A stretch of DNA of 64,000 nt from Tribonema minus. Taxonomy: Eukaryota > Sar > Xanthophyceae > Tribonematales > Tribonemataceae. Shown piece after piece: positions 1 to 64,000 of the stretch. The notes below the pieces were generated by a model. The model was not told the origin of the DNA, made no database searches, and saw only the letters and a program-made list of their open reading frames with translations. The translations under genes and the position numbers were made by a program. The stretch is taken from positions 186,001 to 250,000 of the forward strand of contig JAFCMP010000033.1 of assembly GCA_017506865.1 (NCBI GenBank). Direction: 5' to 3'. The first letter of the stretch is position 1, and every line of letters begins with the position of its first letter.

Positions 1-401
1 TCAGAATTAGGGTTAGGGTTAAGGTATGAATTGTGCCCAAAGCCGCGCCTCATCGGCGTTCATGTTCAAGGTCACCTAGACGCCATTGGCTGTGCGCACG
101 CAGCAAGAGATACTCGCAGATATGTGTGCTCCTGCTTAGCGTTTACTTCGGAAGTATATATTTCTCAGTCCTAACGTCACCCCTGACAGGCTTTTTGGCT
201 CTGTCCATCGAAGTTATTCATTGCCACCTCTGCCTTGTGGCAGGTGCCCACACTCAGCATGATGTTTGCACTGCTGCGCTGTTATCATGTTTCATCAACA
301 TCGGAAGTCAAAAACTGCTGTGCTGTACTTCGATGTATATCATTTTTCATTGCATCGTGTAACGCCAGCGCGTGTTTTTTTCTGTAACTGCCATGTTGAA
401 G
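1..401 (+). other. upstream intron of NEMF, with telomeric repeat
   Basis: This stretch precedes the first visible NEMF exon. It ends in an acceptor-like context (T-rich tract, then AG at 400-401) and is probably intron. A TTAGGG-type tract lies at 7-24. The open frames here look like chance frames without family features. Confidence 0.5.
7..24 (+). repeat. interstitial telomeric repeat (TTAGGG)
   Basis: The sequence reads TTAGGGTTAGGGTTAAGG, two perfect hexamers and a degenerate third. It lies about 380 bp before a coding exon of NEMF, so it is interstitial unless the contig begins here. Confidence 0.75.
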
Positions 402-3400
402 TCCGGGCGCGGCAAGCGCGGCCAGGCGAAGCGCAAGCAGCTCAAGTACAAGGACCAGGACGAAGAGGACAGGCAGCTGGCCCTCGAGCTATTAGGCCAC
501 ATCAAGCCGCCACAAGAGGAGCCGCAGAGCAGCAGCGCTCAGCCCCCTTCCGCGCCTTCGGGAGACAACGCCGCCGCATTCAGGGAGCTGACTGATGACG
601 CTGGAGAGGCGTTGCGTGCCCTGCCGGAAGAGGTATGCATGTACTTCAAGTATCACTGTTGGTGACAGTTGTGTACAGAAGTCCTTTGCTGTTTATGTAC
701 CACTGTTGCATTACTTTGAACGTCCTTGACGTGGCAGTGATCAGCTGCCGGAGAGGTATGTGCGTGAACGCATACATCTGCATGACGACAATTGTCAGGT
801 GCATAGTCATGGCTGGTTTAGTTGTGTACTTCAAGTATAAACTTTATACTCTAAAGCACGGTGGCATTTTGTGTACTTCCAGTATAAAGCGCGGTGACAT
901 GTTTCTAGTCCTGGCTCATTCTGTCCTGGTGGCGATGTCGCTGTCGTGGTCTCACATTACAGTTGCCTTACTTCAAGTTTAGTTTCACATCAGTTGCCTT
1001 ACTTCAATTGTGGTCCCACATCACATCTGCCTTACTTCACATGCAGATGCGGCGGTGATCAGCTGTCCGAAGGGGCGCGTACCGTTTTGTGCCTGATTCG
1101 AGCGGGCAAGGATTGTGATTTTAATCAAGAGCACTGGTGCATTGAACAAGGATCGCGTTAAACATGCACCACGCATCAGTAGGACAGGGCCTTGCAACAC
1201 CCTCAGATGGGCACTAGCCAACCCTCAAAATGATACCTGCAATTGTTGTTTTCCGCTTACTAAGTACGACGCACATTCTCCAAAGTTAACTTATTGGTCA
1301 AGGTCCCTTTTGCGGTCATTTGGGGAGGCCGAGGCTGCAGCCAGCGACCCTTCAAGCGACTGCAATGAGGCTCCCTGAACCAAGTTGCAGGCTGCTTGTC
1401 TGCTCATGAATCTGACGGTGCGAGCACACAACGACATCCAGGCCACAACAGGGTAGCACCAAACATTTGTCGCCGAGCCAAACTAGGATCAGTGCCCGGT
1501 ACACGCTCAATCTTTGCTCGGTCAGCCTAGGTGTTTTTCATGAATGGCCCATGTCATAAACACATAAAGTGAGCGCTGCCGGGGCAGGCGGATATGTTAA
1601 AATGTGAACATGAGTGTGAACATGAAAATGTTCTTTTCTTTTTTCTCACCAGTACTGCATCTGTCTGTGCACGCTGCTTGCAGGTCAGAGCCTACATCGT
1701 CAAGCTGCAGGACGACAGGTGAGCACTGACACACCCGGCAGCATTGCTCAACCACAAAACTGCCTCCGCATCTCGCGCGAAAATCACACTTCAAGTATAC
1801 GCAAAATAAGTTACCTGCAGGCTGCTGGAAGGCGGCAGCTGCAGCTTCTCATGCTCTTGTGCAGCCTGCAAAAAAACATATCGCCACTGTGACAGAAAAC
1901 CATGTCAGTTACGTGCTGTTGAAATCTCTGATCAGTCAAAGTGCTGAGGTGTTCGAGACGTCCGAGCCGGCATCATATATTGGCGAACCATACCATTGTT
2001 TTTAAAATCTTATATCGTTAAAACTTTGACAGAATTACCTGCATTTCCTTACAAGGAATTGCCACGCCATCTGATTTTGGAGCAAACATGTTTTCAATAG
2101 ATTCGCGCATAAACTGCACACACAAGTCAGCAACCAACTGCAACACCGCCATGCTCCCAAATCTGCTCAAGACGACCGAGCTGGTGTGTCTTTTTACAAC
2201 AAACAACATGACAATTCCATAAAGTTCCACTCGTTTTCTGCGGATTTCACAACAATCACAACAAGTGCCGCATGCGAATGAAAAATCAAATGAAAACAAA
2301 AAGATGCTGAAACCGAGACGTTTTTTTAAAGAGAATGAAAATGAAGGGGCATGTTTTTTGTTGGATTGATTCGGGGTTGCTGGCGAGTTGACCTCGTCCA
2401 CACCATGCATTGCTGTGCGTAACCATTCCAAGGGGGGGTTGGTTTGTAACACCACTCGCAAACAAGAGCAGCTCAGCTGAACCGTTAAGCTTGAAACTTA
2501 TTTTTGTTTGATTCCGTTGCCCGTGCAAAAACCCAACAAGTATGAGACCTTTTGGGACACGAGCAGGGTCCGGGTTAATTACGCACAGCTGAGCCGCCGC
2601 CATGCAGAGTGCACTTAAACGCAGCAGCAAGGCGTGTTATCGAATGCTGACATGTTTCCAGCGCGCTGCGCATGCGCTGTCTTGTGCAATGCGACCGTGT
2701 GGCTGGCCAGGTTGCCGTGATGCAGCAAACAACAATCGTGTTTTCTTTGTTTTTCATCGTGTTTTCTTGTTTTTGTTTTGTTTTCCCAAAAGGTCTCATA
2801 CATTGTGAAATCCGCAGTTGTAGATTTTTGTTGGTCCAGTGCACCTTTTTTTTTCAAGGTGCCAATAAACTGGACAGATGTGGCGGTCAGCTGCCCTCCC
2901 GAGGCGACGGTGCTTAAAAAACTTTGAAATCATCGCCTGTGCCACTAATAATTTTATCAGTATAATGTCAGCTGCTCTCTTTCATTGATGATCTGAACCG
3001 CAATCACTTTTTGCAGGCTGCTTTTCTGAAAGAAGCAACTGAGCTGGGCTCGATGATTGGAAGCATTTAAGCAACACAAAGTTCCCATGTCCACCAGGGT
3101 TGTTAATTACGGCACATCGAGGTAGTTACTTACGCGTAATTACGTCCGTCACTCGGTAAGACTGACTTGTGGCATTTACGGCTGCGGCCAACTTCAAGCA
3201 ATTGAAGTTACAGTTCAACTGCCAACACCTTGTAAAGTTCAAGGGTTTGAACCTTCAACTTGTGTTTAATCGTGTGTGTTCCTCTCTACAGCGCGCCCTC
3301 ACTGCACTAGTGTGTCTGCCGATAGCCATACAATCAGTATCTGGCATGCGTACACCATTACTGTAGCTGCTGCTGGCGTGGAGAAGTGGTGGGGACAAAG

Positions 3401-6400
3401 GTCTGTGCAAGTGGGCTGTGCACCTCGCTGAGGTGGCCTGCAGATATGCTTTATATGTACTTGCAGAAAGCATTCAATCTGCTTTAAAGATCTGCAACAA
3501 TAATGATGCTCTTTCTACAGAGATGCACAGAGCTCCTGCGTGACCAAGCGCGAACGCATCTGCACTCCGCCATTGCACATTTACTATGCACAGTTACAGC
3601 AACAGCTAAGCGCATTCAGTTGTATACAAACGCATTGTGCATGCAGTGTCACTTTTCCTGCATCTTATAGTTATGCTTTCACCAGAGCATCCACATAATA
3701 TGCGTGGTGTTGCAGTACGAAGCTCAACTTGAATTCTGCCGTAATTCGCGTATTTATGAATTTGCAGTAACTTACTTATTTGCTTACTCAGGCGTAATTT
3801 GGCGTCATTACGTCATCAACAACCCTGATGTCCACGGCGCTTTTTCAACGAGTCGGCACTGAGCTGACCAATCAACTCTGCTATCTCAACAAGTGGCAAT
3901 GAGCTGAACAGACCTGGAATTGATTACATTTTTAGAACTCATTTCATGTTGAAAGCAAATCCAATGCCAGCAGTACTCATTTCACCGGTGAAACTGGACC
4001 GCTGTGGTGTTCATGCAGGCTGCTCAAGGCAACCGAGTGGGCGTCGTTCTTTAGTAAACCGCTCCATCAAAGCGGCTTTAATCACACATTGGAGTCATTC
4101 TTTACGCCAATCATGTATATACTTCTATGAATCATCGGCAAGAATGTCACGTCAGCTGCTCTTTTTCACCAACGAACTGAACTGCTGCGGCGTTCTGCAG
4201 GCTGCGCAAGGCGACCGAGCTTAATGCGTTCATGTCAACTGATTTTATTCACCGATGAATCTGAATCGCTGTGGTGTTTCTGCAGGCTACTCAAGGCAAC
4301 AGAATTGGACGCGTTCGAGCTGCGCGCGCTGAGCCGCTTTGAACCTGACGACGCGCTGCGCATACTGGAGCGCTTTGCCGAGGCAGACCTCAGAAAGGTA
4401 TGTAGGTATTGCAGGCACACACCAACAACACATATACTTGAAGTACATACACTGGAGCATACAAAACATGTACATACTGGAGCGCTTTGCCGAGGCAGAC
4501 CTTAGAAAGGTATGTAGGTATTGCAGGCACACACCTACAATAAGTGTATATTTGTGAAGTGCAGTGTTTGGCGCATACGCTGCAGTGACGAGGAGTGCGT
4601 ACTTGTCAGTGCATACTTTAAGGAAGGTTTGGGGGGGGTAATATTTGCACAGCATGAATCCACTGTACGCTACGTGTAGTACTACAGTGGTTTGCCGAGG
4701 CAGACCTTAGACATGTTGTAGGTCATACGGTATGTAGGCACATGAGGGGGGGGGGCATGCACGGAGGAATACATGACACATGCAGTACCGGCACAACGGT
4801 TTTGTCGCCAATTGTGCATACTTGCCTACTGCAGAATCGCGAAGCCATGCGTGCGCTGCTTTTGTCCAGTTGAATATATTTGGTACATACCGGTGTAATT
4901 TAGAGGTTATCGGTTCAAAGACAATAAGGTGCTATTGACGTGACTTATCTAATTTAAGATACTCGTGCTGAACAAATTGCTTCATTCAGCAGTGCCAGTG
5001 GTGGTGCATACCCTGCATACATACTTGCCCACAGCCCAGTCGCTCGCTGAGCAATGTATTGCTGTTGCGTGGCGTGCAGGTTGGCAACAAGAGTGGCTTC
5101 CTCGCCGGCATCATGCGCAAGTACGGATCCACTTTGCAGGCGACAGCACCACCACCACCACCAGCAGCGGCATCAGCAGCAGCAGCTCAGCAGCAGCAGC
5201 AAGGAGGCCAGCCGCAGGAAGGAGAGGTGCGTTTTTGCGTATCAAGATTGTTTGTACATTAATAATTCTATCGGGGACCCTCGGGTGAGACATGGTGGCA
5301 ACATGGCGACACTCCGGTCACTGGTATGTTACGCATAGCCAGTAATCAGCAAATCTGGAACTTCAAGCACTTACAAACGTGTTTTCTGATTTTCACAAGG
5401 AGGCACTGAGATCTAGATGCAAGTGCACACTGCATATATTTATAAATAGATTTGTTGCGTCGGCAAACTCAAAACCTAATTTTTCTTCGCCACTCGCTCT
5501 CAGCAGCCAGCGGCAACAACAGAGGACGACCCAGCAGCTGCTGACATGGCCTCTGCCACTGACAACTCCGATGAATCCGGCCCCGAAGAAGATGGAGGCG
5601 AGGGCAAGGAGAGTCGCCGTGCCGCCAAGAAGCGCTGTGAGGAGGAGCTCAAGCAGCTGGTGCTGGAGGAGGGGGAGGGAGGCGAGGGGGGGGAGGGGGG
5701 GGCGGACGCCGCGCTGGCGCTGGAGGCCGCGTCAGTGCTCGACGCGCTGACGGGCGTTCCGCTGGTTAATGACATTTTACTGCACGCGGTGAGTGAGCAT
5801 GTCGGCTTGAGCTGTTAATTTTTGTTATAACCCTAACCCTAACCCTAATTTCAAACCTCACCTATTTCTGAGGCCGCAGCAGTACTCGACGCGCTGATGG
5901 GCGTGAGGCTGGCTAATGACATCCTGCTGCACGCAGTCAGTACTTCAACTTGAGGTAATCTTCAATTGTGATGCGGCGTCAGAGGTCTACGTGCCGACCG
6001 GCCAGCCGCTGCCCAGCGACATGCTGCCGCTTGAGGCTTATCCGTCAATTTTGTAAAATAGTGCCAACATACATCTTTATTAATGGCCTCTGTCCTGGTG
6101 GAGGCGGCGTCGGTCAAATCTGTAAGATCGTACACCATGAATGTTCTACAAATGGCAAGTGTCCTGGTGAAGGGGGCGGCGGTGCTTGATGCGCTGACTG
6201 GCCAGCTGCTGCCCCATAACATTCTGCTGCAAACAGTGGCCACTTCAACTCCTGCTGCCCAATGAACCCTGCTGCATGCGGTGCGTACTTGAAGAGTAAC
6301 CCGAACTTTGCAAGACGACTGTAAACATGCACCAGCGTATCTCTGGGCGTTGTGCTGCGATCGCTGAGTGCTTTCAGGCCGCCGAACTTTGAAAAGTGCC

Positions 6401-7583
6401 TGTTACCTACTGCGACTATATGGCAGCTCATCCAAAAATATGCATTTGTTGAGCTCTCTTGTGCCTCATGTTTGCTGCTGTTGCTGCCTGCTTGCCGGCC
6501 TCTGCTTGCTGCGCAGGTGCCCGTGTGCGCGCCCTACTCCTGCCTGCAGCGCTACAAGTTCAAGGTGAAGTTGACCCCTGGCACCGTCAAGAAGGGCAAG
6601 GCCGCCAAGCAGTCAGTGGAGGTCTTCGTGAGGAACAAGGACGCTCAGCCTAGAGAGAAGGAGGTGAGGTTTTGTTCTGTAGAAGTATACAAAGCGGTCC
6701 GGTCCTTTTTTTATCGTTGCAGTGAAGGTTCTCCTTGACGATCATGAAATGCTGCGGCTACCCTGTGCAAGGGCGCGAAGTTACCACACTATCTAATGCA
6801 GTTGCTGCGAGCCACGCAGATCATCTTCAATCAAATGGCCTATTTACAGCGATCATGGCGCTGCGGTTGAGCTCACAGCGATGCGGCGTGGTGGCGGCGG
6901 CGGCAGCAGCTGCGGCGGCAGCGATTAAGGCAGCAACAGTGCGGCAGCAGCTGCAGTGGCAGTCGGCACTGGCACCCTCAGCAACACAAGCGCCCCTCTT
7001 TTGACCATTCGCATGCGCAATTCTGATGTGAACACGTGTCAAAAGTGCAACAGAGATTGGCCTGGCAGCAGCAACTGCACCTTGTTAGAATTCGGGCGTG
7101 CTTGTAAGCGCAAGTCTGCGTACGGTATGCAAAGCACGGTGCCTTGATTTTGTATGCACATCGTTTGACAGGAAGTCGTGGATTGCGTCCCTGGCTGGTT
7201 GACATTTTGGGGTGTGTTTGCTGGAGTCAGGTGCAGCACATGTGTGTCAGCTGCTCACTGCACAAAATGCAGTGAGCACCAAAGGTGCTCTCGGGCGCTT
7301 TTCCCAGTATTGTGTTTGAGAGCAAACATGGTATGCCTGGTCTGACATCACACTGCGATGTAAAAGCATTCCACAAGCGATGCCTGGCCTATACTCATTC
7401 ACCCTCCTGTTTTCTACATAACTTTTGACATGTTTGCAGCTTATCAAGGCCCTGACAGACCCTGAAATGGTCGCAGTGATGCTCGGCGATGTGAAGATAT
7501 CTACTCCGGGGCTGCAGGCAGTGAAGGGTGCTCAGAAGAGAAACCAGAAGGCCAAGGCCAAGAAGGCGAAAGGGGGCTCGTAA
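402..7583 (+). CDS. NEMF: NEMF/Rqc2 (NFACT family), C-terminal part, six exons
   Basis: NEMF/Rqc2 binds stalled 60S ribosomal subunits with peptidyl-tRNA and recruits the Listerin ligase in cytoplasmic ribosome quality control. I see exons 402-632, 4296-4397, 5080-5226, 5504-5788, 6517-6663 and 7440-7583, all in phase 0, about 351 residues. Exon 1 carries the basic linker with KYKDQDEEDRQLALELLG, close to what I remember of the human protein. Exons 4-6 carry the C-terminal domain: VLDALTG then NDILLHA, VPVCAPYSCLQRYKFKVKL, TPGTVKKGKAAK and KISTPGL, ending in a lysine-rich tail. The N-terminal NFACT domains must lie before the window. Exons 2-3 encode a module resembling the acidic domain of hnRNP Q/R (FAEADLRK, then NKSGFLAGIMRKY), not part of the human protein as I recall it. 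The start of exon 2 is uncertain: 4296 fits the phase, while the better-looking acceptor at 4284-4285 does not. Confidence 0.85.
622..770 (+). repeat. donor-side copy of NEMF exon 1 end
   Basis: The exon end and donor at 622-640 (ccggaag, then aggtatgc) reappear at 747-766 as ccggagaggtatgtg. The copy lies inside the intron and keeps a GT donor context. Confidence 0.45.
946..1043 (+). repeat. three tandem units in NEMF intron 1
   Basis: Three degenerate units of about 29-36 bp each end in TTGCCTTACTTCAA or CTGCCTTACTTCAC, preceded by a CACAT or CACATTAC box (946-981, 982-1010, 1011-1043). No function is seen. Confidence 0.55.
2237..2818. repeat. nested short inverted repeats in NEMF intron 1
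   Basis: CTGCGGATTTCACAA near 2237-2252 is inverted near 2803-2818, and TATGAGACCTTTTGGG at about 2541-2556 is inverted at about 2786-2801. The spacing suggests a small fold-back element or the remains of one. No target duplication was identified. Confidence 0.4.
2967..4310 (+). repeat. array of acceptor-side copies before NEMF exon 2
   Basis: Units at about 2967-3023, 3978-4040, 4151-4220 and 4232-4310 share a layout: a TTTCACC-like box, a GAACTGAACYGC-like stretch, then GTTCTGCAGGCTGC followed by CAAGGCAACCGAG. Only the last unit continues into the coding frame of exon 2. The others look like diverged copies of the intron end plus the exon start, each keeping a plausible AG acceptor. Confidence 0.65.
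4361..4713 (+). repeat. copies of NEMF exon 2 end and its donor
   Basis: Positions 4361-4423, the last part of exon 2 plus the first bases of the intron, recur at 4472-4534 with one mismatch in 63. A third decayed piece starting TTTGCCGAGGCAGACCTTAG lies near 4691-4713. The near-identity of the first two shows a recent tandem duplication across a 5' splice site. Confidence 0.85.
5722..6290 (+). repeat. tandem copies of NEMF exon 4 end in intron 4
   Basis: The exon end at 5722-5790 is copied at 5870-5936, where the frame still reads VLDALMGVRLANDILLHA before GT, and at 6176-6237, reading VLDALTGQLLPHNILLQT before GT. More decayed pieces lie near 5972-6033, 6095-6120 and 6255-6275. Each keeps a GT after the last codon. 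They may be fossil duplications or alternative 3' portions of the exon. Confidence 0.75.
5828..5848 (-). repeat. interstitial telomeric repeat inside NEMF
   Basis: Three CCCTAA hexamers lie 40 bp after the true exon 4 donor and about 20 bp before the first intronic copy of the exon end, at the junction of the duplicated pieces. Confidence 0.85.
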
Positions 7584-9540
7584 AATCACAGCCACTTGTT
7601 TGCATCTTATGTCTGCTGCTCATACTCGAACCTTGTGTGAATTGCGCGTTCTGCTTGATTTGTGGTTTGGCTGTCCTGCTACACGTGTTGAAATGAGCAT
7701 GAGTGATTGTGCATCTTTACAATAGCACTCTTTGCTTTGATTCAGCGCATCAACTTCACTTCAAGCACCGCGCTGCACGAGGAAGAACATGCACTGCACA
7801 TTTGCACTGGAACTCAGCATTCAGATTGCTGACACTGTGGTTGCTACACAAGTGACGTCAGGTTTTCACAAGTCCACCCCAGCAATGCATCGTGTCGACT
7901 GTATGTCAGCGACTTCTTTGTTGTGAGTCAAACTCAAGTTTGAACTTGTGATGCACGCCATCAACTCTTTACCTGGCATGCAGTATGTGCAAGCAGTGGC
8001 TGATGATGAGAACATGAGTGAGTCAGCGTCTAGCTCCTGCCCTTTTACACGCTACGGTAAGTGACTTCATTGACGCATTACAGGTAGCTGATGACTTTGG
8101 TGGTTTCAAAAAAAGTAACCAACCAGCGGGTGCTGTGCAATTTCCGTTGAGCGCTGCTGCTGCGGAGGCACCAGCAATCGCTGCTCATGCAGCGACCGCA
8201 CGATCATGGCCGGCGGCTGTGGCGGGTCTGACGATGCTGCACAGTCGTCGGCAACAATGTCTGCAACTGTACAGCGATCAATGGCCTATTTTGAGGCGAC
8301 GCAAGGGCGCACGGCTATGACGTGCGCGCGCAGAGCGTGTGCAGCATGAGCAGCGCTCTCAATGTGGGGACTGGGGTGCGCCTGTCCTCTGAGAGTGTGT
8401 ATGTCGCTGCTGGCTACTGGACCTGCTCCTACTTCGACCCAGCAACTCCTGTGTGCTGTAAGAAAGGGGGTCCACGCCACCCTATTAGAAAGTCCCACAA
8501 AAAGCCGTAGGCTGAAGGTGGAGCGGCAAGGCACCGAGGCTTACAGCTCGCCGACGGGTTCACAGGTGTCTGATGACAATACCACAAGCACATGAATGGG
8601 CACACAGAATGGGCATATGCGCACGCGACGCACCCGTTGTCAGAATGGGCGCAGGCGCGCGGCGCGCGGCGGTCGCCAAACTGGGCGCAGGTGCGCGTGA
8701 TGCGTGACGTGACATGCACACCGTGTCTTCCGCCGGGGTGGTGTTGACACGAGGGAAGTGCCAACTGCAGCAGCACTGGTCCACTGCCTGCGCAGCATCT
8801 GGAAGCCCTAGGGGCGCCGCCGCTGTTTCATACTGCTGCACATGCGGCACTTGCTTCCGCGGCTATCACAACAGCTTTGCCGCAGTCCGCGCCGCGCCCT
8901 ACTACTTGAGGGTGACCTGCTCATCATACATGCACCTGCGCATGTCTCTTTTTTGTTGGCTAGGCTGAACTGGGTTCAAACGTTGGCGTGATGTGCGGAC
9001 TGAGAGCATCTCCTGCAGGTGGCAGGTTCGCAGCGGTGACACCTTGAGGGATGTGTAAGGAAACAACAACTTGAAGTTGCCAACAACAGGTATTCTACAG
9101 ATCATGCCAACAACGCCATGATCTGACAATCGATCATGCAAAGAACACCATGATCTGACAATTGTCTGCCATGTGGGACTGAAAACGGCTAGACTTTTTG
9201 TTTGAAACACCGAGTCGAAGGTGGTGAACCGGGAGAACAGAAAAAGCAACATCCGATCCGACGTGACTTGAATTCTGAGAACGTTTCCTGCATGTTGGTG
9301 GTAAGCTGGCTGGCTCTTTGAGGATTTTGGAAAGAGAACGAGCGACAAAGCGTCAGTGAGTCCAAGGATGTTGATGATGATGCTACACACGCATGATCTG
9401 CCACATTTTCACCAAAAAACAAGCCTGCAATCTTCAGCTGCACTATATGGCACTTCCCCAACTACACAGCAGTGACTTTTTGAAGATGGTATTGGAAAAC
9501 ATTCAGCTGACCTGCGCACGACGCACCTCAACGTGATGTA
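7584..9540. other. gene-poor stretch after NEMF
   Basis: I recognise no gene here. A plus-strand open frame of 100 codons at 8018-8320 is alanine-rich and has no family features. There is no clear transposon end. TTGAA/TTCAA words are common. Confidence 0.4.
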
Positions 9541-9597
9541 TGTACTTTTTATTAATTCTCGCTCAGGGCGCGAAAAAGCCCAGATGATTGGCATCTA
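9541..9597 (+). repeat. 57-bp dispersed motif, copy 1
   Basis: This 57-bp tract is identical at 56 positions to 36035-36091. Its core is GCTCAGGGCGCGAAAAAGCC, which can form a small GGGC/GCCC hairpin. Shorter relatives lie near 12275-12318 and 13296-13345. Function unknown; it could be the end of a mobile element or a conserved RNA 3' signal. Confidence 0.75.
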
Positions 9598-9653
9598 GCT
9601 GTAAGGAATCTACATGTCGTATGACAGTCTGAAAGTGTCGCAACGACAACCAC

Positions 9654-10535
9654 TCAAACGCCGCCGCCGCCAAATGGCATCTCGGGGTCCTCCCCTACGT
9701 CCTCCTCCATGTGCCCCCCCCCCCTGGATTCTGCCATGTGTGTCATGACACGGCCAGAGTACGCCATGTGGAGCGCTGCCGACAGTGCCGAGCGTAAGCG
9801 CGCCAGGGCGATGCCCTTGAGAGCTTTAGGGCGCGCTCCTCCGGGCACTGACATCCTGCTGGCATACTCCGTCGCCACAGCCTCCAGCAGCTTCCGCCCC
9901 TGCTCCCCGATGCTGCTAAATGACCCTATTGCCAAAGTGGCAAGTTTGTAGCAATTCTGATCATGATGACCAGAATAGTGGGTAGTCTTGGCGGCCTCTT
10001 GGTCGCGGCAGCATCGCTCGGGGTCTGCTGCAGTCTTCGCCGCCCGCGACGCCACCTGTGCCTCGAAGCAGGTAACGTCCACCATGAGCGGTAGGTGGCG
10101 TGTCGGGTCGTCGTAGCCGGTCACCGAGAAGGCGTCGGCAGGCAGCACGATGTCCATCCTGCGACTCCCCGGCGGCCCGGCGGACCCCAGAAACGGCGTG
10201 TAGTCCTCGTCCACCAGTCCCGTTTTGAGGTATTGCCGCAGGAGGCGCTGCGTGGCCCTCTTGACGCTATTGTGGACAATGGTGTCGTGCGCCTTGACGC
10301 GTGGCGCTTGACACAGCCGTGCATGCAGGGTGCCGCCCGGCGACTTCCCGCACAGCTTGCAGCCTGCCGTCTGCTCCTCTACTCCGATGGCGCGTTTGAC
10401 GGCCAGCTGCCAGGATAGGCCATCGAACGAAGCCGTTGTGGAGTACATGGGCTCGTTGAGGAATGCCATGCCGATCGAGTGCATGTGGCGCTGCGACCGG
10501 ATGTATTTACCTAGGCTCTTAATACAAGCCTAGGC
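9654..10535 (-). mobile_element. 5'-truncated LINE with restriction-like endonuclease
   Basis: A reverse-strand frame of about 276 codons from the ATG at 10484, open back to about 10535, encodes the C-terminal end of a non-LTR retrotransposon. It begins with RSQRHMHSIGMAFLNE, then a CCHC knuckle (CKLCG, then H and C within 12 residues), a VKAHDTIVH stretch, and a PD-(D/E)XK-like endonuclease with RRMDIVLPADAF and LMVDVTCFEAQ. This is the arrangement of R2/NeSL/CRE-type elements. The reverse transcriptase is absent, as expected from 5' truncation during target-primed reverse transcription. The same domain order ends the large LINE at 52-58 kb, but the sequences differ enough to be another family. 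Confidence 0.8.
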
Positions 10536-10536
10536 T
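10509..10536. repeat. 8-bp stem palindrome at the LINE fragment border
   Basis: CCTAGGCT and its inverse AGCCTAGG are separated by 9 bases. The palindrome coincides with the point where the LINE frame ends at its 5' side, so it may mark the truncation junction or a small hairpin insertion. Confidence 0.5.
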
Positions 10537-12274
10537 CGTTTTTTACATAAAGTAATGTTCAATCCGGGGGCGGTGAGCGAGTAATTATCGAAGTAACCTC
10601 AGGATGTTGTTCGCCTCACACTCCCACGACCAGCGCCTGCGACCTCCAGGAGCCTCATCTTGCATCCCGCGTCCTGCAACGAGGCTGACGGCAGTCTGTG
10701 AGTGCCTGGCTGGCGCTGCAAGGGCACCGACACTCACTGCTGGCGGCTGGCGATTAGAAGCAGCCCGGCAAGCCTGATCGCGAGGAAGCACTCTCTGCTT
10801 CCTTTGGGCCAATGATTGCAGTCACTAACTGCTGTGCCCAGGCCGTCCCTGGTGGCGCAGGCGCACTAAGTCTTGGTCTCTGGCGGGCGCATGCTTGGAG
10901 GTCACCACAGCGGCATCGTTTTGGCCCAGGCAATCGCCCGGCTCGGCAGCCAAACAGGTACTTGGTAAAGGCCAGACAAATAGCTGCTGCTGAACACAGG
11001 GTCTCAGGCGCACTAAAGTCAACCACTTGTTGGCTGCCTGGGCAGGTGCTGCTGTCGCTGATGCGCAGCGCAGCAGTGCTAATGTGGATCCGCCGTGCTA
11101 TCCTCAGACCGCCGTGCCGGCGTCCCACCTTTCGTAAACGGATGGTGGATAGAGTAGCTATACAACCGCGGGAGGGCACCAGCCGCCGATGGGCGCTCTC
11201 CTGTGGAGAAGAGAGGGAAGGCCGCCCTCTGTCTTCCTCATCCGTGCCTGTGTGCAGCAGTATGCTCTTGTCTGGCCGTAGTACGTCAAGCAGCCGCAGT
11301 AAGGCTGCGTACATCGAATCTCAGACAAATCTGCCTGCCTTGAAAGCAAGGAGGCTGCAACCAAGTCTTGCAGATTGTGCTGGGATTCGATGTTTTGTAG
11401 GCTTGCTGTTGCCTGGCGTGCTGCTTTACGGCGTTGCGTAGGTAGTTCCCCCAGGAAAGCGGTCGCCACCTTGTTGTGGTGCGGGGGCCTGGCACTGAGC
11501 CTTGCTGGGTCAGGTCCACGAAGAGAGACTTGGACCACAGCCGTGTGTGTGTACACTACAAAGTGCATCCTTTGAGTATAGTGAATTTTGACCAGCCCGT
11601 GCAGAGTACAGTAGTTGGCTTGCGTATCATCATCATCATACACACCGTGGTGCAATGGCAGCACACCAGCGCAGACATGCGCTGGAGACGCAGGTGCAAT
11701 TCCTGTCGGTGTGAAGTTCACCATACCCTTGTATGTATGTAGGTCTTCATTTTTACTACAAAACATCATGACCCTGTAACCCCCAATTCTGGCTGCCACA
11801 CTTTACTCACACTCGTCAACCTTAGGCACATCAAGCATAGAGAGTCTCTGTATCACTGTAGCGCAGGTCGTGTACGCGCGGCGCATTGCCGCATCCGCGG
11901 AGCGTTGCCGCGGTAGCCAGCCACTGTAACGTGATGCCATCGACTCGTGAGTCATGACTCACTAATCCCAGTCAACTCATGGCCACACGCTACTTGAACT
12001 CTACAAAAGTGCGTGGCAACGCATTTCTCGTACCGCATCTACACTATCACTAAAAGTATGAACAAGTGCTGCGCACTTGATGCGCACACACAGCCGCAGT
12101 GTGTGATGGCGGCGCCGCAGCAGCTGCCGCAGCCCCGTGCCCCATGGCAGCGCTCACAGTTGAAGTTGACTCGCCGCGCTCATGGTGGCAGCGCCTCTGC
12201 GGCGGCAGTCGCGGAGTGTCTGCAAAGCGCGGGGGCATTGCCGCGGATGCCGTTGTACTTTCTACTTCAAGTAT

Positions 12275-12318
12275 TGATTTTCGCTCAGGGCGCGAAAAAG
12301 CCTAGATGGCGGATGTCC
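12275..12318 (+). repeat. 57-bp dispersed motif, diverged copy 2
   Basis: The core TCGCTCAGGGCGCGAAAAAG is kept, followed by CCTAGATGGC instead of CCCAGATGAT. The upstream TTTTTATTAATT part is only partly conserved. Confidence 0.6.
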
Positions 12319-13295
12319 ATGGACCTGCAGCCAGAATCTACAGGTGTTGTACATACGTCTCGACGTAGAAGTATGTACATACACCAGTGACGTTTTCACA
12401 ATGCCCTGTCAGCCCCTGCTGCTGCGCAGCTGCCGTTGGGGGCTCAAAAGCAGGACAGGACAGTTTGTCGCAAGCCGGACAGAGTTTGGCGAGCGGTGCC
12501 CGAGCGCGATAGGACGACGAGGAGGTCGCCTGTGCCGCAGTCGCTGACTACATGCGGCATGACAGCTTGAGGTGAAGCAAAGCGCATGACGTTCACGAGC
12601 AGCGGCGTTCTTGCGGCAGCGCACCGCAGCTGCATCCCACCACCACCACGGCCACGCCCCTTCCCACCGTAGAATTTAACGTCCCGTGGCGTATCTATCA
12701 GGCATGCGCAGGAACGGTTCCGCATGAGACGAGCGCACCCGTCGAGCACTAGTCAGCTGATGATGGAGGCGCATCCTAACATGTCATGTCTACAATACAG
12801 GCGTACCTCGCCGAGCGCGCAATGCGACGCGTACATCCAAAATACCTACTTACCCTGCCATGTCGCCCCACCTGAATTTGTGGCGATGAAGGATTCAATG
12901 AAGAGCTGTAGAAGATGTGGCGGATGCTCAGCAGACCCAACATTTGTCAGGATGGCGCGATGACCTGCGCGCAGTGCAGTGCGGTTTGGCCGCCAGCAGG
13001 CGTCAGAGCATGAAAGAAAAAGTGCTGCAGGAACGGTTTGGGATTTTCTGCATGTGAAGTCTCGTGTCAAGCTGAACAGCTGCGGAGTGTCGATATCATT
13101 TTGAAGCATGAAATGATCTGTTTGACCGGACGCAATCGGGAACACGGCAATCTGCAGGAGGGCGTTGTTTGTACAGATGACTTGACGCTATCTTGTCCCA
13201 TCTGACGAAGGAATCTCAGACAGCGTAGCAAAATTGCTGTTGTGGTGTAAAAAACAGCAGTCGCGAGCCGCAATGCAGTCATACTTCAACTATGT

Positions 13296-13345
13296 GCTTT
13301 TCATTGAATCTTGCTTAGGGCGCAAAAAGGCCACGTGGGGATGGC
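13296..13345 (+). repeat. 57-bp dispersed motif, diverged copy 3
   Basis: This reads CTTAGGGCGCAAAAAGGCC after a TTTTCATTGAATC stretch. It is the most diverged of the four copies; orientation and layout match the others. Confidence 0.45.
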
Positions 13346-13763
13346 AAGCTTGCTAACTTATTGAATCACAACGCATTCCCAGCAAGTATCTGCTATTAAA
13401 AAGCGGGAGCTCAATTTGGGCTGGGGTTCGGTGACATAAAACAGAGTTGTGGTACGCTGCGTGCGCTCTTTTGCGACCTCACGCACGCAGCCACACGTAA
13501 AAATTCGAGTCATCTACAACTTCAACTGAGGTTCTTTGAACTATGCTTTCAGTGAGAAGAAGTTCAACTCACGAAATAAAGATCCAGACGGAGAGCAGAG
13601 CTTACAGCTCAGCTGTACACATGTCAAGCAGCAACAAGTGCCGACAACCCCTGGCAAGTTCGACGAACTTGTCTTGTTCAAACCTTTTTTTTTTTCTCAC
13701 GAAACTTCAATTTTGAAGTTCTCTGAATCCACCCAAACTCTGAGCCAGAGCAGAGCAGCAGCA

Positions 13764-15232
13764 TGGTGCAGACAAGGGCTATGAGGAGGAGGGCGATTGC
13801 GGACACGCAGCCGCTACTCGAACCAGCGCTAGCTCAGCACATTCTTACCTTCCTTCGCCCATCACTCATGTCAGGAGCACGTGCCGCGTTCTTCGAAGCG
13901 CCATAGATTCTCACCAGGCGGAGCAGAGGCACCACACAATGGCTTCAGATTCTATTACCAGCGCTTCGCTCATCGACTGGGCGCTCTGCAATGGTCTGCA
14001 ACCGAAGCTGGCGCAGGAGTCATGCATCCGCTGCGGCAACCTCGATGGCCTTCGCCGGCTTCGCTCGATATATGGTCATGACTTGCCACTGGCTAAAGAG
14101 CATGGTCGGCTCGCTGCCTGCGGCGGGCACCTGGACCTCCTACAGTTTCTACGGCAGAGCGGCTGCTCTTGGAGTGAGATCACATGCATGGAGGCCGCAA
14201 GGAGCGGGCAGTTGGGGGTACTGCAGCGGGCTCGTGAGCACGGGGTGTCCTTGGAGCGAGTTAACGTGCTCAGCCGCTGCAGAAGCAGGGCAATTGGAGG
14301 TACTGCAATGGGCTCGTGAGAACGGGTGCCCTTGGAGCGAGTCGGCGTGCTCAGATGCTGCCAAAGGAGGGCATTTGGAGGTACCGCAGTGGGCTCGCAC
14401 CAACGGGTGCCCCTGGAATCAGTATACGTGCGTTTCCGCTGCACAGGGAGGTCATTTGGAGGTACTGCAGTGGGCTCGTGCCGCCGGGTGCCCTAGTAGC
14501 GTGTTGACGTGCTCATCTGCTGCACAGGGCGGACACTTAGAAGTGTTGCAGTGGGCTCGCGCCAATGGGTGCCCGTGGGGCGACCAGACTTGTGCGTTCG
14601 CTGCAGCAGGAGGGCAGCTGGACGTACTGCAGTGGGCTCACGCCAACGGGTGCCCATGGAATGAGTGGACGTGTTCGTCCGCTGCACGCGCAGGGCGTTT
14701 AAACGTATTGCAGTGGGCTCGTGCAGAAGGGTGCCCCTGGGATGCAGACGTGTGCTCAAACGCTGCCCGCTGCGGTCATCTGCACGTATTGCAGTGGGCG
14801 CGTGCCAACGGCTGCCCTTGGGGCCCCTCAGTGTGCAGCGCTGCCGCGGGCTCCGGGCATCTGCATGTTCTGCAGTGGGCTCGCGCCAATGGATGTGGCT
14901 GGGACGAGGGGACATGCTCAGGGGCTGCACTGGGGGGCCATCTGGAAGTGCTGCAGTGGGCATGTGCCAACAGTTGCCCCCCGCACGAAGAAACTTGCCA
15001 CTATGCTGCCGGTTGCGTTGAAGTGCTCAAGTGGGCCCGCGCCAACGGGTTCCCGTGGGACTCGCAGACATGCGCCTTTGCAGCACAGTTTGACGAGCTT
15101 GAGATCCTTCAGTGGCTTCGCGCCAACGGTTGCCCGTGGGACTCCGAGACCTGCAGACAGGCAGAACTCGAAGGACACCTGGAGGTGCTGCAATGGGCGC
15201 TAGCCAATGGTTGTCCGCCACATGATGCGTGA
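13764..15232 (+). pseudogene. ankyrin-like repeat gene, copy 1, two frame breaks
   Basis: The ATG at 13764 starts MVQTRAMRRRAIADTQPLLE followed by an F-box-like segment (LAQHILTFLRPSLMS) matching copy 2 at 31352. The body is an array of roughly 27-residue units of the type LEVLQWARANGCPW, then about six residues, TC, and AA..GH, running to the stop at 15230-15232. Such units form ankyrin-like helical stacks that usually mediate protein binding. Compared with copy 2 and with its own repeat rhythm, the frame changes near 13870 (one base short after ATGTC) and near 14240 (one base extra in a G run). The last ten or so units form one clean frame. Either these are real lesions or assembly indels. 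A CAG/GTGAGA site just after the stop suggests a 3' UTR intron. Confidence 0.75.
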
Positions 15233-15599
15233 AGCAGACTCAGGTGAGAGTACACCAGCTGCCGCCTAGGCTCTCTAGCACTGCCAATTGTATGCAGCAA
15301 TTCGTACATCAGCGTGGTCGAAGGGTTACAAATTGCTTGAGCAGGTTTTTGGCTGTGTGCATAGTGCGGCGATGGCATGACAACCACCGGCCTTCTTTCC
15401 TCTGTATATTATTGCATTCCCATACCCTTTCAGACGGGCGGCACGTGGTCTTTTTGTTTGCTTCATAGCTACAGCCACATATTCTGATTTTAGTTTGAAA
15501 TTCTCATGTTGACATAAGAATGGGCGCATGTCCGCTAGCAAGGCCTGGAAATTTGTCAAAACTGACCGCTCCCCTCTCCACCCCCCAATTTTTTGACAG

Positions 15600-16010
15600 G
15601 AGGAGAGAATTTTTTGGAGCAATCCCCGGATACTAAAAGGCACCACAGGACATTAATGCAATGATCGAGTTGAAGATTGCACAATCATTTGACTGAACAG
15701 CAACAGTTCGCTTCAGGATGCTGTGCGGACGGTGATGCAACCGTCAAACTTCAAATTGAAGATGATGGTCAATACTGAGCGTGACAGTTGATGTTAAACT
15801 TCAACTTGAAGTTGTACTTCAATTACAGTAGCGTCTCGAGTCAAGTTTGTCCAATTTGAAGTTTGAAGATTGCACCATCATCCGCAGAGCGAGCTGAAGC
15901 GAACTGTTGATGTTCGGTCAAATGGTTGTGCAATCTTCAACTTGATCATTGCATTAATGTCCTGTGGTGCCTTTTAGTATCCAGGGATTGCCCCAAATAA
16001 TTCTCTCCTC
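15600..16010. mobile_element. 411-bp fold-back MITE
   Basis: The ends 15600-15735 and about 15878-16010 are inverted copies of each other with only scattered mismatches, beginning GAGGAGAGAATT. The centre is rich in CTTCAA/TTGAAG. No coding capacity. Copy 2 of the segmental duplication lacks it at the matching place (about 32990-33020), giving an empty site. A target duplication could not be settled; flanks read GACAG on the left and AGGTC on the right. It is presumably a non-autonomous DNA element moved by an unknown transposase. Confidence 0.8.
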
Positions 16011-16125
16011 AGGTCAGGTAGAACGTTTAGCGGCAGCTGTTTTACCTACGTGAAAGAAGCGAACCAGCTGCATTGCACAGTGCTAAGCGGCACTGCTGCC
16101 AAGTGGCAACTCAGATTCTCACATC

Positions 16126-16295
16126 ATGATGGTTGCAACTTCTGCAGTTTATATTCCTACTCTCACTTCGATACTGAGCCCGTCCCTGCATTCTTATGTC
16201 TACGCTCAGGGTGGTGGCTGGAGCCAGACTTTGCCGGCGCTGAGGCAGCAGCCGTACATAGCACGCTCGATTGCCAAGCTATCCAGGGAGCAGGG
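16126..16295 (+). CDS. possible first exon conserved in both segmental copies
   Basis: A short frame from ATG 16126 ends at a GTAAGT donor (16296). It aligns with 33107-33290, which ends at the same donor. Shared features are TS.L.P, then AQGG, and a closing segment IARSIAKLSREQG in this copy against IGHAIHRVAKKQG in the other, with many conservative replacements. The phase at the donor differs by one base between the copies. Downstream exons were not found, so it may be the relic of a gene. No family recognised. Confidence 0.35.
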
Positions 16296-19170
16296 GTAAG
16301 TGGACACAACACCCATGCATCAAGTCTCTACGCTTCTAGGCTATGCTCCACCAGATGTGGTGGACATATATTCTGTGCGGCATATAATGCAGACTTGCAT
16401 GCATTGCACATTGAAGTAGGCATTACTGTGTTTGCTGCCAGCGCTGCACTGTGGCCATCGCATGCCGCTTCCTCAAGAGTTGGCATCGTGCCCGTGCATA
16501 TATATGTATACACATCTGCAGTGCGGGAAGCTGCAACACCAGCAGTCAAACCTGCTGATGGCTTCGTGCTGATGATGACGTACGAGCCTGAAGCTGACTG
16601 CGCTTGATAACCGCATGTTCCTTATGGTTGAAGGCCGCAAACAAGCATGCAACTCTTTGGTGCGCACATTGTGGGTTGCAGCTTTCTACTTTGAAGCGAT
16701 TAGCATTCAGGAGAGTACCCGCACATTCCTAAGCGGACCCTAATGTGACTTCACTCCCTGCATGTGCCCTTTGTCAACAAGGTGGATGAAGCACAGCCGC
16801 TCCGTACTGCATACCACAGGGCTGGAGACAGCCACACCATACATACCACCAGCCTACATCCAGCCATTTTCCGGCTTCCTGCAAGCGGCGCACTGGCAGG
16901 TGCTGCACTGGCCAGGTACAGTTTGTCACTTCATGTGCTCACATCCAGTCCATCCGTGGTAGTTGTGCATTGGCTACCACTGCACCGGTCAGCATCTGAG
17001 CCGGCAGGTGAACTTCAGATTCTGAAGACACACTGCAATAGGTGACAGATATGATATCGCTTGCTCCATCTCCCACTGATTCGCACAACAGGTGTGCCTG
17101 GAGTGCTTTCGCTATGTTATGTCTACTCTTGGGGTCCCGTTGCCACATCGCCAATGTTTGGGTAGAGCTTGAGGGTAAGACCACTCTGAAGTTGCCTGTG
17201 TCGCTGGATGTTGCTTGTCTGGAGCTTCATGCCTGGAGGTTTGATGCCCATATGCCATGGCAGGCTTCTCATTGGTTGACAGGGTCTATACACAAGATTC
17301 CAGACGCAACTCACCTAAATCCATGCAGCATATCATGCTGCATAAGCTGCATATGCAATGCATACCATATCTTTGTAAACTGCTGCTAAAGCTTGGTTGT
17401 GTTCGCTGCAACACAAACCGGTAGGACTCTGACTTGGCAACTGCAGTAACCTGTTGAGGTTGCAATGGCAGCGATCTTGTAAGCATATGCTCTCTCCTGC
17501 AGGAAGGCATACAACGCTGGGTGGCCCATGTCTCGCTGTAGGAATGGGGCTCATAGTGCATTTGCATAAGCTGAGCATCAGTTCAAAGGCCCGAAAGCAG
17601 CAACGCCTAGTCACCATGCCTGTTTCAACTTTGCACAATAACTTGATCATATTTCAACCAGGCAGCATGCTTTGACATGTGATGTGATCTTCAAGTGAAC
17701 TTTTGACGAACAAAACGATGTTTTGGTGTTACTGCTTGATCATGTATACTGTAGGACTGAGAAAGTGATCAATTATGACATCATCACAAACATGACGCCA
17801 TCTTGAGTTTGTAGGCGCGCAACGGCTGGTTGCGTTGACATGTGGATCAATGGTGCATGTGTTGATGAAATACTTCAAGACCTAGCGGCTATAACATTTG
17901 GAAATACGATGTGCAACAGCAATAGCCGTTGAAATGGCCCAGTGGCGCAAACTAGACTTATCACTGTAGCCAGCAGATGACTTGAATTCTGAAACAAGTA
18001 TCGTTTACATCAGGCGCCACTGTGCACCACTTCATGAGTGCACTTTGCACAACATGCATGTTTCCGGGTGATGCAAAGCTGGCACCAACGCCTTGTTGGA
18101 GTGCAAACCTGCAAAGATCCATCAGCGGACGCAACGCCAGTAGGTCATTGGTTCAGACACCGCTTTTTAGCGCGTGTATTGCTGCCTGCGCGCGCAATTG
18201 GTGGGGCGCAACCCCGATGAGGTGCGGGCGACAACGCAAGATCTTTTCTTTCGGTTGTTCATGAACACGTTGTTGATGTGAGGAACGATGGTGATGAACT
18301 GGTTTCCACAATATTGACCCAGACGTTGTCCGTTGTCTGCAGGGAGCTTCAACATGGGCGCGCCACAGCAGCAACATTCAACAGAAGTGCAATCACCATA
18401 GGAGACTTGCCGCAGCACAAAGGCAGGCCAACACACTCTTTTAAGCTGAATGTAGCCTGCGTCAGTGATGTATTTGTGCATTGCCTAGCGCGCTGTACCC
18501 AGTCAGCTGCATGCACGGTCGCAAAAAGTGCACAGATGCCTGTGTGCCGAGGGCTTGACGCGCTAGCATCGGCATTTATACACCACGCAGCAGCACTCGC
18601 GAACATTGTGCTCCCTGCTCCTCACGCTGAACATGGCAATACTTTATACATGGTAGATGAGCAATGCCATGACGGGCCTTCAAGTCGTCGGGCCAACACA
18701 ATGAGGTATGAGATATCATGGCTGGTGCATACTTCGAAGATCTATGCATTTGGAATGCTATGTGGTGGACCCAGAGCCGCTCCAAGTCTGTGTACAAGAC
18801 CCATGCCTACGGCACGCCATCATGGCATCATCGTGATGATGTGACCCTGAACAGTAGCACCATACGTGTCTGCGCGATACGCCATACATGAATGCGGTCC
18901 CATTCTGTTCACATGTGCTGCAGCACACCTCGCTGATGTCTGCATGTGCCACAGTGGCTTTCTTGCCTGTGGTTCGCCACACTTTTCAGGCAGTGCCTCA
19001 TACCAGTGATGTTTGGTATGCATGACGTATCTTTGAGACATTTGCTTCCAATGATAAAGTTGCTGCTGTTAGAGCGTGTATGCACACATCTTTTGAGCCC
19101 ATAAGGTGGACCACTGCTGATATGTTCAAATACTCTTCAAGAGGCGACTCCAGATGTTCTCATGCATCAT
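16296..19170 (+). other. rest of duplicated segment, no gene assigned
   Basis: The sequence is conserved with 33291-35970. A block at 16390-16480 reads ADLHAL then EVGITV and ALW in both copies, but the second copy soon loses the frame and about half the differences alter amino acids. Other frames such as 18278-18844 are open in one copy only. I read this as decayed or non-coding. Confidence 0.45.
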
Positions 19171-20005
19171 TTGCCATCGAAACGATAATGCGACATCATG
19201 CTTTATGTAGGAGCTGAGGCCTTGCTTATGAAGTTTTTCCAAGGCATGCTGCAGCTGCACGGACAGGCCTAAGACATCATGTAGCCAGACTGTGGGAAAC
19301 CGCACAGTCATCACACCAGTGTCACAGACTGTCGTTCATGTCCCCGCAGGTACCGAGATGCGCACGGCATCACTTGTGTCGTACAGTTTTGGGTGCGACC
19401 GCATACGCATGTACGTACAAAGTGCCGATATTAACCACATTGCTAGCTGATTCAACCAACACTGCGATACCCAACTGCTGTGCCTGCTGCGCACTGCAGT
19501 CTGATGCAGCATCAACCCTCAATGTGTATGCTGTTACTGTACCTGTTTTGCCGCACAACGATTGTTTGCCCAACCGGCATGGTTCGACGTACAGCGAGCT
19601 AAAAGTACAGCGAGCTGCTCTGCCTTATTGTCACCTCTTTGTTTTTGCGGCTGAGCGCATCAACAAAGGGGTGGCAGTTCTGGAGCAGACCCTGTCAGCG
19701 GTCATCAGAAGGTTCTCTCTCTCCCTGATCTACACTATCACATCTGACGGATTGGAGCGTCCATGGGCCCACACTACGTCTGTGGACAAAGGTCAATATA
19801 TCGGAAGTGAAGCCTCAGCCGACACGTGTGCAGAGCCTTGCCTGGCCAAATGTGGCGTGGTCGCCACCGGGCTCACCTTGCATGACCAAATGTGGGGTAG
19901 CGGGCTAGGGGCGGGGCGGGGGGGCGAACTTCAGGCTTCCACAACTCACTTGAACGTGTTGATCAAATTTCAAATAGTGGCCAATGCCAAGTAGGGGGGG
20001 GGGGG
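19171..20005 (+). other. unassigned stretch before the Mutator-like element
   Basis: An open frame of 218 codons runs 19338-19994, with no motif I can name. A run of 16 G at about 19994-20009 precedes the transposon. Confidence 0.35.
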
Positions 20006-20015
20006 GGGGTCAGAC

Positions 20016-20078
20016 CGAACCCCATATTTGCGCCCGGCGGGCGCACACAATTGTCTGCGCCCGGGGGGTCAACCCCCC
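20016..20078 (+). repeat. left terminal inverted repeat of the MULE
   Basis: It begins CGAACCCCATATTTGCGCCC and matches the inverse of 30455-30517 at all 63 positions. It also contains its own short palindromes around GCGCCCGGCGGGCGC. Confidence 0.95.
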
Positions 20079-20447
20079 GCTTGAGGTGCCATGAAGTTGC
20101 ACGTACTTGAGACTAGCCACTGGTGTGTGTGGTATTGCCGAAAGTGCCCGTATGGACTGCCCTGAGCCTGTCAACGAGCCCTTGGAGGGGCAGGTGAGAC
20201 GATTTGCGACAGCACCCTTCAGGACTGCTGCAGCAGCTGTTGCTGTCTGTTTTCATACATCCTGCTGCGGCACTCGCCACGCAGGAGTTCGCCACGCAGG
20301 AATAGCCGTCGTACACCTTCGCGTATCCAATATTGCGCGCCAGCCTGCGTTCAACGTTGCTGCGACACCAGCCCATCATCCTGCTCCACTTCTACTCGTT
20401 GGCAGTTGGTCCCACAGTAATAATACAGCCCTCACCCGCGTTCGGCG

Positions 20448-23400
20448 ATGTCTGACATGTCTGACACAGCCTCCTCGTTGCTCGTGATGCTTTCAATATT
20501 TATGACACAGGTCATTGCGGAGCTGCTAAACAGACGCTTCAATACTTCACAGGAAGCGTTGAGCGCAGTCAAGCCATTGGCTGCAGCTGCTGGCTTCGTC
20601 GCCTTAATGAGATCAAAGCATGCCAACAGCTACGACATCTACTGCAACCGTGCGGGAAACCCCCCTGTGAAGCGGTCAGATCAATGCCCAGATGTCAAGG
20701 CTCGGTCAGTAAAGCCTTGCATCAGGTGCGAGTGGCGGTTGAAAGTAGTGCTTGAAACCTTTGTGGAGAACTCACAGCATGCCAACATTGGCCCCCAGTG
20801 GCGTGTGAAGCTACCGGCCAACAACACCCCATGCTCCTTCAGGGAGGGCCACAACCATGACTTTGCCGTGCTTGCGGGATCACCACCACCATCTAATGCT
20901 GGGCGCATCATCACCAAAGCAGAGCTCACTGAAGAGATCATTTCATGTGTGCAGGCCCTGTGCGTTGCGCCCAACATGCGTGGCAAAACGCTGCAGCGTG
21001 CTGTAGTCAGCCTGTATTTTGGTGGTGACTTTGCTGCAGTCTTTGACCAGCCTGCCCTTCATGTGCTCAACAACACGGCAGCAAAGGTAGCAGATAGAAT
21101 TGCCTTCACAACAGGTGACTGCCAGGAGTTCATCAAACAGCTCGGCGCAGTGCAGAAAGCTGGAGGATACGCGGAATACGAGTTAGCGGACGACTGCTCG
21201 TTCAAGCGTGCTTTCTGAGCGACCCAGGACCAGGTTGAGAGGGCGATGGAGTTTGGCTTGGATGTCATTCAACAGGTATGCACCTCTGTGTTTTGGCTTT
21301 AGAACGGTGCAGATCCAAGCAGAATGGGGCAATTATCCTCGCCGTCAAGTGCCCGCTACCAAATAGGTTGCAGTATTTCTGGCTTGGCCCGCCATTGCGA
21401 TGAATTGATCATGGCTCGGTACAAGTCAACTGCAGTACTGCCAGAGACAAATACTGTTACAGTGTGAAGGTGGCAAGTACCTTGCACGATGCCTTACCAA
21501 TACAAGTAGTGGCGCAAGCATTCCTATGCAGCATGAATTGAATAACTTTGTATCTTTCTTTGCTTGCTTTTCATCATGCAGTTGATTCCAATGAAAAGAG
21601 ATGACTTTGATGATGTCCATTCATTGTTTACCCGCAACAGCAACACCAAGCAGCAGCTTCAATACTAATATGAATGCCGCAATTGAAATGATTTTGTATA
21701 CAAGGGTTAACAGCAAACGCCAGAAATAGTGCCTTCATCATATCTTGAAGTTGTGAAACTCGTGCATTGCATGCCTTTGCTCTTTTTACCGCGCGGAGCA
21801 GGTTTACCAACAGCTTTCTTCTTGCCCAATCGACCTTTTCATGACATGTGATCAGGAGTTTGTTGCTTTACAAACAAACTGAACGAGCACTTTTCAGTAT
21901 CTGATGATAATGATAGCTGGACGTGCACTTCAAGTTCTTGGAGTATGTGTACGGGCGTAATCACTTTCTGGAGCTGCTGCTGGAGGACAAAAAACGTTGT
22001 GAGCCTTGAGGGCATTAGAAGTCATGGCAAATACGTGTGCGTAATCAATCTCATAAATTTTTGTAAATGAGAATCAATTTGCATTTGGCGCCTGAACTCG
22101 TGGCCAGGATTGTCATGTCTTGTGGTTCGTTGTCATCATGCGACACTTTGTTGCGTCACCTGCCTGTCACCTGCCTGTGCTCACTGTATGGATTGCAGGA
22201 CTGCACTTTTGGAACGAACAAATATGGGCTGGCGCTGAGCATCATCGTTGGGGTCAATGGTGACAGCAAGTAAGTGTGTTCTTTCAAATTATTTGCATGC
22301 ACCTATATGGACAAGATGTGATGTAATCTGTGCTGTGGTCATATTGTACAGGGCTTTGTGTCATGCTGTGCAATTACAGGCTGCATCACCTATCATGTTC
22401 ATGTTCACCGGTGCTGATCAAGATACAATTCTTTGTGCTTGTCTGCGTGTTTCCAGGACGCGAATGTTTTGCCAGGCGCTGCTGGAACGTGAGGACACGG
22501 AGGCGTTTTCGTGGTTCTTTGTCCACTATGTGAAGATGGTCGGCGGCCACTATCCGTCCGTATGTTTCACAGACAGGTACGCCAATTTCAGGTGATACTG
22601 AAATTTAGTAGAGTGGGACGAGCACCTCTGCTGCTTCAGCAATTACCCTCTCTATAATGTGCCCAGCAATGATGTTGCGATAACTGTGTCATTGCTGGAT
22701 TTTGTGTTCGGTTGCAGAGATGCGGCAGCGGAGGCAGCCATGACCTTGGCTTGGCCTGGCACTGTCCATCTTATCTGCGAATGGCACTTCTTCAAGAACA
22801 TCAAGGAGATGCTGAAGGGGAAGCTGGGGGATGCTTGGCAGGCAAGTCAGCATTCGTTCAAGTCCATGTTTGTTATTGGCAAGGTTATCAAGTCAAGCCA
22901 TAGGTGTGAAAGCTCAAGCATGTGAACGGAATCAACAGTGTAAGTATCCTGGATACAAACTTTACCAAGAAGCTAGGCACATCGCAGCACAGGAGGTGCG
23001 CAGATGTCTTGTGTCATATGTTGCCCTGTCTGACTAGGTCCACCTCGATTATTGTGCGTGTAGGTTGTGCCTGCACATTGATGTGGGTCGCTTGCACGCC
23101 ATGTGTACAGTCGCTCAATCAAATACCATGTGCGTCTGCGGTGGAGGTTTCAATGTGCAATGCAGAGCGAGTAGGTGTTATCATTATGTACAGAAGATGA
23201 TCTCTGTGCCAAACGTATCGACACTGCGCTTGTAGGTTTCTCAAGGTACGGTTTTGAGGCCTCTGCCAAGCATGAGTAGCAAAGCAGCACAGCCATACCA
23301 CAAAGCACGCGTCCATGAAGAAGTGTCCTGCAGAAGATGTGATGCAGTCCACTAGCATGGTCTGTGCGGACAAAGCAGTAGCGCCTTTCTGTAGCAGTTG

Positions 23401-26400
23401 TGAAGAAGCTGGCATGTGTCAGCCAAGCTGCTTGTGCACCTTTGCATTGCCAATGTGTACGTACGTAGTAGTAAAGTCTTCAAGCTCGCAGGACTGACGA
23501 AGAAAGCTATGCTCATGCACACATGCTCACAGTTATGACGGAGCTGGAATAAGAGCGGCGTGGTGGGCTTGTGTGCTATCGTCCACCTTGCAATGTCACA
23601 AAAGCTTTCAGTGTGGGCTGCGGCGCTTGCACACAGGCATACATCACACCATTTGCAGCTTTCATCAAGCAAACAAGGCGGGACAGCACATAGTGCATGC
23701 ACGCATAAAATGCCAGGTTGACTTGTGCATGCTGCATGCAGTAAGTAGTATGCTGAAAATGCGGTGTCACCAAACCAACAACAATAGTTACCTGCAGGCC
23801 TCGCTCAGCCCAAACGCAAGCTTGCAGTGCAAATGAATTCAAGGCACTTGTGCTATAGGGAAGATCACTCTGTCAGTCTGAGTTTATTGAAGTTGAGTAC
23901 TATTATGGTATTGGCCTGTCTCATCCGCTTCGGTCAATCACTTGTTGGTCGAATCTAGTTCAACTGCAATTGTGAATGTTCTGCAGTGATATTGGAGTTG
24001 AGGTAACTTGAGATTAACAAAGAAATGGCGCAAGTAAAGTAAGATATCACACAAGCAACCCGTTAGGCGCAAATATGGGGTGCAATCACACAAAAATGCA
24101 TATTAGGGATTACTCAACCACCCAGATATAATAATCCATACATGCCATACATGCTTGAAGACATACTACAGGATTGATATCAACTTCAACGTTGCGGTAG
24201 TCAGCAGGTGACAACGGGCGACATGTGACATTACCTAGCTTCAATGATACTTGGCATTAGGGACCGTACATAAAGCGATGGTCTAGGTCGCATTTGCGCT
24301 TTCAGGGTGCGCAATTGGTCTGACTGAGGCCTCTTCCTTGATGTTCGCAGATGTTCAGGAGCCTTATGCAGCGCGCATCGCGTGCTCCTACGGAAGCCAG
24401 TTTTCAGGGGGCGTGGAAGGGACTGTTGGACGCCCTATTGGATGCTGGCGCCAGCGATGACGATGTCATGAAGTACCTCAACGACACGATCTACCCCATC
24501 CGGGAGCGCTGGGCATTCTGCTATCGCCTTGGCGTCCTCACCCTCGGCATCAACTCTACTCAACGTTGCGAGGGGTACTTTGGCATCCTGAAAGCGGAAC
24601 TGTTGAAGGTCACCACGCTCTGCCACCTGAAGCAAACGCTTGAAAATATCACTGCCAGGTAAGAAACCGGCTGCTACAAGCGGATAATCATCTGCCTTCC
24701 TCAGGGTGTTGCTGCACGCGTTGGTCATGGCCAGATATCACAGTGCACTGTGCTCAGTGACTACAGTTTAAAATGTTTGTATACGCGATGCTCTTTTGTG
24801 GATCAGGCCGATGCTAGTGAAATCCAAAATCTCATGACATGTCATATCTGTTTCATTTGCATGTGTCCTTTGATTACCTGTACAGAAGTGGTTTGACTCC
24901 GCTCACTTCGATGCCTTTGTCGCTCTAGGTACACCTCGGAAGATCATCTGTACATGGACGCCACCGTTCGCACGGCTGCTTATGACGTAGCTCTGGAGGG
25001 CATGGACTCCTGTCTGCAAGCCATATACCGCAACCTACTGCTTGTGGCGCGGCAAGACGGCACCTACCACTGCTTCAAGTCTCTTGTGAGCCAAGTGCGG
25101 TCTGCAGATCGGTACTCTGTCAGGACGTGTGCACGGGAGAGCGTGCTGACCGTGAACAGCGATGCTGGTGAGCTGCAGTAAACCTCAGTACATTCCATCA
25201 CTCCATCTCTCAAGACACACCATTACTTCAACTTCAAGCACTTTTGAGGTTAACGACCAGCAATTGGCAGCTCAAGGTGTGTAGGCTTCAAGTGTGCATG
25301 AGGGTAGCTGTTGATGAGCGAAGTATGTTGAGCAAAGCATGTTGTATTCACCACAACTCCTTCGCGTACAGTTGTAGGTGTCAGTTGAAGATTCTCTAAG
25401 CTCAACGCAATTCAGTGCATAGCAGTTGATTCAGTCCACAGTGTAGAATGTGAGGCACCAGCTGCACACCAAAACTCCTTTCTGTATGGGTCACTGCAAG
25501 ATTCTCTCAGCTTGAACGCAATGCAGAATGGCAACTGAGAACGTCCAGTAGTGAAGTAACCAGGGCAGAAGTGTCATTGAGGCTGGGGGAGAAACCCCAG
25601 CAGCCCAGCTGAGGCCTGAGGGCAGCGGCAATCTACTGCCATTAGTGCACTGAGCATGTGCATATCAAATCCGCAGCACTGCAACTGTAACCAGGCCAGA
25701 TGCATTCATTCCAGTCCGTCACCTCTAGCTAGTCCCAGCAGTTTTATTGCAGTACTTTGTTGCATCAGATTCTGATGCTGGTGCCTTGCAGGTTCTGTTG
25801 TTTGGCGTCATTGCCAAGCCCGCGTATGCCACAGGCTTGTAGACTGCAGAAGCCGTACCATCACCACGTCATTGCGTATTCTTTTCTCTCATTTGCCTAC
25901 GAAGGAGCTGTAGTGTGTGATGCGGCACGTCAGCACAGGGTCATCATGTCAACTGAGGGGGGGAAGGGGGGGTCAGGGTCTTCAACTCTTGGTATGATGA
26001 GTCCGGATAAAATCATCTACATGCGAGCGCACACAACGCACATCAGTGAAAAGTGTCCAATGATAACATGAAACCCATGGAACCCACATGTGCAAATGGA
26101 CTCTAGAATGTGGCTTGCATGTGTTCAACTGAGTATGGTGGCATACAAGAACTGTTACATAGATTAGTCAAGGCGTCCATGCTTGACCGGAAGGATTGAC
26201 ATTTCTAATTACCATGGTGCAGATCATACCAGCGTACATATGAACATGGGCGACTGTAGGACAGGCAGGTATTTTGTAAAACTCAGCACTTCTCGTCAGG
26301 CCCATGATGCACTTACCAGACTAGAGCCAAAAGCACAAGTGACACCTCAGGCACAAATCTCAATTCCACTCATCCGCTTATTTTCCTAGACAAAGGTGTT

Positions 26401-27794
26401 CGCTACACAACCACCATCACCATGTTGTCAGTCCCAGCAAGTGCACATGACGTAGGCAGAAGATGTCATAGCGCTGCGTGCTTTTATAGGAAAAGTTGAG
26501 AGCTCATATGCCAGGTGCGAATGCAGAACTAGTTGACAATGTCCATTGTTGCATGTATGACCTTTCATCGAGCTCACCCTTACTGCATACCCTCCTTTGC
26601 AGACGCTGAGGTCGCATCCGAACTCGAGCCTGATGCGCCACTCGATGAAAACGACACCAAGCGGGCCAGCATTATGATGCTGCACAGCATTGTGCAGGGG
26701 AGCTCAGCGTTTGAGTCACACCAATGGTTCACAGTGGAGCCAACCCTTGGCCGCATGTGCCATGACGTCGTCATCGCCATGTCCGGCGCTGCACTTTGCA
26801 GCTGCCTAGAGACAACGCGCACCGGCATGCTCTGCAGGCACATAGTGGCCTGTCTGCCGCATGTACCTGTCGGCACTGTGGGAGGGGGGGCCGAGGAGTC
26901 TGATGAGGATTCCCGTGACGATGCTGGACACAATGGCGCAGCAGCACCGGCCCGTCGCCAGGTAGCTGTGACGCTGACCATGGCGGAGGGTCAGGGGCTT
27001 GGGCTCATCTTTGACTTTTCAGCGGCGCATCCGACGCAGTCAAGGTGAAACAGTTTGTCAGAAGCAAGGCGGCGCCAAGGGTCAAACTGCCGGCAGAGGC
27101 AAGTGGCCTAATTCTCATTGGCGATGTGATTACGGCAATTGATGGGACACCCTTGAGGTGCTTGTCGACAGACAGCGCCAAAGCAGTGATCCAAACCGCG
27201 CGCACGGCAAGCCCAATGCAGACGATCCTGACTGTGCTCAGGACTAGTTGTGCGGGGGGGTGCAGCGCGAACACTGACGCGCTGAGCAGCGTAACGTCGA
27301 GCGCAGCAGCAGCAGCCAACCGTAGAATGCATGTAGCACGACCTGTAGCGCTGGCTGTCTTACGGAACACACAGCGCCGTTGGCTGCGTCCATCTGTGGA
27401 CTTGACAGCATTTTGCATAACCAATGGTGATGGTCAGGAAGTTGTGCTTGCCAAGGTAGTGGCGCTTGCTGCCCAGCGGTATGCAGCAGCAGCAGGTGGT
27501 GTTGTCACCGCCAGTGCGAACAGCGATGAAGCAGTGGCACCTGAGGCCTTGCCTGATAATGCTAGTGTAATCCACGCAAATGTTTTTGCACTTTTTAGAA
27601 AGCTCTGCCAAGACCTGAAAGCAGTGCCACCTCACCAGGCATTGCAGCTGGCTAAGGATCTGTGCAAGATAGGTCGCGACAGGATAGATGGCGTTGTTCA
27701 CGATCCTTTGGTTGTGCACAAGCGGTCTCACAAGCCTCTTAAGAAACGTGCCAAGGACAGTAGCCGTGGGGGCATTAGCAAGAAGCTCAGGTGA
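20448..27794 (+). CDS. MULE transposase with SWIM finger and PDZ domain
   Basis: The transposase cuts and joins DNA at the element ends. Exons: 20448-21275, 22199-22269, 22457-22576, 22718-22841, 24351-24658, 24929-25167, 26603-27794, with matching phases, about 960 codons. Order: FAR1-like DNA-binding domain (CIRCEW, then GHNHDF); DDE core with first D in DCTFGTNKYG, second in FTDRDAAAEAAM, CEWHFFKNI, and E in NSTQRCEGYFG; SWIM finger CSC, nine residues, CRH; then a PDZ-like domain (GLGLIF, then GDVITAIDGTPL, then ILTVLR); and a basic tail. The fourth intron starts with GC (22842). A TGA at 21216-21218 interrupts exon 1, where the frame resumes at once and relatives usually have a bulky residue (TGG to TGA is likely). 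The frame also shifts by one near 27015-27035 inside the PDZ part. A source copy elsewhere may be intact. Confidence 0.85.
24066..24081 (+). repeat. internal fragment of the MULE terminal repeat
   Basis: GGCGCAAATATGGGGT matches the right terminal repeat (30499-30514) over 16 bases, in the middle of a transposase intron. It could be a relic of a nested relative or an internal binding site. Confidence 0.6.
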
Positions 27795-28311
27795 AGGCGT
27801 CGTCTCATGTGACAACGTGAATTATTATGACTGTTGCCTTACGATGTCATCTGTGTTCTGCCACTGCTGTTCAAATCAATGCCACTCAAGTCTAGCATCA
27901 TAGTTCTGTGCATTTGCCATATGACGTTGCTGACAAAGTGTCATGTCATCATGCATATATTAATATCGGCACTAGATCGGATGCGCTGCCGTTGTGACAG
28001 CAGCGTATGTCTATGCAGTTTGCCCCGGAGTAGGTGGTCACGCCTACAAGATCATGCCTGCGAATCACCTTAGCTTCGAACAATCCACCGACAGCCTGCA
28101 TATAGCGCAGGTCGCTGCTTAGGTGTTTACGCGAACGGCAATTCAGTAGCTTGCTGACGCAGCAGATCAGGTTGTGCATGAATCAAAGTCATTGGGTGAT
28201 CACTTCATCGCAACGGCAACAATGCACAATGAAGTCAAGAATTGCACTGTCATGGCAACATCAATAGCCTGGTAAAATTCTGTACATTAATAAAATCAAG
28301 CTCAGGCTTAC

Positions 28312-30350
28312 TGCTGGCGAGCAGCAGCAGTTTCCTGTAGCGAACTATGCTGAGCAGCACCTCCGCAACATGCGCTCCGTCAATACTGTCAACCCGGGTG
28401 TCCTGCGCATTTTCCAGCTCACGACGTACTTTCACCCCTCTGGGTGCCACACATGGCAGCCTGCCCTGTGTTGAATGTTTACACCATGCAAGCCTGACGG
28501 TGTTCCTGTGGACAACAAGCAACGTCCCACCGCTGAGTGTTATTGCGGGCATGAAATGTTGCCCTTACAATATGTTCAGTGCCAGGGGTGCAATCTGTCT
28601 GTCCTGAAAGTTTGCACATGCGCACTGTAACAGGATGCTGGCAGCCAACACCATTTGCGCCAATTCGGCACCACTTGCAATCGTTGTGAATTTGAGCAGA
28701 CACATCATGTAAAACCTCATGCTTCTGTGGTGCCGGTAATCAGATACTATGCAAATGAATCAATCGACTGCCTACAATTACTGCATGACTCGCAAAAGCT
28801 ACCTTCGTTGACCACAGGTGATGTCAACAATTAGGTATTTCAGCATGAAGCGGTTCATTTGCTGAATGCATGAGGATCTTCATGTGCTGCTCCTACAATA
28901 ATGATTTCACACATGAAGAACATATGAGTACTAAATTCCATAGTAAGAAGATCCCATGCTGGTTAGTGACACAAGTTGCACGCAGGCTTGCTTATGCGAC
29001 AATGCTAGCCATCACAAAAGCGCATGACTCACTGATATGCTCCAGCAAAGTCTGAGTGCACAGAGGTGATGCTAAAATTTCGTTCCATCAGATGTCTAAT
29101 TGATGCAAGCCGCTGTTTCCTTCTTGACTGTAATGGGCCCAACTCCTCACAATACTGGTCCCATGTATAGGTCATAATGGTGACCTGCAAAGTGGAGTGA
29201 AGCATCGAAGGTGAGCAGTGACACCAAGTGGCTAGCAGCTGCTGCAACAGACTTCACTATGTTGCACTTAACACAATTGAGTCGTACAATCAACGTCGCC
29301 ATTGTCTCTGTCAAGATCAAAGATAACTGCCGTCCTGTTCGGATTTACTGGGAAATAGGTCCAAAAACAAGCAGACCCTGACTAACGTAGGTCAACGCAA
29401 CCACGACATGGTCACCTGCATGATAAACTACAACGTCAGCTGACCGCACAAATGCGACGCAGTCGCATGCTGCAGCGAGCTGTCAATTGGGATCTTGTGC
29501 TACTGTCATGCGATGCAGTTTTTCAAATTACTACCTATGCTCATAAGTCAAGATTTGCAGCACTGGGCCAGCTATGCCTCTGTATCATGTTGTGCCAGAC
29601 ATGCATGGTTAATTACCACGTGTGCCACAGGCCTTGACATGACATGCTTGTGCAACAGTCAAGCATACTAAGGCAAAGATTGGTTCCAAGTATTTAACAT
29701 TAAGGCCTGTGGCATTACACTGTGGTCTTTGTGCACATATGCTGCTGTGCTGCTGCTATTGCTGCTCCTGTAGAAAGACTGTGCTGCTGCACTTCCACTC
29801 GAACGGCACCAGCAGCTACATACAGTTTATCGTTACTATGTCACAAGGGCTGCAGCAGGAGCAGCAGCAGCACCGAAGTATGATGCAGCAGCAGCTGCTG
29901 CTGCCTGCTGCACTCCGAGCTGGCAGCAACTCTGACACGGCTCTCAGACTGTACACTGCCAACCGCAAGGTGCTGTCTCGCTCTGAGAGTGCAAAACATT
30001 CGACAAGACCAGCTTTTGTAGCTAGCAACAGCAGCGGCAGCAATACCAGTTCATGAAAGCTGATATTGTGGTTGCAGGTTGAACTGCAAATTGGGTTGTC
30101 GGTTGTCGATGGGTAGAAATCCGTGCATGGCGCTATATATGGCTTCATATACATGACGAATGCACCAATATGAAACTATGCAATAATCCATGCTTCAAAG
30201 CCTCTCTCTCCAGGCACACAGATGCTACATACAGACTGGTGAAGCGAGACAGATCATAATTTTGTCGTGTGTCTTCGCCCACCTTGCTTCCGCTCCTGTG
30301 GCAATTGCCGCACCACCACGCAAGCGCATCGATAAGCCACCCTCCTCCAT
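28312..30350 (-). CDS. second MULE gene, unknown product, convergent to transposase
   Basis: I infer a spliced minus-strand gene from phase-matched pieces. Exon 30350-30283 (ATG, MEEGGLSMRLRGGAAIATGA) ends at GTGGGC in phase 2 and joins 30059 to about 29920 (FHELVLLPLLLLATKAGLVE, then RDSTLRLAVYSLRAVSELLP). Exon 29184-29033 (VTIMTYTWDQYCEELGPLQS, then RRKQRLASIRHLMERNFSIT) ends at GTGAGT and joins 28439-28312 in phase (RRELENAQDTRVDSIDGAHV, then AEVLLSIVRYRKLLLLAS), which ends at GTAAGC. A possible last exon with AVGGLFEAKVIRRHDLVG lies at about 28096-27949. The link between the second and third exons is not resolved. No domain recognised; the composition is that of a normal soluble protein. 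A captured host gene or an accessory transposition protein are both possible. Confidence 0.5.
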
Positions 30351-30454
30351 ATCTGGTGGTACGCAACTCGTGACAGCCCCAGGCTGTGCGTGGCTGTAGC
30401 AATCGGCGACGACATCGATGCTGATGCTGCACTTCAAGTGCGCACTGGGCGGGG

Positions 30455-30517
30455 GGGGGGTTGACCCCCCGGGCGCAGACAATTGTGTGCGCCCGCCGGG
30501 CGCAAATATGGGGTTCG
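30455..30517 (-). repeat. right terminal inverted repeat of the MULE
   Basis: It ends GCGCAAATATGGGGTTCG, the exact inverse of the left end. Beyond the 63 bp the two ends differ in the length of a G/C run and then diverge. Confidence 0.95.
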
Positions 30518-30527
30518 GGGGTCAGAC

Positions 30528-31351
30528 ACAGAGTTGATCAGGGTAATTACAATGGGGGAGGAGGAGGTCAGAGACGAGAGTTGATGGATGATGTGAGTGT
30601 GAGTAGTAAAGCGAGTACAAGAAAGCACCCCCCTCCTGACGGAATGGGGGGCGAGCGACCCGGAAACAGACAGCCTGTTGTGTAAGTTGCGCTTAAAGCA
30701 AGTTATCACCTCAACATTTGCTTGAATGTGAAATATGTGCATCACCTCATGTTTTCTGTTGCATTGAGATCATGTTGTACGCATGGTGCGGGGTTACATC
30801 TGCATATTGCCATTAAGCCGTCCTGCCACGTTAACACATCAACACCACCTCCAGCGCTGGGTTTTCTGGCCCTAACCCTAAGTAGCCCCCAACCCTAAAG
30901 TAGGTTTAATTAGTGTCAGGAAGTGAAACGGCTTTGAAGTAGACGATAGAACATGATACCGTGAGCCCTCGAGAGCTCTGCAGGCCGCGAAGCGTGGCCG
31001 CAGGCTTGATACTGCAATGCGATACATGCCAAGTGCCAAAACGCTGCATGCGGTCAGTGCCGCCTGCGCAGCAACACCTCGCGAGCTGGAGAGCCAGCGC
31101 CAGAATCAGCTGGCAGCTTCCTGGATGTTGCCGGAGGGTGTGCCGCTGGGAGCGGCAACAGAACCCCAGCGCGCTGATTGGTGAACGGTTTGTAGCGGCA
31201 CGCACGTACGCATACCCGGCTCGCAACGCCCAGATGCATCGGTAGGAAGTTCCTAGTGCGGAGGCTTGCGCGCGCCATGACTCGCGCCCTGAAAGGTCCC
31301 TCGCCCTATAAACTTCAACTGTAGACTTTTGGAACACAGGAGACCCATCAG
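30528..31351. other. stretch between MULE and ankyrin copy 2
   Basis: No gene recognised. It contains an interstitial telomeric tract at 30870-30900 and overlapping frames on both strands without family features. Confidence 0.4.
30870..30900 (-). repeat. interstitial telomeric repeat, degenerate
   Basis: CCCTAACCCTAA at 30870-30881 and AACCCTAAAG at 30891-30900, with a short interruption. Confidence 0.7.
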
Positions 31352-32679
31352 ATGGTGCGAAGGACCATGAGGAAGATGGCGATGGCGGGTACGCATCCGC
31401 TCCTCGACCCATTGCTAGCTCAGCAGATCTTGGCCTTCCTGCGTCCATCTCTAATGAGCAGGAGCACATGCCGCAACTTTAGATTCGCTATCGATGAGGA
31501 ACGAATGCATCACACGGTGGCGGATGCTGTTGAGAAACATCACCACTCAGTGGCTTCGGATGCTGTCGCGAGCACCACTCTCGTTGAGTGGGCGGTGCTC
31601 AACAAGCTGCAGCCGGAGCTAGCGCTAAGAACATGTATCCGCTACGGCAACCTCGACAGCTTTCGCTGGCTATTTTCGCAGTTCGACCTGCCACTACGTG
31701 ACGACTACTGTTGGCGCGCTGCCCGCGGCGGGCACCTGAAGCTCCTACAGCTGCTACGGCAGAACGGATTCCCTTGGAGCGAGTACACATGCACGGAGGC
31801 CGCGAAGGGCGGGCACATAGCCGTGCTGCAGTGGCTCGTGAGAACGGGTGCCCTTGGATCGACAGCACTTGCTCATGCGCTGCAGCGGCAGGGCAGTTGG
31901 AGGTACTGCAGTGGGCCCGTGCTAACGGGTGCTCTTGCAACCAGTGGGTGTATTTATACGCTGCACGGGAAGGGCACTTAGAGGTCCTGCAGTGGGCGCG
32001 AGCAAACGGGTGCCCGAGTGACGAACGCACATGCTCAGTTGCTGCTGGAGCAGGGCGCCTGCGCGTGCTCATGTGGCTCCGGGAGGATGGGTGCCCATGG
32101 CACGAGGACACGTGCACATCCGCAGCAGCCGCAGGTCACTTGCACGTCCTGCAGTGGGCTCGTGCGAACGGGTGTCCCTGGAACGAGGATACGTGCGCAT
32201 CCGCCGCTGAACATGCGCGCCTAGAAGTGCTGCAGTGGGCTCGTGCCAACGGATGTCCTTGGCGCGAGTCAACGTGCTCACTCGCTGCAGAGAAAGGGCA
32301 CTTCGAGGTGCTGCAGTGGGCTCGTGCCAACGGTTGCCCGTCGGATGCCTCCGTGTGCGAGCATGCTGCACGCAGCGGTGATCTGCTCATGTTACAGTGG
32401 GCTCGTGCAAACGGGTGCCCCTGGAACGAGTTCACTTGCTCAGCCGCTGCAGGGTCTGGGCACTTGGAGCTGCTGCAGTGGGCACGCGCCAATGATTGCC
32501 CCTGGGATGAGGCAACTTGCACCCATGCTGCCATTGCTGGGTGCCTGGGAGTGCTGCAGTGGGCTCGCGCCAATGGGTGCCCATGGAACTCGGACACATG
32601 CAGGTTTGCAGCATTATGCGGGGAGCATCAGGTGCTGCGCTGGGCGCTAGACAATGGATGTCCGCCACTCGCTGCGTAA
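31352..32679 (+). pseudogene. ankyrin-like repeat gene, copy 2, one frame break
   Basis: The ATG at 31352 starts MVRRTMRKMAMAGTHPLLDP, then an F-box-like segment (LLAQQILAFLRPSLMSRSTC) and an array of roughly 27-residue LEVLQWARANGCPW units to the stop at 32677-32679. F-box plus ankyrin-like repeats would suggest a substrate adaptor for a ubiquitin ligase, but the F-box reading is weak. The frame changes once, near 31832, where CAGTGGCTCG replaces the usual CAGTGGGCTCG; otherwise everything fits one protein of about 440 residues. A single missing G could be an assembly error, so the gene may be intact. A CAG/GTGAGC site follows the stop, as in copy 1. Confidence 0.8.
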
Positions 32680-33106
32680 GACAGATCCAGGTGAGCAATA
32701 ATCTCTAGCATGTATGTCGGTGCGGTGAAATGCTTATGCACCGTTCAAGCAGGTTTGTGGCTGCGTGCGTAGAGCTGCGAAGGCATGATCACCACCAGCT
32801 TGTGTTTTCTCTGTATTCCGCTCCACCACACCCTTTCAGGGGCGGCAGGTAGCTTTGTTTGTTTGCTGGCTAGATGTAGCCCGCAAAACTCATGTCAAGA
32901 GTTCAAGTTCGACATCTGATCCAGACTGGTTGCATATCCGCTCGCAAGGCTTGAAAACTAGTCAACAATGACCGCTCCTTCCCTCATTTCGATATTTTGT
33001 TCAATCAGCCAGAGCAGTTTGCCGCAGCTGTTTACCTGAGGTGCACCAGCTGCACTGCCCTGTTCCATCGGCTACCAGGCTGCATAGCTGCCAAGCAGTA
33101 GATCTC

Positions 33107-33290
33107 ATGTCGGCCTCTCTTGGTTGCAGTTCAACAGTTACTTCGCGACTGAACCCCCCTTCTGTACACTTTTGCGGGTGCGCCCAGGGGGGGGATCTCA
33201 AGGAGAGCAGGAGTGGAAGGGTGCTGAAGTCGCCTCTCCGCGGAGCCAATTGCATAGGACACGCGATTCACAGAGTGGCCAAGAAGCAGG
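33107..33290 (+). CDS. possible first exon, partner of 16126-16295
   Basis: The frame from ATG 33107 reads PPSVH, CAQGGDLKES and ANCIGHAIHRVAKKQG, ending at GTAAGT (33291). It is conserved with copy 1 up to and including the donor. See the entry at 16126. Confidence 0.35.
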
Positions 33291-35970
33291 GTAAGTGGAC
33301 ACAACACATGTGGATTGTGTTTCTTCCCTTCTATGGTACCCCCCACATACAGTATCAAAAGTAGTGCAAGAATGTGTACGATGCGGATTTGCATGCATTA
33401 AGTTTTGAAGTAGGCATTACTGTGCTTGTTGCCAGCGGTGCACTGTGGTTACCGCATGTCACTTCTTCAAAAATTTGACATCATGCCTATGCATCAGAGC
33501 ATGCACATATGCGAAGCTGCAACTCAACATAGCAGCCAAACCTGCTGATGACCAAGTGTGATGCTGCTGCTGGGGTCCAAGCCTGAGGCTGACTGCGCTT
33601 GATAACCGCATGCGCCTTATTGTTGAAGCCGGCAACGAGAATGCATACTTTTTGATGCACACAATTTTACGATGTGTTGGCTTGCAGATTTCTATCAGCA
33701 TGTAGGTGGATGCCCGCTCGATCGAACCCGACCTCAATGTGACTTCACTCTTTGCATGTGCCCTTTGTCAACAAGGTGGACGAAGCACGCCATTCCGTAC
33801 TGCATACCACAGGGCCAGCTGGAGACGGCAACACTATACATACATACCACCAGGCTAGATCCAGCCATTGTCCAGCGTCCTGCAAGCGGTGCACTGGCAG
33901 GCGCTGCGCTGGCCAGGTACCGTTGTCATTTCATGCGCTCACATTCAGTCCACCCATGGCTGTTGTGCATGTGGCTTCTGCTGCACTGGTCAGCATCAAA
34001 AGCCGGCAGCATCCAGGTGCGATGGTGAAAAGTATGCTTGCGCTGGCTTGCTGGTGTGAATTGCCAAGCACTGCAACATTGGAAGCACCCCGATCCCTCC
34101 CTGCTGTGACTCGTTCGGAATTGCTGCGCTGGTACGTCTACACTGTGCCACCTATGAGGAGCTATGTCACACCCTTCAGTGGCCTCGTGCGTCTGCAGAA
34201 GTTGCCAAACTGGCCCTCAAATGCCACTTGAAGTGATTCTGCACATGATATCCATTGTACATTGATGTTCTTTCAAACATGCAACTTCCATCAGTGGGTG
34301 TAGCAGCATCAGCACGGCTGTGGTCGATTGTTTGCCTGTCTCTTTTCTCATTTGCAGGCTTCATGGATTTCTGCATTCTCCCTGGACACCTTGACCGGTA
34401 AGCTTTTGTGTACGTACTTCTACGAATATTTACCTTGTCATTTGATGTGTGGCAATGAGGACAGATCGACTCCTGTGTGGTGTTCAACTTGGTCATTTTC
34501 ACAACCCAAACTGCAGTATGTAACATCATATGCTCCTCACGCCACTAGTTTGCACAATGGACGTCATATTGCCTGGTGTGCTCTTGCTACCCAATATCTG
34601 TTTTTGAGGTCCCATGCGCCAAACTTTTTAAATTAGTATTTGGGTAGAGCTTGGGGGTGAGCGCACCTTCACGTTGCTTGTGTTGCTGCAACATGCTGCT
34701 GGTCTGGAGCTTCATGCCTGCAGGTTTAATGCCGCTATGATAGTGTGGCAGGCTGCCAGGTGTACCTATGAGATTCAACACGCAATGCACCTGGGTTTAT
34801 GCAGCGTATGCAGTGCATGCCATACCATACTATCTTTCAATGTGTAAGCTGCTGCTTAAGCTTGCCTGTGTTCGCTTCATACAAATTTGGTAGGATCTGA
34901 CTTTGCAATTGTAGTAAGCTGGTGAGATTGTGGTGGCAGCAAACTTGTCAGCATATGCTGCTATCCTGCAGGAAAGCACACAGTGCTGGGTGGTCAATGT
35001 GTCGCTGCCACAGTAGTGGGCCATTCCAAAGTTCACGTGGATGAGCTGAGCATCACAAGATGGAGTCCCAAAGCAGCAAGGCCCACACATCATGCCACAA
35101 GATTGACTCAGACGTTCTCTGTTGTCTGTTGTCTGCAGAGAGCTTCAAGATGGGCGCGCCACAGCACCAGCGAAATTGTAAACAACAGTGCAATCACCCC
35201 ATGGGAGACTTGCCGCAATGCAAAGGCGACCAGCATATTCTTATGAGTTGAATGTAGCCTGCATCTGCGACGTATTTGTGCATTGCGCAGCAACACTGTC
35301 CCTGGTCAGCGGCATGCGCGGCAGTCAGAAACGTGCACAGATGCTTGTGTGCCGAGGGTTTGATGCCCTTGCATCGGGCATCTGTACACCATGGTGCATC
35401 AGCAGCATTTCCATACTTCCTTTGCCAGGGCAGAATCTCAGACATTGTGCTCACTGCTCTTCACTCTGAAAACACCCACACACCTCACAACATGGTAGCT
35501 GAGCAATGCAATACCACGACGGTTCGTTGTCGTGCCAATGCAATGCCAGACATACAAGACGGCGTGTCTGGTGCACATGCATCTGAACGCTCACATGCAT
35601 CTGAACGCTTTGTAGTGGACCCAGAAGTGTTCTGTGTATATACAAGTCACTTACCTTCGCCACGCCGAGTGACCCTGGAAAGCAGCACCATACGTTTCTG
35701 CGCAATGCACCATTTATGAATGCGATCCCATTCTGTTCACATGTGCTGCAGCACAAGTCGCTGATGTCTGCATGTCGCTTTCTTGGGTCGCCACACCTTT
35801 CAGTCAGTGGCACCTGCCAGTGATGTTCGACACATGATGAGTGCTTGAGACAGTTGCTTCCAATGGTAGATTTGCTACTGCAAGAGCTTGCATGCACATA
35901 CTTTCTGAGCCCATGTGGTGGTGGAGCACTCTTCAATTGAAGTGCTCCACAAAAGGAGGCGACGCAAGAT
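33291..35970 (+). other. rest of duplicated segment 2, no gene assigned
   Basis: It matches 16296-19170. The longest frames (33752-34231 and 35276-35719) are not open in the other copy. A near-palindrome GAGCACTCTTCAATTGAAGT followed by GCTCC lies at about 35924-35950. Confidence 0.45.
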
Positions 35971-37123
35971 GTTCAGGACATGACACTGAAAGAACATGCG
36001 CATACACTGCCCTGGTCCGGAACCGGATCAGGCATGTACTTTTTATTAATTGTCGCTCAGGGCGCGAAAAAGCCCAGATGATTGGCATCTACATGCAGCT
36101 AGGTGCACGGACAGCGAGTAGCTTGCCGCAAGCAACTACACAATACAAGCAGCGCCTGTGCAAATAGGAATTCAGAGTCCATGAGTGCCTGCAGAAAGTC
36201 TGAATTGCCAAGTGACAGATCCTGAGGATGTGTCAAGTCATAAGATTCTCACTGACACTTGAGGATTTGTTCAGCATCCCTGTAGCTGACATGGTTTAAA
36301 TGCACGCGTCGATAATGCTGGGCTGGATAGCAGCACCAGTCAAGCTCTTGCGGTGCAGCGCTTGTCAAATTATTGAGTGTGATGACGTGACTACAAGCAT
36401 ACACCGAACACCCACCCTCCAATGGGGACTTCTCATTCAGGTCCCTTAGGTTCACACCAGCACATCATCCAACAGCATCTGCTCTGCTTCCGCAACACAA
36501 CTGATTTGGCGGCCTGCAAATGCATTTTCAAGCGAGTGACATCACAATGGCAAGGACAGAGCAGGTCTTCGGCCTCAGTGAAGCACACAAGCGGAGATCA
36601 AAAGTGACTTGCAATGCGAGCAGTGACCTCAGCTCTCTGTCACCATTAGCTTGTGTGCATGTCGGTTGCAGCCACAAGAGCAGCTTCTTTCAGCAGCTGT
36701 GCTGCTGGCATGCACGAATAATGTAGCCTCGTGTGCCGTTTACACACCCTTGTCGTGCCCGGCTGCCAATGACTGTTACAGCGGGCATGCACGGTTCAGC
36801 TAGTGGATGCCGCTGAGAACAGCCTTGTTGTCGCACGTTGCCAATGTAGCTGGCGCAGCAGGTGTGTTGGCATGTCATGGGCTCGGTTTTGGCCACATGA
36901 GTCCACAAGCACCGTCGGCAGTGCTTCTGTTGTGTGTTGGCATGTAATGATGGCATCATCACCTGACCCAGTTGTACCCACAGACAAAACTGCAGGTTAG
37001 GCCCTTTTTTGCAGCAGGGACATCATACACCCGCCTCCCGCTTTCCCCAATGCTCCTCACTATCCGTGAAGGGCTACACCGGGGCCCTACACCCCCCTGT
37101 TTCAAGTGAGCGTACCCCCCCTC
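35971..37123. other. intergenic stretch, mostly featureless
   Basis: Apart from the 57-bp motif at 36035-36091 I see no gene, repeat or RNA here. Confidence 0.4.
36035..36091 (+). repeat. 57-bp dispersed motif, copy 4
   Basis: It differs from 9541-9597 at one base in 57, although its flanks are unrelated to those at 9.5 kb. It lies just past the end of segmental copy 2. Confidence 0.75.
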
Positions 37124-39834
37124 TCAAAACCGCTTGTTGGCTTTGTTGCCGTAGCCCTTGGGGTGATCCTCTTTCCAGGCATCCCACTCTCTATCCTTGA
37201 TGGTTGCCTTGTCCAACAGCTCCACATTGTCGTCCTCGCCGTCTGCGACCAGCTGCTCGAAGCGGCGGTCCGGTTGAGGCGCGTTCTTCTCCCGTTCCGC
37301 GCGCTCCATTGCCTCCGCCACCTCTCTGAGAGCGAGAGCAGTCAAGGCGGAAAGTCTGATGATCAGATGCCGTTAAGCAATACAAAACACCTTGCAACGT
37401 CTGACGCTGCACTGTCACCATGGGAGTGATGGTGCTGCAGACCCTGCTGCAAAGTGTTGAGGTGTTGTCGCCTCTGCATTTCCCTGCAACAGATCATATG
37501 CAAGCAACACTTTGAACGTATGATGAGCACAATGTCTTCAACCCTGGAAGTTGAGGTAGCGAATCAAGACCGGTTTTGTTTGCAATAGAAATCAAACTAG
37601 CTTACCGCAGATAAGATGTGAGGAGTTATGTGAAGATGCAGATGTGCCAGTCAAGCAGCAGCTTCATGAACGATGATGCCACAGCTCACCCCTCCTGCAC
37701 TGATAGCAGCACTATGGCAAGTGCAACTGCTGTCAGACCGACATGTACTTCAGCAGTAACAGCGTCTACACGCAGCTCCCTGCAACACTAGACCAGTGGG
37801 TGGCGCAGACCACGGTGTTGGAGCACCCTGTACCGTACGACTCGGCTGAACATGGCGCTCACAGCTGCCGGTGTCAGCAAGAACCTCATGACAGTCAGCA
37901 CTTAACCCAAAGCCCAGCATAGAGGCTTTGTCTGGAACTGCATCACACATGTGCGGATCAGATACAACGACTTGGTGGTACATGAGTGGCAAGACCAGTC
38001 AGTTGTCACTTGAGTGGCAAAGCAACCAGCGCTGGACCAAGTGTGTGGCCGCCCCTCCTCTCTCAACTTCAACCCAAAAGTTCAATGTGCACGTCATCGG
38101 CTTGTGCTCGCCAAATTTTCATGGAGTGTGCCACAACATTGACAATCTCGCCTAAGTACGTGTGCTGCATATCTGGCTGCGGTCATCATTTCCAGGTAGA
38201 TTTGAACAACGCACCAGTGATGTGCACACACAACTTCAACTTGTGTCAGCAACTGCAACTCTCCAGCACACTCTTACAGAATCAAGCTGCTCCATGTCAA
38301 GTTCAACTAGTGTGTTTGAACTACTTCGAAGTACTTCACCTGTCAGCGTACTCCTCCAGGCTCATCGTGGGCGGCGCAATGGTGGGCTGGAACACCCGCG
38401 CCCGCACCAGCTCCTTCTGCATCTGAAGTTGGCCGTTAACCTTGGACACGTGCGTCACCTCCAGCCCCCTCCCCCCCCCCCCCTCCGCACCCCGCTGCGG
38501 CGCGCGCGCGTCCGCCATTGCTGAGCGCTGCTGAGACCCGCCGCCGCCGAGCGCTGCCATCTGCGCCAGTATCTCCCTCTCTTTTTCAATAGAAGGCACC
38601 TCATCCAGCGCCTCGCGCGCGTACGCTTCTAGCGCCAGCACGTGAGCCTCACGGCCCAGTGCGGCAGCTGCGCCGCCGCTGCCGCCGCCTGCTGTATCCT
38701 CCGCCGCCGCCGCCGCCGCGAGTTCCCTGACAATTTCCGCGCGCCGCCGCTGCGCCTCCTGCGCCCGGCGGAACCGCGCTATCTTCTCCTCGCGGCTCTG
38801 CTGGGGGGGCGGCGCGCCGTCACCAGCTTCAATTCTGCGCCATGTCTTCAAGTCGGCGTCTGCAAGAATGCTGAGCCGTGCGCACGCCGCCAGGTAGTGG
38901 GAGAGGAGCGAGTCCGCGCGTTCGAGTGCACGCCGCCGCGCTTCGGGCCCCGTGAATGGCAGTTTCAGCTGCAGGCTGCCCAGCATGTACTCTGTGGCGA
39001 GAAGCGGCAGGTCATCCGTCTCAATGTCCTGTGCGAGAGGCAATCAGGAAAGCAGAGGTGGTGCCGCTGTTGAAATTCAAAAGCAGCGCTCAATGCAAAA
39101 GCATTGATCTTTCTGCAGTGTATGCCATGCAGTGTACACTTGGAATATGATCGTTCATTCAGGGTGCACGTACAAATGAGATACCTCTAGTCTGCACGGT
39201 TCGCCTATACTAGTTTAATCACAACTGGGTTTCCTGCAAAGAAGTGCCCCATTCCAGACCAAGTGAAACAGAAGGCACAAATAGACAACCTGCAAGTCTA
39301 CCAACGACAGTGCTCTGTGTATGAAGTAGTGGCCTACAAACGACCAATGCACACAAGGACACTCTTCGCACAAATTCAATCACGTTACCTCAAGGGTCTC
39401 GTTGGGAGAAAATATGCCTTCCCTGGAAATCTGCATCTGCAATGCCCGGAGCGCTGTATCGCACCGCGCAGACACCGCCTCTCGTCTGTCCTGCTCAACA
39501 GTGCCATCGCTCACTGCAGCAACAAGTTACCCAAAACTCTGGTCAGCTCAGCACAGCTCCTTTTCAGCATTCAGGGGCGACAGAAGGTGAGAAATTTTGT
39601 GCGACATAATGCTGCTGCTGCATTTGCGACTTGATCAATGCATTAGCCCTCTACCTATGTTTCAACAGCGTACAAACAAGGCACCAACCCATGTTGCCAT
39701 GATTATTGAAGTTTAGGCGTACATTGAGCGAAGACGCTTTGGCTTTCGGCGAGCAGGCCGGTCAGAGTCGTAGGAAGCGAAGCGCCGCCGCCGCTGCTGA
39801 TGGCTTTATCGCTGCCGTCTTTGAAGGTCGTCAT
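37124..39834 (-). CDS. TAP42: TAP42/IGBP1 (alpha4), PP2A-family regulatory subunit
   Basis: TAP42/alpha4 binds and protects catalytic subunits of PP2A-type phosphatases in the cytosol and links them to TOR signalling. Exons on the minus strand are 39834-39723, 39513-39389, 39028-38340 and 37325-37124; all junctions agree in phase (1, 0, 2), giving 375 residues, near the usual size. The ATG at 39834 starts MTTFKDGSDKAISSG. Family landmarks are GIFSPNETLE joined to DIETDDLPLLATEYMLGSLQ, the basic RRE.KIARFRR segment, QPTIAPPTMSLEEYADR joined to EVAEAMERAEREKN, and the C-terminal DREWDAWKEDHPKGYGNKAN. An alanine/glycine-rich loop in exon 3 is an added low-complexity stretch. The start is 154 bp from the divergent R3H gene. 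Confidence 0.93.
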
Positions 39835-39988
39835 CGGAGAAAGTCAAAAAAAAAAAAAGCGAGCTCAACTTCAAATGAACTCAAACTTGAACGGTGAACT
39901 CTCTGTGAACGCTGTCTCTGTGCCAGAAGCACGAGCGAGGAGGGAGGCAGCGACGCGGCACGGCACGGCAGCCAGCATCGGGCCAGGG
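39835..39988. promoter_or_regulatory. shared divergent promoter, TAP42 / R3H-SUZ gene
   Basis: Only 154 bp separate the two start codons, so the region must contain both 5' leaders and start sites. It holds an A-run at about 39847-39859. No TATA box is obvious. Confidence 0.6.
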
Positions 39989-42900
39989 ATGGCAGAGGAG
40001 GAATGGGAAGCCGCTGTCGCCAACCTGAGCCTCAGCACAGACAAAAGGATTCTAGGGGCCCAAACCCAGCAGCTGTCTTCACCGCCTCCCGGCGGTGAGC
40101 AAGTCGCGCGCAACAACATCGCTAGCCCCTCACGCATTGATCCTTGATGCCTGTAAACTCATTTGAGGCCATGATGTCATGGCCGATCTGCCTGACACGC
40201 AGCATTGCGCTGCTTTGCTGCCGTCGTGCCGCACCCAGATGACCTGCCTCTGGACCAGGCTCTGGCGTCCGCCCTGGAGCAGCCTCGCGAGAAGGCAAGC
40301 ACTCAAGAATGTTGGTCTGGATCTCTTATTTCTTGACTACAACAAATCAAGCACACTCCAGGAGCGCGATAGACCGGCGGCTGCTGCCATGTCCATGGAT
40401 GACGCGGTGACCGAATGTTGTGCAGCGATGCCCCGCGAGAAAGCCACCCTCACGAACCCTCTCTCCGCTTGCTCATGCCTCTGCTGCTGCTGCCGCCACA
40501 GCTGAATGTCCTGAAATTCGAGGACAAGATTGTGCGTTTCATGAAGCTGCCCAGGGAGCAGCGGCTCGAGTTCCCTCCTCTAAGCGGGTGAGTTCACAGT
40601 CCAGCACTTGTCCTCCGCACTGCTCCTATGCTGTTGTTTGGTGACATCAATGTTGTTGAAGACAGCTGCATGATGCTGGATCCCACAGCAGTGGATGTCT
40701 GTGTTTTCGCTGATTGGCATGACCTCTTGGATCCGTAGGCATCGGTCGCCTTTTGACAACTCTGCTGGTTGTTTGCTGCAGGTTTCACCGGCTGCTGGTG
40801 CACAGGCTGGCGATCAGGTTTGGGCTGGAGCACCAGGCACTGGAGAGCATTATGGGAATGACGGGGCTCACTGCCAGCGGGCAGCAGGGCGGGACCTATG
40901 ATTCCGCCAGCAGCAGGTATGGCATGTACGCTTGTCAGCTTGAGGCATTACTTGCAGCGCTGCATGGCGTCACGACTGTTACAACTTTTGTTGTTTGTGC
41001 GGCATGGCAATTGGTTGCAGGAGGTGATGCTCTAGATACAGGTTGACAGTCTGTGGCTGCCATTGTGGTGGTGCAGGCAAAGCCAGCATAAATGCTTGAT
41101 GTAATCCAGAGGCCAAAGCAGAAAATTTGAGGATTTCAAGAGTCTGCCAGACTTGCACGTGCAACGCCAGAGCGTCTGCTGCTCCCGGCTGTGCGTGGAT
41201 CAGTGTATTATTTCATGCACTTCGAAGTTGCTCGAGTGCTGTTGGGAGCATCAGGTCGGCAGGAGTGCTGTGTGCACTAGGGACCCCCCCCTGCTGCTAG
41301 CAGCTGTTGCTCGCCTACGCCTAACGTGTGCCGTTACTCCACATGCACTGCGCACGCTTGACAAGAGTGAACTTTAGTGAACTCTGTTGTGCACAAACGC
41401 CCTGTAGGACTCACTCTGTGAGTTTCACAGGCGTCGCCAGTACCATTTCCACGCAGCATGTTACGCCTTCATGGCCTGATGATGTGGCACGCCATGCTGC
41501 ACATTTCTGTGCGCATCAAGACGGCGTGAGAGTTGAATGGAGAAGCCTTGCAGTCAATCATCTGACACAGCTCAAAAGTGCTCAACTCAAGCGCACTGTG
41601 CTCACCACAACACTCATGATCGCTTGGCGCGTGCGCGCAGGGACTTCTGCCCCATGGTGCTCACCAAGACGGCGCACTGCTGCGTGCCCAAGGTCCTCCT
41701 CATTGGTGAGTGCTGAGCGTTGTGTCACGTCTCATGTGAGTTGTTGAAGTAGGATTGTTGAAGTAGGACAGCACTGTTTTCAGGGGGCTAGGGGTGAGCA
41801 CAACAGGTCCCATTTCTGGTAAACATTTCCATTGCTCCATGAAGGTGCTCCAACAGGTACGACACAGGAATTACAGCCCCAGGCGCATGCTGCCTTCAGC
41901 TTTGCTCCTGCAAGCCGCAGCGCGCATCATGACCATACGTACCGCACGCACCAGACCAAGCAAAAATACATGACATCACACCGCCACAATTATGATTCAA
42001 CAAGCAAGCCACATCTGCTCAATCTGCCAGCCTTGCCGCCCGCTGCCTCAGACATCTCGGACTCGCAGGCGGCGAGCGCTGCTGCAGGCGGCAGCGCTCC
42101 ACCCGCAGCAGCGGCAGCAGCGGCAGCAGCGCCGCCCGCTGCCGTGCAGCCCAAGATCTCCACCCCCGTTGGCTCATCCGGCAAGAAGATCATGCTGATG
42201 AGGCGGGACCCGCAGAATGCGCTGCAGGCCAAGTCCGCGGGCACGCTGGCGGGCCCGACGCGGCAGCTTAGTGTAGCGGAGAAGGAGAAGGTGCGCAGGC
42301 AATATGCTGATTTGCACTTTTCATGTGGAACTTTCCGCATTTAGTGTTGAAGCTGCCTTTAACTGCGCTTTAGGCCAGGGCCACGTGCACGCTGGCGGGG
42401 CCCGACGCGGCAGCTTAGTGTAGCGGAGAAGGAGAAGGTGCGCAGGCAGCACTGCTGATGTTGCACTTGCCATGTTGCAGTTTACATGTTGCAGTATGCA
42501 TGTCGTGTCATTATGATGGTCGTTCCTGCGAGGTGCAGGGCGCCTCATTGGGTTCTGGAGCTTGTGCATCCTGGCTCAGCAGACTTCAGGATACATCCCT
42601 GCCTGCACAGAGTATGGCTCCTGTAACGCTGATTTGTTCCACTCTGGAAGCATATCGATAATTCCATGGAAATGGCCATGAAAATGAACACACCCAGGAG
42701 GTGTCTTGACGGCGACATGAAGCACGATTCCTGGCCATCAGGGGGCTCCCATCACAGCAAACATCACAGCATGGTTGATCAAGCAGCAAAATGTGTCTGG
42801 AAGGCAGGCAGGCTTGCCACGTGGAGCATGCTGGCAAGCACCAGTGTGCATTCAGCCTTACTCAGCTCAGCACAGGCAACGATGCAGCATCAGTCAAAGT

Positions 42901-45900
42901 TCTTATTATCCCTGAGCGAGTTGAGCTTTGAGGCATACCAGCACTTGTGCTGTGTAGCCCAGGAAGTCCATTCAGCTCTTGTGGAACCTGCCTCATTAGC
43001 TCTGAATAATGTTGTGGGGCAGGCCAAGCCACGTGTCTTGAATTTTCGTCAGTGTGTTTGTGATTACATGTTCCTGGCTTATTTGGGTCTGTTTCGTGGC
43101 TACCGCACAAGAGCGTGCGACTGCCCAAGTGCATGCTGATTTTGATTGGTCAATCATATACTCATAGTCAATACTCATGACCAGTATATGTATGCTCATT
43201 GACCAGATCACTGACATCGCTCATCACTTCTGCCTCCCTGCTCTGTCACTGCGCGCCAGGCATATGCAGCGGCGAGAGCTCGAATTTTTGGTACAAATAG
43301 CGATGTTAGCGGCGCCGCTGGCGGCAACGGCAGCGGTGGCGACGGCAGTAGATCTAAAAGCAGCGGCGGAGGCGGCGGCGGTGGTGGCGGCAGCGGCGGG
43401 GGCGCGAAAGATGAAAGAAGCGACAGCAGCGGCGGCGGTGGCGGCGGCGGCGGCGGAGGCGGCGGGGGGCGTACTCGGGGCAGCCGGGGCAGTGGCCGAA
43501 GTGGAGCAGGAAACGGCGGCGGCGGCGGCGGCGGCGGCAACAACGGCGGCAATGGCGGTGGCGGCGGCAGCGGCGGGCGGGGCGGGCGCAGCGCCAGTCA
43601 GTCGCAGAGCGAGCCATGCACGCCCGGCACGAGCCCGGTGATGTCCGCTGGCGGGAGAAAACAGGCGGCGGGCGTGCGGGTGAGTGCTGAGCACTGCTGC
43701 ACACTGCTCATTGTGGGGGCAGAAGTGTTTGTGGCACCGGCTGCAGGGCGTGTCATTGCTTGATGTCAGAGGATATGATTGCTCTGACCGGGTCTGGTGA
43801 CAGAGCGCGTACTGCGTTGGCATGCGGCAGAAGCCCTCAATCAGACTTGGCCGTAGCTGTCAGTATAATCCCTGGGTTTCAGGAAAAACAGTAGACACTC
43901 ATGTTGTTGACGGCATCGGCAGGCTGTGCAGTTGAGTGCAGCTTAGCATAAGCCACAGGTTGAGCAGCATCTAGTTGCACCTCTCCTGGGCCAGGTCAGG
44001 GCCAAACCTCTTCAGTGCAATGGTCGCCAGATTGCCATCGCACTTTGAATATGTTGATGACATTCTTCACACATCACATTGGCCACACCTGGGCCATGTG
44101 TCGTTCTGCGGCTGCCAACTAAGCACTTGTTGCGCTCGTGTACCCACCACCCTTGCCGCAAGTCTCATTGCCAGACTATCATGACATATAAAGTGTATGG
44201 TGTTCCAAGTGATGCCAGAGTCAGATTAATTTCAAGCGATCAACATGGCAGATTCAGCCCACGGCTATCCTTTCTTCAGATGGCAATCTAGCTGGCCTCG
44301 ACTTTCTCAGGTGACAGTGAACCCAGTGAGCGCAGCTACTTGCTGCTTTTCCTTGCTTTTGTGTAGACTAGAGTCATTGGAGTCTTTGCAGCTATCCGTT
44401 GTACAGTACATTCAATCTCATTGTGCTTTGAAGCTGCGTGGTCCTAACATAGGAACCACCTGCCTTACTGTTCATGCAATTACATTGATGTTTCTCACCT
44501 CTCACTGTGCTCATCACCTCCTCCCACTTTCAGCGCTCACCACACTGTCCATTCAATCATTCCTGCTTGTGAGAATATGGTAATGTTCATCCTGAGATGG
44601 GTCATTTGTGATCACACACCAATGTCAGCTACGCGCTCCAAGCTGCCCTGTCGCTGCATCGCCACAGTCTAGCAGTCAGCGCTCAGCATCAGCTGAGCAG
44701 TGCATCAGACGCCATTGCGCTCAAATTCAGTCTTATCAACCAAATGCCCATCCCCCCAAAAACTGTTCGCTTGTCAGCAGCAAAGCAATGGACCGGATGG
44801 ATCTGTGGGGTTTGGTGCCGGGCGGGGCAAACCTGCATCCCCGTCCCCCCCGCCCATCGAGAGTGGCAATGGAGAGATAGGGGGGCTGCAGGGGGCATCG
44901 CAATCATCTTTATCAGGTAGAAACATGCAGCGCCGCATTGTATGCATTTCATGTGATCATCAGGACTTGATTGCGAATCGCTACAAATGTCGCGTGCTCT
45001 CATATCGGCTGGCATCGGCCATGATGATGCGTCTTGGAGCGTGGCAGTTGCATTTACACACGTTGAAGATTCGTCCGTTGACAATTACGTAACTGCCATC
45101 ATTGTCGCACGCTGCAGGCGGCGCGGTGCCATTGAAGATTGTGTCGGCGCTGGAGCTGGCGGCGGTTGGGCAGGAACGGGAGCAGCTGCAACGTCAGCAG
45201 CAGCAGCAACAGCAGCAGCAGCAGTTCATGGGGAGCGTGGAGGGATATGGGAGCCCTGGCGATTTTAGGCGGGGGTCCACTGGCAGCGAGAGGAAAGCAG
45301 TGGTGGACGCGGGGCTGTGGCTCAAAGATGGCAAGGTGAGATCAATTTCAGCTTGAAGATGACAATACAGCAAAACAGTATCGGTGCAGGACCTGCGATT
45401 CAAGCTTGGCAAGGAACTACTTCAACTTGAAGCTGGTACTTCATTATGTGCACCTCTGCAAAGCTCAAGAGACAGCGGCAGTGGTTGGACAGGGGAGCAG
45501 ACATTGCCGGCGCATCGATTTGTCTTGGGGACTTCACACTTTGTCAGCGTGAAAGAATGGGAGGCCTTTGCTGCTGGCCGCTTGGACATTGCTGCATGTC
45601 AGCCCAGTCTACGACTGTGGTACAGCTTCAAAAGACAACGATATCACTGTGTGTGCAACCGACGAGCCGGGGATCACAGTGGCCGTAAAGTTCACGCTGT
45701 TTACCTCAAGAAAACCTGTGCCTACAGCCAGCGGGCTGTCGCTATGTCCATATATGTGGCATCTCCAAACAAGTGTAGTTTTGACAAACAGCGTCATGCA
45801 TAGATATTAGGGCAGCCAGTGCACTTCAGGGGACGTGGGGACGCAGAATGCAGGCAGCAGTGGCGTGGTCGTACGAAAGTAGATTGGGCCGGGTATGCAT

Positions 45901-48900
45901 CAGATAGCTAGAATGACGACACTGCTGTGATGGGACCCACCCTACCCATCTTCTGTAGCATTATTGACAGCTCATGTTGAATGACCAAGGGTGGGGGCAG
46001 TGTGAATGGTATGCGCAGGCAGACCTGTCTCCATCTCACCATGTGCAGTAGAAGCACCGGGAGCATCGCCGAGACACGTGTATCTGGTTTCGGAGCGCTG
46101 CTATCGTAAGCAAAACGGGGGTGCATGGACAAACAATGAGTTCACAGTTCGAGATGGTATTTTGAAAAGCTGCACTGCTGAGGCACACAGCTGCCACAAA
46201 CAATTCTTATTTCGGAAGCTGTACTGGCTTATACAGGAAGATTAGTGCATTTGACAGGTACACTACGTCGGATGCTCACAGGAAATGAATAGCGTGCACT
46301 TGCGACAACATGCCGTCTGCTGGCGTCTCGTGCATAAACAGGTGCCGCATCCGCCGTCGGTCTCCGTATGCACCTCAGATGCCCACACAAGAAGCGGTTG
46401 TTTTGTACAATACAAACCTTCAAAACAGATTGTACCATTTTGACGGAACATCGCCTGCACTGAATGTTGTCAAAATGGTCCCATGGCGCGCGCCTGGTGC
46501 GGGCCACCTCTGACGACAATTCGCACTGTCTACAACTTGTCGTCACTCTGGCATACTGTTGCTCACTCCGACTAGTAGAGTCCAGCACTGTTTGCTCTGA
46601 CACACACATGAGCGCGCGCAACCTGCAGCTGTGGTGCTCGAAATGAACACCTCTGCAGAGTTTTGGAGCGGGGGAGGCTTAGCTTTCCAAAGCTGTGCAC
46701 AAAGCCTATATCTCATTTCATTGCTTTTTGCCATTTCGGTCGAACAACTGCAGGTCAAGGCGCGGCGGCGTGGCGACAACCCTAGCGACCCCGACTTCCA
46801 GCGCAATTACGAGGTATGTATTGCATGCTGCGCATGTGTATACCCCCACCAATAATTGTCTTGAACGTCTCTCAAGTATTGGGCGCTGTTGGCCAGGGCT
46901 GCTAGCCTGCTGTAGCTCATGTGGCCCGTGTTTGCGCAACCGGGATTTGCGCAAGTCTGTTCAATTCTGTAACTGTCAGATTCTATAACCAACGGCGTCA
47001 TCGCCTCCGCATCAGCGGTGTGTCACATGTGGCGACGCTGTCTCCATCGCAGCCCATTCGCTGCGCTTGGGCGTGTTGCAAACGGAGAGCCTGCTGTGCA
47101 TGCCGCTGCTACGCGGGTAAGCACACCGCTCTGCGTGCGTCACATCAGTGCTCAGTGCACAACAAGCTGAGCATCAACACACAAATCTCCTTGTCATGCA
47201 ACAATGAATGCCCTCGCATTGGATGCCTTCCACTCTCTCATGGGCTGTGCCATCGTCACCGAACACTGCGCCAGAACTCGTTTGCGGGCCCGCTCCCCCC
47301 CCCCGTTGCTGCTGCGAACGCTACATCTATGACTTTTTGAACATGCGTGCCTGATGTCATCGCTTATGGGACCCTGCCGCGTCAGGTTTACCGGCCCAGT
47401 TTCGCGCCGTATCGGGAGACGGCTGCTTCTCAGGCGCAGGCGGGGCCGCTTCCCATACCCCCCGCTCAGGGGCAGTTGCCTCAATGGGGTGAGTTGCGTT
47501 TTTTGAGTCGTATGTCATGGTGATGATTTGTGATTCATGTGATGAGTCATGAGTCGTATGAGAAGTTGAGTTGCGCATGCGTCTTTGCTGTCTGGCGGTG
47601 GCCTTTCGGATTATGAAAATTGTGCATACGCTGACATGGGTATCCTGCACGTGTGCGAAGCACTCTAGTTGAGTGTGCTGCACATGCTGGCAGTTAGTTA
47701 CACCACTGAATCCATGACATACGCCTGTCTGTTCCGCTTGTAACTGCCACATGGCATGATGTGGCTCAGGTCTCGATCCGCAGCAGCAGCAAAACCTCAT
47801 GCAGGGGCAGCAGGGGGGGCTCTTGCCCATCCAGATTTGCACTTATTGTGCTTACTGTTGCGTTTGTAACTGCCGCATTGCATGATTCACCTCAGGTCCT
47901 GACCCCCAGCAGCAGCAGTACCTCATGCAGGGGCAGCAGGGGGGGCTGTCACCCATCCAGATCTGCAAGTATTGCTTACTGTTACGTTTGTAATTGCCAC
48001 ATCGCATGATTCGCCTCAGGTCCTGACCCGCAGCAGCAGCAGTACCTCATGCAGGGGCAGCAGGGGGGGCTGTCGCCAATTCAGATGCAGCAACTGGCGG
48101 CGCAGCTGCACCCGCAGCACGCGGCGCAGCAGCAGCAGGTGTACTACGCCACGGGCATGCAGCAGATGGCGCAACAGACGGCACCCTATATGCAGCAGGT
48201 GCGTGTTTGAAGACGGACCCTTGCAGCAGAAAACACAATTTTCACCTCACTCGCAGAGCAGGGGTTCAATCATAGACAACACGCTTCTTCCTCCAATTCA
48301 AATTGCAAAATTTACTGCGCATGCAGCAGAATGGCGCAGCAGCCAGCGCCCTACATGCAGCAGGTACGTCCTCAGTTTACAACCTAAGCTACGCACTTCG
48401 GTACTTTTAGCAGCATGCGGCGCAGTAGCAGCAGGTTTACTTTTTTGATTTTGGTTGTCAATGGGGCGCGGAAACAGCATGCGTACTGCGCAGCGGGCAT
48501 GCAGCAGATGGCACAGCAGCCGGCGCCCTACATGCAGCAGGTACGTCCTCAGTTGCCAGCCTACACACTTGGTACTTCCGTACCTACGCACTCAGGGAAT
48601 TTGAGGTTGGGGCTCACCTGACGGCTTGAAAAAATACAGGCGACTCATGTAGTTCTGCGCAGCAGATGGCGCAGCAGCTTGCGCTCTACATCAGTGGGTG
48701 CATCCTCACTTCGTACGTACTGTGTTCGTCAGGTATTGTGGGGGGCTGTAGCTGGCGCGCTACATGCGGGCAGGTGTGTCCTTTGTGTGCCCACGCGCGT
48801 GTTAAAGTGCGCGAACCGAGCGGCAACATCCTCAATAGCTACAGCGCAAGCTCATCACCCCCAGCTTCCCAGCGAAATAACTTGCAAATTCAAAATACGG

Positions 48901-49428
48901 CCACCGTCAGCAGGTACCTATCTGCGCGTCTCAAGCGCCGCAAGTTTGCGTGGCTAGGATCAGAGCTAAGCTGTACGTGCAGCATGCACATGATTCTGTC
49001 GGTCCCCAATATCGTCAGCGGCAGGTGTGCCATTGTACTGGCACGCGGCGAATGCTCACCAGCCAATGCAGCACCTGCAGCAGGTGCTTCTGCTCTGACC
49101 GTAACACCAGGTGGCCCGTGCATACTTCTGACGCGCTCTCCTGATGCTCTGCGGACCTCACTCTCGCAGCAGATGCTCAGCAGACAGTACTCTATGGGCC
49201 CAGCCCCTATGTAGTTGAGTGCACCTGTAGCAAGTGATTTACTCAGACTGCAGCATACTCGCGTGCATCACTCCGGCGCACGATACGCGTTTCTTCAACG
49301 CGCCAACTGCGTAGTTCTGCAGTCCTGTCTCTGATAAGGTGACCACGCAAGAGGATTCACATTAGAACCACTATTGTACTGTACCTGTCGCTCTATGTCT
49401 TGTGCATTTGCAGTATGGTCCCACTGCT

Positions 49429-49459
<31 letters not shown>

Positions 49460-51045
49460 TCATGCTGCAGCAGCAGCAGCAGCAGTCGCAGACGCCTGTG
49501 CGGCAGGAGACGGACTATTACGCGATACAGCTGGTGAGACACTGTACTGTTGTACTGATTAAATTGTACTGTGAACTGTCAACACTGAATTGTGAACTCC
49601 TACGCACTGCAGCTGCGCCCTTCACAACGCTCTTCACAACGCTAGCGCACTATAGGTCCGCAAGCATGCAGGATGCTTGCCTGCCTAGAGTAGATAGATT
49701 CAATGTCCTTTGTTTTACTGCACTGCGTGCTCGTGTCATCCTTACACCTCAGGCACTCGCCTGCCATTTTGTCAGGTGTAGCAAGAAGACGCCGGCTACA
49801 TACATCATTGGTTTCTGGTACCAGACTTCAGGCATGACTGTGTGTACATGCAGCTGTGCGTCTCTCATGGTGTGGGAAAGGACCATGTGATGCGTTCTCT
49901 TATTGCGCCAAGTGCAGGTGCGGGGTGAGTTGCGCATTTGTGATTGCTTCAGTAGTCGTCTTTGGTGTAACTGCTGGCTTTGCTGGGGCTGCTTCTCTGC
50001 ACACAGCAGCAAGGAGCTCAGACGCCGAAGGTTCTGTTGTTTGCGTGGCAGGCTCAGCAACAGGCGGCGCAGCTGGCGCAACAACAGCAGCAGCAGCAGC
50101 AGATGGGCTACGCCATGCACAGCGCCATGGCGTTGAATCTGCAGCAGCACGCGCACATGCAGCAGCAGCAGCAGCAGGTGATTGTTTATAAACGCATGCA
50201 TCAAGCGCCCGACTTGGTGTTGAAGGCTATTGCAGCTGCGCTGAACTTGCTTGTTCAGAGCTCCATTTGAGTGTCGGTGAACCATGCTGTTTGTTGACTC
50301 ATGCTTACCGATGCTTATTTGCTGTGCATTCTTTCTTTACTTCAGCCGTTGGGGATGCAGCAAATGCTGCCGACCACCACAATCTTACCATTAACGCAAA
50401 GCTTGTTCTCAAAGGTAGTCAGGCCGTGGGTTAAGGTTCATGTTTTCATCGTCCTGTGTACATCGTAGTTGTAGCAATCCTTTCCTTTCCCTGCGCCTTT
50501 TGGTTCCTGGTGATGATGATGATGATGCTCAACACCTCCCCATGCAGTTTACTGAGCATGCCCCGTTTTACTCCCAAGTTAAAAGCTTTCAACTGTGAGC
50601 CCGGGTGCCTTCTCTGCCAGCTCTGTATTTTTTTCTTCTGCGCATACAGACACCTCCATCGCTTTGCTCCATTTGCATCCTTCATGATGCACAATGTTAT
50701 TTCCAGTGGTTTAAAATGCTGCTTATCTCAAGTCAGCTAAAATTGAAGCAGCGGATGCAGCGCCACTTTTGTCTCACATTTCGGTGCTCCCACATCGTGC
50801 ATGCTCTGCAGCTGTTTCGGATGCAGTGCCAGGCTTGTCTCACATTTCGATGCTCCCCTCTCGTGCACGCGCAGCAGCTGCGGCAGTCCCCGCCGCCGGC
50901 CAACAGCCAGCAGTCGTATGGCGGCACACCCCAGCAGCAGCAGCTCATGCTGCAGCAGCAGCAGGCGCAGGCGCAGCAGCAGCAGCAGCACACGACGCGC
51001 ATGCACAACGCCAGCTACAACGAGAACTTTCCGGCGCTGAGCTGA
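39989..51045 (+). CDS. R3H and SUZ domain RNA-binding protein, Gln/Gly-rich
   Basis: R3H-SUZ proteins bind single-stranded RNA and regulate mRNA. Sixteen exons agree in phase and give 762 residues: 39989-40094, 40239-40294, 40502-40587, 40782-40916, 41641-41705, 42052-42290, 43260-43679, 44778-44916, 45118-45335, 46754-46813, 47386-47488, 48020-48198, 49414-49533, 50052-50174, 50346-50414, 50875-51045. Order: LDQALASALEQPREK joined to LNVLKFEDKIVRFM; R3H with FHRLLVHRLAIRFGLEHQ; MVLTKTAHCCVPKVLL; SUZ with GKKIMLMRRDPQNAL and AEKEK joined across an intron to AYAAARARIFG; a glycine/serine stretch; DPDFQRNYE; then glutamine-rich exons and a C-terminal NENFPALS. Intron 2 has a GC donor (40295). 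ATG 39989 was chosen since earlier in-frame ATGs would overlap TAP42 coding. Exon 14 could begin near 50008, and exons between 48198 and 49414 may be missing. Confidence 0.88.
42387..42448 (+). repeat. copy of R3H gene exon 6 end and its donor
   Basis: Positions 42241-42301 (exon end GAGAAGGAGAAG plus GTGCGCAGGCA) recur at 42387-42448 with one inserted base. The copy lies in the following intron and keeps the donor; the insertion changes the frame. Confidence 0.85.
47765..48060 (+). repeat. triplicated acceptor-exon unit in the R3H gene
   Basis: A unit of about 125 bp, made of the intron end and the first part of exon 12, occurs three times; acceptors end at 47769, 47895 and 48019. In each the frame after the acceptor reads DPQQQQ, then LMQGQQGG and PIQ. 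Only the third runs on into a full exon with a good donor. Confidence 0.85.
48139..48709 (+). repeat. copies of R3H gene exon 12 end in the next intron
   Basis: The exon end at 48139-48205 (MQQMAQQTAPYMQQ then GT) recurs at 48311-48375, 48482-48552 and, without the donor, 48653-48709. The first two keep CATGCAGCAGGTACGTCCTC, a donor that looks at least as good as the original. Confidence 0.8.
49430..50990 (+). repeat. CAG/CAA tracts in coding exons
   Basis: Runs of CAG encoding glutamine lie at about 49430-49490, 50083-50102, 50158-50174 and 50930-50990. They are in-frame parts of exons 13, 14 and 16 and are likely to vary in length. Confidence 0.7.
50769..50880 (+). repeat. duplicated acceptor before the last R3H exon
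   Basis: The intron end at 50835-50880 (TGTCTCACATTTCGATGCTC to GCAGCAGCTG) is preceded by a similar unit at 50769-50815 ending TGCTCTGCAGCTG. Confidence 0.75.
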
Positions 51046-52145
51046 AGGGACGTTCCGGCACTGTGCTGCACGAAGCGATGCCCCCCCCCCCCCCTTCCTT
51101 CTCCCCCTGTTCCTCTTGGAATTGCGGATGCAATGCGGTCAAGCGCAGCAAAAACCGCGCGTGCAGACTCTACATGTAGGTCTGCATACACGGCCGCGTT
51201 TGCAGCGCCTGACTGTAGTGCGGGGTGGCACGGGGGCGATTCAGTTCCGTGCTGAGTCGCGTTGTGCTGCGGGCGGTGGTGGCAAGGCGTTCGATAGGAA
51301 CAAGTCGCCTGCTTCTGCTGCTGCCGCCGCTGCTGCTGCTGCTGCCGCCGCTGCTGCTGCTGTGCCCTTGATTGTCCAACTACACCCCTGGCCTTGGCCT
51401 TGCGTGTACCGTAGCAGTTTGTGTTGTCCAGTCAAGGGGGATGGGGTAGTGAGAGGAGGGTTGAGGGGGGGAGGTGGGGGAAGGCAGAGGTGCAGGAAGC
51501 GGCAGATTGCGGTAGGGGGAGGTAGCTTTTTGTGCGTGCTGCCATGAGGTGAATGAGCCTTTCTCATTCTGCTCTGCGTGGCTGCGAGTGTTCGCATATC
51601 AATCAATACTCCTTTCTGATTTCATGTGTTTGCGCTGGCTGCCGCTGGTGATAATGCGCACCTCAAGCTTATGCATGCGCTGGTGCAGCTGCTGCATCCG
51701 AGTTCATCGGAAGGCTTGTCGTGATGCTTCATTAACTACCTCATGTCTGACTTGCATGTGCGATCAGCATGTTTCTCTGGTGTCTACAGAGCATGACTGA
51801 TCAGCCGTTGGACGCTTGGGGTCATGTCATTGCTTGTCCGCCTGGACAACAACTGCGAATGCATGGCCTCTCTTCACTTTTGTAGACATCCGAGCACGCT
51901 AGGAACTATCCATCTGAATGATCCCTGCAAAATGTCACAGGTCCTTCAATGGCCACATCTCGTCTATAAGAAGAGAAACGTTTGCTTGCTTTCTATGTAC
52001 TGTTCACAAAAAAAAATGAATATGCTGTTCTCTAGGTGCGTGTAGCTTTCAGAGGGACGTCAATCAAACAACGCTGCACGCCTAAATGGGCTCCATGCGT
52101 TGAACGCCGATGCAGTTCGAGCTAAGGGGTAGGGTTATGGTAATC
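51046..52145. other. 3' flank of R3H gene, no gene seen
   Basis: It holds a C-run near 51080, a CTG/CCG-rich stretch at about 51312-51365 and a purine-rich stretch at about 51430-51500. I see no coding exon or RNA gene. Confidence 0.4.
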
Positions 52146-52172
52146 TAACCCTAACCCTAACGCTACCCCTAA
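52146..52172 (-). repeat. interstitial telomeric repeat at the LINE 3' side
   Basis: TAACCCTAACCCTAACGC followed by TACCCCTAA, preceded by GGGGTAGGGTT at about 52127-52137. It directly adjoins the 3' end of the large LINE. Confidence 0.8.
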
Positions 52173-52174
52173 TC

Positions 52175-55100
52175 TGCGGCAAAACTAAAAGTATCTGCGG
52201 AAGTCTGCGGCAAATGGAGAGCTCAAACCACATCGGCGTACAATGCAAGGACGCCGCCTGCGGGCGCAACGTGAATGCCTGCGATGACGCCGCTTACGAA
52301 CCTCTGCGATCCGCGGAAGTTTGCGGCAAATCTCAGGGAAAAGTTGACAGATTTGACACGGTTTGATATATGTACGTATGGACTTGTATTTATAAAGGCC
52401 CAAGGGAGGCCGGGTTGCCTATGCAATCGAAAAGCTTGCGTCAACGCAGCAGCCTAGTCTGCGCTGTGCCCTAGGAGCTTGGATACCGGCGCCGCAACAC
52501 AGCCCAGCATTCGCGCTCCACGTGTGTACGCCATAACGCGCTCCGCCAACTCCCGCGCCAGCGATATGCTCAGCTCAATGAGGATCTGACGCTTAGCTAA
52601 CCCGGCCTTGCGTAACACATCTGCCTTCCCCCCCCCTGAGCACAGTGCTGAGTGCATTGCCAACTCCTTAACAAAAAGGCTTGTCTGCTTGCCCAGCCGT
52701 CCGTACGACTCCTGCACGAATGGCACAAAAGCCCAAGATGACGTCAAGGTGCCGGTGTGGTGCTTGACCTTCGCGTCCTCCCCCACACCAGCAGCATAGC
52801 CGTCCGTGTTCGAGGCATTTGTTCTGCCTGTCAGGTTCGAGCTCGCTGTGGGCGCGCGCACACTTGTGTCTAGCACTATTCCCTTGTTACGGTATGCACT
52901 GCTAAAGTGCAGACACCCTGGGTCAATGACTGTGTCCGCCCGATACCCCGGTACCTTGAAGACGCTAGCGTCCTCATTGCGGACAATAGAGACATGGTGC
53001 TGTCTCAAGATGCGCTGCAGGCACCGCTTTTGGGCAGTGTGTGTCGCGTTGTGCCCCCGTATGTGCTGGCTGGGGCAGCTGATCGCATGCGTGGAGGTGG
53101 GGCTCACATCACTGCACCGCCATGGGCACACCTCGCCCTGTATGCCCCACCCGTCTATGAAGATCGCAATCAAAATCATCGTGGCTGCTGCCATACTGGA
53201 CATGGGCGCCGCACCCGGGCGGTCATTGGCAGTGGGTGGCACGCTCATCCACGCCATTGCCCCGGACGCACGCTGGCTGCGCAGCTGCGCCAGGACCCGT
53301 GCGCTAGCCTGTTGGCGGCGGCGGCTGGTGTCGCGCGAGTCACCAATAGGTGCAGCCTGCGTCGGCTTGCCCACGGCACCAGCCGAGGCAGCCTCTAGGT
53401 CCTCCACCAGGCAATCCTCGTATTGACGTCGAAGAACATTTGAAAGGCCGGCTTGTAGTCCGTGCGTGAAGTGACCGCGCCGGCGGCGGGGCACTACCTT
53501 CCTGCAGATCTCATCAGCATAGGCCTCCCAGTCGTCGTCGTCGTCCTCCTGCCCGCCGCTGCAGCTGCTTTCTTCCGCGCTAGTTTGTGTTTTAGCGGGC
53601 GTGGAAGGGGCAGCCGCGGCAGCGGCTTGAGGGCCAGGTACGGTCGCCGCCGCAGCGGCCGCCTCGGCGCCAGGCACAATGCCGTGGGTGTGTGGGGCTG
53701 GCTCAGTGGTCACTGTCTCCGTGACGGCAGTTGCGGCGTAGATCGCTTGCACCGCAGTGGGGAGCGTCGACGCTGCGGCCGTCGTATCTGCTGCCCACCG
53801 TAGCAACGATGCTGGGAGCTGCTCGGCCACAGCTGTGCGTGATTTTTCGCCGCCATCAGCTGTCAGCGCTCGCGTAGAGCGTCGCACGGCCTCGATGATT
53901 GGCGGCAGTCCCTGGTCCTCGCGTATTGCGCATGAGTGCTGCGCGAACCAGGTGACTGCGCCGTGTTCGTCAGTGCCGAGCCTCAGGGCCCCTGCTGCCA
54001 CAGTGGCATGAATTATTGCCGGCCTCAGTGTTGTGCATGCCTGGGCCGTGTATGCGGCTGGTGCCAGTAGCCCCAAAAGCGGCATGCCCAGACCGCCTCG
54101 TCGCTCCGGCAACCGTGACGCCCGCAGTGGCACTGCGATGTCCGTGAGTTCTGGCGGGCCCAAGCGCGGCAATACCAGCACGCTGCCACTGCTGGCTTCC
54201 TCATTGTCACCAGCAGTGCAGGCGGCCAGCAGGTGTGACTTCATGGCTGCCGCGGTAGAGCAGCCGTGCAGATGCAGCATGCGTTCGAGCGTCCATGCAC
54301 AGAACCCGTCAAACGCGTGCAACCATGTCTCACTCAAAGCCGTGTCAACGACCCGAGCTAAGAAGCCCATGCGCTTCGTCAGTGACCTGCGTAGAATGAA
54401 CTGTGCTGCCTGTAGGTGATGCCGCGCCATTCCAGCTAGCTGCCACGACAATCGCCATGTCCCTGCGTCGACAAGATGCTTGCTCATGGCAGCGTGCACA
54501 TAGGCTGGGTGCCCTACCGGTACCCCGACCGATGTAAAGCCCTGACTGGATTCTGGCATGGTGGTGTCCACAAACGGTATGTCAAGGGCGCGCAGGCGTG
54601 CTCTGGCCGCTTCATCAAACACTGTGCCGCGCATGGCGATGGCCAGCGACTTGTCTGGTCGAACGCGTAGGCCCCCTGCCGCCAGCCGGCGGATCACCTC
54701 TGCCACCCCAGCGGCCGCTGCATCGTCGAAGTAGGCAGCTTGCAGCACGTTGAGGTCATCCAGGAAAGCGCAGTGCGGGGCTGGCGGTTCCGCTGTGCTG
54801 TGGCCGTAGGCCGGCATACTGCCGGGCGTCGCATTCACTCCATCAGGGTAGAAGAGTAGGAAGGCCGCTGCCACTGCAAAGTACAGCGGCCCTAGAGGGT
54901 CCCCTTGCTGGCACCCTAGGTGGGAGCAGATAATGCGAGCTTCACCGTTCACCTCCACCCGCATCTCTGGGGCAGTGTCACCACAGTATACGGACTCAAA
55001 GTGCGGGAGCAGCTCCGGACAGAAGAGCATAAGCCCCCGCACAATGGCGGCGCGATCCACACTGTTAAATGCGTTCTCACAGTCCAGTTGGATAGTGGTG

Positions 55101-58100
55101 CCATACAGCTCGTGCCACACGCGCGCGCGCGCTGCCACATGCTCGACGCCAGACCGGTATCCTACGCCAAACTGCGACATGGAGGCCAGCAGCCCCGATA
55201 TCTTGCCCTTGACACTCCGTGCCGCTGTGGACCCGAGGAGTCTGCGCCAGACACTGGAGCAGGCGATCGGACGCCGCTTCTGTCCTATGCCTGAGAGGGC
55301 CGCGGCGCGGAGAAGCCGTTGCGATTGCTCCGGCAGCAGTTCGGGCTCAACAAGCAGCGTCGTGAACACCTTGGCCAGGTGATGAGCGAATGCCGGTTCC
55401 ATCACATCTGATTCTGAATCACCAGCTAGTCCTGGCGAGGCACTGCTCACGGGGCGGGTGGCTGCTTTCACTGGTGCACCAGGCCCAGCGGCCATCAAGA
55501 GGTGTTCATAGCGTAGGCCGTCCAGCCCTCCTGCCTTCCCCGCCCCTGCTGCGGACAAGGTCGACAGTATGTCTGCCGCCTCCACCTCGAGGCGCCGTCC
55601 GGCTGCGCTGGCAGCATCCTCAGGCCTATCGCTGTGATCATGTGCCTGACCCGATTCGAAGACAGGACTGCCGCTGCCAGCTGGCCCGGTGGTCGTTGCC
55701 ACCCCTGCGCTGTGTAAGCAGTGCCGCCGGGCGTCGCGTACCAGGCCGCGCACTTGCTCCATTGGCGTATCGACTACCCCCGGCCGGGTGCCAGTTTCAG
55801 GGTGCTTTGCTGCCAGCACCTGTGCCGTGACCTCGTCTGCTGGGGCGCATGCTTCACGCGCCTCTAGTCGTGCGGCAGCCAAGCCTACCCCCCGTCGCTT
55901 GCCTGAGAGGGCAGCGCATGCTGTTTGCTGCCTGGAGTCAGCCTCCGTCCAGTCGGCATCGAAGTTCGTTTGTGCCGACGCCATAGCTGCGTTGTTTGGT
56001 TTGGGGGCCCGCAGCGCCGCTGCTGCTGACAGCGTCTTTCTCAGTAGCTCCGCGAAGTCGCCAGACAGCAACGCTGCCAGCCGGGCCGCAGGCGGCATAC
56101 CGGTTCCCTCCGGTTGCCTACCAAAGGCCATCGCTGCTAGCAGGTGCAGCAGCCTGTAGCCGCGCTGCACTAGAGTCTGAGAAACCTGATGAGCAAACGC
56201 CCCGGCACCATGGTGGAGGCGCACCCGTGCCGCCTCACGTGCACTGTCTGTGGCGTCCGCCAGTAGTCGTGTGGCGTGCTCCACTAGCCGTGCCCACTGG
56301 GTGCACTGCAGCTGAGTGCGGAAGGGGTTGGCAGTCGTGGTGAACCGCAGCAGCAGTAGATCCGCCTCATTGGTCTGGTCAAGTGCGTGGACGACCGAGG
56401 GCGTCGAGAGGTCCCAAGCCAGGGATGCTCGTGCCTGGGGCTTTGAGGGCCTGCCACTGGTGGTGGTGGTCGGGGGGGGCGGTGACGCGGCATCGTCCGG
56501 CGGGTCCACGTCCATGTCCGCCCATCCCACGGCCGTCCCGCGGGGGGGGCTGCTGTCCTGCAGCCTCAGGCTGTCAGACTGAGTGCGGCTGCCGGCGCTG
56601 CTAGGCGGTGCCGCAGCAGCTGCCGTTCGGCGCCGGCGTTGCGCGCCGGTTGCCGTGGCCGCCGGGCGTTTCTTGCTAGACTTTGAGTTGGCAGCGCCAC
56701 TAGCCGGCACCGCCGGTAGTTTTGGAGGTGTCGCTGCGGCAGCCCCCGCCGCCGCGGCCGCGCCGTCGCTACCCGCACCCCCGCCCTCGGACTGGCCCGG
56801 GGGTACTGCCGGGCGTGCGCGCGTGGGGGCGCTTCCATTCCGTCGACACGTGTGGCATGGCGAGGTCAGCGCGCATTGCCTCTGCCCCGCGCTGGCTGAC
56901 ATATGGACCAGGCCGCAGGCACCTGTGCATGCACTCAGCTTCCTTACCGCCCGTAGGAAGTCTTCTGCCGTGCAACCATACATGGTGCTCATCTCCTGCA
57001 CATGCTTGGCATGGTGTGCCCCAGTGCTGCAGGTACTGCTGCCTGAAGGGGCACGGTCACCGGATGGGTCGTGATCAACCTGCTGCCGGATGCCCTTGGC
57101 GTATGCTGCCGCCGGATTTTGCTGACAGTGTGATGTGCTCGCCTCAGGGTTCAGCATCGACCTCGTGCAGCTACCACCGTTGAAGTGGGCCACTACCGGT
57201 GCCATGCGGCTCGCAGCTGACAGTTTGCCTCGCTGTTTGCTGTCCTCTTTCTGACCAAGCTGCCAAAATGCCAGTGTGCATAGTGGACACCTCAGTGGCT
57301 CAGGCTGCTGTGGCAACTGCAGCGCAGTACGGGGCTGTGTCCGACTCGGAGCCGTGATGTGGGTGCTGTCAGCTTGAGTGGTCGCCGACGCTGTCATAGT
57401 GGTTGGCAAGGGCGGAGCTGCCGCAGGGGCGACAAGCAGTTCAAAGTGTCCCACATTTGTATATAGCCCAGGCGGCGTCCACAGCACATCCAGATGGCAG
57501 TCAGGCTGAGCTGGAGTCGCCGGTGCGAATACCGCTGGCAGCCCCATCAGTTGTGCCAGCACCAGCCCTGTTGATTTTTGCGTGCTGCCAGTGGCCTGAG
57601 GCTTGGCCTGCCACACCGTCACCGAGACCGCGTAGACCGCTGCAACAATGGCCCACACAGACAAACCGAGGGGCCGTCCCCACACGCCCTCTTCCTGTAG
57701 GCGTTGCAGCAGGAGCGTGTGCCCGCTGTCCTTGCTATCCGTTTCATTTGTGCCGTACTCGATTGCGAGGCAGCGAGCGCGTGTCCCGTACGTGTCGAAT
57801 TGTTCACGTGTACACGCAGGTTGGGCTGCGGCATGCGCGGTCAGTTGACGCATCGATGACATGCTGGCCCCTTGTTTGCCCGCCCCCTGCGTGACGTATG
57901 CCACCATCCCGTCCAGCAGTGCCTCTCGCATGGCAATCACCAGCGCTGGGGCCGGCAGTCCGTGCTCAACTGCGACGCTGCCTATGCCGTGTAGAGCTGT
58001 ATGAATCAGGCAGTTGCCGTTGCCCACGTTGCTCACGGGGCGAAGCTCCCCACCACGTGCTAGCGTCGCTGTGTTTTCCCCAAGCGCCTGTTTGTGGAGT

Positions 58101-58451
58101 GCCTGCAGGCCCGTGTGCCAAGTGGAAAAGCCATAGTTGGTGGCTTTTGCCAGCGCGTCTTGCTGCTCCTCCACGGTGACTGTATGGCACTCTGTATGTT
58201 ACACTTCCTGGCATATGATGAGAGGCTCCCTATGTTCGGTCATTGCTCAGCATATCAGAGTGTCAGTTGAGAACTGTCTGTGAGACCCTTCTTGTGCTGA
58301 AAGGTTCGGAGCCCTTGGGCTTGAACTTGGGGCAGGGGTTCACAACAACACTGACAATGGAATGAGAGATAAGACAAGCAGAGGAGCCGACCTGAAGCCA
58401 ACCCAAGAGACCTCCATGGTGTCCACAAGTAAGAACACTGCCTTAACTATA
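52175..58451 (-). mobile_element. near-complete LINE with OTU protease and RLE endonuclease
   Basis: The element reads on the minus strand. It consists of a 5' leader, one long frame (58174-52454) and about 280 bp of 3' region holding related direct repeats (TCTGCGGCAAA near 52173, TCTGCGGCAAAT near 52203, TTTGCGGCAAAT near 52319). A 10-bp direct repeat ACCCCTAATC at 52165-52174 and 58452-58461 may be its target duplication; the ends are set from this and remain tentative. The uninterrupted frame suggests a young, possibly still competent copy. Confidence 0.75.
52454..58174 (-). CDS. LINE polyprotein: OTU protease, RT, CCHC, RLE
   Basis: The single frame of 1,906 codons encodes the protein that nicks target DNA and reverse-transcribes the element RNA. 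Residues about 45-250 look like an OTU cysteine protease, with GNGNC (Cys 55) and GHFELLV (His 243). A cysteine/histidine-rich part starts at RCPLC and continues to about residue 480. The reverse transcriptase spans roughly 880-1200: GKAGGLDGLRYEHLL, RRPIACSSVWRRLLG, QLDCENAFNSV (Asp near 1031), GCQQGDPLGPLYF and FLDDLNVL (catalytic DD near 1138). Near 1680 is a CCHC knuckle (CPWRC, H, C), then a PD-(D/E)XK-like nuclease with RADTVIDPG and IVLDTSV. No apurinic endonuclease or RNase H was noticed. The layout matches RLE-type LINEs (R2/NeSL/CRE group); the precise clade is not decided. A nested methionine start is possible but 58174 is the first. Confidence 0.88.
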   Translation of the reverse strand: MEEQQDALAKATNYGFSTWHTGLQALHKQALGENTATLARGGELRPVSNVGNGNCLIHTALHGIGSVAVEHGLPAPALVIAMREALLDGMVAYVTQGAGKQGASMSSMRQLTAHAAAQPACTREQFDTYGTRARCLAIEYGTNETDSKDSGHTLLLQRLQEEGVWGRPLGLSVWAIVAAVYAVSVTVWQAKPQATGSTQKSTGLVLAQLMGLPAVFAPATPAQPDCHLDVLWTPPGLYTNVGHFELLVAPAAAPPLPTTMTASATTQADSTHITAPSRTQPRTALQLPQQPEPLRCPLCTLAFWQLGQKEDSKQRGKLSAASRMAPVVAHFNGGSCTRSMLNPEASTSHCQQNPAAAYAKGIRQQVDHDPSGDRAPSGSSTCSTGAHHAKHVQEMSTMYGCTAEDFLRAVRKLSACTGACGLVHMSASAGQRQCALTSPCHTCRRNGSAPTRARPAVPPGQSEGGGAGSDGAAAAAGAAAATPPKLPAVPASGAANSKSSKKRPAATATGAQRRRRTAAAAAPPSSAGSRTQSDSLRLQDSSPPRGTAVGWADMDVDPPDDAASPPPPTTTTSGRPSKPQARASLAWDLSTPSVVHALDQTNEADLLLLRFTTTANPFRTQLQCTQWARLVEHATRLLADATDSAREAARVRLHHGAGAFAHQVSQTLVQRGYRLLHLLAAMAFGRQPEGTGMPPAARLAALLSGDFAELLRKTLSAAAALRAPKPNNAAMASAQTNFDADWTEADSRQQTACAALSGKRRGVGLAAARLEAREACAPADEVTAQVLAAKHPETGTRPGVVDTPMEQVRGLVRDARRHCLHSAGVATTTGPAGSGSPVFESGQAHDHSDRPEDAASAAGRRLEVEAADILSTLSAAGAGKAGGLDGLRYEHLLMAAGPGAPVKAATRPVSSASPGLAGDSESDVMEPAFAHHLAKVFTTLLVEPELLPEQSQRLLRAAALSGIGQKRRPIACSSVWRRLLGSTAARSVKGKISGLLASMSQFGVGYRSGVEHVAARARVWHELYGTTIQLDCENAFNSVDRAAIVRGLMLFCPELLPHFESVYCGDTAPEMRVEVNGEARIICSHLGCQQGDPLGPLYFAVAAAFLLFYPDGVNATPGSMPAYGHSTAEPPAPHCAFLDDLNVLQAAYFDDAAAAGVAEVIRRLAAGGLRVRPDKSLAIAMRGTVFDEAARARLRALDIPFVDTTMPESSQGFTSVGVPVGHPAYVHAAMSKHLVDAGTWRLSWQLAGMARHHLQAAQFILRRSLTKRMGFLARVVDTALSETWLHAFDGFCAWTLERMLHLHGCSTAAAMKSHLLAACTAGDNEEASSGSVLVLPRLGPPELTDIAVPLRASRLPERRGGLGMPLLGLLAPAAYTAQACTTLRPAIIHATVAAGALRLGTDEHGAVTWFAQHSCAIREDQGLPPIIEAVRRSTRALTADGGEKSRTAVAEQLPASLLRWAADTTAAASTLPTAVQAIYAATAVTETVTTEPAPHTHGIVPGAEAAAAAATVPGPQAAAAAAPSTPAKTQTSAEESSCSGGQEDDDDDWEAYADEICRKVVPRRRRGHFTHGLQAGLSNVLRRQYEDCLVEDLEAASAGAVGKPTQAAPIGDSRDTSRRRQQASARVLAQLRSQRASGAMAWMSVPPTANDRPGAAPMSSMAAATMILIAIFIDGWGIQGEVCPWRCSDVSPTSTHAISCPSQHIRGHNATHTAQKRCLQRILRQHHVSIVRNEDASVFKVPGYRADTVIDPGCLHFSSAYRNKGIVLDTSVRAPTASSNLTGRTNASNTDGYAAGVGEDAKVKHHTGTLTSSWAFVPFVQESYGRLGKQTSLFVKELAMHSALCSGGGKADVLRKAGLAKRQILIELSISLARELAERVMAYTRGARMLGCVAAPVSKLLGHSAD

Positions 58452-59539
58452 ACCCCTAATCGTTTCACTGGCAAACCAAGAGCAGGCTTTTTACCCAGCC
58501 CCACGCTCGTGAGCCGATCGCTCCTACTTAGTTTACACGAGCTACCGAGCTGCAGTGCACGTCGCTGCGGGACGTAATGCTTTCATTCATCTTACACTCG
58601 CCTACACACACATACATGCCTTCACATACTCGCCATCCTCTCATTTGTATTTTCATCTTCAGACTTATTCGTCCACCGTAGGCACATGCGTGATGCGGAC
58701 GCGCTAGCGTGTGTTGTCATTCGTGCTGATATAATGAAACAAGAGAGAGAGATAGCACGCGGGAATCTGGGCTTCTAGCTGTCCAAACCAGCTGATTGCG
58801 TCAGATCTTCTGTTGCGTCGTTCCCAGCCGATTTCGACGAGCAGACACTTAACAGCTGTGCCTTAGCTGTGTGAGCAGCCCTCGCTCGAGTGCTCGCGTT
58901 TGTGTTCCATGCCAGCCGCGGCTCACACATCCGGCATGCTGTGCATGGCGTCCTTGTCTAGCATTGGCATAGAGATGATGAGGTTGTATGTCGGCGCGCC
59001 TTAGGGCGGTTGGCAGAGTGGGCTTGAGCGGTTACCCATACCCCCCCCCTTTGTTTCTCAGCACCACCGTGCGTGGTGTAATCGACTTATGGTACCCGAA
59101 GTCGTCTTGCGGATGGTGTCGGCGTCTGCTTGTGTCGCCCGGTCCAGAGCGACAGCGATGGGCATCAGAGAGGATGCAGAAAGAGAGTTGGTTGTGTGTC
59201 AAATCCACAACGGCTAGACACAATGCTAGAATTTGAGACGTTAAACTGTGCAATCACGTATGCGGGCATGGACCTCTCGTAGACTGCCTTAGCGTATTTT
59301 TTTTGCACGCGTGGCCAGGCTCTGCATGTTGGTGGTAGTGTGGGAACCCACCAGTGCAGATGGTCGCTGGCGCGCGAGAGTGCAGGCAACCAGCATATTG
59401 TGAAAGTGGTGGTTGTCTTGATGTGCTGATCCATGCTGGCATATGTATGGGCACCAGAGCACACGAAATTTCACTACCTGCGTGATTAATTTGATGGAAT
59501 TTATGGCGAGCTGTCTGACAGCAACTCTGTGCTGGTTTT

Positions 59540-59622
59540 CAGACATGGGCTCTTTTGAAAAAGGAAGGAGGGTAGGTTGGACGATGAGGCTAGACTACAC
59601 TAATAGTAAGAGCCCATGTCTG
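59540..59622. repeat. perfect 15-bp inverted repeat
   Basis: CAGACATGGGCTCTT at 59540-59554 is exactly inverted at 59608-59622, with a 53-base loop. It could be a small fold-back element or an RNA hairpin. Confidence 0.6.
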
Positions 59623-59776
59623 TACCAAATGCCTCTAGTGGCACGGTGATGAAGTGTGATGACACTGCGTACGTGTTGCACACGTGGTATACATGTCCTG
59701 CAGTCTGGGTTCTTTGTTTTGACATGCGGGTATGTGTTGGGACGCATTGCTTCGGCATGCACCTCGAGTGTGACTT

Positions 59777-59875
59777 ACCTCCCCACCATAGGAGCTCGCA
59801 CGCACCGTGAAAGTGTTTGAGTGCTTTTAGTGTGTCAGTGATTACCTCCCACCATAGGGGCTCACACGCACTTTG
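59777..59875 (+). repeat. two-copy tandem repeat
   Basis: TTACCTCCCCACCATAGGAG followed by CTCGCACGCAC near 59777 recurs near 59842 as TTACCTCCCACCATAGGGGC followed by TCACACGCAC, giving a period of about 65 bp. Confidence 0.55.
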
Positions 59876-61959
59876 AGCGACATTGAAGTGTTCTGAGTGG
59901 ATCACCTTCTCACCAAAGAAGGCTCCATCCATGAAATATTGAATGAAGCAAGATGCTGTGCGACTGTATCCTCACACATAGAGGACAAGTCAATGCAGTG
60001 CATCGCGAGCGAGTTAGCATCGCTGTACTACTCTAACCTCGCGGAATGAGGACGGGTCAATGACAGTGCGTAGGGTTTTAACCGTTTCGGCGGCGCCCTG
60101 AATGCTGATGTACAGTATAACCAAATTCTATACACGACAGGAACATGCTGCACCAGCACGTGCCCACATGTGAATTTTGGTGAGCTTTGTTGAACGAATG
60201 GGCAGTATTACCAATGTTGCGTTGTAGGCTTAATGCCTCGCACGTATGGTTTGTTGACTGCACCTTAGCTAAGTCACGCGACCTACAGCCGTGAATACGG
60301 TGGCAGGTGCTGTAATACACGGAGAGTCGTGAATGATGAAATGAATTCAGATGCTTTGGCATCAGAACTTCAAGTTGAACTGCTGAGTTTGAAACAAGGG
60401 GCCTGAGAGCAGGCAGGTGTGACAGCCTTGTGGCGGATATACACTGTGCACTTGACAAAGTGTCTCCACGTGTGTCAGGCAAACTTCACCCTTGGTGCAA
60501 GCGCTCAACAGCAAGTTATCAGTGGGAGGCCTTGAGCAGTGATTCAGTTACTAAGGCACTAGTTGAACTGAATCCTGACCTGACCTTTGGTGGCCCGCCC
60601 GTGCGCAGATTACGCAAGCGAGCCATTTATCAAGGTCGAGGCGGCTCGAGAGTGGATGGTGGTGGCGCAGCCTATGTGGAGGGCTAAGCTGCGTTGCTGG
60701 AGAGCTGAGACTTTGGCGTCTATACGGAGCTCAAAGGTGTGGGTGCGAGCAGGCCCGGGTACCACCGCAGCTTTCAACCTGACAGTGTTTGGCATGCTGA
60801 TAAATGCAGTTCAGCGAGCTACAGTACCCGTTTCTGAGTGTCGTGTTCCTCGCTGCCCTGAGCACTGCTTCTTTTTGAATCGCTTGTGATGGGTACAAAG
60901 AGCGTGTATGATGCCAACTGCATGCATGGCCTTGTTGTGGAAGGAATCCTGGGACACCCCCAGTTGACCTTGCAAACTGCGTGGCTGATGTGCAGATTGA
61001 TGCTGGCCCAGTGCATGAAGCGCGAGTGCTGTCATTGCACGAAATGGCTGTCTTGTTCACATTCACATGTGACTTGCCAGTCAAGGCCACCGTTGAGGAC
61101 ATGAAGTTATGACTTGTGAATTTGCCATGCCTCAAATGGCGTTTCACGTTTGCTGTAACGCTCTTGGGCTCTGGCGTGTTTGATCTCCCAGCGAATACCT
61201 TGTTTTCCCAAAGGTGTATGCTTGGACCACGACTCGGTCGCCGCCCCCCCCAGTAAATGGTGTCGAGTCAGGGAGTCAATATGCATGTGGCAGAGTATTC
61301 CAAAGAGCATGAGTGGATCAAGGCTAGGATTGCTGCTATCAATGCACAAGGCGATGCTTGGCAGTACGCAGTTTCGCCTATGTGATTTGTGCAGAAGGCT
61401 TGAATACTGGCCCGTGAGCTAAGTCAATTCAAGATCGCGTATGGACCGTGATGAAGTTGAACTTGAACTTGAAGTGCGAAGCCAATGTCAGCGACCCATG
61501 CCAGGTGTCTCCATACCACAGAGCCCTGATGTAGGTGAACTGGAACTTCATCAGAACCCTCATGAAGTGGCTCGTCGTAAGGAGTCGCGTAACTCATGTG
61601 TAAACGCCACAGCCGCGATGCGCCATGATGTGACCAGGGACCCCCATACCACGGAGGACCCTGCTTCCATCAGGCCAGGCAAAGGGGTTGTACTGTACTC
61701 CCACATGGAACGCCCAGCAAACAATGCATTGGCAGACTACTAGCGCGAGCGCAGCAGCGAAGAGTGTTTTTAAAGAGCGGGACTTTTTTTTTTTTGTCAT
61801 TGCTCGACCCTGAATTGGAGGTCAGCATTATGTCAGTCACTGAAGCAGCTGAAGTCTTTGAAAGAGCAATTTGCGCTCTAGAGAAGGGGGACCATTCAGT
61901 GACAGAACTGGCGGACGAACGTACCTAAGTGAAGGTTAAAGGGGTGTGTACCTGACACT

Positions 61960-63400
61960 GCGGTTTGGCAACAAGTTGGTGAGGCACAAGTTCAAGTGAT
62001 GAACTTGCCCATCACAGCCATATTGGGCAGTGACTTCTTGGCTAGCTTGACATACGAGCCATTGTGACTTGAGGGCCCCGCGTTGAAGATGAATCTTAGA
62101 TGATCAGTAGCTCCGCTGTGAGGAGGCTGCAGCAGAGTGGTGTGATGCAAAGATGTCGGGCAACGTGCGGAGGTACCAGCCAGTGACCCACCACTGGCAC
62201 CACACCGCAGTGTGTCCCGAAGAAGACATAGTGATTCCTGCACACACAGAGATCAATGTTGAAGTTGCCATATTGTGCCCCGGTCAAAGGTGTCCACCTC
62301 TATTCCGCGGCGACTTGCACTAAGGAGGTCACGTTGAAGTTATGGGAGCGCAGGGTGAGAGCAGCCATGTCGGTTGACACGGTTGGCTCACACAACCCAA
62401 TGAGCGCAATTAATGAGGTTCTATCAGCCAGTACTAATAGCCAGGACCACCGTTGTAGGTGAAACCATGCCTGTGCTGCGTGAGGATATCATTGAGTTGG
62501 AAGATGAGTGAAAAGAAGAAGAACTGCGAGAGACAATCCATACGATTGGTTGTGCACACGATATGAAAACGCCTGGTGGCAGGCCATACGCAACGCATTT
62601 CATGAATGTGATTCGCGGGTTTTTACGAATATTGAAATGATCATGATGTGCACAGGACGCAAAAAGCCCGATGTTGACAAACCCCACAAAGTTTGACATT
62701 GACACGGGGAATGCGGTGCCTATTACTGAAAGCGCAAGACGCTAGGTTCCAGAAGGAAGCATGTACTGCAGTCCAGTCTTGGTTACAACTATAGACAGGC
62801 CTGGTGACAAGATTCAATTTTACGTTTCAGCGGTTAAACGCTGTTAGCGGTTGAACATTGTTACAAACGCAACAGTACAACGAGTAGAAGTTTGAGCAAC
62901 AGATGACATGTGGTGCATCAGATGAGGGCCAAGTTACATGTCGTCTTTTGACATGGCAGCTGGCTATTGTCAGATACCATCGTGCGAGTGTGAAGAGCTG
63001 ACAATATCGCATACCGCGCGCCAGACGCCGGAATGTAACCTTACAAGGTGGTACCATTAAACCCATATTCGGAGTGGTGAACTTGCCGGCGCACGCGCCC
63101 AATGCAAGCACCCTTGACTCCACGCTGGGAGCGTATGCAATGGCGTATGTTGATGACGTGCTCATATATGATGACTCCATGGAGGCACATATTGCACACA
63201 TCAAAAACGCGTTCGTCAAGGTGACAGAGGCCTGGGCTTAGTGTGACTCGACACAAGTGCCAGAGGCGTCAGAATTCAATTGAATTTATGAGACGCAGTG
63301 TAGGAGCAGGAGGCATTCGCCCAGACCCTGATAAGGTCCAAGCAAATGACCGACATGGATGCTCCCTAGACTTGAAGTGCGTTTAAATGGCAAGGCAATA
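61960..63400 (+). mobile_element. Ty3/Gypsy-type LTR retroelement fossil
   Basis: Recognisable parts are a retropepsin-like piece near 62.0 kb and a Ty3/Gypsy reverse-transcriptase piece near 63.1-63.2 kb, in that order on the plus strand. It is clearly broken, with many breaks (on the order of ten or more), and looks old. I found no pair of long terminal repeats; the borders are approximate, and the element may extend in either direction, including past the window end. Confidence 0.7.
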
Positions 63401-64000
63401 GGTTGACCGAAACCTGGCATCACAGTGACGTCATGCTCTGTACTAGGTTACTTCAACTACTGAAGTGTTACTTCGCAAAAGCTAGCTACTACGCTAGTAG
63501 TTTTGGCGACATTGAATGCAGATGCGGTAAAGAACACTGTCTGCAGATGGCAAAATGGGGGCAGAGTGCCTGCGCACCCCTGAAAGGTCATGACACAGCG
63601 CTCAGCAAAGACTTAAGTGGATGAAGTGCTGTAAACCGATGCCCTCTCAGACTGCCTGCTGTGGCATACTGACGCAAATCAAAACGGTAGAAGCACATAG
63701 CGACAAGGAATATGCACCTGCGGCACGCCACAGGCGCACAGTAAATGGGAGGGAGGAAATAGAAGTGGTAGTGGGGTAACTTCGTGCAAAACGCCAAGAG
63801 CGCTACCGCACTGGAGTATTTGGTCGTAGTGCCATCACTGAGCACTCAAACCTTTTTTTTTTACCACACTTATGGGGGAACCCACCACAGTGATGATATA
63901 TGAAACAACCTTGCGATGGCTCCTGGCTTCGCAAGCGTAATGAGAGATGCTGAACAGCATCATTGCACAACATGCGATGGTTGTTGATGTTACAAGACCA
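63401..64000. other. window end, nothing assigned
   Basis: No gene or repeat is recognised with confidence; part may belong to the preceding fossil. Confidence 0.3.

Follow-up and report, generated by a model that had tools for sequence, protein, structure and literature searches.

A Mutator-like transposon family of Tribonema minus with a predicted PDZ domain behind the SWIM finger of its transposase

The DNA analysed here, called the window, is a stretch of 64,000 bases from Tribonema minus (bases 186001–250000 of contig C33), and the genome searches covered the 158-Mb, 554-contig assembly. The window holds a Mutator-like (MULE) DNA transposon of 10,502 bp at 20016–30517 (Table 1). Genome-wide DNA matches of the flanks stop sharply at window position 20016 on the left and at 30517 on the right. 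Long terminal inverted repeats and a target duplication of about 8–11 bp are expected of a MULE, and the window copy has exact repeats of 63 bp and a duplication of 10 bp. The original prediction had described a transposase at 26603–27794. That stretch does contain a SWIM-like finger, a PDZ region and a tail, but it is only the last recognised exon of the much larger element.

Table 1. Features of the MULE copy in the window. Exon limits are approximate and splice sites are inferred.
Feature	Position	Strand	Remarks
Left target-site duplication	20006–20015	.	10 bp, identical to 30518–30527
Left terminal inverted repeat	20016–20078	+	63 bp exact
First recognised coding exon	20424–21291	+	By eye, a zinc-finger-like region (C..C..HxH); stop in frame near 21216
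Exon with putative first catalytic Asp (QDCTFGTNKYG)	22196–22270	+	88% identical in B
Exon with putative second catalytic Asp (VCFTDRYANF)	22431–22592	+	PF10551 MULE positions 27–73
Exon with HLICEWHFFKN motif	22713–22925	+	PF10551 positions 72–99
Exon with putative catalytic Glu (STQRCEGYFGILKAEL)	24342–24662	+	58–63% identical in B and C; 71 genome rows
Next coding exon	24924–25178	+	48–49% identical in B and C
SWIM zinc-finger region (CSCLETTRTGMLCRH)	26605–26900	+	PF04434 13.2 bits, below cut-off 19.6
PDZ domain	26968–27245	+	PF00595 above cut-off; family profiles vs PDB
Conserved C-terminal region (FRNTxxRWLRPS...) and lysine-rich tail	27330–27794	+	Aligned across subfamilies
Right terminal inverted repeat	30455–30517	-	63 bp exact
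Right target-site duplication	30518–30527	.	10 bp, identical to 20006–20015

Genome searches returned 89 rows with the PDZ-tail protein and 68 with the SWIM frame. Seventeen copies near-identical to the window sequence (about 99% identity) make up family A. Sixteen of them match the right end, the exception (C47) running off its contig, and 16 match the left end, for which C191 has no match. An exact 10-bp duplication stands at the same repeat boundary in 10 of the 14 other copies with both ends read and is absent in C257, C141, C510 and C146. Some copies have flanks in common (C453 with C510, C464 with C47 on the left flank, and C368 with C146), and these are probably the same insertion on two haplotypes. 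The C146 copy combines the left flank of C368 with the right flank of C464; this may reflect haplotype duplicates or an assembly join within a repeat. A tiny derivative of less than 100 bp was also found (C445:1136966-1137120), in which the family A left repeat runs almost straight into the outer end of the right repeat.

More distant relatives fall into four subfamilies. Manual grouping of the search rows assigns 22 copies to subfamily B, of which 15 keep an open frame of 430 aa. In subfamily C, 10 copies have open frames of 614–617 aa and others have shorter ones. Subfamilies D and E are represented by C190 and C507. Identity to family A over the aligned proteins is 40% for B, 44% for C, 61% for D and 45% for E. 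In subfamily C, the PDZ is separated from the C-terminal region by a long repeat linker that is rich in Ala and Pro and varies in length (C552:162600-164400).

Just outside the element, approximately 30614–31318 recurs at 77–90% identity in more than 20 genome places. Ankyrin-repeat-like gene regions with repeats of the 'WARANGCPW' type lie on both sides, at 13744–15232 and at 31325–32679, the latter with a Pfam Ank_4 match. Outside the MULE, but in the same window, a segment of about 850–880 bases (18306–19159) recurs at 70% identity at about 35095–35974. A 1914-aa open frame on the minus strand (52454–58198) has an OTU-like protease motif and reverse-transcriptase-like motifs by eye, and is perhaps a non-LTR retrotransposon. 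Elsewhere in the assembly, C334:714136-714324 carries part of a gene for the rubisco large subunit, interrupted by a stop. Its best group of PDB matches (best E 4.8e-34) is of the red-plastid type, and another group, with E-values near 1e-17, holds green-algal and plant chains. The fragment is likely a plastid DNA insertion, and the host is probably an alga whose plastid is of the red type.

The coding blocks of the transposase, which are colinear, come from a comparison of the window with a single B copy and a single C copy, each read from overlapping loci on one contig. The first recognised exon has a homologous exon in B and C (41–45% identity), and no Pfam family was found in it in the window copy, B or C. 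PF10551, whose curated cut-off is 27.6 bits, matched the second-Asp exon with E-values of 0.026 in the window, 0.0083 in B and 1.5e-4 in C, and the HLICEWHFFKN exon with 0.0012 in the window and 3.3e-4 in B, all below the cut-off; the latter exon had no PF10551 match in C. The catalytic exons thus appear, at sequence level, to correspond to consecutive parts of the PF10551 model in the window copy and B, and to its first part only in C. A PF10551 search of the genome gave no match at E 0.001, as would be expected if introns split the core. The D, D and E motifs are conserved in this comparison. By MULE motifs, these residues are the putative DDE catalytic triad.

At the place named by the original prediction, the SWIM-like CxC...CxH motif and the described PDZ landmarks are present by sequence. 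The SWIM finger falls below the Pfam cut-off of 19.6 bits, and the best score for the family in the genome scan was 17.9 bits. Its four finger ligands are invariant in six aligned family proteins. The transposase had also been called FAR1-type. In none of the three first recognised exons scanned (window copy, B and C) did Pfam report FAR1 (PF03101), so this label is unsupported, and the true N-terminus may lie elsewhere.

Several profile comparisons point to a PDZ domain behind the finger. PF00595 matched the downstream frame of the window copy at 24.0 bits (E 5.3e-5) and the subfamily D copy at 24.2 bits, both above the cut-off of 23.2, and PDZ_6 matched the window frame with an E-value of 4.7e-5, below its own cut-off. 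The long proteins scanned scored less than 23.2 bits with PF00595: 22.9 for an open A copy, 20.6 for B, 14.9 for C and 19.1 for E2 (C122). When a profile of six family proteins was compared with all PDB sequences, the best match, 2iwn (multiple PDZ domain protein), covered the whole domain with an E-value of 1.8e-6, and 57 matches at E ≤1 lay in or overlapped the PDZ columns. Going by their names, we take most of these 57 to be PDZ proteins or carriers of PDZ domains (the names of 1ufx, 1v62, 2djt and 4xhv are uninformative). A profile of the PDZ alone, built from seven sequences, gave 23 PDB matches at E ≤0.01 (best 3e-6), all of which we take to be PDZ carriers.

Among those seven PDZ sequences, 24 of 93 columns are invariant. 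The carboxylate-binding loop, x-hydrophobic-G-hydrophobic, has an invariant Leu and Gly, and its last position is V or L. At the helix position occupied by His in class I PDZ domains, as placed by eye, these sequences have T, Q, A or V. The segment after the SWIM finger can accordingly be called a PDZ domain, an assignment that is solid as far as sequence comparison goes. An AlphaFold model of the PDZ-tail frame of the window copy, which is a half-domain modelled with no alignment, had a mean pLDDT of 35.9 and was unusable; no fold other than PDZ emerged for the segment. No Pfam family above cut-off was found in the C-terminal region that follows the PDZ. Pfam matches to HMG-CoA reductase and to the TraI N-terminal domain were below cut-off and were dismissed as chance. 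An NCBIfam scan of one open A protein and one B protein gave no match, and a scan of viral contigs with the family alignment gave 19 pattern stretches and no relative.

In the window copy, this PDZ is not in one frame with the finger. The frame at 26533–27048 holds the SWIM finger and the GLGLIF loop, and the frame at 27015–27794 holds the remainder of the PDZ, a further region and the lysine-rich tail, with the break near the second PDZ strand at about 27010–27020. With the SWIM finger in one frame and most of the PDZ in another, the earlier statement that the frame continues from one into the other is wrong. The in-frame stop in the first recognised exon is a further lesion of the same copy.

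The fusion itself holds at the level of the family. The break is present in nine of the 17 family A copies and absent in eight, and six of those eight have a single open frame of 420 aa running through SWIM, PDZ and tail (C63 and C141 are broken elsewhere). The same arrangement lies in a single open frame in subfamilies B, C and E; in D, the SWIM finger and PDZ share one frame and the tail is in another. The proposed PDZ fused behind the SWIM finger of a MULE transposase is thus borne out by open frames in the siblings and in the subfamilies, but not by the damaged window copy. It was in copies with an unbroken frame that the original prediction had asked for a PDZ, and they have one.

We also looked at relatives genome-wide. 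The 71 rows with the catalytic-Glu exon represent 68 copies, three of which are split into two rows each. A PDZ region lies no more than 6 kb downstream on the same strand in 68 of the 71 rows, or 65 of the 68 copies, counted with one chosen row per copy from the 89 PDZ-tail rows. Relatives that stop soon after the SWIM finger had been named beforehand as evidence against the fusion, and this count does not bear them out. The rows without a downstream PDZ are C28, whose contig ends about 950 bases beyond the exon, C13:269598 and C529:315768. Conversely, four PDZ places have no upstream catalytic-Glu exon (C507, C112:214816, C112:2060091 and C290). PF00595 has 62 matches in the genome, 51 of them above cut-off; by position, the transposon family accounts for 46 of all these matches and for 41 of those above cut-off, two of the 41 passing the cut-off only with neighbours in frame. 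Since this count was six-frame, intron-blind and made with a single PDZ model, host PDZ domains split by introns are under-counted in it.

Selection on the PDZ was estimated with Nei–Gojobori counts (our own script, Fisher p) in four close pairs, the partners being B2 (C112), C2 (C92) and E2. The dN/dS of the PDZ was 0.17 for A–D (p 3.4e-11) and 0.31 for E–E2 (p 2.4e-5). Purifying selection was not seen in B–B2 (0.69, p 0.4) or C–C2 (1.32, p 0.81). For the SWIM finger, dN/dS was 0.10 in A–D, 0.19 in E–E2 and 0.19 in B–B2, so that the PDZ evolved faster than the finger in all three pairs compared. The partners B2, C2 and E2 are partly decayed, with stops or broken frames, which pulls these ratios up. 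Over the longer separations, then, the PDZ is under constraint while changing faster than the finger; at two short separations no constraint is seen.

One host gene has a closely related PDZ. A 791-aa open frame at C531:361500-366500 matches PF00595 at 28.9 bits; its Pfam matches are to PDZ models only, with no SWIM or MULE match. Its PDZ is 40–46% identical to those of all five subfamilies over 80–96 aa, with BLAST E-values from 1e-16 to 8e-23. In the same comparison, the best E-value among the open reading frames of 14 other host PDZ loci was 3.7e-4 (15 host rows, C526 omitted); these E-values are relative, since the search sets were small. Because the C531 PDZ is so much closer than the 14 others, the C531 gene and the MULE lineage have likely exchanged this domain, judging by sequence similarity. 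The remainder of the C531 frame looks WD-repeat-like by eye; a search of the PDB returned mostly PDZ domains, along with antibody linkers matched by chance.

Phylogenetic trees of 11 and 10 rows (approximately 90 columns) never placed the transposon PDZs in one group apart from the host PDZ. The two best trees agree on this, as do all 200 bootstrap replicates computed for each. Forcing the transposon PDZs together was not rejected in the 10-row tree (p-AU 0.176), and the other host PDZs sit on very long branches. As to direction, the trees make donation of the PDZ to the host gene no less possible than its capture from there.

The frame-broken copies of family A form a class of their own. An exact 33-base stretch with the in-frame stop of the first recognised exon occurs at nine genome places, which are the nine frame-broken copies. 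The stop position is Trp in B, C and the two of the eight frame-open A copies read there (C13 and C547), both of which carry other small deletions in their exons. Comparing eight of the nine broken copies with seven of the eight open ones (C47 and C63 were omitted as cut or split), we found that the classes differ at 10 alignment positions over 3.8 kb and are separated in an unrooted tree by a branch with support 0.994. Copies of the broken class are on average 99.65% identical to one another, those of the open class 99.37%.

Among the nine broken copies there are seven different left flanks, and exact 10-bp duplications were found at six of them. That copies at seven sites share two lesions suggests that one twice-damaged version was mobilised in trans by transposase made elsewhere, most simply by an intact relative. 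The alternative, that both lesions are read through in the broken class, we see no reason to prefer. The spread of this class shows that an intact C-terminus is unneeded in cis; it does not show whether one is needed at all.

Taken together, these observations make it probable that the MULE transposon in the window, which contains introns, is a damaged copy, and that its family carries a genuine PDZ, placed between the SWIM finger and a conserved C-terminal region, with which the transposase docks on a partner. In such an enzyme, the N-terminal zinc-finger-like region would bind the terminal repeats, and the DDE core would cut and join DNA. By analogy with other MULEs, the SWIM finger, with the N-terminal finger-like region, may make contacts with DNA or protein. 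PDZ domains, which grip other proteins, are usually parts of host proteins. Here the PDZ would dock the transposase on the C-terminal tail of a partner, probably a host protein, and so might guide, keep or assemble it; tethering to a host protein is plausible. Broken copies would be mobilised by the transposase of an intact relative supplied in trans, and the PDZ would have been captured from, or donated to, a host gene. We also considered docking of the PDZ on the family's own tail. Usual PDZ ligands end in a hydrophobic residue. The four C-termini observed in A, B, C and E (KLR, PKS, KKT and KKR) have no hydrophobic last residue, so the idea of a self-ligand was dropped.

A bolder version, which we hold to be possible but doubtful, is that the MULE lineage captured a host PDZ, the closest being that of the C531 frame, and made it a docking part that steers transposition, and that this accompanied an expansion to most of the PDZ segments detectable in the genome. 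Somewhat less likely still, in our judgement, is that the PDZ is translated but only a passenger, a fragment captured from the host that hitch-hikes without contributing to transposition, like the inserts of MULEs that carry gene fragments. A MULE survey does note that these elements acquire host gene fragments (PMC6446971). The PDZ evolves faster than the SWIM finger, two pairs lack constraint, and a break at the PDZ did not keep the larger class of family A (9 of 17) from reaching seven sites. That class, however, also carries the early-exon stop, so its spread says nothing specific about the PDZ. Moreover, a passenger would be expected to decay at such divergence, whereas this PDZ is in frame with the SWIM finger in five divergent subfamilies, keeps its invariant columns and is under clear purifying selection in two pairs.

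The many inferred introns, and a window copy that is not in one frame, could also be read as a sign that the PDZ belongs to a separate host-like gene, or to an exon joined by alternative splicing only. This is improbable given an uninterrupted frame of 420–617 aa through SWIM and PDZ in open A, B and C, with both sides conserved. We give hardly any credence to a domesticated FAR1-like host gene family with a PDZ rather than a mobile element. FAR1/FHY3 proteins are indeed described as transposase-derived regulators, and their general layout is similar. For family A, exact repeats, distinct insertion sites with 10-bp duplications and copies that are about 99% identical refute this reading; the insertion evidence covers family A only. 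The docking transposase with a genuine PDZ remains our preferred reading.

Little is known about how cut-and-paste transposases of eukaryotes reach their partners and target sites. With a predicted peptide-binding module inside the transposase and a PDZ much like it in one host gene, there is a biochemical handle, namely to find its ligand. The family is also a likely example of a transposon and a host gene exchanging a domain.

Relative to the literature searched, the family appears to be a MULE with a new accessory domain. No published MULE with a PDZ was found in these largely open-access papers, and a record that is unpublished or under another name is possible. In the clade table of the MULE survey, the additional domains include SWIM, FLYWCH, C2H2, CCHC, PHD, OTU, SET, PMD and FAR1, and the word PDZ has no occurrence in the main text (PMC6446971). 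The nearest precedent found is a red-algal subgroup of Jittery with 'various inserts, potentially host derived' (PMC6446971).

The family resembles SWIM-bearing MULEs, such as the Jittery clade, in its split core matching parts of PF10551 below cut-off, its H-C-H motif, a SWIM-like finger after the core, long terminal inverted repeats and a 10-bp target duplication. It differs from them in the PDZ and the further conserved C-terminal region after the finger, and in having no Pfam FAR1 match in the first recognised exon. The PDZ is like those of eukaryotic proteins (PF00595; MPDZ, PTPN13, APBA/X11) in its x-L-G-(V/L) loop, GD-x-x-(T/A)AID strand, helix and closing LT strand; unlike them, it sits inside a transposase, and the class I His is replaced as described above. 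It shares its closest similarity with the PDZ of the C531 host frame, which, unlike the transposase, lacks a SWIM or MULE match. Pack-MULEs likewise have MULE ends that carry host-gene-related sequence, but in the family described here the host-related segment is fused in frame into the transposase and kept across subfamilies.
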